Origin: Antedon bifida
Taxonomy: Eukaryota; Echinodermata; Crinoidea; Comatulida; Antedonidae
Direction of reading: 5' to 3'
DNA length: 64,000 bases
Assembly (NCBI GenBank): GCA_963402885.1
Contig: OY727097.1
Span: forward strand, 27,459,401-27,523,400
In this document: in pieces, positions 1-64,000 of the stretch
Numbering within the stretch: position 1 is the stretch's first letter
How the letters are laid out: each line of letters begins with the position of its first letter
Notes under the pieces: generated by a model
Databases searched by the model: none
Told to the model about the DNA's origin: nothing
Seen by the model: only the letters and a program-made list of their open reading frames with translations
Program-made: the position numbers and the translations under genes

Positions 1-2621
1 GCTTACGCTGCGCGACTCTAAAGTAAAAAAACGAGCTGTCCTGCACTTCTAAAGATAGAGGTAAATCTTCTGACAAAGTTATACGATGTAATGTTGATCA
101 GAATTTGAGATACACGTGACACAAAATTCTGGGAAAGAAAGAAGAATAACATAGAAAAAACTAGATTTGAACTCGTCACTACGGACGAGTTAGGTTATCC
201 GCAGCCCAAAAGCCAAGTGCACGTCATACGTTAGAATATTGCACACAGAAAAAGATTATTATGACTACTATACTATACTATAGGTCCCTGGACCTATTTG
301 TTTATCACAAATATCCAATCAGTACTTAGTCTTATTTGGCCTGCTACATTATAGCAGTAGGTAGGAAATAAATGATTTGGGCTATACCAAATGCCGTTAC
401 AGTATATACAGTATAATCTTTATACGTACTATATACAGTTCAGAATAGGTGAAAATAAGTGACCAAAGTTATTGACGCTTTTGAACATGATGACGTCATC
501 ACAAATTTAAAAATGGTAAATCATGCGAAAGATAATTGATTGACCTAGACATTATATAAAAATAGGAGGAAATAGAATACGGATAAGTAGAGATGAGCTC
601 TACTAAATGTGATGCGCTATGACAAAAGAGACAAAAATCCTATATTTTATATTCGAGTGGCCATACGATGACGTCACAATGTCCGGTTAGCCATATTCAT
701 GCATGATTCGATATCTACAACTCATCTACTTCCAGAATATGTAATTTAAAAAAAGTTCACCACGTAGTTTAGAATTTATGACTGTTTGAAAAAGGGCATA
801 ATTTTCACAAATTTTGGAACTTTTTCAACAAAAACGCGCGCAAATTGTGCAATTCTACGTTCTCGTATGACGTGATTTTAATTCGAAATTGTTTAAAAGT
901 TGGTAAAATTACTAGAAATGGCTTGAAAAACCAAAATCTCGCAAAAAAGGAGGTTTTTTGCGCTACGTGCGCACCGCGCGCGTAAAAAATGCGCATGCGT
1001 GGGAATTTTTGACATGCTCAAAATGACATGAAACGCGTAAAAAGTTGATTAGAAATTGATTTTTCGCATTTTTAAATTTTAAACGCGCGTGCGCGCGTAA
1101 CTTCGTGTGAAACATGCCATTTTTTTCCACAGTCAGTTAGCGCAAGACATAAATTAAACTTTTGTTAAGTTTCAATTAAAAATGTTATTTGGTTTTTGAC
1201 CTATGTTAAATACGCGAAATTCATAAAATCGCGCGAAAATCACGTTGCGCAATTGCAAACGTCGTGAAAACCTTCGCTGCACAACTTCACGTGAATGGCG
1301 ATATGTTGAGAAAGTTACGAAACGTTACGTGTGCAAGTTTTTGAGATACGCGTGACACAAAAAATGGAGTAGAAGGGTGGAAGGTAAGAAATAAATACTA
1401 GATTTGAACTCGTCACTACGGACGAGTTAGGTTATCCGCAGCGCAAAAGCCACGTGCACGTCATACGTTAGAATATTGCGCGCAGAAAAACGATTATGCC
1501 ATTGTAAAAATGTTAGTGCGCTCTCTATTTTGCGTCACGTCAAAGTATATACGGTATACACTATATTCTGTATACGTACTACATACAGTGCAGAATAGGT
1601 GAAAATAAGGGACCCAAGTTATTGACGCTTTTGGACATGATGACGTCATCACAATTTAAAAAATGGTAGATTATGCGAAAGATAATTGATTGGCCTAGAC
1701 AATATAACAAAATGGGGGGAAATGGAATACGGATAAGTGGAGATGCGCTCTATTAAATGTGATGAGCTATGCGAAAGAGACAAAAATCCTATATTTTATA
1801 TTCGAGTGGCCATACGATGACGTCACAATGTCTGGTTAGCCATATCGATGAATGATTCGATATCTACAACTCATCAACTTCCAGAATATGCAATTTTAAA
1901 AAAGTTCACCACGTAGTTTACAATCTATGACTGTTTTAAAAAAGGCAAAATTTTGACAAATTTTTTAACTTTTTCATTAAAAACGCGCGCAAATTGTTTA
2001 ATTCTACGTGCTCGTATGACGTGATTTTAAGTCGAAATTGATTGAAAATTGGTAAATTTACTAGAAAAGGCTGAAAAAACAAAAATCAAGCAAAAAAAAG
2101 ATGTTTTTGCGCTACGTGCGCACGTGCGCGTAAAATTATTGCGCACGCGTGGGAATTTTTGAAATGCTCAAAATGACCTGAAACGCGTAGAAAGTTGATT
2201 AGAAATTGATTTTACGCATTCTGAAATTTTAAACGCGCGTGCGCGCGTAACTTTCTGTGAAACATGCCATTTTTAATCCATAGAAAGTTTGCACTTGATA
2301 TGACTTAAATGTTCACCAAGTGTCATTACAAAATGACTTTTGGTTTTTAGTCTATGTTAAATACGCAAAATTCATAAAATCGCGCGTAGCTTACGCTGCG
2401 CGACTCTAAAGTAAAAAAACGAACTGTCCTGCACTTCTACAGATAGAGGTAAATCTTCTGACAAAGTTATACGATGTAATGTTGATCAGAATTTGAGATA
2501 CACGTGACACAAAATTCTGGGAAAGAAAGAAGAATAACATAGAAAAAAAAAAAAAAAAAAAAAAAGATCCTGACAATAACAAGGGGTTATCCGCCAAGTG
2601 CGGATAACCAACTAGACATGA

Positions 2622-5600
2622 AACTCGTCACTTTGACGAGTTAGTTATCCGCACGACAAACGCCACGCGCACGTCATACGTTGGAATTTTGCACACGGAA
2701 AAAGATTATGGCATTATGACCTGAACTGAAGAACATCATATGCTGTTAGTGCTGAATTCTGTTAATTTTGTGTCATATAGTATGTACAGTGCAAACGGTA
2801 TAATCTGTATACATGTTACATACAGTGTAGAATAGGTGAAATTACGGGACCCCCGTTTATTCCTATTTTTAACATGGCGACGGTATCAAAATGAAACACT
2901 AAGATAGCAATTTCGGAAGGACATTATCTCAGCAACCACATGTTAACGTGTAGAAGAAATTTGAATACGTAAAATATAGATGCGCGCCCTTTTAAATGTG
3001 ATGAACTATTACGCAAAATATGAAAATACGTCTTTTTTTATTCAACTGGCCATATGATGACGTCACAACGTCCGATTGGCAAAATGTTTACATGAATTCG
3101 TATCTACAATCCAATAGCTTCCAGAAAACGTTTTGATCATGATTATCACGTTTTATTCTGACGAGCTATAACAGATTGAAATTTCCTGTAAAGATGAAAA
3201 TAAGTGACCCACGTTATTTACATTTTTAGACATGATGACGTCATAAAAATTAAAATATTTTTAACTCATGCGGAAGATAGTTGATTGACCTAGATAATAT
3301 AAAAATCGGGGTAAAAATGGAAAACAGATAATTGGAGATGCGCTCTATTAAATGTCATGCGCTATGATGAAAGATACAAAAATCCTATAGTTTATATTCG
3401 CGTGGCCATACGATGACGTCACAATGTCCGGTTAGCCATATTAATGCATGATCCAAAATCTACAACTCATCAACTTCCAGAATGTGCAATAAAAATAACT
3501 TTCACCGTTTAGTTTAGGAACTACGAATGTTTAAAAAAGGGCATAATTTTGACAAATTTTGACGATTTTTTTAACTTTTTCATCAAAAATGCACGTAAAT
3601 TATCCAATTCGAAGTGCCCGTATGACGTAATTTTAAGTCGAAATTGTTCAAAAGTTGGTAAAATTACTAGAAAAGGATGGAAAAACATAAATCACGTGAA
3701 AAAAATTGTTTTCAACGCTACGTGCGCACCACGCGCGTAAAAAAATGCGCGCACGTGGGAATTTTTTACATGCTCAAAATGACATGAAACGCGTAGAAAG
3801 TTGATTAGAAATTAATTTTTCGCATTATAAAATTTTAAACCCGCGTGCGCGCGTAACTTCGTGTGAAACATGCCATTTTTTTTTCACAGTCAGTTAGCGC
3901 AAGATATAACTTAAACTTTTGTTAAGTTTCAATTTAAATTGTTATATGGTTTTTGATCTACGTTAAATACGCGAAATTCGTAAAAACGCGCGTAAGTCAT
4001 GTTACGCAACTCTGACGTCATTTACAATAGCAGGTGCACAACTTCACGTGAACGCTCATATGTTGACAAAGTTATGAAATGTTATGTTAACACGTTTTAG
4101 AGATACGCTCTGCACAAAAATGACAGAAAGAAAGAAGAATACAGAAAAAAAAAAAAAAAGATGATGAAACAGGACAGTTACAAGGAGTTATCCGCTAAAT
4201 GCGGATAACTAACTAGACATGAAACTCGTCACTTTGACGAGTTAGTTATCCGCACCACGACAAACGCCACGTGCACGTCATACGTTGGAATATTGCACAC
4301 AGATAAAGATTATGGCATTATGACAAGAACTGAAGAATATGACATGCTGTTAGTGCTGAATTTTGTGTCATATAGTATATACATGCAAACAGTATAAGCT
4401 GTATACATATTACATACAGTGTAGAATAGGTGAAATTACGGGACCCGCCATTTATTCCAATTTTTAACATGGCGACGGTATCAAAATGAAACACTTAGAT
4501 AGCAATTTCAGAAGGAAATTATCTCAGGAACAACATATTAACGTGTAGAAGAAATTTGAATACGTAAAATATAGATGCGCACCCTTTTAAATGTGATGAA
4601 CTATTACGCAAAATATGAAAATACGACTTTTTTTATTCAACTGGCCATATGATGACGTCACAACATCCGATTGGCAAAATGTTTACATGAATTCGTATCT
4701 ACAATCCAATAGCTTCCAGAAAACGTTTTAATCGTGATTATCACATTTTATTCTTACGAGCTATTACAGATTAAAATTTACTGTAAAGATGAAATTAATG
4801 ACCCACGTAATTAAAATTTTTAGGCATGATGACGTCATAAAAATTAAAATATTTTTATCTCATGCTAAAGAAAGTTGATTGACCTACACAATATATAAAT
4901 GTAGGAGAAAAAGGAATACAGATAAGCGCGATGCGCTCCATTGAATGTGATGAGCAATAACGAAAGAGACAAAAATCCTATATTTTACATTCGTGTGGCC
5001 ATACGATGACGTCACAATGTTTTTTTAGCCTTATTGATGCATGATCCGATATCTACAACTCATCAACTTCTAGATTTTGTAATAAAAATAAACGGTTAAC
5101 GGTTTACTTTAGAAACTATGACTGTTTAAAAAAAGACATAATTTTGACGATTTTTAAAGGTTTTTCATAAAAAACGCGCACGAATTGTCTAATTCAACGT
5201 GTTCGTATGGCGTTATTTAAACTGGAAAAGGTCTAAATTGTTTTCAAAATCACTGGGAAAGGCTTGAAAAATATAATTCAAGAGAAAAAAATATGTTTTT
5301 AACGCTATGTGCGCACCGCGCGCATAAAAAATTGCGCGCCCGTGAGAATTTTTGACATGCTCAAAATGACAAGAAACGCGTAAAAAGTTGATTAGAAATT
5401 AATTTTGCGCATTTTGAAATTTTAAATGCGCGTACGCGCGTAACTTCTTGTCAAACATGCCATTTTTAATCCGTAGAAAGTTTGCCCCTGATATGACTTA
5501 AATTTTGTCAAAGTGTCAATACTAAATGACTTTTGGTTTTTAATCTATGATCAATCATTGAAATTCATAAAATTGCGCATAAGTCACGTTGCGCAACTAT

Positions 5601-7338
5601 GACGTCATTCAAAAATAGGAGGTGCACAACTTCACGTAAATGCCCATATGTTGTCAAAGTTATGAAATGTTATGTTTACACATTTTAGAGGAACACGACT
5701 CACAAAAAGGAAGGAAGGAAAGAAGAATGATATTTGAACTCGTCACTTTGACGAGTTAGTTATCCGCACGACAAACGCCACGTGCACGTCATACGTTAGA
5801 CTTTTGCACACAGAAAAAGATTATGGCATTATGACCTGATCTGAAGAATATGATATGTTGTTAGTGCTGAATTCTGTCAATTTTGTGTCATATAGTATAT
5901 ACAGTATAAACAGTATAATCTGTATACATATTACATACAGTGTAGAATAGGTGAAATTACGGGACCCCCGGTTATTCCTATTTTTAACATGGCGACGGTA
6001 TCAAAATGAAAAACTAAGACAGCAATTTCGGAAGGACATTATCTCAGCAACCACATATTACCGTGTAGAAGAAATTTGAATACGTAAAATATAGATGCGC
6101 GCCCTTTTAAATGTGATGAACTATTACGCAAAATATGAAAATACAACTTTTTTTATTCAACTGGCCATATGATGACGTCACAACATCCGATTGGCAAAAT
6201 GTTCACATGAATTCGTATCTACAATCCAATAGCTTCCAGAAAACGTTTTAATCATGATTATCACGTTTTATTCTGACGAGCTATAACAGATTGAAATTTA
6301 CTGTAAAGATGAAAATAAGTGACCCACATTATTTACATTTTTAGACATGATGACGTCATAAAAATTAAAATATTTTTAACTCATGCGAAAGATAGTTGAT
6401 TGACCTAGATAATATAAAAATTTGGGTAAAAATGGAAAACAGATAATTGGAGATGCGCTCTATTAAATGTCATGCGCTATGATGAAAGATACAAAAATCC
6501 TATATTTTATATTCGCGTGGCCATACGGTGACGTCACAATGTCCGGTTAGCCATATTAACGCATGATCCAAAATCTACAACTCATCAACTTCCAGAATAT
6601 GCAAAAAAAATAACTTTCACCGTTTAGTTTAGGAACTACGACTGTTTAAAAAAGGGCATAATTTTGACAAATTTTGACTATTTTTTGAACTTTTTAATAA
6701 AAAATGCACATAAATTATCCAATTCGACGTGCCCGTATGACGTAATTTTATATCGAAATTGTTCAAAAGTTGGTAAAATTACTAGAAAAGGCTGGAAAAA
6801 CATAAATCACGGGAAAAAAATTGTTTTCAACGCTACGTGCGCACCGCGCGCGTAAAAAAATGCGCGCGCGTGGGAATTTTTTACATGCTCAAAATGACAT
6901 GAAACACGTAGAAAGTTGATTAGAAATTGATTTTTCGCATTTTGAAATTTCAAACGCGCGTGCACGCGTAACTTTGTGTAAAACATGTCATTTTTTTCCC
7001 ACAGTCAGTTAGCGCAAGATATAACTTAAACTTTTTCTAAGTTTCAAATTAAAATGTTATATGGTTTTCGATCTATGTTAAATACGCGAAATTCATAAAA
7101 ACGCGCGTAAGTCACGTTGCGCAACTCTGACGTCATTCACAATAGCAGGTGCACAACTTCACGTGAATGCCCACATGTTGACAAAGTTATAAAATGTTAT
7201 GTTTACACGTTTTTGAGTTACGTGTGACACAAAAATGACAGAAAGAAAGAAGAATACAGAAAAAAAAAAAAAAAAAGATGATGAAACAGGACAGTTACAA
7301 GGAGTTATCCGCTGAGTGCGGATAACTAACTAGATTTG
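2622..7338. repeat. Three consecutive class B units (1601, 1514, 1602 bp)
   Basis: Class B units start ctagacatgaaactcgtcacttt. Each contains two diverged versions of a roughly 350-bp module: one with 'ctggccatatgatgacgtcac' and one with 'gtggccatacgatgacgtcac'. Class A units contain only the second version, which accounts for most of the length difference. The middle unit (4223-5736) lacks the poly(A)-hairpin tail and is correspondingly shorter. The B units are noticeably more diverged from one another than the A units are. Confidence 0.75.
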
Positions 7339-10300
7339 AACTCGTCACTACGGACGAGTTAGGTTATCCGCAGCGCAAAAGCCACGTGCACGTCATACGT
7401 TAGAATATTGCGCGCAGAAAAACGATTATGCCATTGTAAAAATGTTAGTGCGCTCTCTATTTTGCGTCACGTCAAAGTATATACGGTATACACTATATTC
7501 TGTATACGTACTACATACAGTGCAGAATAGGTGAAAATAAGGGACCCAAGTTATTGACGCTTTTGGACATGATGACGTCATCACAATTTAAAAAATGGTA
7601 GATTATGCGAAAGATAATTGATTGGCCTAGACAATATAACAAAATGGGGGGGAAATGGAATACGGATAAGTGGAGATGCGCTCTATTAAATGTGATGAGC
7701 TATGCGAAAGAGACAAAAATCCTATATTTTATATTCGAGTGGCCATACGATGACGTCACAATGTCTGGTTAGCCATATCGATGCATGATTCGATATCTAC
7801 AACTCATCAACTTCCAGAATATGCAATTTTAAAAAAGTTCACCACGTAGTTTACAATCTATGACTGTTTTAAAAAAGGCAAAATTTTGACAAATTTTTTA
7901 ACTTTTTCATTAAAAACGCGCGCAAATTGTTTAATTCTACGTGCTCGTATGACGTGATTTTAAGTCGAAATTGATTGAAAATTGGTAAATTTACTAGAAA
8001 AGGCTGAAAAAACAAAAATCAAGCAAAAAAAAGATGTTTTTGCGCTACGTGCGCACGTGCGCGTAAAAATATTGCGCACGCGTGGGAATTTTTGAAATGC
8101 TCAAAATGGCCTGAAACGCGTAGAAAGTTGATTAGAAATTGATTTTACGCATTCTGAAATTTTAAACGCGCGTGCGCGCGTAACTTTCTGTGAAACATGC
8201 CATTTTTAATCCATAGAAAGTTTGCACTTGATATGACTTAAATGTTCACCAAGTGTCATTACAAAATGACTTTTGGTTTTTAGTCTATGTTAAATACGCA
8301 AAATTCATAAAATCGCGCGTAGCTTACGCTGCGCGACTCTAAAGTAAAAAAACGAACTGTCCTGCACTTCTACAGATAGAGGTAAATCTTCTGACAAAGT
8401 TATACGATGTAATGTTGATCAGAATTTGAGATACACGTGACACAAAATTCTGGGAAAGAAAGAAGAATAACATAGAAAAAAAAAAAAAAAAAAAAAAAGA
8501 TCCTGACAATAACAAGGGGTTATCCGCCAAGTGCGGATAACCAACTAGATTTGAACTCGTCACTACGGACGAGTTAGGTTATCCGCAGCGCAAAAGCCAC
8601 GTGCACGTCATACGTTAGAATATTGCGCGCAGAAAAACGATTATGCCATTGTAAAAATGTTAGTCACGTCAAAGTATATACGGTATACACTATATTCTGT
8701 ATACGTACTACATACAGTGCAGAATAGGTGAAAATAAGGGACCCAAGTTATTGACGCTTTTGGACATGATGACGTCATCACAATTTAAAAAATGGTAGAT
8801 TATGCGAAAGATAATTGATTGGCCTAGACAATATAACAAAATGGGGGGAAATGGAATACGGATAAGTGGAGATGCGCTCTATTAAATGTGATGAGCTATG
8901 CGAAAGAGACAAAAATCCTATATTTTATATTCGAGTGGCCATACGATAACGTCACAATGTCTGGTTAGCCATATCGATGCATGATTCGATATCTGCAACT
9001 CATCAACTTCCAGAATATGCAATTTTAAAAAAGTTCACCACGTAGTTTACAATCTATGACTGTTTTAAAAAAGGCAAAATTTTGACAAATTTTTTAACTT
9101 TTTCATTAAAAACGCGCGCAAATTGTTTAATTCTACGTGCTCGTATGACGTGATTTTAAGTCGAAATTGATTGAAAATTGGTAAATTTACTAGAAAAGGC
9201 TGAAAAAACAAAAATCAAGCAAAAAAAAGATGTTTTTGCGCTACGTGCGCACGTGCGCGTAAAAATATTGCGCACGCGTGGGAATTTTTGAAATGCTCAA
9301 AATGACCTGAAACGCGTAGAAAGTTGATTAGAAATTGATTTTACGCATTCTGAAATTGTAAACGCGCGTGCGCGCGTAACTTTCTGTGAAACATGCCATT
9401 TTTAATCCATAGAAAGTTTGCACTTGATATGACTTAAATGTTCACCAAGTGTCATTACAAAATGACTTTTGGTTTTTAGTCTATGTTAAATACGCAAAAT
9501 TCATAAAATCGCGCGTAGCTTACGCTGCGCGACTCTAAAGTAAAAAAACGAACTGTCCTGCACTTCTACAGATAGAGGTAAATCTTCTGACAAAGTTATA
9601 CGATGTAATGTTGATCTGAATTTGAGATACACGTGACACAAAATTCTGGGAAAGAAAGAAGAATAACATAGAAAAAAAAAAAAAAAAAAAAAAAGATCCT
9701 GACAATAACAAGGGGTTATCCGCCAAGTGCGGATAACCAACTAGATTTGAACTCGTCACTACGGACGAGTTAGGTTATCCGCAGCGCAAAAGCCACGTGC
9801 ACGTCATACGTTAGAATATTGCGCGCAGAAAAACGATTATGCCATTGTAAAAATGTTAGTGCGCTCTCTATTTTGCGTCACGTCAAAGTATATACGGTAT
9901 ACACTATATTCTGTATACGTACTACATACAGTGCAGAATAGGTGAAAATAAGGGACCCAAGTTATTGACGCTTTTGGACATGATGACGTCATCACAATTT
10001 AAAAAATGGTAGATTATGCGAAAGATAATTGATTGGCCTAGACAATATAACAAAATGGGAGGAAATGGAATACGGATAAGTGGAGATGCGCTCTATTAAA
10101 TGTGATGAGCTATGCGAAAGAGACAAAAATCCTATATTTTATATTCGAGTGGCCATACGATGACGTCACAATGTCTGGTTAGCCATATCGATGCATGATT
10201 CGATATCTACAACTCATCAACTTCCAGAATATGCAATTTTAAAAAAGTTCACCACGTAGTTTACAATCTATGACTGTTTTAAAAAAGGCAAAATTTTGAC

Positions 10301-12367
10301 AAATTTTTTAACTTTTTCATTAAAAACGCGCGCAAATTGTTTAATTCTACGTGCTCGTATGACGTGATTTTAAGTCGAAATTGATTGAAAATTGGTAAAT
10401 TTACTAGAAAAGGCTGAAAAAACAAAAATCAAGCAAAAAAAAGATGTTTTTGCGCTACGTGCGCACGTGCGCGTAAAAATATTGCGCACGCGTGGGAATT
10501 TTTGAAATGCTCAAAATGACCTGAAACGCGTAGAAAGTTGATTAGAAATTGATTTTACGCATTCTGAAATTTTAAACGCGCGTGCGCGCGTAACTTTCTG
10601 TGAAACATGCCATTTTTAATCCATAGAAAGTTTGCACTTGATATGACTTAAATGTTCACCAAGTGTCATTACAAAATGACTTTTGGTTTTTAGTCTATGT
10701 TAAATACGCAAAATTCATAAAATCGCGCGTAGCTTACGCTGCGCGACTCTAAAGTAAAAAAACGAACTGTCCTGCACTTCTACAGATAGAGGTAAATCTT
10801 CTGACAAAGTTATACGATGTAATGTTGATCAGAATTTGAGATACACGTGACACAAAATTCTGGGAAAGAAAGAAGAATAACATAGAAAAAAAAAAAAAAA
10901 AAAAAAAAGATCCTGACAATAACAAGGGGTTATCCGCCAAGTGCGGATAACCAACTAGATTTGAACTCGTCACTACGGACGAGTTAGGTTATCCGCAGCG
11001 CAAAAGCCACGTGCACGTCATACGTTAGAATATTGCGCGCAGAAAAACGATTATGCCATTGTAAAAATGTTAGTGCGCTCTCTATTTTGCGTCACGTCAA
11101 AGTATATACGGTATACACTATATTCTGTATACGTACTACATACAGTGCAGAATAGGTGAAAATAAGGGACCCAAGTTATTGACGCTTTTGGACATGATGA
11201 CGTCATCACAATTTAAAAAATGGTAGATTATGCGAAAGATAATTGATTGGCCTAGACAATATAACAAAATGGGAGGAAATGGAATACGGATAAGTGGAGA
11301 TGCGCTCTATTAAATGTGATGAGCTATGCGAAAGAGACAAAAATCCTATATTTCATATTCGAGTGGCCATACGATGACGTCACAATGTCCGGTTAGCAAT
11401 ATCGATGCATGATTCGATATCTACAACTCATCAACTTCCAGAATATGCAATTTTAAAAAAGTTCACCACGTAGTTTACAATCTATGACTGTTTTAAAAAA
11501 GGCAAAATTTTGACAAATTTTTTAACTTTTTCATTAAAAACGCGCGCAAATTGTTTAATTCTACGTGCTCGTATGACGTGATTTTAAGTCGAAATTGATT
11601 GAAAATTGGTAAATTTACTAGAAAAGGCTGAAAAAACAAAAATCAAGCAAAAAAAAGATGTTTTTGCGCTACGTGCGCACGTGCGCGTAAAAATATTGCG
11701 CACGCGTGGGAATTTTTGAAATGCTCAAAATGACCTGAAACGCGTAGAAAGTTGATTAGAAATTGATTTTACGCATTCTGAAATTTTAAACGCGCGTGCG
11801 CGCGTAACTTTCTGTGAAACATGCCATTTTTAATCCATAGAAAGTTTGCACTTGATATGACTTAAATGTTCACCAAGTGTCATTACAAAATGACTTTTGC
11901 TTTTTAGTCTATGTTAAATACGCAAAATTCATAAAATCGCGCGTAGCTTACGCTGCGCGACTCTAAAGTAAAAAAACGAGCTGTCCTGCACTTCTAAAGA
12001 TAGAGGTAAATCTTCTGACAAAGTTATACGATGTAATGTTGATCAGAATTTGAGATACACGTGACACAAAATTCTGGGAAAGAAAGAAGAATAACATAGA
12101 AAAAAAAAAAAAAAAAAAAAAAGATCCTGACAATAACAAGGGGTTATCCGCCAAGTGCGGATAACCAAAAAAAAAAAAAAAAAAAGATCCTGACAATAAC
12201 AAGGGGTTATCCGCCAAGTGCGGATAACCAAAAAAAAAAAAAAAAAGATCCTGACAATAACAAGGGGTTATCCGCCAAGTGCGGATAACCAAAAAAAAAG
12301 ATGATGAAACAGGACAGTTACAAGGAGTTATCCGCTGAATGCGGATAACTAATAAAACTAGACATGT
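7339..12367. repeat. Block of four nearly identical class A units
   Basis: Units starting at 7339, 8554, 9750 and 10964 differ by only a few bases over 1.2 kb. The unit at 8554 lacks about 18 bases (gcgctctctattttgcgt is absent after 'aatgtta'). Copies at 1407-2621 and 13881-15096 belong to the same young subfamily. Such near identity implies very recent amplification or ongoing homogenisation. It also makes the copy number in the assembly uncertain. Confidence 0.8.
12123..12291. repeat. Triplicated poly(A)-hairpin tail
   Basis: Three tandem copies (periods 63 and 61 bases) each consist of gatcctgacaataacaagg, the hairpin with stem ggttatccgc, and a run of A's. A fourth, different tail (gatgatgaaacaggac with its own hairpin) follows at 12300-12350. 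Only the 3' end of the unit is multiplied here, not the body. Confidence 0.85.
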
Positions 12368-15300
12368 AACTCGTCACTTTGACGAGTTAGTTATCCGCAC
12401 GACAAACGCTACGTGCACGTCATACGTTGGAATATTGCACACAGAAAAAGATTATGGCATTATGACCTGAACTGAAGAATATGATATGTTGTTAGTGCTG
12501 ATTTCTGTCAATTTTGTGTCGTATAGTATATATAGTATAATATGTATACATATTACATAAGTGTTGAATAAGTGAAATTATGGGACCTGCCATTTATTGC
12601 AATTTTTAACATGTTGACGGTTTTAAAATGAAACGCGAAGGTAGCAATTTCAGAAGGAAATTATCTCAGCAACAACATATTAACGTGTAGAAGAAATTTG
12701 AATACGTGAAATATTGATGCGCGCTCATTTAAATGTAATGAATTATGACGCAAAAGATGAAAATACGACATTTTTTATTTAACTGGCCATATGATGACGT
12801 CACAACATCCGATTGGCAAAATGTTCACATGATTTCGTATCTACAATCCAATAGCTTCCAGAAAACGTTTTAATCGTGATTATCACATTTTATTCTTACG
12901 AGCTATAACAGATTAAAATTTACTATAAAGATGAAATTAATGCCAGACGTAATTTTAATTTTTAGGCATGATGACGTCATAAAAATTAAAATATTTTTAA
13001 ATCATGCGAAAGATAGTTGATTGACCTAGACAATATCAAAATCGGGGTGAAAATGGAAAACGGATAAGTGGAGATGCGCTCTATTAAATGTGATGAGCTA
13101 TGACGAAAGATACAAAAATCATAAATTTTATATTCGCGTGGCCATACGATGACGTCACAATGTCCGGTTAGCCATATTAATACATGATCTGATATCTACA
13201 ACTCATCAACTTCCATAATATGTCATCCACAAAAAGTTGACCGTGCAGTTTAGAAATTACGACTGTTTAAAAAAAGGCATAATTTTGACGAATTTTTGAA
13301 CTTTTTCATCAAAAACGCGCGCAAATTGTCCAATTTGACGTGCTCGTATGACGTAACTTTAAGTCGAAAGTGTTTAAAAGTTGGTAAAATTACTAGAAAA
13401 GGCTGGAAAAACATAAATCACGCGAAAAAAATATGTTTTTAATGCTACGTGCGCACCGCACACGTAAAAATTTGCGCACGCGTGGGAATTTTTGACATGC
13501 TTAAAACGACATGAAACGCGTAGAAAGTTGATTAGAAATTAATTTTGCGCATTTTGAAACTTTAAATAAGCGTGCGCGCGTAACTTTTTGTAAAACACGC
13601 AATTTTTTTTCAACAGAAAGTTAGCGCATGATATAAATTTAACTTTTGCAAAGTTTCAATTTAAAATGTTATTTGGTTTTTGACCTATGTTAAATACGAG
13701 AAAATCGTTAAATCGCGCGTAAGTCACGTTGCGCAATTGTAAACATCCTGAAAAGGTTCGCTGCACAACTTCATATGAATGAAGATATGTTGGGAAAGTT
13801 ACGAAATGTTATGTTTGCAAGTTTTACAGATACGCGTGACACAAAAATTACAGAAAGAAAGAAGATAAAGACTAGATTTGAACTCGTCACTACGGACGAG
13901 TTAGGTTATCCGCAGCGCAAAAGCCACGTGCACGTCATACGTTAGAATATTGCGCGCAGAAAAACGATTATGCCATTGTAAAAATGTTAGTGCGCTCTCT
14001 ATTTTGCGTCACGTCAAAGTATATACGGTATACACTATATTCTGTATACGTACTACATACAGTGCAGAATAGGTGAAAATAAGGGACCCAAGTTATTGAC
14101 GCTTTTGGACATGATGACGTCATCACAATTTAAAAAATGGTAGATTATGCGAAAGATAATTGATTGGCCTAGACAATATAACAAAATGGGGGGGAAATGG
14201 AATACGGATAAGTGGAGATGCGCTCTATTAAATGTGATGAGCTATGCGAAAGAGACAAAAATCCTATATTTTATATTCGAGTGGCCATACGATGACGTCA
14301 CAATGTCTGGTTAGCCATATCGATGCATGATTCGATATCTACAACTCATCAACTTCCAGAATATGCAATTTTAAAAAAGTTCACCACGTAGTTTACAATC
14401 TATGACTGTTTTAAAAAAGGCAAAATTTTGACAAATTTTTTAACTTTTTCATTAAAAACGCGCGCAAATTGTTTAATTCTACGTGCTCGTATGACGTGAT
14501 TTTAAGTCGAAATTGATTGAAAATTGGTAAATTTACTAGAAAAGGCTGAAAAAACAAAAATCAAGCAAAAAAAAGATGTTTTTGCGCTACGTGCGCACGT
14601 GCGCGTAAAAATATTGCGCACGCGTGGGAATTTTTGAAATGCTCAAAATGGCCTGAAACGCGTAGAAAGTTGATTAGAAATTGATTTTACGCATTCTGAA
14701 ATTTTAAACGCGCGTGCGCGCGTAACTTTCTGTGAAACATGCCATTTTTAATCCATAGAAAGTTTGCACTTGATATGACTTAAATGTTCACCAAGTGTCA
14801 TTACAAAATGACTTTTGGTTTTTAGTCTATGTTAAATACGCAAAATTCATAAAATCGCGCGTAGCTTACGCTGCGCGACTCTAAAGTAAAAAAACGAACT
14901 GTCCTGCACTTCTACAGATAGAGGTAAATCTTCTGACAAAGTTATACGATGTAATGTTGATCAGAATTTGAGATACACGTGACACAAAATTCTGGGAAAG
15001 AAAGAAGAATAACATAGAAAAAAAAAAAAAAAAAAAAAAAGATCCTGACAATAACAAGGGGTTATCCGCCAAGTGCGGATAACCAACTAGACATGTAACT
15101 CGTCACTTTGACGAGTTTGGTTATCCGCCGCGCAAGTGGTGCAACATTAACATTAAGGGGATAGGTTGAGGACAAAAGGAAGTGTTTACGTATGACCTGA
15201 ACTGAAGAATATGATATGTTGTTATTGCTGAATTTTATTATTTAGATTCATATATAGTATACACAGTATAATCTGTATCCATATCACATACAGTGTAGAA

Positions 15301-18199
15301 TAGGTGAAATTACGGGACCCGATATTTATTGCAATTTTCAACATGTTGACGGTTTTAAAATGAAACGCGAAGGTAGCAATTTCGGAAGAAAATTATCTCA
15401 GCAACAACATATTAACGTGTAGAAGAAATTTGAATACGTGAAATATTGATGCGCGCTCTTTTAAATGTAATGAATTATGACGCAAAAGATGAAAATACGA
15501 CCTTTTTTATTTAACTGGCCATATGATGACGTCACAACATCCGATTGGCAAAATTTTTACATGATTTCGTATCTAAAATCCAATAGCTTCCAGAAAACGT
15601 TTTAATCGTGATTATCACATTTTATTCTTACGAGCTATAACAGATTAAAATTTACTGTAAAGATGAAATTAATGCCACACGTAATTTAAATTTTTAGGCA
15701 TATTGACGTCATAAAAATTAAAATATTTTTAACTCATGCGAAAGATAGTTGATTGACCTAGACAATATCAAAATCGGGGTGAAAATGGAAAACGAATAAG
15801 TGGAGATGCGCTCTATTCAATGTGAGGAGCTATGATGAAAGATACAAAAATCCTAAATTTTATATTCGTGTGGCCATACGATGACGTCACAATGTCCGGT
15901 TAGCCATATTAATACCTGATCCGATATCTACAACTCATCATCTTCCAGAATATGTCATCCACAAAAAGTTGACCGTGTAGTTTAGAAATTACGACTGTTT
16001 AAAAAAAGGCATATTTTTAACGGATTTTTGAACTTTTTCTTCAAAAACGCGCGCAAATCGTCTAATTCGACGTGCTCATATGACATAACTTTAAGTCGAA
16101 ATTGTTTAAAATTTAGTAAAATTACTAGAAAAAGCTGGAAAAACATAAATCGCGCGAAAAAAATATGTTTTCAATGCTACGTGCGCACCGCACACGTACA
16201 AATTTGCGCACGCGTGGGAATTTTTTACATGCTTAAAACTACATGAAACGCGTAGAAAGTTGATTAGAAATTAATTTTGCGCATTTTGAAATTTTAAATG
16301 CGCGTGCGCGCGTAACTTTATGTAAAACACGCAATTTTTTTTCAACAGAAAGTTAGCGCATGATATAAATTAAACTTTTGGAAAGTTTCAATTTGAAATG
16401 TTATTTGGTTTTCGACCTATGTTAAATACGAGGAAATCGTTAAATCACGCGTAAGTCACGTTGCGCAATTGTAAACGTCATGAAAAGCTTCGCAGCACAT
16501 CTTCATGTGCATGGCGATATGTTGAGAAAGTTACAAAATGTTATGTTTGCAAGTTTTAGAGAAAAGCGTTCCACAAAAATCATACAGAAAGAAAGAAGAT
16601 CAAGAAAAAGATGTTGATTTCGTACAATCACAAGAGGTTATCCTGCAACTTCGTTGCGGATAACCAACTAGACATGAAACTCGTCACTTTGACGAGTTAG
16701 TTATCCGCACGACAAACGCCACGTGCACGTCATACGTTAGAATTTTGCACCCAGAAAAAGATTATGGCATTATGACCTGATCTGAAGAATATGATATGTT
16801 GTTAGTGCTGAATTCTGTCAATTTTGTGTCATATAGTATTATACAGTATAAACAGTATAATCTGTATACATATTACATACAGTGTAGAATAGGTGAAATT
16901 ACGGGACCCGCCATTTATTCCATTTTTTAACATGGCGACGGTATCAAAATGAAACACTAAAATACCAATTTCGGAAGGATATTATCTCAGCAACAACATA
17001 TTAACATGTAGAAGAAATTTGAATACGTAAAATATAGATGCGCGCTCTTTTAAATGTGATGAACTATGACGCAAAAGATGAAAATACAATTTTTTTTGTT
17101 CAACTGGCCATATGATGACGTCACAACGTCGGATTGGAAAAATTTTGATATGAATTCGTATTTACAATACAATAGCTTCCAGAAAACGTTTTAATCATGA
17201 TTACCGCTTTTTATTCTGACGAGCTATAACAGATTGAAAGTTACTGTAAAGATGAAAATAAGTGACCCACGTTATTTACATTTTTAGACATGATGACGTC
17301 AAAAAAATTAAAATATTTTTAACCCATGCGAAAGGTAGTTGATTGACCTAAAAAATATCAAAATCTGGGTTAAAATGAAAAACGGATAAGCGAAGATGCG
17401 CTCTATTAAATGTGATGCTCTATGACAAAAGATACAAAAATCCTATATTTTATATTCGCATGGCCATACGATGACGTCACAATGTCCTGTTAGCAATATT
17501 GATGCATGATACGATATCTACAACTCATCATCTTCCAGAATACGTAATAAAAATAACTTTTACCGTTTAGTTTAGAAACTACGACTGTTTTAAAAAAGGT
17601 ATAATTTTGACAAATTTTAAGGAATTTTTGAACTTTTTCATCAAAAACGTACGTAAATTATCCAATTCGACGTGCTGGTATGACGTTAATTTTAAGTCGA
17701 AATTGTTTAAAAGTTGGTAAAATTACTTGAAAAGGCTGGAAAAACATAAATCATGCGGAAAAAATTGTTTTTAACGCTACGTGCGCACAGCGCGCATAAA
17801 AATATGCGCGCGTGTGGGAATTTTTGACATGCTCAAAATGACATAAAACGCGTAGAAAGTTGATTAGAAATTGATTTTTCGCATTTTGAAATTTTAAACG
17901 CGCGTGCGCGCGTAACTTCGTGTAAAACATGCCATTTTTTCCTCACAGTCAGTTAGCGCAAGATATAACTTAAACTTTTTCTAAGTTTCAAATTAAAATG
18001 TTATATGGTTTTCGATCTATGTTAAATACGCGAAATTCATAAAAACGCGCGTAAGTCACGTTGCGCAACTCTGACGTCATTCACAATAGCGGGTGCACAA
18101 CTTCACGTGAACGCCCACATGTTGACAAAGTTATAAAATGTTATGTTTACACGTTTTTGAGTTACGCGTGACACAAAAATGACAGAAAGAAAGAAGAAT

Positions 18200-18465
18200 A
18201 CAGAAAAAAAAAAAAAAAGATGATGAAACAGGACAGTTACAAGGAGTTATCCGCTACTAAGCGGATAACTAAAAAAAAAGATGATGATTTCGTACAATCA
18301 CAAGGAGTTATCCTGCAACTTCGTTGCGGATAACTAATTGAAACAGGACGATTACAAGGAGTTATCCGCTACTAAGCGGATAACTAATAATACAGAAAAA
18401 AAATATTGATCTCATACAATTACAAGGAGTTATCCGCTTGGTATACCAAGCGGATAACTAATTAG
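18200..18465. repeat. Right end of the array: four consecutive hairpin tails
   Basis: Four tails follow one another, each ending ggataacta. The stems are gttatccgct with loop acta (twice), gttatcc-tgcaac paired with gttgc-ggataac, and a perfect 30-base palindrome at 18429-18458 centred on ggtata-tacc. Stem bases change in a paired way while the outer gttatcc/ggataac stays fixed. Array sequence stops just after this and duplicated MFSD8-intron sequence begins. Confidence 0.8.
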
Positions 18466-18472
18466 CGATGAA

Positions 18473-19540
18473 AGAATGAGGGGAGAAAGAATTTACAAAA
18501 TATTCTTAATCTTGGTTAATTGAAAGTTTTGTTGGATGTAACATTCTTTCTAGCAAGGAGCTAAAATGGCCTGATATTGGGTTAGAAATATGTTTAAACT
18601 GAAAAGGAAATTATAACGATTGTTAACCTCTTTCTTGGAAGGAGAACTAGAAGTATATATTAGTATTTAAAAGCATTTATATTTCGTTGTTTGTTGGATT
18701 GAATTGATTTTACTCTATTAACGTCTAATTGTACATCACTCATTATTAATATTAGCGATTAACGATTAGAAATAATTAAGATGTTGACTAAAGTACAAGT
18801 CTTTGGAAATGACCAATTTCTTTGAAAATGAAAAGTGTATCTTTTTATGTAGATTAGATCAACCTAATGGCGCCCACCCATTAGAAAATAATGTTAAATA
18901 AATAAATGAGTAATTGATAATTAATAAACAAATTATTAAGTAATTGTAGAGCCTTAATGAGGGAAATTAGATCAAAGGCTGTGTTAATGACATCGTGAAA
19001 CATCCACCTTTATAAACTGATTAAAGACCATTTACAGTACCGTATATTACAAAAGCGTCATGTCGCTCAATAAACTACTTAAATAATCGTCTACACAATG
19101 AATGCAAGTTTAGAAAAAGATTTACTTTCATAATCTCCATCGGGGTCATCCGGTTCATAGGCTATATGAATATCCTGAAATACATAAATGATAAGTATGA
19201 AATTCTCAACGCTATTGGTATTGACGGCATCGTGTACATGCACCACATGTTGATTCGAAGTTTAATAGCATCCCAACGGATCCATTCTTCGCCCAATGGA
19301 ACGATGGCCGTCTGTTGAACTTTGAAAAGAGAAACAAATATATTTTTTTTAATAGATATAAAGAGTAAAAGTTTGCTTGTGTAGACCAGTTGACAAACTG
19401 CATAAACAGAACAAGCTTAGTATAGACTGCTTGTACTAGCAAACTTTGACTCTTTATATCTATTAAAAAAAAAAAATTGTTTCTCTTTATTTGGCAAACT
19501 CTGAGGTTGTTACAGCTCAACAGAAAGAGATCACAACATT
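18473..19540 (-). pseudogene. Decayed copy of the MFSD8 exon 5 region with flanking introns
   Basis: This stretch matches 33880-34700 of the intact MFSD8 gene, including intron sequence on both sides. The exon copy is about 19125-19319. Relative to exon 5 it has a 9-base insertion (an extra caccacatg) after the Arg-Ile-Asn-Met motif. It also has a 10-base deletion of acaagcgcca that shifts the frame. The rest of exon 5 is still easily recognised (GEEW, WDAIKL). I see no other neighbouring MFSD8 exons in the right order, so this is a fragment of a segmental duplication and not a gene. Confidence 0.8.
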
Positions 19541-20982
19541 TTTGCTATTTTCAAGCTAATTACATTTATTTAGCACTGTTTCTTTCTTTATTCATCCAAA
19601 AAATACATAAACATAACATTATAATATAAAATATTAAAATAATTGGATAAAAAGGAAGAAGAGAAAAGGCGACTTCATGCCTATCTAGCTCTACTGCCTG
19701 TAAAACTAAAACATTACAATTTTATTCAAATCAAACAAATCATATTATGATAGAATTTAATTACTAATAAATAATAGTATAATAGTAATAATAATAATAG
19801 ATGTATATATATGATACTGTAAATTATATATATATACATACATACACACATACATACATATACCATTCCGTTTCAATTGTATATACATACACATACACAC
19901 ATGTATATATTAATGCCACACATTAATTAATGTTACAGAAATGTGTAAATGGTGGCGGACGGAATATAAGCAACAACTTAAATACAGTACTACTCTGAGA
20001 ACTACAGATGCATTTAAAAGTATAAGTACAAGGAGAAAGATTGTTGACTAACAAATCAATGGAATTCAGTATGGTATAGCGAGTTGTCTACGCTGGAACT
20101 AATACATCATTCTACAATATATTTTAGAAAAGAGTTATCGTTCTACCCATTAAATGATCCATCCAATCAGATACACAAAGTTAATATGTTTCACTAAACA
20201 ATCTACCAATTATGATTCAATTCAATTCAATAAAACTGTATTATCCCAAATTGGGAAATTCGTTTTGTCGTCAACGTGGTAGAAAATATTCATAAAAATA
20301 CAAAACCTACAACGATCATTTTAAATATCTGAAATATGTTCAAATACACTACTAAAATAGACTACTGTCAAATACAGTACTGATAATCAATTAAGTCACA
20401 AATAGAGACTGGTCAGAATATGTTACTTGCAAATGTTTCCCTAAAAATGCTACCTCAACATTCATCATGACTCAACATAGTAACAAATTCATTAACACTG
20501 TACGACACAAAGGTTACTTGAGAACATAATTGAAGTATTCTCGAAAAATGTAATTGGTTTCAAAATAATATTGTATACAAATTTTGTTAAGTTTCGGCTA
20601 TTTGTGAGTACTTGATAATTGGTTTCTCGAAAGTTAAATTTGTTATACAATAATTAAAGCAGTTAAAACTAAAACTATATCAGAGTTGAGTAAAAGTTGT
20701 AAGTAAAGCTTCGCCCAAAGCTCTTATCAACTATGACGTAATTTGACTGAATGTGTAAACATATTATTTTCATCAAAGGCAGCATAAAAAATCATCATAT
20801 ATTTCTAAGGGTGAAATTTTTCTATTTGCCTTTGTTTTATAAGAAAATGCATATTTATCTAGTTGTCGTCGTCGATCATTATCGTCCTAGAAATCGGCCT
20901 ACAAATTTTTCAGATATGAAATAATTTTCTATATAACAATTACATTTACACCTACACGGCAACACGCGTCCGAGTTTATTTT
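19541..20982. other. AT-rich spacer with microsatellites
   Basis: No coding sequence is seen. Positions 19770-19915 hold mixed (at)n, (atac)n and (acac)n runs. The remainder is AT-rich and unremarkable apart from the LINE end at 20214-20290. Confidence 0.6.
20214..20290 (-). mobile_element. Short LINE-type 3' end with (ATTGA)n tail
   Basis: On the minus strand a short segment with a small hairpin (cccaatttggg) and 'acagttttattgaattgaattgaa' ends in a pentanucleotide tail. This is typical of the 3' ends of CR1-like non-LTR elements. Only the end is present. Confidence 0.45.
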
Positions 20983-21115
20983 ATCTTATGTATTAGATTT
21001 AATCCTTCCGTACATTTATTTTTCTTCTTTTTTCAGACGTGATATGGTAACAATCGTGAATACAAAGGAACACATAATATTGCACCAGTATTTATGTAAT
21101 GAATATTGATTGGGA
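20983..21115 (-). pseudogene. Decayed copy of the MFSD8 last exon
   Basis: The minus strand matches the end of MFSD8 exon 10 (31600-31720), including the [13 protein letters not shown] coding stretch. A TCA serine codon has become a TAA stop. A short insertion then shifts the frame. The copy lies just 3' of the channel gene and upstream, in transcription sense, of the exon 5 copy at 19.1 kb. The two fragments are therefore out of order and not one broken gene. Confidence 0.75.
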
Positions 21116-21218
21116 ACTTTTGAGACTGACAAGTACTCAAATGCAAGTATTTATTTTTAAAATTTGATTTTCCTCCAGATAAAGAATATTTTCGTCGATT
21201 TCCATCAGTATTTTTTCT

Positions 21219-24200
21219 TTATGTTACTACGTCTCCAACTTTTCTCCCTTTTGGTACACATTTACCAATTGATATAAAGATAAATTCGGCAATCTCAATG
21301 ATTGTCATCACGCTCATTCCACATAGCAATCCCATCAAGCCACCAATGTCGCCTTAAAAAAAAGACACATAAGATAATTGAACTATACATAAGTTTGACT
21401 GCACCAATTATATATATACTTTTAATATCACGATGTCAAATGTATGCTGTCTACACTATAAAACTAGTTTGACAAAAAGTGTGATTTGCCTAAATATGGT
21501 AATGATATACCTAAATATGGTGATTATGTTCATATATCGGCACATCACATTTTATTGTCACATAAAGTTTGATGTAATTGGGGGATGTTTGGCGCTACAC
21601 CATCGTCCTGATGCATATACCCGGTAGTGCTACAGGAGTGGAGTTGTGGCTTGGTGGTTATGATGCTTGGCTACCACTCCAAGGGTCCTGTCACATGTCA
21701 AGATTTTTCTAATGACAAATTACAACTCCACTCCCAAAGACTTGTAATAAGACTTTGTTTATGTAGAGCATCTTGTGTATATGTTTGTCTTGTGAACCTC
21801 TGATCAGCAATTACTGGATGGATCATCCTCATTAAATATGGTAAAAAAAAAGAAGCCACTTTGGTATCCCTTATGGATTTTTTTTGTATATAATATTAAT
21901 ATTTACTACTGTATACAACATTTAATTAATTAAGGTAGCCACATGTGCAATAAAATTAAGCTAGGTAAGATAAACTTACAAAGTAATTTGATTGGTGAAT
22001 ACGCTGGAACCTGTTCCACAAATTCATAACTTATATCTTCGTAATACAGATAAACGTCAAGATAGTTCTTTCTGTTAAAATATAAAAATAATTTAATTTA
22101 ATTAGCTTTGCTTTTTCCAAAAAGGCCGCGTCCTTATTTCGATTCCTTCTTCACAATCAAATAATAAAATCAATAATAGAATTCAATTCTGAATGGTAGA
22201 GGTGATCTTAGTTAATACAATAGAAATAATTGCTTATTTATCTATAGTTCACTATGTCGGTCGGTCTGTCGGTCTGTCTGTCGGTCCGGTATCACTATGC
22301 GTTTTAGCACGCGACTTATGGCTGTTGGCCTTGTTAAAATTCATATAGATTTTCAATTGCTGCAGGATGACCCATATTGTTCATTTCATTTTCTTAGAAT
22401 CATATCATCATCTTAGGTATGGTTACCCAGTCAGCCTCTGCTGACTGCTGGGTATTGTTTCTCAATTGCGCGCGGTGGAAAATTATTTTTGAAGCCAATG
22501 TTAAAATCGGTAAGGCTTCTAAACGCGGCGTCCGATTGACTTGCGAGCTGCGCCATCTTGTGCCCCTACTACCTGGCGAATTATGCCTTGTTCGTGAGTT
22601 TGTTGTTGGAGGTCGGGAAGGGGCTAAACTGGTATGTGTATGCTTTTTGCTCTCCTCCTGGGATTTCGTAATCTAGATGACGTCATCCTTGAACATACTC
22701 ACCTGTCGGTTGTCTAAATGTTCATTCGGCTTAATGCAGTGGTGATGAACGTACGGGACCAAACGATACCAAATGGAAACAAACAAGACTCAGAATGTTG
22801 CAATACCTACCAAACGAGAGTAGATAACTGTTTATTAATTATCAAAACTAATCTTTTATAGCACAAATCGTCCGATTGTATGTTAAAAATGATGAATTTA
22901 GCAACCAACCTGCTTGGTTCACTGAAACAATGTTTTTACAACCATTTATAAATATATTTCAATAATAATATTTTCCCGATAATATAACCTATAATACATT
23001 CTTGTTTGTAGGCCTATAACCTTTCGCATATAAACTATTTTGAACAGACTATTGATGTTTTAACATACTTTTTCAAAGTCTCTGATTTTATTTAAAAATT
23101 GAAGCGGTCTGGATTGGTTGAAATTTGAACCAGATAAATCAGTAATCTTCCCAATGTCGATAAAAGTCGACAACGGTAAGCAACACCTAGCCACCGATGT
23201 CGAGAAAAGTCGACACTCAGACATAGGCTAAGATATACAGATATTTCAATACCTTCCTAGCCCTCTAGCGTTTGGAGAGTAAAACAATGAGGTCAAGGGG
23301 TAAATTGTATTTGCTTGCGAAATATGGAAACCACGCGGTAATTGCTATTTCAAAAATATTTCATAAATATCATCTGAAAACAGTTGTTTTAATTTGTTGT
23401 AATCATGATTGCATAGAAGGTACATAGAACCCACTAATTGATGTGCGAGGAATTTTAGAGGGAAATTTGACCACGCGATGGGAAGCTAGGCCTAGCATGT
23501 AATTGTAACGATATAAATAATTCGCCTGTAGAAAACGTTCTTAGCCTTGAAGAATGGATTGACATATAGGCCTAGACAAACCGGACGGCAGGGTAAGAAT
23601 AGTTTATAATTTCACATAGAATATGGTTCTTACAATCATGTTTGCTTTGAGCAATGCACGTATTTATATATGAAAAAGTAGTATCAAATGTTTATATTTC
23701 GTGTTTATATTAGTAATTTTATTTGGAATACAAATAGTTAGCCTAGGCCTACATACAGTTGTTCAGTAGCCTCGGCCTAGTTAGCCAAAAACAAACTTTT
23801 TGAGTAGGCCTACTTTCATTTACAATTTTCTCATAAATAATTTTTTTTTAAACATAATTATGTATATCAAAAGATAGCAAATTTAATAAGGAATATTTGT
23901 TTTTTAGAAACAATTTGTCCTAAAACTTGAAAAATAGGTAGACAGCTACGTACATGAAAAAAATCAACCTCTAAAACGTGAAAATGATGACTATCATTAT
24001 CAAACTGCGCTTAAAAAGACTCCCGTATGATAGCGGTTCAATAATAACGCTAAAATCCTGAGAGTTTCATTTAACCCCTGTCTTCCTCTTGAAATTAAAA
24101 GTTGGGAGATAAAGGATATTGAAGCCCACATAAAAGCTTAGAAATAAAGGATACTCTTGATGAATGGTAGAAACTTCGTTGTTAAAACGCTTCCAAACTG

Positions 24201-27200
24201 AATGACATTGCAATTATCTATCAGCACCTCACAAAGGTGTTGACAACATATAAATAAATAGGTGATTTTTGGGGGTTTTTTTGGAAAGAGCTGAAGTTAT
24301 GAAAGAGGTGTCATATCTCTGAATACTCAATTTAGCAGGTCTAAAAATATTTCATCTTTGTTGAACCAGCGAAGTAGCGATGTGGAAGAATATTCCTTTG
24401 AATGAACTTTGAACATTGCTTGAAATCAACTTATTTATTATTTGTTATTTATACTGGGTGACCTCTTCAAAGTTGTGAAGTTATGATGAATGGCTCTGTG
24501 TGACAATAGCTGTGTTAGGGGGTTACACTAGTAGAGTGGAACCGTAATACCTACGTAGCCATAACACCGGGAAGGGTTCAAGCCTCACTCACTCCAAGGT
24601 TCTGGTGGTTTGGTAGAACAAGTCTATTCGGATAAGGACTATAATCCGTAGGTCCAGTGTACCCATCTGGTCCTAGTACATCTTTCGAGACGTGTGGGGA
24701 GTTATTCGAATACATTTACAGTAATTGCAATAACTGATATGTATTAGCCTATTAAGTTTATTTATGGCAAACACCTTAATCTCGTTATTTGAAATCAAAA
24801 CTACAATTAAGAGGCTATGCAAAACGTATTTATCTTTTTTCTGATTGCGTTACTGAGGTTTGATCTTAATGAACCGGTAAATAGATGAAAAATAAATCAA
24901 TGTTAAATTCTAACAAAACTGTTTACAAAAATGTTTTAAGGAATTACAAGAATATAAGTAATGTTAGGAAAAACAAATGTTATCGGATTATTAAAAAGAA
25001 AGTGTGATAAAAGAGTATGTATATTTAGAGTTGAATAAAAGTAAAATTTAAGTAAACGGATGATGGTAAGGGTGAATTACTATCCATGTAAAGAATACTA
25101 CACACTATTGACCACTGACCACTTTTGTGTTGACAACCGTGTCCATGCTTGACGCCACAAATAATAGTAAATACTTACTTTATCGTCTCTGTGGACTGAT
25201 TCAAATGGTGCTCGAGATGTTCCAGGAAGTGATCCCCCGGCCATAAGGCAGATGATACCTTGGTAGAGTATTCCTTATATTGGCATCCAATCCGACATTT
25301 ACAATGTGTGTTCGTTTGTACAATATTTTCTAAGATTAAAACATTGCAACATGTATAGTTAATGGTTTGAACGTGTGATGTCCATACTGTAAGTTCATGT
25401 AAAAATTCAATAGTATTAAGTTTACCAAATTAGACACAACAAGAATTTTGTAAAATAACTCAACGTCAAAAACATTTCTTATTTCAAAGTATAACATAAA
25501 TTGAACATTGAATGAACATTGTAGATTTCACATACCTGCCTCTGGAACTACACATTCGACTGCCTCCTCTACAGTACAGTTCTTGTGGTCCGAATACCCT
25601 TTAAAAATAGTTATACAAAACTGTCTATCAGCACTGAAAATTTAAAGTTATATAAGAGAATACATCATTCATTAAAGTGTACCTGCATACGTCATTAAAG
25701 CGTACCTGCATACGTCAATAAAGCTTACCTGGATACGTGATTAAGGCTTACCTGGATACGTCAATCAAGCTTACCTGGATACGTCATTAAGGCTTACCCG
25801 GATACTTCATTAAAGTTACTTGGACACGTCATTACAGCTTACCTGGATACGTCATTACAGCTTACCTGGATACGTCATTAAAGCTTACCTGGATACGTCA
25901 TTAAAGCTTACCTGGACACGTCATTACAGCGTACCCAGATACGTCATTATAGCTTACCTGGACACATCAGAGTGTAGCTTGCGTACCTGGATAAGTCATG
26001 TTAGCGTACCTGGATAGAATGTGTGCCGACATCCACATTTTTCATATAGTACATCAGCAATGCATTCTTCTTCGCATAATGATTGGGTGTAAACGTCAGA
26101 GTACTTTACACCCTCGTCTACACATTCTGATGGATATGGTTTCTTGAGTGATTTATACTAAAGTATATTAAACAGATTTAAAAAAATATACCGTACAGTA
26201 TATCAAATTGCCTGAAGCAAATAAGTTTTGTTTTTGTTTTCAAAAATGTACAATCTAAAAAACGAAACGATTAAAAATCAATAATATGGGGAACAAATTG
26301 TGATTGTGATTTAAATACTGTAAAGAACTCACAAGTATTTTTCGAAATGCAACCAGTGTTTCGTAACCAGGACCAAGTGCAAAACCAAACTGGCTAATAA
26401 GAGGGCGCTCTCCTTTGGTATGCACCAGCATCTGAAATTAAAAATGAAAATTAATTCTTTGTCATAAACAAACATTCAAAAGAAAACTGTCAAAAAATTA
26501 CCTTAAATCCTGCAGCAGAATTGGCTCCATGTGTATATTCATGTTGTTCGATATTTAACCTCAAGTACAAGCCTCTAGATTTCCCAGACTTCTGCACCAT
26601 GAGCCGTCGGGGGTTACTCTTATGATCTTAAACGTGCCTTTGACTCTATAAATCATACACTTTTACTACATAAGCTGAAATATATCGGTGTTTCAGGCAG
26701 AATGTTAAACATAATAAATTCCTTATACCAAAACTTATCTGCTCATGTTAAAATTGGCAACAAACTTAGTCCATCTTTTAATTGTTCGATTGGAGTACAA
26801 CAAGGTTCTCCGTTGTCATCTTTACTCTTTAATATTTACATTAATGATTTGAGTGGTATACTTAATCAGGTAAACGATTTCATTCAAATTGGAGATTGTC
26901 ATATGAATCATCTTCTTTATGCAGATGACTTAGTGCTTGTTAGTGATACGGTGAAAGGTCTCCAAAAATTAATAAATAAACTTGAACTTTATTGTGATAC
27001 TTGGAAACTTACTGTAAATACTACAAAATCCAAAATTATGGTTTTTAAAAATGGCCGCAATTTAAGGAACATCGAAAAATGGAAGTATAAAAATATTCAA
27101 TTAAAAATTGTTAATTCGTATAATTATCTTGGTGTTATTTTTAGTTCAAATGGTACATGGAACAACTCAATGCAACATAATCAACAAAAAGCAAATCAAA

Positions 27201-29297
27201 GTTTATTCTGCTTAAAATCATTTATTTATCGTAACTTATCTTTTCTTCCAATTAAAACATGGAACCATATTTTTGATGTGAAATTACTTCCTATTTTAAC
27301 GTATGGAAGCGAAATCTGGGGAATGTCAGATAGCATAAACATTATTGAAAAAACGCATACTAAATTTTGTAGATATTTATTGCAAGTTGGGAAAAATGCA
27401 CCAAATGCCGCTGTTACTTCTGAGTTAGGTAGATTACCGCTTTCTTTGGATTGTTTAGTTACAGTTATAAGATTTTGGTTACATATTATTACTTTAGATC
27501 ATGACAGATTCATTTTTAAGTGTTATGAGTTTCAACTTAGAAAAGTTAACCGTAATGAGAATTGTTGGGCACAACAGGTCAAACACTTACTTTTTTCTAC
27601 TGGTTTTGGTTATATATGGTTACAACAATATGTTAATAGTAAAGGTTTATTTTTGAGAGAATTTAAGTTGCGCTTATGTGATATTGAAAAACAAAAATGC
27701 ATTCAAAAATTTAGTTTACATAATAAGTTAAAGCTCTTTTCTCTTTATAAAAAAGAAATATGTTTAAGTTATCACTTGACCAACATCATTAATTTTAAAC
27801 AAAGAAGATTATTAACTAAGTTACGTTTAGGAATATTAGAGCTAGAAATTGAAAAGGGCAGATGGGAGGGTGTAGAAAGGTATAAGAGAACGTGTAAATT
27901 ATGTAAAAAGAACATTATTGAGGATGAATATCATTTTATTTTGCAATGCACATTTTACAATGATTTAAGAAAAAGTTTTATTCCAAGATTTATTCGTGTT
28001 TTTCCTTCTATTAATAAGCTATGTTTATTACTTTCCAACACAAATTTTACTTATAATTTAGGAAAATACGTCTACTTTGCTTTTGAAAGAAGAAACCATT
28101 ATCTTAAGTTATAGTTATTTTTATTTGTTTGTATTAGGGCCAAAGGCCAATATACATTGAAATAATAAATTCCCTGAAAAGGGAAAGAAAGAAAGAAAGA
28201 TTAAAAGTATAACAAACTCCAAAATCCGTCATAACCGTTGTAAAATTCAAAGGTCCGCATTCCTCGTACAGTTCCCATGTACACAGCTCAACCGCGCCTT
28301 CTACTGTGTGCGCAGTTTTACGGATTAAGTCCTCTGCAACGATTGTTGTGTTGATTTCCGAGAAATCAGCCGTAAATATGTCAATTCCATCCTCAACCAA
28401 TCCGAAGAAACTGCCCAACATAGATAGTTCATTTGGCGTGGTTACCGAAAGTCTGGCGTGGTTGTAGTTACAGAATGTGACTGACGGAAATTCCAGCTCA
28501 TCTAATTGTTTTATTGCAATTGTTGTTGACATTGGCCGAGAGAAGAAATGCAGTATATTCTCGAAAGCATAGACTCCGAGAAGACTGATTGCCCCTGCCA
28601 AAAATATGAACCACGCACATCTGAAAGTGTTAAACGCAAATACCTTCAGATTTATTCAGCAAATATAATCAATTAATTGCTAGGATCTTTTGGAGAAATT
28701 AATTTCATATGGCATTGTAATATAATCTTTTACGTAAGATGAAAGCTCGTGGTTCCCACTAGGATGCAACAGTCCTTACGTTGTGTCCTAGTGAGGACCA
28801 AGCTTAGCGATGGTATTAGGCGTTGGTAAATTGCTCCAGCAAATATCGGTGTGTTATACTTAAGGGTGATTCCCACTTACTCGTGGTTCCCACTAGCGAC
28901 GCAATGTAACGCAACGCAGCGACGTTTTGACGCAAAGTGCTGTATTGCGTAATCACAAGTGGGAACCGACGACGCAACAGTGCTGCAAACATCGCAGATT
29001 TGATTTCATGCAGGCGGGGGCAAACACAATTATCGGAAGGGCATTTTCTTACGTTGCGTAGGTTGCGTTACGTTACGTCGTTGCTTTAGCTCTTTTCTCA
29101 AAGTAGGGCAGTAATAGGCGTATTAACTCGAATGAAAAAAAGACATACCTCTGTATGAAATGTGATTTCTTTGTGACGATATGATTAACGCCATGAAGTG
29201 TAGTTTCTTCACCAAACCGACCTACAACGTCTTTAAAAAATTCTGGCTCGTCAGTTTTCTCTCCTTCATTCGGTAAATTACTCTCCACGGTATTCAT
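21219..29297 (-). CDS. DEG/ENaC (ASIC-like) cation channel gene, exon 2 broken by a LINE
   Basis: The protein belongs to the trimeric, amiloride-sensitive sodium channel family of the plasma membrane. Exons in transcript order are 29149-29297, 28201-28620 plus 26502-26613 (one exon, interrupted), 26333-26431, 26010-26142, 25536-25598, 25179-25329, 21980-22071 and 21219-21352. Phases agree at every junction. Without the insert the gene encodes 450 residues, somewhat shorter than typical ASICs. Visible landmarks are an N-terminal TTLHGVNHI (the His-Gly gating motif), TM1 near residues 51-70, FPSVTFCNYN, CYTFN, the cysteine-rich loop with LWPGD, and TM2 with IGGLMGLLCGMS, whose GMS is the selectivity-filter position. 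The residue before IGG is preceded by Cys where ASICs usually have Gly-Asp. The channel subfamily and ligand cannot be named. The LINE insertion probably abolishes this allele. Confidence 0.85.
21440..21600. mobile_element. MITE family 2 copy (degraded)
   Basis: Inverted ends related to ctgtctacacta...aaactag and gtcacataaagtttgat surround a short interior. The right terminus is degraded. It lies in the last intron of the channel gene. Confidence 0.6.
21636..21862 (+). mobile_element. tRNA-derived SINE (copy 1, B box deleted)
   Basis: The head contains an RNA polymerase III A-box-like TGGCTTGGTGGTTA, followed by ctaccactccaagggtcctg. The body and tail match the copy at 59571 and end in an A-rich tract. 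About 14 bases that carry the B box in the other copy are missing here, so this copy should be transcriptionally dead. Confidence 0.75.
22072..25178. other. Long channel-gene intron without recognised coding sequence
   Basis: This 3.1-kb intron holds a short (gtcggtct)n run at 22255-22290, a GC-richer stretch at 22420-22680 that I do not recognise, and a tRNA-like SINE at about 24512-24735. Nothing else stands out. Confidence 0.6.
24512..24735 (+). mobile_element. Possible tRNA-derived SINE
   Basis: An internal promoter-like B box (gggttcaagcc) lies in 'accgggaagggttcaagcctcac'. The upstream 'tacactagtagagtgg' could be a weak A box. The sequence differs from the other SINE family here. A single copy makes the assignment tentative. 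Confidence 0.4.
25677..26016 (-). repeat. 23-bp minisatellite carrying a splice donor in every unit
   Basis: About fifteen imperfect copies with a 23-base period fill the start of the intron after channel exon 4. On the minus strand each reads ATCCAG followed by GTAAGC or a close variant, then TTTAATGACGT. The first copy is the real exon 4 donor at 26008-26010. The array therefore seems to have grown by slippage from the exon-intron boundary, duplicating the last six exonic bases and the donor each time. Confidence 0.85.
26614..28200 (+). mobile_element. 5'-truncated non-LTR retrotransposon (LINE) inside a channel exon
   Basis: The element is 1587 bases long. It starts within its reverse transcriptase and ends with a short 3' UTR and a (gaaa)n tail at 28184-28200. 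It is inserted antisense to the channel gene, exactly between codons of one exon. Removing it restores the reading frame. At most 2 bases (tt) are duplicated at the target. The uninterrupted reading frame suggests a recent insertion. Confidence 0.9.
26615..28114 (+). CDS. LINE reverse transcriptase, C-terminal part
   Basis: The reading frame is open from the truncation point to the stop at 28112-28114, about 499 codons with no native start. It begins at the RT block DLKRAFDSINH. It continues with GVQQGSPLSSLLFNIYINDL and the catalytic LLYADDLVLVS box (two of the catalytic aspartates). A thumb-like LNKLELYCDTWKLTVN-type stretch follows, and near the C-terminus comes a Cys/His knuckle of the form CKLC...DEYHFILQC that is usual in invertebrate LINEs. 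The endonuclease and most of the fingers are missing, so it cannot be autonomous. The clade (CR1, L2 or RTE-like) cannot be fixed from this alone. Confidence 0.85.
   Translation, partial: YSYDLKRAFDSINHTLLLHKLKYIGVSGRMLNIINSLYQNLSAHVKIGNKLSPSFNCSIGVQQGSPLSSLLFNIYINDLSGILNQVNDFIQIGDCHMNHLLYADDLVLVSDTVKGLQKLINKLELYCDTWKLTVNTTKSKIMVFKNGRNLRNIEKWKYKNIQLKIVNSYNYLGVIFSSNGTWNNSMQHNQQKANQSLFCLKSFIYRNLSFLPIKTWNHIFDVKLLPILTYGSEIWGMSDSINIIEKTHTKFCRYLLQVGKNAPNAAVTSELGRLPLSLDCLVTVIRFWLHIITLDHDRFIFKCYEFQLRKVNRNENCWAQQVKHLLFSTGFGYIWLQQYVNSKGLFLREFKLRLCDIEKQKCIQKFSLHNKLKLFSLYKKEICLSYHLTNIINFKQRRLLTKLRLGILELEIEKGRWEGVERYKRTCKLCKKNIIEDEYHFILQCTFYNDLRKSFIPRFIRVFPSINKLCLLLSNTNFTYNLGKYVYFAFERRNHYLKL
28744..28805. 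mobile_element. MITE family 1, short fold-back copy
   Basis: Just the two terminal inverted repeats (ggttcccactaggatgcaac and its near complement) are joined. The copy lies in intron 1 of the channel gene. Confidence 0.65.
28880..29090. mobile_element. MITE family 1, ~200-bp subtype
   Basis: The left end is ctcgtggttcccactagcgac. The interior (gcaaacatcgcagatttg, ggaagggcattttcttacg) is shared with the copies at 29716 and 32586. The right end has lost its outermost bases. Confidence 0.65.
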
Positions 29298-29715
29298 TTT
29301 GTATGATTTTCAATCGGCATGTAGTGCTGATTAGCTGTATAGAGCAACTGGCAGAAGATGAATGAAGAGCATTTCATTTTAAGCGATTTTAAATGGTTCC
29401 ACCAGCGACTGTACTATCACGCGTTATTCACCCAGGGTTATCAATTAGTCGTAACTCGTTATTTCAGATAATATAATCAATACACAAAAAAACATATTCA
29501 TTTAAGTCAAAGACATAATTAATGTGGACAAACATATGGTTACTTAAGAAACACTAAAACAATATTATATGACCGGTATCATCGATTAATATTCTAACCT
29601 TAAGTGATTCTTTCATTAAGTGTTACCCCCTATTTTATGTGTGATCGATTGTTTAAAAATGTTGAATGTTGGAGCGGAAACAACGTGATAGGGTAAATAA
29701 TTGCATGTGTTCTAC

Positions 29716-29910
29716 TAAAGCGTGGTTCCCACTAGCTAGCACGCAAGGCAACGCAGCGACGTATCGACTGCTTTATTGCGTCAATCACTAATGGAACCGA
29801 CGACACAAGTGCTGCAAACATCGCAGGTTTGATTTCACACAGGCGGGGGAAAGCACAATTATTGGAAGGGCATTTTCTTACTTTGCGTAGGTTGCGTTGC
29901 TTTGGCTAGT
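29716..29910. mobile_element. MITE family 1, ~200-bp subtype
   Basis: It begins taaagcgtggttcccactag and ends gcgttgctttggctagtg. It shares the interior of the copies at 28880 and 32586 and sits between the channel and MFSD8 genes. Confidence 0.7.
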
Positions 29911-29948
29911 GATAACTAATCGCATAGGACGGTATTCAACCAGGAAGA

Positions 29949-30258
29949 TTAAAGATTTAATGTCCCCAAAAACATGAAAAATGAAGATTAATTAAATCAA
30001 ACTTTGAAAAAGTTATTTTGTAGTTTAATAAAGTTAATCGCTTCCGTTAAAAAAAAATGTTTTCTCATATAAAATTTTCTCATATCAAATTCAGCCAAAA
30101 ACCCATTGGCTGGCAGCCCATTTAAATATTTTTTGCTTTAAATTACATTTTTTCAGGTAGCCTAGATACATTTTTTTTCGATTCATTTTTTTGTTGAAAG
30201 TGGAAAACTGTTATTTGATATTAAAATTTAATATTCAACAACAAAAATATTTTCTTTA
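29949..30258. mobile_element. TTAA-flanked MITE (degraded copy)
   Basis: TTAA followed by agatttaatgtcccc opens the element. The interior (ccattggctggcagcc, tttgctttaaatta) matches the copy at 33315-33629 in the opposite orientation. The right end keeps TTAA but has lost the GGGGGACA part of the terminal repeat. Confidence 0.6.
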
Positions 30259-30682
30259 AACTAAAGAGTACGAACGAGTACTGAACAAAATCGAAGAAAC
30301 AAACACCTCTACTGTAGTGCGTCTATCTTCAAGTGAAGATAAACTCAATCTAGAAAGCCATTCCTTCCTTTTTACGTTTTATGGTGACCATAATTGAATA
30401 AAAAAACTCAAAACTCTCAAAAACATGAAAATTAACATTAATTTTTTGCAGTTTTGATCAAGTTATTCACTTATGTCATAAAAAGACAAATAAATGGTTA
30501 AATGAATCAAAACAAAACATTGTCTGAGAAATGATTTATTACAGCCAACATATACATTCTGGATTTTTTTTGCAGGTCTTAGTAACTGTCCCTTTTTTTT
30601 TCATGAAGATTGGTTTCTTACATTTCAACACTTGCCAAGATCTTCACACAATTCAAATCAAGCTCGATCAATAGAGAATAAA

Positions 30683-30775
30683 GTTATGTCTACACTATCA
30701 CTCTTTATGTGACAAAAACAATGTGATGTGACACTATGATGTCATATCACCACCATATTTGGTCTCAAACTTTTT
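30683..30775. mobile_element. MITE family 2, partial copy
   Basis: The ends tatgtctacactatcac and the interior 'tttatgtgacaaaaacaatgtgatgtg' match family 2. The right end is truncated after 'ccatatttgg'. Confidence 0.55.
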
Positions 30776-31130
30776 AAAGGTCGATTTATTCGTATTTCTT
30801 AATATAAAAAAAAGAACTCCTCCATCATCCCCTCCCTCCCCATCACCTCAGCCACCACTCTAGTCGTAACCAGACAGGTGGCTGTCAAGACATAACAAAC
30901 CGTAAAATGGTTGTTTTCTACTTTATGCCTATTGGTGGTGTAACCTAAGTATGTACTTAATTTGGCCTAAAACTTGTTCATTAACCTTGGAATGAATTAC
31001 AGTTTATTGATCATAAACTCTAATGGATTCGATATTGTACATTATACAATATATTAAAACGAAATCTGATATGATTATATTTTCAATTAAATTTTTTTTT
31101 TAAAGTTGTTACTGTACTTAACACACTATA

Positions 31131-31312
31131 GCTTGGTTCCACTAGGATGCAACACAAGGACGTAGCTGACATGCAAGCGAGTTGACCAATGACAAGCAAC
31201 GGTTCAAACAATACATCGCTTGTGATTGGTCAAATCTTTTGAGTTACGCAAAGGATTACGTTGCGTCTTACTGTGGCAAAGGACTTGCGTTGCGTCTTAG
31301 TGGAAGCCAAGC
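31131..31312. mobile_element. MITE family 1 copy
   Basis: The ends agcttggttccactagga and gtcttagtggaagccaagc are inverted repeats. The interior includes the caat-rich gttgaccaatgacaagc and its complement-like cgcttgtgattggtcaaat. Confidence 0.75.
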
Positions 31313-31588
31313 CCAAAATGAAACCACGACAGAAACGGTAAAAATGAAGAAACAACTGTGTAATTTTCAATAGGCCTACAATTATACAATACAATTCGAA
31401 ATTGTTAATCTTGCATGACGAAATCAATATATTTTGCGGTACACCATGAGGACGATCAGAGTATATTGATGGAAACGTCGAGAAACTCAACAATTATTTT
31501 CAGAACTAAATATAAGTGGTGTACCGCAAACTTTATATATAAACATCTAGTATATTTCCAACACAATTATGAAATAATAAAAAATATA

Positions 31589-34500
31589 TTATTTGATCTT
31601 ATTTATTAGCTTTAATTCTTCCGTACATTTAGTTTTCTTCTTCTTTCTCACGTGATACGGTAACAATCGTGAATACAAAGGAACACATAATATCAGTATT
31701 GATGTAATGAATATTGAGAGGGAGCCAAAAGCCCACCGTACGCCATGCTGTACGTAAACTTCTGTTCCAAAAAGTGGACCAATTGTTTTACCCACACTAC
31801 CAACTCCTGTGAAGAAGCCCATGTATAGTCCCTGTCGAGAAATATAAACTGGTATTAGTTACGTTCCCGCACCTAATTAACAACAAATGACAAAGCAAGT
31901 TAAGCAACATATTCATAATTATTTCGGTTTCTATAAAATATACTGAAAAATATGAGATAAGATCAATCTTTATCGTTATGACCACAATGGGAACATGAAA
32001 TTTGCTTTCCTCGATGCTTAAAATACACACACAATACAGAAAAACATAACACAGTAATAAATATCAATACAATATATAAAGACTAAAATTAGAAAAATTA
32101 CATGTTACAAGAAGGATAAAAAACTTAACTATCTTTGAAATGTTGAGTTGGAGAAATGTATTGAGTTGTGGACAAATTATTTCCTACATTAAGTAGTATT
32201 GCATTTTAAAGGACGGATTATACCCGAATTAACTACATATTTATTATTTATATTATTTAAAGGGTGTAAGCTTTCCTCCATTAATAGAAAGAAAGGAGTT
32301 ATAAAGACTTTTATAAAGATATAAGTATCTCTCACCTGTGGGCGTGGTCCTAGAATCTTACTATACATAGTATAAAGTATAACTTGCGATGTCGAGTAAC
32401 CAATTGCAAACATACACATGGCAAGATAGAAGAATGGGAGAACCATATTTGGAGTGTTGCTACACCAATCATAATGCCAGGGGCAACCTCCACCCTCGTC
32501 ATCAAAAGTGACTAAACAAAAAATACAGTTAAGTAGTTAATTAAAACAGTGTAAAATCAATATAACTTTCCTATGTTTCATACCTACTAAAGTGTGGTTC
32601 CCACTAGAACGCAACGCAGCAACGTATCGATACAAAGTGCTGTATTGCGTAATCACAAGTGGGAACCGACGACGAAACAGTGATGCAAATATCGAAGATT
32701 TGATTTTCACGCAGGCGGGGACAAACATAATTATTGGAAGGGCATTTTCTTACGTTGCGTAGGTTGCGTTACGTTGCGTCGCTAGTGCGTGATACTCATA
32801 TTATGAGATACCGGTAGTGGTATATTTGTATTTAAGTATACATTGGGATTACTTACTGTTTGCAGGTCTTTTCAGATGATGTCTTCCAAAAGGAATAAAG
32901 AAACACACACCTGAACTCAATATAAGCATACCCACAACGAACACGATTCTATCACCTAACCTAAGAAAATCGAGAAACACATCAAAAAGTTTCATGAAGT
33001 TTTAATTTTATAGTAGAGAGTAAATGTAGCTCTGCACATGCATCGGCATCAATCATTTTAATTATAGGAATCTATATACAACAAAAAAGGATACTTGTGA
33101 TTCACTTACTTTGAAGAGAGAACCTTTAGTAGAAGTACTGATCCTATTCCTAATATTGCTAATAATGCCATGATAAGACTGATATTACGAACGGCTAAGG
33201 ATCGACTCCAGCCAAGTATATGCATTGCGTAAGGAGAAGCTAATCTGAAATTAGTAACAATGATCAGGTTAGAAAACTGCGTTTATTATCTAAACAACAA
33301 GATGAAAAGAACTGTTAAAGATGTATTGTCCCCCTGAAAAAAAATTGTTTTTAAATTTTGTTGAATATTTCATTTTAATTTAGTCGAAAAAAAATGTATT
33401 TACCTGAAAAAATCTAATTTAAAGCAAAAAATGGTCAAATTGGTTGCCAGCCAATGAATTTTTGGTTGAATTTAACCATTTATTTTGTCATTTTATAAGT
33501 GAAAACATTTTTTTTTCGTTTTTTTTCTATGGAAGTGATTAACTTTATCAAAATTACAAAATAACATATTCAAAGTCTGATTTAATTAATCTTCATTTTT
33601 CATGTTTTTGGGGGACAGTACATCTTTAAGTGTTATAAAATATAAAATAGTTATTGTAACAATATTAAGATGGTAGGCCTATAAGTAATATAAAGTTCAG
33701 AAACACATTTTTTGATATGGTGTTAAATTGCTGGCTACTCACGTTTCTGTAAAAGAAAATGTTACCATTATGCCACAGTAAGCTAGGTTGATGTAGAAGC
33801 ATGTTACCAATTCGGATCTGTATTCTTCTGTCGTTTCTTCTGTTTAATTAATAAAGAATGAAATATTAAAGAGTGATAAAAAAAATGAAGGATAAAAGAA
33901 AGAGGAGTGAAATATAAGAGGAGAAAGCTAAAGTATTGTTACTCTTAATACTTGAAACTTTTGTTGGACAAAAAATTCTGTAGAGAAACAGGTTTTTTTT
34001 TTAATGGCCTAATATTTTGTTAAATATGTTTAAACTGAAGATTCTAACGATTATTAGAGCAGGGAAATCAACAATTTGAAAATGCTTTTTTTTTTTAATC
34101 CTGTATTTTGCAAATGTTATTTTTTTTATTATATTTTGTATATAATTTAGTTTAAGTTTCCTTGTAAATAGGCCTATTGTTAAATCTTTTTTTTTCTTTA
34201 ACTTCTATTTTACTTACTACTATATTGATTCAAGAACCTTTACAAACGCATTGAAGACTTCCTTACGGTATATTAAAACAGATTTAAAAATTATGAATGA
34301 ATGCAAGTTTGAAACAATTTTACCTTCATATTCTCCGTCGGGGTCATCCGGGTCATCGGCTATATGAATATCCTGAAATACATAAATAATAAGTAGGAAA
34401 TTCACAAGCGCCATCAACGCTATTAGTATTGACGGCATCGTGTACATGTTGATTCGAAGTTTAATAGCATCCCAGCGGATCCATTCTTCGCCCAATGGAA

Positions 34501-37307
34501 CGAAGGCCGTCTGTAAAACTATTAAAAAGAGAAATAAATAGTATTTTTAAGTTAAATTTTTCTTGTGTAGACCAGGTGACAAGCTCCAAAAACAGAACAA
34601 TCTCCAAGTTAGTAAACACAATCGGTAAAGCTAAGTGCGGACTGGTCGTCCTGTAGGCCTGCTAATAAACTTGAAAAAAACTTTCTTGGCAAACTCTCAG
34701 AAAAAAATGTTTGTCAGTGTGGACAAGGCTTAAGTTAAAACGAAACAATATGCCTAGCCTAGATTTTCAGTTGAGACACACAAATCTCGTGCCTTGGTTG
34801 AAGATTCAAATGTTTACGAATGAATTATTCACAATTGCAATAAGTTGATGGCAATCATGTTTCTTCTGCTTCTCTTACACTTATAACATTCGTGTTATCG
34901 TTATATTGAACTTACCGGGGCCTAAAAGGAAGCCCATTGTCTGTGATGCCATCAGGTGAACCGTGGCATCGGTTCGTTCCTCCAGAGTCGTTGCTGCTGA
35001 AACAAATGTCCTTGTTATTGCGATACACCCTGTGAATACATAAGTGTTTAAAATTGAGGAAAAAGAGAAAAAGACATTTATAGAGAAATACCTCCGGACG
35101 TAAACGTGCATGTTACAATACGTATGGTTTAGTTGCCAGGTGCATTGCAAAACTGGCTGTCACAATGGCATATAGGAAATTATGGAGGAATCTAGTCATA
35201 AGTTCGGGCGATGTAAAGTAAGTGAAGGTTACTTTAAACCGCCCTATCTTATCGTACAACAACATATTCAATACTAACCGCTTAACATACTCATCTCAAT
35301 AGGGCACAAGAAAAAGTATCAATCTCTTACCTGCCGATGCCCCTTGAATAACTCTCGAAACCAACATATAAATATGATTATTATGCTTAGGTAAGTAAAG
35401 ATATGCATACGTCACACTTGCTACAATACCCAAGAACAGCGTAACAGTGAGTGGTAGTTTGCTGCCGTATTTGTTGGCCCACACGCCGCATATTGGGGCG
35501 ACAATTAGTGTTGCTAGGCTGTTAGATGCTATTATCCATCCCAACATCCCAGTCGTGGCTTCATGGTAGATCTGAGTAAAAAAGGAAAACAATCTTGTTC
35601 TTCATAAATGTTTCCATAAAGTTAGGCCTATGTTTACTCTATTTCACTCCCCATCCAACCAACTGGATCATTCCAGCCTCTTTCCTCAACATAACGAGGT
35701 ATGTAACGAAACGGCAGAGGCTGTGTAGTAATCTTGATAAATTGAAATTGTTCAATAAACGGTATAACCTTAAATACTTACTACTTGTAAATACGGCCAA
35801 ATAGACGGTATAACCATTGAATATCCAACAGCCTCAAAGAATATAGTAAAATACATAACCCGTATAGACCACCATCTCTTTCTGTATTCATCATCATGTG
35901 TTATTTCTGTCGAATCAGCCGAACTATCCGGAGAGGTTGATCCATAGCTGAAAATGTAAACAAATCTTATTAAATCTGATCTATGTCAAATGGATTTGGT
36001 AAAAACACTAATGTATGGGTAAAATAAATATTATTCGTTTTTCAAAATGGTTCAATTGGTATACGTTCACACTGAACTGATATGTTTCTTGGATTCTGTC
36101 CGAGGAAGAATAAGAATTGAACTGGTATAAATGTAAACGCCAATTTGTTTTTATTTTGTTGTTTTTTATTTGGCCCTAAAAGTACTTCTGAATCTGTTAT
36201 CTCATGCTTTTAATGTTTGACTGTAAGTTCTATACCACTCAACTTCTATTATTGTGTGTTCTTTTCTGTATTAATGTTTTTATATGGATTAATTTTATTA
36301 CAGTAAGATTCTAACGTGGAGCCAAGTCTCACATTTTATATTTATTATGTGACAATAAAGTATATCTACAGTATATCTATAATTATGTCTATATTTTGTG
36401 TATTGCTTGAAATGTTGTTCTTATTGTATTTGTTCTTGTATATTGTTATTGAAATTTATTTTAAACAAATAAATGAATGAATGAATTAGTGAATAAACCC
36501 GCTGACCGGATAACAAATTGTGGATGCTGTGTTTAAGAACTGTTCACACAGAGTAATAATAATAACTGATTTCGGATTTTGTACAAAACGTACGCCTACA
36601 TGTGCAGCGGTGTTTTTCTCCGGCTTCAGAACCGAATTTAACTCGTGTGAACGTACAGTAGCTCAGTACAGGCTACTATCTGAATATTGGTATACTGTAG
36701 TTGCAACACACAAAACGTTGCATATCTAGATTTATTCACACTTGCTATCAAAACGTGTGTTAAGGCTATAATTCCAATTGTATTTAACGATTAACCATTA
36801 CAAAGTAACGGCGGTCCTCCTGATCGATATTCGCGCGTTGTATTGTTTACAATGGGTGGTAGTCGATTTTGAATGTTAAACCTTAAACGGTGCCTAAAGT
36901 AATGATTAGTCGATATGGTATAAAATATATAAAACTTTAATAATTCAATTGGTTTTAGGAGTAGAACTTCAGAAAAGTATACTGGTAAAATAGAAAACAT
37001 GTTTCGATAAATAAACTTTAGTAACTTGGAGTTCCTGCGCTTGCCATTTTGACTGAATGACGCAGTTCCAATCGTTGTGGGGGATATGAGAGGTCACCAC
37101 GTTTGGAGCATGCAATATGGCCATGGATAGTAGTCCTATGCATGTTCTCAAAGCTAACAATTGGTTCCCTCTAAAACAATGAATAACCCCTGTCATCTCT
37201 CTATTTGCTTACCCATTTGTTACGTTCACTTGCCTATTTCTATCATAGTCTGTATCTTCATACTTTGAGGCTATATCCGGACTTTCCGCGGATGAATATC
37301 CATCCAT
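31589..37307 (-). CDS. MFSD8: MFSD8 (CLN7-type) lysosomal MFS transporter/channel
   Basis: Ten exons with consistent phases are 37213-37307, 35782-35947, 35331-35571, 34916-35029, 34324-34518, 33743-33839, 33110-33244, 32857-32960, 32336-32511 and 31589-31831. The sum is 1566 bases, giving 521 residues, close to the vertebrate length. MFSD8 is a 12-TM lysosomal and endosomal membrane protein reported to conduct chloride; loss in humans causes CLN7 disease. Diagnostic stretches are [14 protein letters not shown] and SIWPYLQ in TM1, GWIIASNSL, an MFS-type loop [28 protein letters not shown]-like joining exons 4 and 5, [13 protein letters not shown], and RWAFG near the end. The cytosolic N-terminus is acidic and serine-rich. 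Exon 5 uses the acceptor AATAG so that phase 1 is kept. Two decayed partial copies lie at 19.1 and 21.0 kb. Confidence 0.9.
32586..32790. mobile_element. MITE family 1, ~200-bp subtype
   Basis: This copy, with ends taaagtgtggttcccactag and gttgcgtcgctagtgcgtg, lies in an MFSD8 intron. Its interior is shared with the copies at 28880 and 29716. Confidence 0.7.
33315..33629. mobile_element. TTAA-flanked MITE
   Basis: A perfect TTAA lies on both sides (33315-33318 and 33626-33629). The terminal inverted repeat is AGATGTA-T/C-TGTCCCCC. The size and TTAA site would suit a piggyBac-type family, which is inference. It lies in an MFSD8 intron. Confidence 0.7.
36160..36477 (+). mobile_element. LINE or SINE 3' fragment with (AATG)n tail
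   Basis: A T-rich stretch ends in 'ttaaacaaataaatgaatgaatgaa', a tetranucleotide tail typical of non-LTR 3' ends. The left boundary is uncertain. It lies in the first intron of MFSD8. Confidence 0.4.
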
Positions 37308-38392
37308 GTTGTCTTCTTACGATGAAGTTTTTCCAAATTCTACTACGTACAACACATCGTTAATATTACAAGTATCAGAATTCCAATACCGGGGTGACGA
37401 AAAAGAGTCCAAACAATTCAAAACAAATTATACAAGGGCTTTATGTCAGACATTCCTATAACATACCAGGAAGATCATACAGTAACTCAGATCAAAGAAC
37501 TTAAAACACAGTAACTCCAATTCAGTCTTCTAGTGTTGAAAAAGAAGTACGGAAAGAACAATTTTAGATTGAAGTTATCGTCTGCTGGATGAAGTATGGA
37601 CAGATATTTTTAGTAAAGGCCTCTTTGTATGCAACCAATATGTTCAATATCGATAACACTGAGACACCTTGTTGAAACAAACAAATGACCTTGTCCGTTA
37701 TTTTTGGATTATCGAACCGATCACTGATTCATTTCATAGATGTCACAATATTTGACACGAAATGCCTTTTCATACTATCGATTTATTAGATCAAGAATCG
37801 ATTCGAATAATATGCCGAGTAGCCGAGCAGCTGAGCCGAGTCTAGGCGAGTCGTGACCAAACTTAATCAGTGGTTACTCTCTAAACCAGATCATGCTTGT
37901 TTTCTCATTCTACTGTAACTCAATTTCATTGCTAAGTCTTATTCCATCAACTTGCCAAGTACAAAACACTAAATACAACATGACGTAGTATTTATTCTTT
38001 TATTATTTACTTTTAAATGTTACTGATAATGCATTTAACGTCTTCGTTCCCCTTAATAGCATTTTGCAACTCAAGTACACCTTTTTAGCCAAATTGTTTT
38101 ACTGAATAAACGTTTGCCTTAGTATTAAAACGTTCAGTGTATTCTCCTCATTCGTTTCATAAAAAAGTGTCCCCTTAATAGAGGTATGTACCCAGTATAG
38201 TAACTCTCCGATTTTATTTAGTTTAGCATATGATTTATTTAATTGCTTCAAACTGACTTTAACATGCGTAATGTATTTATTTATATTGTGAATTCTATTC
38301 TATAAAAAAATAGTATCAGTAATTTAATAATTTAATTAATTTGTATCAATGTGTTAAAATACATGCAGCATTGGCAGTGTGTATATTAAGTG
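37308..38392. other. Intergenic region between the MFSD8 start and the mosaic gene end
   Basis: It should hold the MFSD8 promoter and 5' UTR and, on the other side, the 3' UTR of the mosaic gene. A minus-strand AATAAA lies near 38212. The pentamer-like cgagtagccgagcagctgag occurs near 37815. I see no coding sequence. Confidence 0.5.
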
Positions 38393-40464
38393 TTATGGCG
38401 TTGGACATTCCGATTTCACGATACACCTGTCCTTGTGTAGCACACGACCAGCTGGGCAGTAGCACCCTGGTTCACACTGTCGGTAGACACAAGAGGCGTC
38501 TAGCTTCTTATCATTGAAGCAAGTCAGTTGGCACTCTGGAGAAGGACCACAATCATCATACAAGAAACCCGGTTCGCACTTTACACCTAGAAAACAAACA
38601 GGGAAACTTTTAATTATTAGGCCTACGTGTTAATTGTATTTCAAAAACAGAAGGACCATATTGGCTTCCAAACAAGTATCCACTATAATCACTAGTTTCC
38701 TTTGCACGTAAAAGTAGAGTAATATCTTCATGTTTTGCAGTACAAAATGACACATTCCCATAAGTTTGCTACTTAGTCTAATAATTAGTCTCCAGAACCA
38801 GACTATCATACATCGGTCCAGACGTTATGATGCATTATGTACCATATCGCAGTACATGCGCTATGAGCTGCAAAGTTGATCTGCGAACAAAATGTACCAA
38901 GTATACATTGTATTATTATGTTTACTTACCGCATTGTGACAATTTTCCATCATAATTCTGAAGATCTACGTTCAGTCTTTCACATTCTGAAACATAAGCT
39001 GATAGAGATTGACAGAAACACGGTTTGTTAATACCACATACGCACGAGTCTTGCATGCAGAGGTAATAGTAGTCATGTGGCTCAACAAACGCATGGCAAG
39101 CAGACAATTGTCCAATTACAATGTCTTCACATTGAGTTCGCGCGTAATCAAGAACATACTGCGGTTTCCCGACGCAAGCTGGGAAATATTCCCTGGTGAT
39201 GACGTTATCGTTGATGTCTGGATCTTCTTGAACACTTTCATCTTTACAATGCCTATAACCTTTGACCTTCCAACTGTGTACCAATTCTTCGACACTTTTT
39301 GATGGCAGTTTTTGTCGTGTCAATGAATCATCCTTCTTATCTTTATTCATATTCCCACACAGTCCTTCCATCATTCCACTGTAGTGGCTTGGTACATAAA
39401 TAGTTACTTTTCCATCTTCTTTCCAGATGAGTTTTACGCCACGATTAGTTATAACAGACACACCCATTGTACCAAATTCAGATATAAGGACATTTTGTGG
39501 ATTGTCATGCAGATATGGCAGTTGTACTGGTTTACCGGACACTGTCACAGACCCGTTGAAGTCAATATAAACCAAGACACAACCAATATTCAGATAAATA
39601 GCCTTCTCTGTGTAGTTTTGATTATGTTCAATTTGAATTGAAAAATTGCCTGTGACGTAATCTCTGGCCATTGTATAACGACAATCGCCATTGGCCAGAA
39701 ACGAGTGGTCATCAAACGTCCATACTTTTTTGTTTGGCAAGATTATACACCTTGCTGGATCTGAAAGAAGAACACACAAAAATGTTATTCAAACGTCTCA
39801 GAACATACTTAATTATTAACAATAATGATCTAGGCCTATCAAATTGCATTCTCTTACCTGACAGGCACGATGGGCAACAAGTCCCAGGAAAGTGAAATGA
39901 TTGTTCATTCTATAAAACAACAAATATTTTCTATATTGAATTTTTATCTTTAGAAGTTTGATACACCACTAAAGCTCTGTCTACACAAACTTTATGTGAC
40001 AAAAAAATGTGATGTGGCATGATGATGTCATCACTACCATATTTTGGCATATCACTACCGTATTTGAGTACATCACACTTTTTTTGTAAAACTAGTTTTA
40101 TAGTGTAGACAGAGCTCACCATAATATAATATTACATTTTCCTTCCCAATCCCCAATACATGAATATGTCAATACCTCAGAACATTCTAAAACTGGACAC
40201 GTTTTTTGAACGCATTTCGGCCGACCGTCGACGCAACTACACTCTGAACAATTTTCACCAGACCACCTTTCACCAACCTATTCAAACATTAACATTAAAA
40301 TACAGTATAATTTAAACAAATATTGAATTCCACAAAATTAGTCAATTTCATTAAAGAAAGGTTTCTTGAAAATATTCAAAACTAGTGAAAAAAAAACGTG
40401 AAGCTACTAAAATGTTGCTTACTCACCCTGTACACTACATCGTGGTGTGTGCAATAACTTATAT
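38393..40464 (-). CDS. SVEP1-like: Mosaic gene exons 26-30: VWC, VWD, C8 and TIL domains
   Basis: The VWC domain is built from a 38-base micro-exon (40427-40464), exon 27 (40176-40277) and exon 28 (39858-39909), ending TCCPSC. Exon 29 (38930-39760) encodes a whole VWD plus C8. It starts CIILPNKKVWTFDDHSF, keeps GLCGNMN and lacks the GDPH self-cleavage motif. Exon 30 (38393-38586) encodes the TIL domain (CEPGCYCPAG) and the stop. The phases continue from the pentraxin part without a break. Confidence 0.8.
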
Positions 40465-43400
40465 CTATGGAAATAATGTTTTCAAATATAACAATATATA
40501 CATATATAAGAACAATAAATGGACATGCATGATAGTAAATATGCATTTACGAAATAATGGGTTTTCATATACATCCGCAGCAACAGCAAGTAACTCGCCA
40601 TTTACAGCATCGTGCCTAAACGAAGTCTCATTTGTGGATTGGAAGTGTGAGCATGAGAAGGTCAGGATTGAACCCCGGAGCTTGAGATTAGATGGCAACA
40701 ACCAAGCTAATACCCCACTTGTTGCACTTACCTTTACAAGTTCTTCTGTCTGGTTGTAAAGCAAATCCATCCCTACAGGCACAGTGCAATGATCCTGGGT
40801 CGTTATAGCACTGATGGTCACAATTCCCATTATCTTTCAGACATTCGTTCACATCTAAAAAACAAACAAAAGCTTAAAGTTTAACATTTTAGAAATTTCA
40901 CAAGAATTGAATAAAGCATGATATCACACACATAATAGGAACCTTTCAATTTGTGACGACATATAGGACGTAGGCATTGATGTCTCGTCGGTTGTCGTCT
41001 GTGCCAAGTAATAGAGTGAGGAATAGAGCGCCAACTTTCCCGCGTGCGAACAATGAATCGAAAACTCCTTAAGGTCTGTCTACACCATCAAACTACTTTA
41101 ACAAAAAACGTGTGATTTGCTCAAATATGGTAGTGCTATGCCCAAATATGGTAGTGCTATGACATCATCATGTCGATATATGGGCACATCACATTTTGTG
41201 TCACATAATGTTTGATAGTGTAGACAGAGCTTTAGTATGCCTGTAGAACATATTACATATGTCGTATCATGTCTCTGTCTTTCATTACTGAACATTTAAT
41301 GAGAAACATTACCATATTGACACGTTTTTCCCGATCGACCTACAAGGCATTCACATATCGCTTTGCCATCCTTTGTTACACAAGACCCGCCATTTAAACA
41401 GTTCGTCTGCTGAACTGCACACATGTCTGTTTTGTTTTCACATCTTAGACCTACAAACATAAAAAATATTCATGTTGGTACAGGAACAAGTGATAGGTTG
41501 ATGGAATATATACATTCTATCCAACCAGAAAAGTATTAGGAAAAGAGATCTTAATTATATTTAAGAAACGTAGAATGATAAATGCTTGATGCTATGTTCT
41601 ATGATGTCGACAGTTCCGCGTCAAGTATTTCAGAAACTAAACTATCAAACTTTATGTGACAACAAATGTGATGTGCCCATATATGGACACGATGACGTCA
41701 TATCACTGCCATATTTGGGCACATCAAATATTTGTTGTCAAACTAGTTTGAGAGTGTAGACAGAGTTTAAAAATTAGTACTAACCATGGTATCCTGGTTG
41801 GCAGATGCAGAAAAACTCTGAAGTTCCATCCAGACATTGGGCATCATTTTTACAAGATTGTGAATCGCAGAAGGAACTGATCAGTTCACAGTGGTGACCT
41901 TGATAACCGATAGGGCAGTGGCAAATGTAGCCAATTCCGAAGTTTTCACATGATCCTCCATTTAGACACGGTGAGATGAAACACTGGTCCACATCTAAGG
42001 AATAAACATGTATGGAACGCTGTGAATGTATTTGATGCCCATAGGCCTACTTTCTACCTAGCTACTCATGTCCATATCGTTCCTCCTTCTATGCTGAACC
42101 TTTAAGGGACTCCTCTTGGACAAAACAAAATGTCCCCTAAATATGGGTGTCCTCTAAAAGGGCATTGCCCCTCCCCCTTCTCCGTTACATGGCAAAGTGT
42201 CCCCTTAATAGGGGTGTCTCTCTCCTATGTCTACGAAGATCCTTACCATGACATACATATGAATTGTACGTAGGTAGTAAACCGCCTTGGACCGTGGTTG
42301 CAATGAGAGGCCATGCAAGAGCATTTCCGTACATCCCACAGCTTGAGGACGATACCAAACGTTTTTCCAAAGATAGCACGTGATCAAAAACGTTTACCTA
42401 GATAATTAAAGCATATTGTTATTGTTAAATACAAATTAATAGCACGGTGCTTTCAATGAAAGATATTGTTCTCTTGGTGTCGTTTCCTGAAAGGTATACT
42501 GTAGTTTTTGTAAACTCTTGCATCAATAAAAAAAGAAAAACAACAGCCGAGAGTTTGCAGATAACCAAGCAAAAGAGTCAAGAAAACTGGCTACTACAGT
42601 TACAGTTAAGCTTGGTTACCACTAGGACGCAACGCAAGCGAGTTGACCAATGACAAGCGACAGTTCAAATAATTCATCGCTTGTGATTGGTCAAATCTCT
42701 TACGTTGCGTTACGTCGTTGTGTTGCGTCTCTAGTGGCAACCACGTATTAGTGGTGTATTTAACCATGGATTAAAGAATAGAAGGATATGCATCGACGTG
42801 AGATCAAGGGTTCCTTGATTCTCGCCGACAGACCGCGGACCGCCCACAATGTTACAGTTTAATTAACCGCATGGTAACAACGAAACGGTCGCGTGCCTAA
42901 TATATTGTTTACTGCACATGTGCAACGACATTTAACCTTGTTGGCTACGCTTATTTCGCGCGTTCCTTGGTGGCATGATGTTTTAGCGCTAGCAACAAAG
43001 GTGACGAACACTTTATACGACGACGAATTTAGTTTAATCTTTCTGATACCAAATAAAAACAATACTATATATATATATATATATATATATTGGCTTAGAA
43101 TTGTAGATGCTATAATTGTAATTAGTATAGGTTTCTGCCGCGATTGATCTACGCTAATGTTTTTATGAAGTAGCATTTTATGACCTGTAGTAGCCCTACA
43201 TCTGAGACAATAACTATTTGTTGTCTCAGCCTACATGTAAAATTATAAAATCAGCAAGGATACTACAGTAGGCCTAGGCCTTATAGGCTTACTAGTAAAC
43301 CATATGATTTGCCGACATTGATACTGCTTAGGTAGGCCTAGGCTAATCTTAAGTGTAGTAGATACAACGTGTAATCATGATCTATATACTCACCGTTGTC

Positions 43401-46400
43401 TTATTGTGTGAATAATAATAGGTACTAATAATTAATTCGTTATTAAGTTCGAGGCGTATTAAGTTTGCCCTGCGTGTACTTTTCAAAACGACCGCTAGGT
43501 AACGTATCGCAACTATACATAGCCAGCCAATCCCGGATCAGGGATCGCTGTTTTCATTCAATTAGGCCCGGTGATTGGATGTGATATGGATGACATAACC
43601 ACTAGCCAATCACCAGGCACTACAATTTAAATATAATCACATCGATAATTAAGGAGATTTATGAAGAAACCACTGCTTAGCCATAATATTAAAAACACGA
43701 TTGTTGTATGTGTGAACACCGGCCACGCTAACAACATACATGGTCAAATGCATAATTTAATATTCTATAGATTAACGTAATTTTTAATGACAGAAGATGG
43801 CAGGCAAATAATGATAATTCAAATATAAAAATTGCATATTTTATTAATATTACCAACTACTTAAAATTATCAGTCGTAAGAAAGTTAACTTTTCGTAGTC
43901 CGATTGTGATAAAACTAAAACAGAATTGTTCAGCAATATATTTTTGTTGTCAATTAATCATCGACGCAGACATGTCAATAGAACATTCAGACTGCGCATA
44001 CGATTTCTACATGGTTACGGTTTGGTCTCAAAAAATGTAACAGTTGATTCGCAGCGTTCTACAGAGGGCCGCGGTTAGAGACACGGAGTTCAATGAGCGT
44101 GTTTGTTTGATTGGCAGCAGTGCTTTAGTATAGGCAAGCGCGTTGTAAAATCGTTTGATGTCACCGTCGATGCATATCCTTCTATTCTTTAATCCATGAT
44201 TTAACTAACTAAAAAAACAAACAAACAAACCTGACTGATTAGTCCAACGTAGCTTTCCATTTTCACAAATGACCCGCCTAAACTATCTTGCTCTTGTCCA
44301 ATAACGAACATTCCGCCACCTGTAATGAAATTACCCATTTGAACATATCCGCTATTGGCCAATACTGTGTCCAGGTATATCGCCCAGAAGCCGTCAACAC
44401 TATCCCATGTTACACAGACGTGATGTCTAAATCCACTGTGAAAATAACGATTTTAAACAATAAGTAACAACATTCAGTACTTTAGATATGTATTCTTCAT
44501 TTTTCCAATAGTGGTGTCACAAATGCAAATCACGCACGCGCTACATTGACCAATCTACAGTACATGTCACATTTTGATTTTTAAATAACATTTCCAACTC
44601 ACTCATTTGCTTTAACGCCGGTAAAAACGGCCTCTCCATTTATATAAAGTATAAAACTGTTGTAATTCAATATCGTTATAGCATTATCTATTATGCTTCC
44701 ATCTGACAAAGTTGTAGCGTAGGAAATCGGCGTTCCATAGTTATCTGCATCAAATGATTGCATCCAAAATGAGACGGTGAACGCATAAAGATCTGGTAGG
44801 TCTTTGTATATTGCGTATTGAGTTGTATTAGTACTTGAGAAGTGCAAATCGAAGTTTGAACTCAGCTCTGAGAAAAAAAGAAAAGTATCTTTACATTTTG
44901 GGATTGAGTGAAACAGGAAAGACATTGTTTGCAACATTTGATTTTTGGTAAATTGTTCCCGTTGGCTCACATCAAGACGCAATTACCAAAGGAATTCTCA
45001 ATTCTCAGAATGAATCACAAACCCGATTCGGCTGCTGTCATCTGACTGTCGCAAGTGTATAACACATCTTATATCTCAATGACTTGCAATAGTCAGTTAA
45101 GATATACCTAATGACAGCTGTAGAATCGGGTGAATTTTGTCAACTTACTTGCTTGACAAAAAATACCAACGTATCCGAGTGGACAGAGACACCTGAAATC
45201 ACCCATTAAATCCTCGCACTCGCCACCATTATAACAACTGACATTTTCACACCCATCGACCTTTATGGCTACTTCGCAGTTTAATCCAGTGAAACCCGGG
45301 GCACACAAGCATCGATACGAATTGAAATCGTCGACACATGTGCCGTTGTTATGGCATGGTTGCTGTTTGCATTCGTTCACTTCATTGGCACATGTGTGGC
45401 CTTCGTATCCTGGTGGGCAGCAGCAGGTGAAGTTCTGTGTAGAAGTGAAAAATCAAACCAGACAACTCAGTGAGGTTGGCAATAAGCTTGTTTGAACACT
45501 ATTATCGATGGTGTTAATAATTTACAAACACATATGACATATCATACCTACATTTTTTAGTTGGAATCAATGTCATAGTTATAATGAAGATAATTTAGAA
45601 TAAAAGAAAAGAAAAGGAAGGAACTACATTGTAACCGTAAAGCGTGGTTCCCATTAGAGACGCAACGGAAGCGTGTTGACCAATAGCAAGCCACTGTTCC
45701 AATAATCCATCGCTTGTGATGGGTCAAATAAATTACGTTTGCGTTACGTCCTTGCGTTGCGTCGCTAGTGGGAACCAAGCTTAACTAAGGAAAATGAACA
45801 AACACACCAGAGCGGTTCTAATGGCTTACCTGGACACCGTCAAAGCACGACCCGCCGTTCACACACGGATCATTGATACAGTCATCGTAGTTCACGTCAC
45901 AGAACCTACCAGTAAATCCTGCTGTGCATTCACACGTGTAGCTGTCGATACCGTCCACACACTTTGAGTTCACACTACACCGATCTGAATGAATAATAAG
46001 GCGTGGTTCCCACTAGCTACTCAACGCAGGGACGTCTACACAACGCAAGCTGATTGGTCAAATCACTTACATTGCGCTTACGTCTTTGCGTTGCGCAATA
46101 GTGGGAATCAAGCTTTTAAACGTAATATTATTTTTTCTATTTTTTTATTCAAAGTTACGTCATGCTAATAAAGGAATGAAAAAGTGAAAAATAAAAATTC
46201 TAAACTTACTGTTTCGACAGTCATCAATATTAGTCTGACAAGTTCGCCCTTTAAACCCACGTGGACAGACACACCGGAAGTGTCCCCTCCTGTCGACACA
46301 CATTCCATTGTTTTTGCATATTCCAGGTGCGCATTCATTCAAGTCGATTTCGCAGTTATCGCCAGCAAAACCTTTTAGACACACGCATTTATAACCTTCA

Positions 46401-49400
46401 GCCAAATCATAACACTGGCCTTTGTTTCGGCATGGTAATGAAAGACATTCGTTGACAACTGTCGATAAATGATTTATTGATAAATATTATTTCAGTCGCT
46501 GAATTATTGAAGATATTCATTGCTGATCTATAGGATAGTATTCTTAGGCCTACTGTACCTTGACATAACGCCTGAGTCGAAGCTCCCACTTTCAGTGTGT
46601 GCGTTCCTGGAGGGCAGCTAATGCACGTCGACTGCTTACGTATTGGTTGGTATGTTCCCAATGGACATCGTGTACAAGGGGTCAAAGTGCTGAGGGAATA
46701 AGTTCCGGGTTCACATTCTCCTATATCGACAGCAAGAAATTAAGGTAGGAAAATATATATATTATAAAATGTAACAAACGTACAGCACATAATTCAACAT
46801 ACCTTGAATTTTCGACACATTTCCCATAAATTTGTCATTATTAGTTATTGAATTAACATAAATATTTTAAGGTTAAAACACAATAAGGAAATTTTAACAA
46901 CTTTTCTATTTTATAAAATCCATACAGTACCATCCAGAATACATCTACCCTTGCACGCGTACTGTCCGCGGAAAATATTCGGAAAAAAGGCGTTTGTCAA
47001 TATTCCGCGAGGGGTCGAGCAGCTACTTCCTGCTAAAAATCGGACCTCGCGGTACATATTGTATAGTACCATAGCGATCTGCAACATTCAATATGCATTA
47101 ACAACCCTATTTACGATGTTATATAATTAAATATTTCTTGTGTGTAAAACATATAAAACAATGTAGGCCTACCTTGACAATCATCAAATGAAGTGGCCCC
47201 AGGCATTAGCGTCGTTAAGCCATGACATGTGAAACACCTTCTCTGTCTCCCTCTACTTTGGTAGGTCCCAACTGGACATGCTGAACATCTCTCCATTCCG
47301 GTTCTGGAATACGTCCCTGGTTTGCAAGGCCCTAGAAAAACACGGTTTTTAAGAATTTCGAACTTTAAATTGTCGTAAGCATAAATGGTTTCGAACCTCC
47401 TGCTAAGAAAAATATCCACAAACATTCTATAGCATATTTTTTTGAGCATACGTACCTTTGCATTCAAACGAAGACTTAGCATATTCGTAATCGGTAGTAC
47501 TCCCTTCTGGGCAAGATTTGCACGTTTCCTGTGCTTCTTGGTCTTGGTAAAAACCTTTCTTACACCCGATACATGAACCATCACTGTAGAACGTTCCAAC
47601 AGGGCAATTTACTGAAAATAATACAAAAATGTTATAAGATACATAGTATTACAATATACTGTATGTCTATTAAAGCTTGATTCCCACTAGAGACGCAACA
47701 CAAGGCCGTATGACGCAACGCAAGCGAGTTGACCATTGACAAGCAACAATATTCCATGTGATTGGTCAAATCACGTACGTTGCGTTACGTCATTGTGTTG
47801 CGTCTCTAGTAGGACCAAATATAAAACACGTCATTGCGTTGTGTTCACACACACGCACACACCAGAGTCTCACTCTCGACTTTTACCTCCCTGTTTTAAC
47901 TCCGATAACTCGATTAACATAATGTAAGCCTACCCAGAAACCTGGGTTAATAACACCATTTTGTTAATAGCAGATGCAGGACTGTGCAATATACTTACCA
48001 CAAAGTCCACTTTGACTTATCTGTCCCTTCCTACATGATGTACTGACTTCGCTAAAATAAAGTTCAAGATTTGATAGATAAAGGTTTATGTAGGTGCCAA
48101 ATTTGTAAGACAATCTACTGGTTCGAACAGCGTTTTCGATATCGTCCACAGTTTTTTGAACATCTGGATCATCAGGATGTGAGGCCTTGGTTTAGAAAAT
48201 AGCTTTTGTTATTTTGATGTAGTCTTTATAATTTCAGAACGTGTTGTAATGGTATGACGTAATTTACCCTTACCCTTAAAATGACCCTCAAAATGACCCT
48301 CTTCATTATCTAACTTAATGCTGACGAAATAATTAGGCCTAAAGTAGTCTAACCAAAGCCTGAGTCCTAACATTTTTCCTAAACTAGATGGAATTATTTA
48401 TTACCTCCGATCCAAGTAGAATTTTAAACTGCAGGTAATACGTCGCATATGCAGGTCTTGGGTTATATCTAGTAGGTATGTACCTACATGTTGTCTCCGT
48501 AGTCTCTATAGAACAGTTGTAGCAGACATCGTGTATAACTGCACTGAACTTATTTTCAAAAGCTTTAAGGTCGGTTTTTGTCTGGTAGGCACCTTGTTTT
48601 GGACATGGTCGTGTGTAATATGTTAGCCCAACGTCTACAGCCAAACTTCCATTATCTACGGCTGTTAACAATATAATTTAAACACATTTATTAGCTACTG
48701 GAACAACACAGATATGCTACTCATGTATATTCTGTGCCTAGCTTACCTAGATAAATCGACAATAGCCCATGCTCTCCAGAGGGAGAACTGAGATAGGAAA
48801 AGTTAAAAGTTCTTAGCGCACCCCTCTAGCATAATAGACCATTCCGCAACCAGGCTCTCGTTTGTGAAGTTTATTGAGTAACGCAAATAGAGATTTGACT
48901 TACCTGAGCAATCTGGCCACAGTAGATCAGGCTTGTTTGATGAAGAATCAACCCAATTACTGTCTGATAAATGCAATGATAAGAAAATAGTAAATCTTGA
49001 TACTTTATTGTTTACATTACAAGTGAAGTCGTGAAATGTATGATTATTCTAAGGATGATATCACCAACTGCCTTTAAAATCTCGAAGGTAAAAATTTAGA
49101 ATTTGGCTTTGTGTTATGGCTCTTATAGTTTTATTCTTATAATTCAAGATAAACCTACTTCGGCAGTGATACACATCTTCAGTTTCCCGCCAAAATTGGT
49201 AGCCCTGTTTACAGGCGATTCGGTAGACTTGTCTTCGACCTCCTAACAAGGATGTGTGAAGAATGTTGCCATTTCTTGGGGCTTCTTGAAACGAGCACGA
49301 AGTAGCTGGAAAGAGATTAATTTTTGTAATATGTTTATAATGTTCAAAAATGCAACTTACAGTCTGATGTTACTTCAGAACAATGCATTATACGTTTTGA

Positions 49401-52400
49401 ACCAATTTCTACATACTTGCAACAGCCACGTAGAAGTCACAAGAAGCCGTGTTCCCAGAAGAGTCTTTGGCCCTGTAAGACACAAGAACTCTGTCTCCTT
49501 GCTTCACTTCATAACCAGATTGGACATTAGAAGTAATCTCAAATGGCATCCCAGAGTTATCTTCAAATGTTGGTTCCCTCCACGTCACATTGAATGAATC
49601 TTGCGAAGTTTTCATTTCAATGTCTTCCTCACAAAACACTACTACTGGGGCATCAGCATCTATATTACAATTATTTACAATTAGTAGAGGGAATATTAGG
49701 TAAAACACAGATCCATTCCTATTGAATAGTACACGTTTAATTACGGGTCTCTTCCAAGTAGAATCTACTTTTCAGGTGCCTGTGTGAACACAATGTGGTA
49801 CTTAAAAAAATGAGTAATATTTAATATTTATAACAATTTTGATAACTATATGGTCTTGATGACGTGCAATCTTCTCATTACTTGTTTGTTTTCTCTTTTA
49901 ATTTTTCTGTTTTACTGGGCTTTATTTTTTATGTATATATATATATATTTTTTTTATAAATGTTGTATTTTTTATTGTTTGTTATGTGCAATTTGGACCC
50001 CATTGGAAATGGGCTGGTTTTTCCGGCCTAATGGGTGTTCCTGATGCTCGTTATTTTGTCTTTAGTCTGCTTGTTATTTTAATGTTGAGCATCAAATAAA
50101 TTCAATCAATCAATCAATCAATCAATCTATTAAACCTAAAGTGGCTTAAAGTGGAATTGAAGCCAACGGGTATAGAATATAACAAATTTTGATGTTTGTT
50201 GATGAACCGATTGTCATTTGCAGACACAGTAAAACTAATAACATTAAAGGAGACACCTTTGGGCCCCAATAAAGTTTCCCCTTTAAAAATACATGGTCAT
50301 AGTGTTAAAACATATATTTCCCCTCATTTCTTTCACGGGAAGTGTCCACTTAATAGGGGTGTCCTTGTATGCCTGGTTCCCACTATTGATCCAACGCAAG
50401 GACGTAAAGCTTGGTTCCCACTAGAACGCAACGCAAGGACGTAAGCTGCAGTGCAAACGAATTGACCAATCACAAGCGACAGTTCGAATAATATATCGCT
50501 TGTGATTTGTCAAATCACTTACGTTGCGTCTACGTCCTTTCGTTACGTCCTAGCGGAAACCAAGCTTAACGCGCAACGCAACTGATTTGACCAATCACGG
50601 GCGATGGATTATTTGAACTGTCGCTGGTAATTGGTCAACTCGCTTGCGTATCTAGTGGGAACAAGGTTAAAATAGGAGTTTAATGATTTATATTTCTTAC
50701 CGATAACTGTGACATAGAATGAACAAGTAGCTTGGTTACGTTTTTCATCTCTTGCCTTTATTACGACTTTCGTTCGTCCAATTGGAAATTCATTATTTGT
50801 TGTATATGGTGTTGTGTTCTTTCCATTGCTATCTTTCGTAATTACTTTTACTTTAGACGGGTTTCCTGAATTGTCCACCACATTTAGTTTATCCCAGGTT
50901 ACCTTTGCTGTATTCTTTAATGAGTCTGTATTTACAGTGATATCGGGTGGACAGTTTGTTATTGCAGGTGGCTCATTATCTACAAAAGAAAAAATAATAA
51001 TTTAACATCAATGTAATTTATAGCATGAGGTATAAAAAATACCTCCATAATTATAGAACCATATTGGCACAAAAACAGCAAGTTACCATATCCATTGCGT
51101 GGTGATTTATTGTGTGATCTAATGCTTGGTTCCCACTAGGACGCAAGGACGTAACGCAACGTAAGTAAGTAGACCAAGCACAAGCAATGGATTATTCGAA
51201 CTGACGCTTGTCATTCGTCAACTCGCATAAGCTTGGTTCCCACTAGAACGTAACGCAAGGACGTAAACGCAACGCAAGCGTGTTAACCAATGACAAGCGA
51301 CAGTTCGAATAATCCATCGTTTGTGATTGGTCAATTCACTTACGTTGCGTTACGTTCTCGCGTTACGTCCTAGCGGAAACCAAGCTTAAAACTTTCATTG
51401 CATAACTTTAAATAGAATGTAATGTGTGATGTCCATATACACTTAGGTCTGGAGATTACAGTATATAGGCCTAGAAGGAGAACATAAATTTAGAAAGGGA
51501 ATAGTCGATAATTAAAGAATAGTTTCAGAACTATGCTTTTATTCTAGTACTAAATTCAATAATTCCATTCAACTCTACACATTATCTCCAAGTATTCACT
51601 CCTATCCATGGTTGATAATGCTTATGCTTATAAGTACGAACCTATGCATTTTGTAATATTATTGATCGACCACATCTTATTTGCTTGGCACATTCTATTT
51701 TCTTGACCTTTTAAAGCGTATCCATCTACGCATGCTATCATACACACAGTTTTGTATGGCAGAGATGAGTTCCAGCATTCGGCAGGAGTCACCATCATAT
51801 TTGCGCCACCCTTGTGAAGCTTTATGGGACTGCATTCGACGGCTAGGAAAATACAAGATTAAGTAGAATCATTAAGAAAAAGTTAAACATGTTAATAATT
51901 TAATTAATTATCATTAACATTATGACGGTACCATCCTGTAGTCTGTACTTCTCTTGGCCAAGAAGCAGACTACATATTGATATTAATTGAGAAATGTTCT
52001 TTCGAGTTAAATCAAAACAAAATGGGAGAAAACTTCCCGACGTAATTATACACCCGATTCTGTGGCTGTCACGAGACTCTCTGTGGAAGACTGTTACCTG
52101 TCTACCAGATACCTATCTGACTGTATTAAGTACTTTTAATACACGATATCTCTGTCATTAGGTTCCTATCTAGAGACAATGCATAACGTTATAAAATGTG
52201 TAGATATCGTGTATTAAAAGTCAGATAGGTATCTGGTAGACTGGTAACAGTCTTCCACAGAGAGTCTCGTGACAGCCACAGAATCGGGTGAATTATAAAT
52301 CGTGAGCTTTATTAATTAGTACCGTATACATTGTCGTTGTCTCATTCAATTTATTTTTGTTATGAATCTGTATTTCCGATCAGCGTCTTACAGAGTAATT

Positions 52401-55400
52401 CTATGGGGGGATGTGAGGACCCCAAATAGGCTTTTCGTGACTTCACAATTTCTTTCTGCTGGTCTTCTCCGATCCTCCGTCCGCTATACTTACGTTTACA
52501 TTCTAGGCGTCTTCCACTCCAAACACCACTCTCTCCAGACTTCTCACATCTCCTGACGGCTTCATTCCCTCTTAATTCGTACCCTTCTTCACATGTCACG
52601 TGACAGTCGGTACCAATTGATAATCTTTGGTTTCTGCACTTCAGTATTCCATTCTCCACGTTTGGTGCATCGCACATTATTTCTAAAGAAGCGTGTCATG
52701 TCATTGTTACTATGTATGACTTACTTGCCCCAAGTCTACATCTAGTGTCTTTTTATTTCGATTTTTGTCTGAAAACAAGCTCACGTAGTATACGTATGAA
52801 ACGCCATATGTGCCAAAATATTTATCTTTTTACTAATATTAAGTCAAAACTCCGTCTCAGACTAGGTAAAGTGTAACTTGAGTGGATTTGATGACAATAT
52901 GATAGGATTGTGATGACACAATAATTACGAATGTGGTGATGACGAAGGTGTACAACCTATAGGCCTATTTGTTAATAATGGGCGTCACTTACCAGAGCAC
53001 TGAAGGTGTTGACCTGACCACGATCCATTCGCTTGACACACCCTCTCTACGTCACCACCAACCATTTTATAATTGGTCGCACACCCAAACATGCAGACAT
53101 CGTTAAAAGAATTACCACAATGTTTCGATATCTTGGTAACACCCTCGGCAGTGATCATTGCATCACATGTTACAGCTAGAAAACAAGGGGAAAATGTTTG
53201 GTTGTTTGGAGTTATTCACGAGTTGCAGAGAGACCAGGGAAGAGTTCACTCATCCCTGGTTAGGCCTACTACGGAGTCATTGGAAAGTAAAATTCAGTTG
53301 GTGGTCATTTGAAAAATATGTTGTTAAAGACGTGACAGACTTTATCTGTAAAATAGATGAATATATTAAATTTGTAAAAGAAGAGTCGATCTAAGTTTCG
53401 AGTACTGTATAGGCCTACAGTATTGTCGTTTGAAAGACAACCCATTTTGAACTGTGACGTCTTACCTTGACAGTTATTACGCGAGGTCTTTTGAAAACCT
53501 TCGACACATTGACAATCGCTTTTATCCGTAGAACCAGGATTCAAAGTGTTTGAGTTTGCTGGGCATGTTAGACAAACGTGGTTTCCCCAGATCGATTTAT
53601 AATAACCTAGACTGCAAGCTGTAAGATCAAAACAAAACACATTTTTTTACAAAACGTTTTTACTATGAAGCGATTGTATTAAATGAATATAGGCCTAAAC
53701 CAACGTAACATACACTCAATGAGGTACAAGGTATCAACGTGAATGTACTTACGTAAGCATTCCGTGTGCACTTCGGACCACGTGTAGCCTGGTTTACATG
53801 CACATTGATAGCTTACACTTTCAAGAGCAAATGTACAACTTGAATTGTGTGCTTCGCAACAGTTCCCTCCAGTGCAGAGAAAGTCACAATTACTGTCATC
53901 TACTAGCTCCCAATCTGTTTGATGTTTGATATCTACAGTTTTAAAAAGCAACAAAAGTAATGTTTTCATTGTTTAGGAGAGCATTCTCGTCACATGATTA
54001 TTTGAAAGCCCATTATCATACATTACAATACCAGCCAACACGTGCCAAAACGTGCCAAAACAGTGTTTTTTAAACAAAAAAAAATACCTCACGGTTGTAG
54101 TTTTATGAAAACTTAAGCTCTGTTTACACTATCAAACTAGTTTGACAAAAAAGAGTGATGTGCCCAAATGTGGCAGTGATATGCAACAAAAGTAATGTTT
54201 TCATTGTTTAGGAGAGCATTCTCGTCACATGATTATTTGAAAGCCCATTATCATACATTACAATACCAGCCAACACGTGCCAAAACAGTGTTTTTTAAAC
54301 AAAAAAAAATACCTCACGGTTGTAGTTTTATGAAAACTTAAGCTCTGTTTACACTATCAAACTAGTTTGACAAAAAAGAGTGATGTGCCCAAATGTGGCA
54401 GTGATATGCCCAGAAACAGTAGTGATATGACATCATCATGTCCATATATGGGCACATCACATTTTTTTGTCACATAAAGTTTGAGTGTAGACAGAGCATT
54501 ACCTCCGCGCATTATATTACAGATTCCTCCAAGATCCTCCGAATCATCCAGACGGATCACATGCTCGTCATCACCAGCAACGTCACGAAGCTCTCCATAA
54601 CTGACATTCGTTTTTAAAGCTATTGGAATGATAACGATGCCATCCTTCCTCATCTGCTCAGCGATTCCACGTGGATCTTCTGTGGGATCCGAGAAACCGT
54701 TTGTCAACATCACCAACAACCTGCATGTCAACATGTTTTAGTATGCATCATGTTGTATGAGTAGTAACATTGCCTTCGTTTATAAATGACTGGTAAGTGT
54801 GTTTTTATCATTTTGGTCAAACGGCTGGTTGTGTTCTTACATGTCTTTATTTTTGAGTTTGCCCTTTTTTATCTAAATTAAAATCACGTCAAATGCCTAC
54901 TTTTTTCCATTATTTTTTCATCTTCAGTTTTACCCTTAAGCTCGCCTATAGCACCAGGGAAGAGTTTGCCAGTGAAAAATAGAGAGTAATAGCAGATTAA
55001 CGTGCTTCAACACCTCGAGAGTTTTCCCATGTAAACTCACTCTTCGCTGCTAGCACTATATTTTGTTAACTTTGGTCTATAGTATCTGAGCATATTGGAA
55101 TAATGATGAAAAAATTAAATACCGGATACATATAGATTCGACTTACCTGGTTATGTTCTTCAATTCCTCTTCTGGAAAGATATCGTACGACTTTTCTAGG
55201 ACCGATTTATAACTTGACGTAGGCCTACTCTCGGCCTTGTATGTCACGTTCTTGATAGCATCTTTTAGACTGCAACCTCCTTGCGAGTTTTGAATATAGT
55301 TAATAGGGATGTCAATCTTGTCAGCGTAAGTCATAACTGCTACCTGCGTCTGATTCTTTCGAAAGATGTTTGCAGACTGCTCTACGAAGTCTACTTCGAG

Positions 55401-55613
55401 ATTAAATAAACTCGAATTCACAGTTCCAGAGCTATCAAGTGCATAAATTAAATACATCGGATCAGTTTTGTATCTCTCAAACAAAGTAAACATGCGTTTA
55501 CTTTCTGCAGTGTCAGCAATAATTAGGCCTGCTATTGCATTGAAAGCAATGCATTGTAGAATTATACAACAGGCAAGAAGGATCATTTGATTGTCTGTTT
55601 TGTTGGTGTTCAT
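38393..55613 (-). CDS. SVEP1-like: Secreted mosaic protein: SVEP1/polydom-like with a VWC-VWD-C8-TIL C-terminus
   Basis: Thirty exons join in frame to 2079 codons, mostly through phase-1 introns. In vertebrates SVEP1 is a large extracellular adhesion protein that binds integrin alpha-9/beta-1. Domain order (approximate residues): signal peptide 1-28, VWA 30-228, EGF-like 229-288, GCC2/GCC3-like 289-339, CCP 1-3 340-530, HYR 1-2 531-704, split CCP 4 705-773, unassigned Cys-containing region 774-921, GCC2/GCC3 x3 922-1080, EGF x6 1081-1310, pentraxin 1311-1517, EGF x4 1518-1674, VWC 1675-1738, VWD-C8 1739-2015, TIL 2016-2079. The start is the ATG at 55611-55613, with A at -3 and a following hydrophobic signal core. 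The frame is open further upstream but has no ATG. The order up to pentraxin matches SVEP1. The C-terminus does not: no CCP series follows. Vertebrate BMPER and mucin-like proteins carry the VWC-VWD-TIL set. Confidence 0.85.
39972..40119. mobile_element. MITE family 2 copy
   Basis: The ends aaagctctgtctacac and gtgtagacagagctc are inverted repeats. The copy lies in an intron of the mosaic gene. Confidence 0.75.
40545..40722 (-). mobile_element. tRNA-derived SINE-like sequence
   Basis: On the minus strand an A-box-like TAGCTTGGTTGTTG is followed 30 bases later by a B-box-like GGTTCAATCC. Spacing and sequence suit an RNA polymerase III promoter. A single copy in an intron means boundaries are guesses. 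Confidence 0.45.
40732..41994 (-). CDS. SVEP1-like: Mosaic gene exons 23-25: four EGF domains after pentraxin
   Basis: The exons are 41785-41994, 41313-41450 and 40732-40854. EGF 7 starts DVDQCFISPC, EGF 8 crosses the intron, EGF 9 contains LNGGSC, and EGF 10 (DVNECL...DHQCYNDPGS) is of the complement C1r/s-like calcium-binding type. Confidence 0.8.
41071..41234. mobile_element. MITE family 2 copy
   Basis: The ends taaggtctgtctacacc and gtgtagacagagcttta are inverted repeats. The interior contains 'caaatatggtagtgctatg' twice. Confidence 0.75.
41640..41772. mobile_element. MITE family 2 copy
   Basis: The interior tttatgtgacaacaaatgtg and the end gagtgtagacagagttta identify the family. The left end has lost the first bases of the terminal repeat. 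Confidence 0.7.
42247..44867 (-). CDS. SVEP1-like: Mosaic gene exons 20-22: pentraxin domain
   Basis: The exons are 44603-44867, 44231-44435 and 42247-42397. Hallmarks are FTVSFWMQS, YGTPISYAT, FRHHVCVTWDS (the H-x-C-x-T/S-W pentraxin signature), FVIGQEQDS and a terminal NSYVCH. The intron between exons 21 and 22 holds the 1.43-kb transposon and a MITE. Confidence 0.85.
42609..42748. mobile_element. MITE family 1 copy
   Basis: It runs from aagcttggttaccactagga to gtctctagtggcaaccacg, with the gttgaccaatgacaagcg interior and its inverted partner. It directly neighbours the 1.43-kb TIR element. Confidence 0.75.
42765..44198. mobile_element. 1.43-kb non-autonomous TIR transposon with 7-bp target duplication
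   Basis: Terminal inverted repeats of at least 34 bases begin CATGGATTAAAGAATAGAAG. The target duplication ATTTAAC is perfect (42758-42764 and 44199-44205). No transposase frame is present inside. The CATG start and roughly 31-base TIR recall P-element termini, but that family usually makes 8-bp duplications, so the assignment is a guess. A (ta)n run lies at 43064-43092. Confidence 0.8.
45020..45132. mobile_element. MITE family 3 (CACCCGATTC), short diverged copy
   Basis: The ends acccgattcggctgctgtca and gacagctgtagaatcgggtg are imperfect inverted repeats related to the element at 52051. The right end lies 16 bases from the splice donor of mosaic exon 19. Confidence 0.65.
45149..46458 (-). 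CDS. SVEP1-like: Mosaic gene exons 17-19: six EGF domains
   Basis: The exons are 46210-46458, 45830-45984 and 45149-45434. EGF 2 (DLNECAPG) and EGF 5 (EVNECKQQPC) keep the calcium-binding D/E-x-N/D-E-C start. EGF 3 and EGF 4 are each split across an intron. Six EGFs before the pentraxin domain agree with SVEP1. Confidence 0.85.
45637..45783. mobile_element. MITE family 1 copy
   Basis: It runs from aaagcgtggttcccattaga to gcgtcgctagtgggaaccaagctt. The ends are clear inverted repeats. Confidence 0.75.
46000..46116. mobile_element. MITE family 1 copy (internally deleted)
   Basis: It runs from aaggcgtggttcccactagc to caatagtgggaatcaagctt. The interior is shorter than in other copies. Confidence 0.7.
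46559..47611 (-). CDS. SVEP1-like: Mosaic gene exons 14-16: three GCC2/GCC3 repeats
   Basis: The exons are 47456-47611, 47173-47331 and 46559-46720, one repeat each. Hallmarks are CPVGTFYSDGSC, CPVGTYQSRGRQRRC and CPLGTYQPIRKQSTC. The repeats are joined through phase-1 introns, and this is the SVEP1 position for them. Confidence 0.85.
47672..47816. mobile_element. MITE family 1 copy
   Basis: It runs from aaagcttgattcccactaga to gcgtctctagtaggacc. The interior shares gttgaccattgacaagc and gtgattggtcaaatc. Confidence 0.7.
47999..49305 (-). CDS. SVEP1-like: Mosaic gene exons 10-13: split CCP and an unassigned region
   Basis: Exon 10 (49159-49305) and exon 11 (48904-48963) together encode one CCP (SCSFQEAP...CKQGY...LLWPDCS) split by an intron. 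Exons 12 (48405-48661) and 13 (47999-48185) encode about 148 residues with few cysteines (TRPCPKQGAYQ, DVCYNCS, TSCRKGQ) that I cannot assign to a named domain. SVEP1 has an equivalent linker at this place. Confidence 0.75.
49417..50979 (-). CDS. SVEP1-like: Mosaic gene exons 8-9: two HYR domains
   Basis: Exon 8 (50701-50979) and exon 9 (49417-49659) each encode an immunoglobulin-like HYR (hyalin repeat) domain. Hallmarks are EPPAITNCPPDITV, VTWDKLNVVDNSG, then FPIGRTKV and ARDEKRNQATCSFYVTV, with DSSGNTASCDFYVAV in the second. Paired HYR domains after CCPs are the SVEP1 arrangement. Confidence 0.85.
49905..50125 (+). mobile_element. LINE 3' end with (AATC)n tail
   Basis: A T-rich start, then ggaccccattggaaatgggc and a second small hairpin, leads to 'catcaaataaattc' and a (aatc)n tail at 50102-50128. 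This is a typical CR1-like 3' end. Confidence 0.55.
50370..50662. mobile_element. MITE family 1, nested copies
   Basis: A complete copy (about 50408-50570, aagcttggttcccactagaa to cctagcggaaaccaagctta) lies inside a second one. The halves of the outer copy flank it (gcctggttcccactattga at 50372 and gtatctagtgggaacaagg at 50643). Confidence 0.7.
51121..51388. mobile_element. MITE family 1, two adjoining copies
   Basis: A partial copy starts at 51123 (gcttggttcccactaggacg). A complete one follows at 51230-51388. Both share the ggacgtaacgcaacg interior. Confidence 0.7.
51642..53175 (-). CDS. SVEP1-like: Mosaic gene exons 5-7: three CCP (sushi) domains
   Basis: The exons are 52993-53175, 52494-52682 and 51642-51842, one CCP each. 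Each has four cysteines and the late Trp (GSWSGQHLQC, GVWSGRRLEC, KMWSINNITKC). Exon 7 uses a weak donor, GTTCGT. All boundaries are phase 1. Confidence 0.85.
52044..52297. mobile_element. MITE family 3 with perfect 7-bp target duplication
   Basis: A fold-back element at 52051-52290 with long near-perfect arms starts CACCCGATTCTGTGGCTGTC. It is flanked on both sides by AATTATA (52044-52050 and 52291-52297). Little interior remains between the arms. Confidence 0.8.
53466..53932 (-). CDS. SVEP1-like: Mosaic gene exons 3-4: EGF-like and GCC2/GCC3-like modules
   Basis: Exon 3 (53753-53932) encodes an eight-cysteine EGF-like module ending YQCACKPGYTW. Exon 4 (53466-53618) encodes a cysteine-poor-spacing module (CPANSNTLNPGS, DCQCVEGF) of the ephrin-receptor-like or GCC2/GCC3 type. 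Both are bounded by phase-1 introns, as expected for shuffled extracellular modules. Confidence 0.8.
53950..54409. repeat. 233-bp tandem duplication in mosaic-gene intron 2
   Basis: Two nearly identical copies start at 53950 and 54183. They differ mainly by an extra cgtgccaaaa in the first. Each ends within the left part of a family-2 MITE, so the MITE was in place before the duplication. Identity this high implies a recent event. Confidence 0.85.
54116..54183. mobile_element. MITE family 2, left fragment made by the tandem duplication
   Basis: It contains aagctctgtttacactatc up to gtggcagtgatatgc and then stops at the duplication junction. Confidence 0.75.
54349..54499. mobile_element. MITE family 2 copy abutting a splice donor
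   Basis: It runs from aagctctgtttacactatc to gagtgtagacagagc. Its right end lies within about four bases of the mosaic exon 2 donor, whose intron begins GTAATGCTCTGTC, so the element supplies most of the first intronic bases. Confidence 0.75.
54503..55613 (-). CDS. SVEP1-like: Mosaic gene exons 1-2: signal peptide and VWA domain
   Basis: Exon 1 is 55147-55613 and exon 2 is 54503-54720 (phase 2 to phase 1). A hydrophobic ILLACCIILQCIAFNAIAG signal core precedes the VWA fold. The first metal-site loop reads ALDSSGTV (DxSxT rather than DxSxS). The loop that is usually TDG reads TNGFSD, so metal binding may be weakened. Several NxS/T sites are present. Confidence 0.85.
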
Positions 55614-55779
55614 CTTAGTGCGGCTACTGACCGATTGCTTATGACTCAAATCAAATTTAAGATAGGTTTTATAAACGTTTGTATTTCCTGCTTTTTGTAA
55701 ATTGATTTCCGTGATATTGAGGATCAGAGAACTTGGCAGTGAACTGCTACCACTTGTTCATGATGCAACAAGAAATACT

Positions 55780-56235
55780 GTGCAATAGTACATTTTAATA
55801 GTTTAGTGACTATTGCATCATAATTGGTAGTTCTATCAGGTTTTATCTTGTTTTCTCCCTTGTGCAATAGTATTTTTTGTCTTTAGGATACTTAAGTGGA
55901 TGTTGCATTATATATTTGTAGTTAATTTCTATCAGGTCTTATCTTGTTGTTTTCTCCTTGTGCAATAGTACATTTTATTTATAATACTTAAGTGGCTATT
56001 GCGTTATATTTTGTAGTTCTATTGTATTATCTCGTTTTCTCCTTTGTGCAATAGTATTTTTTTTCTTTAGGATACTTAAGTGGTTATTGCATTATATAGT
56101 TCTATCAGGTCTTATCTTGTTTTTCTCCTTTGTGCAATAGTATTTTTTGTCTTTAGGATACTTAAGTGGCTATTGTATTATATAGTTCTATCAGGTCTTA
56201 TCTTGTTTTCTCCTTTGTGCAATAGTATTTTTTCT
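55780..56235. repeat. ~85-bp imperfect tandem repeat upstream of the mosaic gene
   Basis: About five to six copies contain gtgcaatagtattttttgtc, ctttaggatacttaagtgg and ctattgcattatatagttc. Period is roughly 84-85 bases in the right-hand copies and less regular at the left. It starts about 170 bases 5' of the likely start codon and so lies in or next to the promoter. Confidence 0.75.
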
Positions 56236-57877
56236 TGCCCTAACATGAACTCGAAATAAAAGAAAATTCTCCCCAATATATTAAGGACTAGAACGAAAAA
56301 TAAATCTATATTTTTATACTATAGGCCTACGAGTTTAAAAGAGTTAAACAGAGAAATGAATTTTGGCAAACGGTTTGGTGATTATTGTCACGTAGGCCTA
56401 TATATTGAAAGCTTTATTGTAAGCCTACGTGATATGATCGTTTCTTCCAGATCGTTGTCAAAATCAATCAATCGAATAAAAGTTGTACAAATCCAACTAT
56501 AATTCAAACCGACCTACCCAAACCGACGCGAGTATTTACGACCAAACCGGGATGTAAATCGGATTTTCGATACGGTAATAACACAAGGAAGCAGACCTAA
56601 TAATAATATAATAAAACAATAAGGAAACCATAAGGTGGAGATTCCAAGGCAAGGCGATTACCGGTATAATTAAAACTCTATTCCTCGTGTTATAGGTCTA
56701 CAGTAATTATATTGATAAAGATAACGTATTGGTTACAGTGTTTTCCCTGCGGAAAATAACTTACTGCTTCCTAAGGGAAAATAGCTTCTAGTCCCCAATG
56801 TCATTGGAGCGTTCCGGTGTACTTAAATGTTGCAATCAGCCTAATCACCACATCTAAAAATAGATTTATATTATATTATTTTTTATTTATATCACTAGTG
56901 AATAGGCCTATTTAGTTTTACAATATTTTAGATTATAGGTGGATTGGCCTCTGCGGTTGTATTGGGATATCTTGTCTATAGATTTATAAAGTGGATAATA
57001 TAAATTGTTGACGTTGAAGCAGTATATCAACTTTTCAAACCTACCACCGGTACAGTTAATTGATTGGCAAAACTATAGTTTAATTATGGCATATTAATGA
57101 AGTGAGCCCTCTATAACATCAATTAACTACGTGATAGTTCTATTTTATTAAAGTGAGCCCTCTATAGTTCTGTTTCCAAAACTTTTTCTCGACAATATCG
57201 CACAATTTTACTTTAATTTCAAATCAATTTTAGAAACAAATTTTGAGCACTTCAAATATAAACCTGTGACAGTTGTTTCTCATAGCTATTTATAGCACAC
57301 ATAGACTAGGTACATTCCCCAAATTATTCAATAGCTTATTGTTCTGTTTGTTAATTTTAATAACCTTCATATAAGTGGTGTAGATAAGAAGAAGAGTTTC
57401 ATAACGAGATCGTTTTTGGCAACTGTTACTTTGTTCCAGGGTATTCGGTATCAAAGTAGGCCTATATTTAGTCTTGAACGTGCATGCATGGTCACCTCGT
57501 GTTTCCTCTTGATTCCTGGGTAGTTCTAATATTTACGGCAGGCTAAGAAAGGCAGCGTATTTCAAAATTGTTTTTATTGCTTTGAATGAATTAACGTTAA
57601 CGTCCCCCGGATGTTCAGGCTTACATTCTTGTGACCAGAACGTTGAATTATGGGTTCTGAGCCTCCGTTTTCCCATACCGTTAACGGAAGTGATTCCGGC
57701 AAAAGTACCACATAGTTCCCCAGCCAAGCCACAGTACGTGAAATTTGTCCTTCCCGGATTTCGATGTGACCGACTCTATGCATTTTTCAACTTTATGTTT
57801 AGTTACTTAAGATAATTCACGAACAATTTGACCTCGTTCAAGTCCCATAATGAAGGCGTATAGCCACATCGGATATG
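56236..57877. other. Gene-poor AT-rich region
   Basis: I see no supported gene. The phrase 'gtgagccctctata' occurs twice near 57105 and 57153. A GC-richer stretch at 57590-57780 has open frames on both strands, but none that I recognise and no convincing splice context. Confidence 0.5.
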
Positions 57878-58819
57878 TAGTAGAGTAGAACTAATGAAAA
57901 AAAGGGGCCAACCTCAAAAAAATTGCAACAAAAGGTTTTTCAACGGATTTTGGTAGTATTGGGTGTACTAAATAACAGAAAAAAAGTCTCAAGAATTTTG
58001 ACCACCGGAAAGTGTTTTTTTTTCAAGATGGCCGCCAAAATAGATAAAACGTTAAAATGTCAATACCTCCTAAACTACTTGGTCTATTGATATGATTTTG
58101 GTACCAAAATACTCAGAACATACATATTTATATTTGCCCTAATAGAACATTTTGGCCAAAAATGACCGGAAATGCTATTTCTTGCATGTTTGACCTTTGA
58201 CCTTGATATGTTGTATCTTGGTAACAACTGACCGTAGGGAAACAAATTGTGACTCAAATTGTTCAGAATGTACATATTTACATTTATTGTAATGAGACAT
58301 TTTGTCAAAAAATGGTTAGAAGTAAAGGTTATTGACCTTTAACCTTTATCTATGTAGAATGTCCATATCTCGGCAACTATGTGTGGTAGAGATTTAAAAT
58401 TGGGCTCTAAATACTGAGCATATGCTTATTTATATTTACTCTAATGAAACAGTTTGACAAAAAATGACCAGAAACGACATTTTTTGATGATTGACCTTGA
58501 TATGCTATATTTCGATAATGACTGACTAAGACATACTATTTATGGCTCAATTTGTTCAGAATATAATTATTTTTATTTCGTATAATGGTCTAATCTACCC
58601 ATGGAATTAAGAGCTTTCCTGGGTAACTGTAATATTTATAAAGACTTTTAGAATATGAGTTCAAGTTCAAATTGTTCAGAACATACTGTATACATTCTTA
58701 ATAATAATAGTGAATAAAAAACCCGAAAAGTAAACAAAAACAAATATAATAATAATTTTTAATTTCTAATTACGGTATAGCAGCAGTTGATTGGATATTG
58801 TGCATGTATTTAGTACGGC

Positions 58820-59360
58820 TTCCTAAACAACTTTTTTAACTTCGTCTTCATCATCGTCATCAATCTCTCTATCTACGTTGTTCCATTCTTCTAGTTGACA
58901 CACTCCCCAAACTGAAGTACATGCCAATCCATAGCATCTACAACTGCAACATACAGTTTTACATCCAGTAGTACAGTTACAATGGATGATTTTCAAAAGT
59001 TCTTCTGAAGCAGCAGTTTCAATCGTCATTATTGGCACAAATGTTTTATTAAAAACTTCCCCGACTTGGTAGCATCCATGGTATTATCTTTCTTTATCCA
59101 TTGCATGATTTGATAGTATACTCTAAGACTGTGACATTTTGTAGCAGATGAGGTTGGTGGTAGTAGTTGTTGAGGTTTGATAAATTATTTACCCTCAGCA
59201 ACTTTCTTATTAAACAGCTTGCATCTGTAGCTATTTGGGAAATCCAGTGACTTGGCTCCAAAACGAATAGACATGGCCTTTAATCCAAACTCCTCGATAG
59301 TTTGAAATTTCTGATGCGGTTGAGTGAAACTATCGGCACACATCAGTGTCATATTCTAGG
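58820..59360 (-). pseudogene. Transposon-type protein remnant, C-terminal part (left arm)
   Basis: On the minus strand there are broken stretches: EEFGLKAMSIRFGAKSLDF, then CHSLRVYYQIMQW, then FVPIMTIETAASEELLKIIH. They run into a cysteine-rich HCNCTTGCKTVCCSCRCYGL segment and an acidic tail. This pattern recurs in repetitive genes of many aquatic invertebrates. I do not know a function. Frameshifts make it a relic. Confidence 0.6.
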
Positions 59361-59570
59361 TTACTTTCTATCAATTTATTGATTTATTTGCCTTCCTAAA
59401 GATGTCTTTAGGCTTTGAAGAGTGAGGGTGGAAACGGACTTGATATTTCATTACATCGTCTAGAGAGATTTGTCCTAACTGAATTTGATGGAAAGAAAGA
59501 AGAATTCCTGTCAAGGCATGAGAACAAACACAAATTTATCAACATGCTTTCATATGAGCTATAGAAAAAA

Positions 59571-59823
59571 GAGTGGAGTTGTGGCTTGATGGTTATGATG
59601 CTTGGCTACCACTCCAAGGGTCCTGAGTTCAAGTCCCGTCACATGTCAGGATTTTTTCTAAGGACCAAATTACTCCACTCCCAAAGACTTGTAATAAGAC
59701 TTTGTTTACGTAGAGCATCTTGTGTATATGTTTGTCTTGTGAACCTCTGAGGGTCCCTAATGATCAGCAATAGCTGGATGGATCACCCTCATTAAATATG
59801 GTTTTAAAAAAAACAAAAAAAAC
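59571..59823 (+). mobile_element. tRNA-derived SINE (copy 2, both promoter boxes present)
   Basis: It contains an A-box-like TGGCTTGATGGTTATG, the B box GAGTTCAAGTCCC at about 59625, the family body (gacttgtaataagactttg, tcttgtgaacctctg) and an A-rich tail. It matches the copy at 21636. It is inserted in the centre of the palindrome, so it is younger. Confidence 0.8.
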
Positions 59824-60180
59824 GATGTTGACATTGCTCTGGCAACAGTTGAAGTCTCTGAACATAATACAGTAACTTTGATTGGAGAAGACACGGACTT
59901 ACTGGTACTTTTACTGTATCATGTAAATACAACAAACCGAGAAATGTACTTCAGATTAGACAAAGGAAAAGATGGGCCTACTAGAGTGATTAATGTAACC
60001 AGATTGAAATCTGTTTTAGGATATAAAATCATCCATTGTAACTACTGGATGTATGTTGCAGTTGTAGAAGCTATGGATTGGCATGTACTTCAGTTTGGGG
60101 AGTGTGTCAACTAGAAGAATGGAACAACGTAGATAGAGAGATTGATGACGATGATGAAGACGAAGTTGGAACAGTTGTTT
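59824..60180 (+). pseudogene. Transposon-type protein remnant, middle part (right arm)
   Basis: The plus strand reads IGEDTDLLVLLLYHV, a motif of the same invertebrate repeat-encoded protein. It continues to RVINVTRLKSVLG and then jumps to the cysteine-rich segment, where frameshifts and missing cysteines (HCNY rather than HCNC) show decay. Confidence 0.6.
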
Positions 60181-61168
60181 AAGATGCCGTACTAAATACA
60201 TGCACAATATCTAATCAATTGCTGCTATACCATAATTAGAAATTTAAAAGTTATTATTATATTTGTTTTTGTTTACTTTTCGGTTTTTTATTTACTATTA
60301 TTATTAAGATTGTATACAGTATGTTCTGAACAATTTGAACTTGAACTCATATTCTGAAGGTCTTTATAAATATTACAGTTATTTGATTCCCAGGAAAGCT
60401 CTCTATTTCATAAGTAGATTAGACCATTATACGAAATAAAAAATAATTATATTCTGAACAAATTGAGCCATAAAAGGTGTATCTCAGTCAGTCATTATCG
60501 AAATGTAGCATATCAAGGTCAATGGTCAAACATGTCGTTTCTGGTCATTTTTTGTCAAACTGTTTCATTAGAGTAAATATAAATAAGTATATTCTCAGTA
60601 TTTAGAGCCCAATTTTAAATCTCTACCACACATAGTTGCCGAGATATGGAAATTATACACAGATAAAGTTAAAGGTCAATAACCTTTACTTCCAACCATT
60701 TTTTGACAAAATGTCTCATTACAATAAATGTAAATATGTACATTCTGAACAATTTGAGCCATCATTTGTTTCCCTACGGTCAGTTGTTACCAAGATACAA
60801 CATATCAAGGTCAAAGGTCAAATTGTCAGAAATGGTATTTCCGGTCATTTTTGGCCAAAATGTTCTATTATAGCGAATATAAATATGTATGTTCTGAGTA
60901 TGTTGGTACCAAAATCATATCAATAGACCAAGTAGTTTAGGAGGTATGGACATTTTAACTTTTTATCTATTTTGGCGGCCATCTTGAAAAAAAACACTTT
61001 CCGGTGGTCGAAATTCTTGAGACTTTTTTTCTGTTATTTAGTACACTCAATACTACCAAAATCCGTTGAAAAACCTTTTGTTGCAATTTTTTTGAGGTGA
61101 AACCTTATTTCTACTCTACTAATGCATGGATATGAATGATTGAAACATTAACACAATAACGTTTTCTT

Positions 61169-62186
61169 AAAGGAAAGGAACACCCTGGGCTAAATGTGCC
61201 ATTGTGCTTATAGATAAATATAATAAAAACATGATTACAATGGTTCAAGGTACAATAGTAAGCAATTTAGTTAAAAAATAGACTTTTAAACGACAACATA
61301 TCGGAAATTGAACAGCGCCATTTTGACAGGTTAAGAGCAATTAAGTGACGTCAGATTAGGTGGACGCATTCAAGCAAATCCAAGTAAAGCGTCCATCGTC
61401 TTAGTACAGTATTTCAATATGGAAGTGCGGGATATAACCATAAATAAAATCAATTAAATAGCCTAACATACTTAATATTTTCGGAATATGGCTTGGAGTT
61501 TTTATAATTCAGAAAATTTGGAACCAGAATATATAGAAAGAGAGTTAGTTTTGCATCGTGCTGATGAGGAAAAAAGAACATTCTTGAGCATAACAAGCCG
61601 TCGAAGAATGGTGTACTTGCGGCCAGTGTATCTGTACTGTATGCCTTACACTAGGCCTGGCCCTAGAACTCGTGTTGAACAAAAATAAAGTAGACACTGC
61701 ATCGTCAACCAACAGCCTCCGTTTGGAAGGTTTGTCAGTTAATTCCCCTACCAAATCCCGTTTGAAACAGCTAGGCAATAAAAGTAACAATAGATTAACA
61801 ATAGCTGAAAGATTTACGAATTGGCTTGCAGAAGAAAAGATCGATCGAAGGTTTGTTTACCAAGTCAGCGCATGCTCATACCGTGTCATCGCCGTCCTGC
61901 ATGACCGCATGTCGCGTTATTAGCCAATCATATTAGCGGATTCGCTTAGCCAATAGAAGCGCTGAATGCAACCGCGAATCTTAAAATGTTCGTCGGCCGT
62001 ATCTGACGTCACAAACAGGCTGCCATGAGCACAAGATGGCGATTTTCAAATGTCTTGAAAACAGCTTTAAAATCCTGTTTACTAGAAAACTACAAATCAG
62101 ATTTAAACATAAATTGTTCTGAATATTAAGTTGGTAGGGTTACTTTTATAATAGTTAGGTAAAATATTAGGTTGTTCCTTTCCTTT
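61169..62186. mobile_element. ~1.0-kb TIR DNA transposon
   Basis: The terminal inverted repeats are AAAGGAAAGGAACA at 61169 and the exact complement at 62173-62186. Subterminal regions also mirror each other loosely (cgccattttg with aagatggcg, and tgacgtcagat on both sides). No clear target duplication is seen. The family was not identified. Confidence 0.65.
61488..61688 (+). CDS. Unrecognised 66-codon frame inside the TIR element
   Basis: The frame starts MAWSFYNSENLEPEYIEREL and ends TRPGPRTRVEQK. It is charged and has no domain I recognise. A second overlapping frame at 61672-61923 (SLRLEGLSVNS, ERFTNWLAEEK) could be its continuation after a splice or frameshift. The position inside the element suggests a transposon-encoded peptide. 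Confidence 0.3.
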   Translation: MAWSFYNSENLEPEYIERELVLHRADEEKRTFLSITSRRRMVYLRPVYLYCMPYTRPGPRTRVEQK

Positions 62187-64000
62187 GCAATTCGATCAGT
62201 CGTAAGGTTTCTTCAGTAAGCTGAAAAGTTATACATTAGGCCGGAGTAGCAGCCGCGCGCGCATATACGAATTTGTCAGGAGGCCCTGAATCGTGTGTGT
62301 ACATGTATAGGCTGCACGCTGTGCGAGCTCTTGGTGATCAAAAATGTGCAAACAATGTACAGATTAAAAACGAAGTTGATATTAAACCTTTTTTATGATT
62401 TCGAGTAGGGTTTAATGTTTTATACATCCGGCTGCTTTTTTTAGATATCTCAACTGCCATTACCACTTGGCAGGATATTTGTTTTATGGAAATCCTCTGG
62501 ATTTCCTGAATGGAAACAGAACTTCCTGTGGGAAGCACAAAATAATCCGTTGGCATTCCATATTTACAGCGTTGAGGTTCATTAGCAGATACCACCTCCA
62601 TAAAATAAATGTTTATGTTTTAGTTTTAAATAGCTTTACTATACTATTTAGTCATAATGCTAAGTACTGGTATATAAAAAGACAAAGGACTTCCAACATT
62701 TTTTCTATTTTCGATAATAATCTTCTATAGCTATATGATGCTTAGCAAGTTTATTATTATTTAGATAATGTGGCATTATACAGGTGTTTATCAATGTTAT
62801 CTTTCACATATTATACACACATTCCGAACTCCATTCCGATATTAGGCCTAGTGCACTCTTAAAACTTGTTTAGAAGGCCTACACTGTGTGCATGCTATTT
62901 AGACCTGAAAATATCAGTCTCATAAACAGCGCCCTCTATTAATATGTACGTAAAACCGTGCCGAATCGTCCCGCTACATTTTGCACACACTCGCCGTACG
63001 TTCAAGAAGAGAATAACTTGTAATTGTGGTTCAACATCCTAACATTTGGTTTAATTGACTTTAGATTTCAAATTGAATACAAACATAGTAATTCGTTATT
63101 ACTAAATGGTGTTTTTGACGTATATTCTTTGCACGAATGACGTAATCCCTGTGCCGTTGACTTACGTAATTACGTAATAGATTTAGTTAATTGCAAATAG
63201 ATGGGTTTATTATTAATACTTGTTAGTTGTGAGATTATATAGAAAAGCCATTAATGTTGTATTATTATCCTAATATCTTTACACGTGCTGATTTCTGACT
63301 TATTGCTAAAACCGGTATTTTTTTTCTCTCCAAGGCTCCGTGTAGGCCTCCTACTTTGCGTAAGCTTTTAAAAGCAAAATAAACGTCTTATGAATTGAAA
63401 ACTGAACGAAAAGTAAATGGGACTTCACTTGATAACTGCTATATTTGAATACTTACGTTTTAGTAGACATAAGTACGAGTGCTAAGTGTGATCGTAAAAA
63501 AACAAGTAGATCTAAAAACGTACAGCCAAAGTATGGAAGATAAGATTGTTTTGAAAATCGTCAAGTTATCAATGGTTCTTAAACGTTTGATGGAAACACG
63601 GATTTTATTTCAAGATGTTGACGATTTCAAGTATGCTATAAAAGAATCCATTATCGCGAATATGATATTCCGGCGCAAAAATTATGAATATTGTTCATAT
63701 TTTGCGATGCTCAAATGTAATTTAGAGAGATAAACTCTCGTCCAATCAGAACTGGGAATATTATCCCTCCGGCAGGTTGCTACTCAGCGATGCGTATTGT
63801 TACACGAAAATCCCGCTGAGAGAAGAGCACAGTATTTACATTGTGGTGGCTAACCAAAAGGATTTCATAGAAACTTAGCCTAGATGTTCAGCTTTTATCC
63901 GCTGAGTGATTGTAAGAATACATCATGATGACTATTTCGACGGAAATGTAGTAATAGATGTGGATGTATTAGCTGCGTTGCTTCTTTTTATTGGATTCAT
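62187..64000. other. Right flank without a recognised gene
   Basis: AT-rich sequence with several short open frames (for example 62338-62601 minus and 63536-63733 plus) that show no domain, no codon bias I can judge and no splice support. An exon of a gene outside the window cannot be excluded. Confidence 0.4.

Follow-up and report, generated by a model that had tools for sequence, protein, structure and literature searches.

The window, the whole stretch of 64,000 nucleotides of Antedon bifida DNA analyzed here (contig OY727097.1, positions 27,459,401 to 27,523,400), contains no N and carries on its minus strand one reading frame that spans 30 exons from 55613 to 38393 (Table 1). The coding sequence of 6135 nt encodes 2044 amino acids, and its sole stop codon is the one at the C-terminal end. 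All 29 introns of the model have GT..AG borders, 23 of them are in phase 1, and their median length is 290 nt. For the model, Cys-rich open frames were collected first and unclear junctions were then inspected base by base; the least certain junction is the one between exons 12 and 13 (48488/48163). A preliminary description of the sequence had placed the gene between the same two ends, which are exact in our model, and had joined 30 exons in frame, as is confirmed here; its length of 2079 residues has to be corrected to the 2044 computed here. An exon-chaining program that used codon statistics from this stretch together with rough splice matrices predicted 26 exons, 25 of which are identical to exons of the final model. 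Missing from its output were the pentraxin (all three exons) and half of the fourth CCP, and its exon 1 began too late. Since the program had been instructed to build a single chain beginning in a specified region, its output is uninformative on the question of one or two genes.

Table 1. Exons and 3' signals of the SVEP1-like gene in the window, listed from the start codon onwards.
Feature	Position	Strand	Evidence
Exon 1, signal-peptide-like start (ATG 55613) and VWA first half	55147..55613	-	Pfam VWA 61.9 bits
Exon 2, VWA second half	54503..54720	-	exon model, Pfam
Exons 3-4, Cys-rich exon and GCC2/GCC3 (Ephrin_rec_like)	53466..53932	-	exon model, Pfam
Exons 5-7, three CCP/Sushi, one each	51642..53175	-	exon model, Pfam
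Exons 8-9, two HYR	49417..50979	-	Pfam HYR 80.6 bits, 2 stretches
Exons 10-11, the two halves of the fourth CCP	48904..49305	-	Pfam 14.8 bits, below cut-off
Exons 12-13, region between CCP4 and GCC repeats	47999..48661	-	exon model; no Pfam match
Exons 14-16, three GCC2/GCC3 repeats	46559..47611	-	Pfam Ephrin_rec_like 112.1 bits, 3 stretches
Exons 17-19, six EGF	45149..46458	-	exon model, Pfam
Exons 20-22, pentraxin (44867-44603, 44435-44231, 42397-42247)	42247..44867	-	Pfam Pentaxin 81.9 bits
Exons 23-24, three EGF	41313..41994	-	exon model, Pfam
Exon 25, cbEGF	40732..40854	-	Pfam FXa_inhibition 37.3 and cEGF 30.2 bits, both above cut-off
Exons 26-28, VWC in three exons, phases 1-0-0-1	39858..40464	-	Pfam VWC 36.5 bits
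Exon 29, VWD and C8 in one 831-nt exon	38930..39760	-	Pfam VWD 77.2, C8 46.5 bits
Exon 30, TIL and stop codon	38393..38586	-	Pfam TIL 32.1 bits
First two AATAAA 3' of the stop (38281, 38218)	38213..38281	-	pattern match only

The encoded protein starts with a signal-peptide-like sequence, judged by hydrophobicity (core of 3.5, Kyte-Doolittle mean over 9 residues), from which we infer that it is secreted. This start is followed by VWA, GCC2/GCC3, three CCP, two HYR, a further CCP, three GCC2/GCC3, six EGF, pentraxin, three EGF, cbEGF, VWC, VWD, C8 and TIL. A Pfam search of the model protein, as the preliminary description had proposed, found among other domains VWA, Sushi (three stretches), Ephrin_rec_like (one and three), HYR (two), EGF (nine), Pentaxin, FXa_inhibition, cEGF, VWC, VWD and C8 above their cut-offs; the exception is the fourth CCP, which scores below the cut-off of 20.7 bits and was assigned from its place and its cysteines. 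The split of the EGF domains into six before and three after the pentraxin was assigned by inspection of the model, nine being the total of Pfam stretches. TIL exceeds its cut-off of 24.5 bits when the last exon is searched alone and is unlisted for the 446-residue tail piece. The best PDB match of the pentraxin is neuronal pentraxin-2 (E 5.5e-29), and those of the 446-residue tail are FCGBP (E 5.1e-84) and VWF (E 9.2e-54), with mucins also among them. Exon model and Pfam together bear out the earlier view of a SVEP1 plan up to the pentraxin, followed by EGF domains and VWC-VWD-C8-TIL. Three further features of the gene region were observed: an RGD tripeptide (residues 227-229) following the VWA, whose codons straddle the junction of exons 2 and 3 (54503-54509 and 53931-53932, minus strand) and which may be due to chance, a 225-nt unit present twice in intron 2 (53948-54409), and an 86-nt unit in about four copies located about 0.2 kb upstream of exon 1 (55831-56233).

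The third pentraxin exon lies at 42397-42247, so that the longest intron of the model (1833 nt) falls inside the pentraxin and only 252 nt separate the pentraxin from the next EGF exon. This arrangement bears on the alternative that two neighbors are present, the first being SVEP1-like and closing with the pentraxin, the second comprising EGF-VWC-VWD-C8-TIL. Transcripts ending after the pentraxin or a separate first exon near 42 kb had been named as signs of two genes in the preliminary description, which itself favored one. Neither sign was found as far as the sequence can show. A pattern scan found neither AATAAA nor ATTAAA in the 252-nt gap, across which the phases are compatible, but one AATAAA and five ATTAAA are present in the pentraxin intron and one ATTAAA in intron 24-25, so that earlier 3' ends are possible by pattern. 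The closeness of the longest intron and an in-frame stop near 42187, which is reached by reading on from exon 22, would also suit two genes. A secretory first exon was sought in the seven intervals from the pentraxin to the VWD; to count as a candidate, an exon had to open with ATG, to reach 2.0 or more for its hydrophobic core and to have a positively scoring donor in a compatible phase. These simple criteria are blind to an untranslated first exon. No candidate was found in any of the seven, while the true first exon of the gene has a core of 3.5 and a donor score of 6.1. Moreover, the order pentraxin-EGF-cbEGF-VWC recurs in a paralog at C10:29.21 Mb. We consider two genes highly improbable; the stretch from 55613 to 38393 reads as one gene, which is presumably transcribed into a single mRNA.

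From the VWA to the pentraxin the gene has the order of SVEP1/polydom. The detailed domain order of human SVEP1 serves as reference here, and both have VWA, GCC2/GCC3, three CCP, two HYR, a CCP, GCC repeats, six EGF and pentraxin in the same sequence. The outline of this order is also given in passages of two papers on the family (PMC12549020; PMC10281526). The signal peptide, the VWA and the order from the three CCP to the pentraxin are present, whereas the long series of CCP domains that follows the pentraxin in SVEP1/polydom is absent: Pfam found no Sushi 3' of the pentraxin in the model protein at E 0.1, and the window gene ends with three EGF, cbEGF, VWC, VWD, C8 and TIL instead. In mouse polydom, the Tie1 site has been mapped to CCP20 and the integrin alpha9beta1 site to CCP21, as stated in passages of PMC10281526, and according to Pfam neither of these domains has a counterpart in the window protein. 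The same passages describe conservation in vertebrates for the Tie1 residues and conservation in mammals alone for the integrin site (PMC10281526), which makes CCP20 and CCP21 a weak criterion for an invertebrate protein. Changes of the tail have been described for cnidarian polydoms, which carry PAN/Apple, FA58C, CUB or six CCP there (passages of PMC12549020). A literature search covering titles, beginnings of abstracts and passages of open-licence papers found no polydom with a VWD tail. Variation of the tail is thus already known in the polydom family, and the VWC-VWD-C8-TIL version was not found in the literature searched in this way. A search of viral contigs for a relative gave two pattern matches, neither of which was confirmed.

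We searched the whole genome with the pentraxin of the gene, which gave ten matches at four loci: the window gene, C10:29.21 Mb, C10:24.26 Mb and C11:17.49 Mb. Three of the four lie on one contig. The C10:29.21 Mb locus, 1.7 Mb away from the window gene, shares with it a SVEP1-like front, pentraxin, EGF, cbEGF and a VWC (Pfam 32.6 bits) in three exons with the same phases 1-0-0-1. After the VWC, seven HYR frames take the place of the VWD tail; five of them were detected by tblastn, two scored above the Pfam cut-off (one overlapping with the former) and one was recognized by eye only. Behind these frames lies a frame with three chitin-binding CBM_14 domains (Pfam), which by its position is a candidate part of the gene. 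A VWD was not detected at this locus, either by tblastn or among the 140 matches obtained when 150 of 196 candidates were scored. Tandem SVEP1-like pieces occupy the surrounding region C10:29.20-29.25 Mb (L032-L036), where tblastn detected three VWA together with CCP, HYR and GCC. After the pentraxin of C10:24.26 Mb come EGF frames, a CCP, three cbEGF and further CCPs, with four CCP detected by Pfam. HYR domains are very abundant in this genome, chiefly on C9, C14, C7 and C8: a first look yielded 1375 candidates, and all 150 that were scored matched, which would agree with an echinoderm genome.

The fourth locus, C11:17.48-17.50 Mb, is a SVEP1-type gene in which the pentraxin is followed by no fewer than 21 Sushi stretches (two frames with 11 and 10 by Pfam) and then by an EGF-like frame below the Pfam cut-offs. 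It has the core of HYR, GCC repeats, EGF and pentraxin in common with the window gene but keeps the long CCP tail that the latter does not have; a tblastn search of 60 kb at this locus did not detect the VWA end of the C11 gene. Over 205 core columns the window gene is 49.3% identical to C10:29.21 Mb, 46.8% to C10:24.26 Mb and 46.3% to the C11 gene. A quartet tree from these 205 columns grouped the window gene with C10:29.21 Mb in 45% of 200 bootstraps; columns with any gap had been dropped, and C11 contributed none for the third GCC and for query positions 1355-1401 of the pentraxin. With a bootstrap value of only 45%, a common origin of these two genes rests on their shared layout.

The preliminary description had considered that this lineage swapped the CCP tail for a VWD module. 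Since a CCP-tailed SVEP1-type gene is kept on C11, SVEP1 was not replaced, and the window gene is a divergent paralog; judged from the gene layouts, the change of tail concerns one paralog. Its other suggestion was an ancestral form, in which an early ambulacrarian or deuterostome SVEP1 would have had the VWC-VWD-C8-TIL end and vertebrates would have lost it. A VWC common to two loci of this genome and the concentration of pentraxin loci on one contig could be read in this way, but the C11 gene is CCP-tailed as in vertebrates, and we regard an ancestral tail as quite unlikely. With at least four pentraxin-bearing SVEP1-like loci, one of which is CCP-tailed, duplication with exchange of the tail is the most likely origin. 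We therefore favor the reading that the window gene is a SVEP1-class paralog with a VWA-to-pentraxin front and an EGF-VWC-VWD-C8-TIL tail that would have arisen by duplication and subsequent exchange of the tail between flanking phase-1 introns; to its architecture and paralogy we give a probability of roughly 0.8.

To trace the source of the tail, it was compared with the whole genome, which resulted in 26 matches at E <= 0.001 (101 candidates scored), four of them being the gene itself. The other 22 are 28-48% identical, and a recent copy of the tail from another gene of this genome was rejected on these grounds. Outside the window, the three best matches are two exons, TIL and C8, of a locus at C1:26.45 Mb and the TIL exon of a locus at C13:14.71 Mb; next come a VWC (C11) and a C8 (C9). 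The C1 and C13 loci have the order VWC-VWD-C8-TIL and, from this layout, we take them to be of BMPER/KCP type; they were compared by their C-terminal part. The VWC-VWD-C8-TIL block of the window gene is ordered as in BMPER/KCP-type C-termini, with two such loci as its best, distant, matches. Introns split the VWD of both loci: in the C13 locus it is interrupted by three in-frame stops and in the C1 locus it is in pieces 1.7 kb apart, whereas the window VWD is unsplit and shares its exon with the C8. A further region, C7:689-712 kb, contains VWD exons every ~1.7 kb with many equal scores, perhaps due to a recent tandem expansion.

GDPH is the cleavage motif of VWD domains, and the multimerizing proteins of the VWF and mucin kind have a CGLC motif, several D assemblies and a C-terminal cystine knot. 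The window VWD reads NKKVWTFDD at the GDPH place and EGLC instead of CGLC, the first Cys being missing, whereas both motifs are kept at the C1 and C13 loci. Both are missing in four of the eight best VWD loci (L001, L002, L008 and the window's own L007; three of seven excluding the window), and loss of GDPH and CGLC is not unusual among the VWD loci of this genome. The earlier proposal of VWD-type multimerization, taken here as disulfide exchange of the kind seen in VWF and mucins, is weakened by these changes. The window gene belongs to the same VWD-C8-TIL family as FCGBP, VWF and the gel-forming mucins, which are the best PDB matches of its tail, but it has a single VWD in one C-terminal assembly, and no cystine-knot domain is among the Pfam matches of the model protein. 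VWD-C8-TIL also occurs in sea-star, sea-urchin, limpet and flatworm proteins with a potential cohesive role (passages of PMC9382459), which would be in line with multimerization. On balance we judge multimerization of this kind to be unlikely.

The C-terminal order VWC-VWD-C8-TIL, and the two loci of that order as best genome matches of the tail, would also suit a BMPER/KCP-like modulator of BMP with an acquired SVEP1 front. The window gene has one VWC only, the one adjoining the VWD, while the N-terminal VWC series with the BMP-binding VWC1 is absent, as is the GDPH motif found in the BMPER/KCP-type loci of this genome. CV2 binds BMP by its VWC1, and a fragment of its VWC4-5 bound neither BMP2 nor Chordin (passages of PMC2944808), which makes BMP modulation less likely for a protein with a single VWC beside its VWD. 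The BMP binding considered in the preliminary description is left without direct support, and we hold a modulator of this kind to be very unlikely.

As a SVEP1-class paralog, the window gene would encode a secreted matrix protein of the polydom class that kept the front of the family and in which the CCP series was substituted. The names of its domains point tentatively, with the odds somewhat against it, to a glycoprotein that adheres or serves as a scaffold in the matrix, the coelomic fluid or a secreted coat. In such a protein, partner binding would fall to the VWA, CCP, HYR, EGF and pentraxin parts, and the VWD-C8-TIL end may be used for packing or docking and would lack the isomerase chemistry of VWF. 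By analogy, the nearest functional parallel is provided by the VWD-C8-TIL adhesives of sea stars and other animals, which are thought to give cohesion (passages of PMC9382459). A more doubtful extension would be that echinoderms evolved a family of polydom paralogs with a common pentraxin-EGF-cbEGF-VWC middle and interchangeable tails, VWD-C8-TIL in the window and HYR at C10:29.21 Mb. If this is true, the anchorage of a common sensing front would depend on the tail, which would hold it in a gel- or mucus-like coat, in the hyaline layer or at the cell surface. SVEP1 is a disease-linked matrix protein of vertebrates, and in mouse its receptor sites lie in the CCP tail (passages of PMC10281526). 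A paralog that has the front without this tail separates the two naturally and could reveal the role of the front itself. The locus would also illustrate clearly how a tail is exchanged between phase-1 introns; the same genome has a CCP-tailed paralog and one that shares only the VWC.

Elsewhere in the window, the minus-strand region 26005-28502 contains two frames (26005-26139 and 28254-28502) that resemble by eye a sodium channel of the DEG/ENaC type. A near-identical Cys-rich peptide with an acidic run is encoded at 58841-59077 (minus strand) and at 60045-60173 (plus strand), about 1 kb apart, and these copies are perhaps the ends of a mobile element. A tunicate host was rejected, the mitochondrial code making an echinoderm the most likely one; a search for GH6 had no match, but its control had none either and this search carries no weight by itself. 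COX1 was found on C27; its five AAA codons all lie at places where Asn is expected in animals, its AGA and AGG codons fit Ser, and several of its 17 ATA codons lie at Ile places, a pattern that corresponds to the echinoderm/flatworm mitochondrial code.
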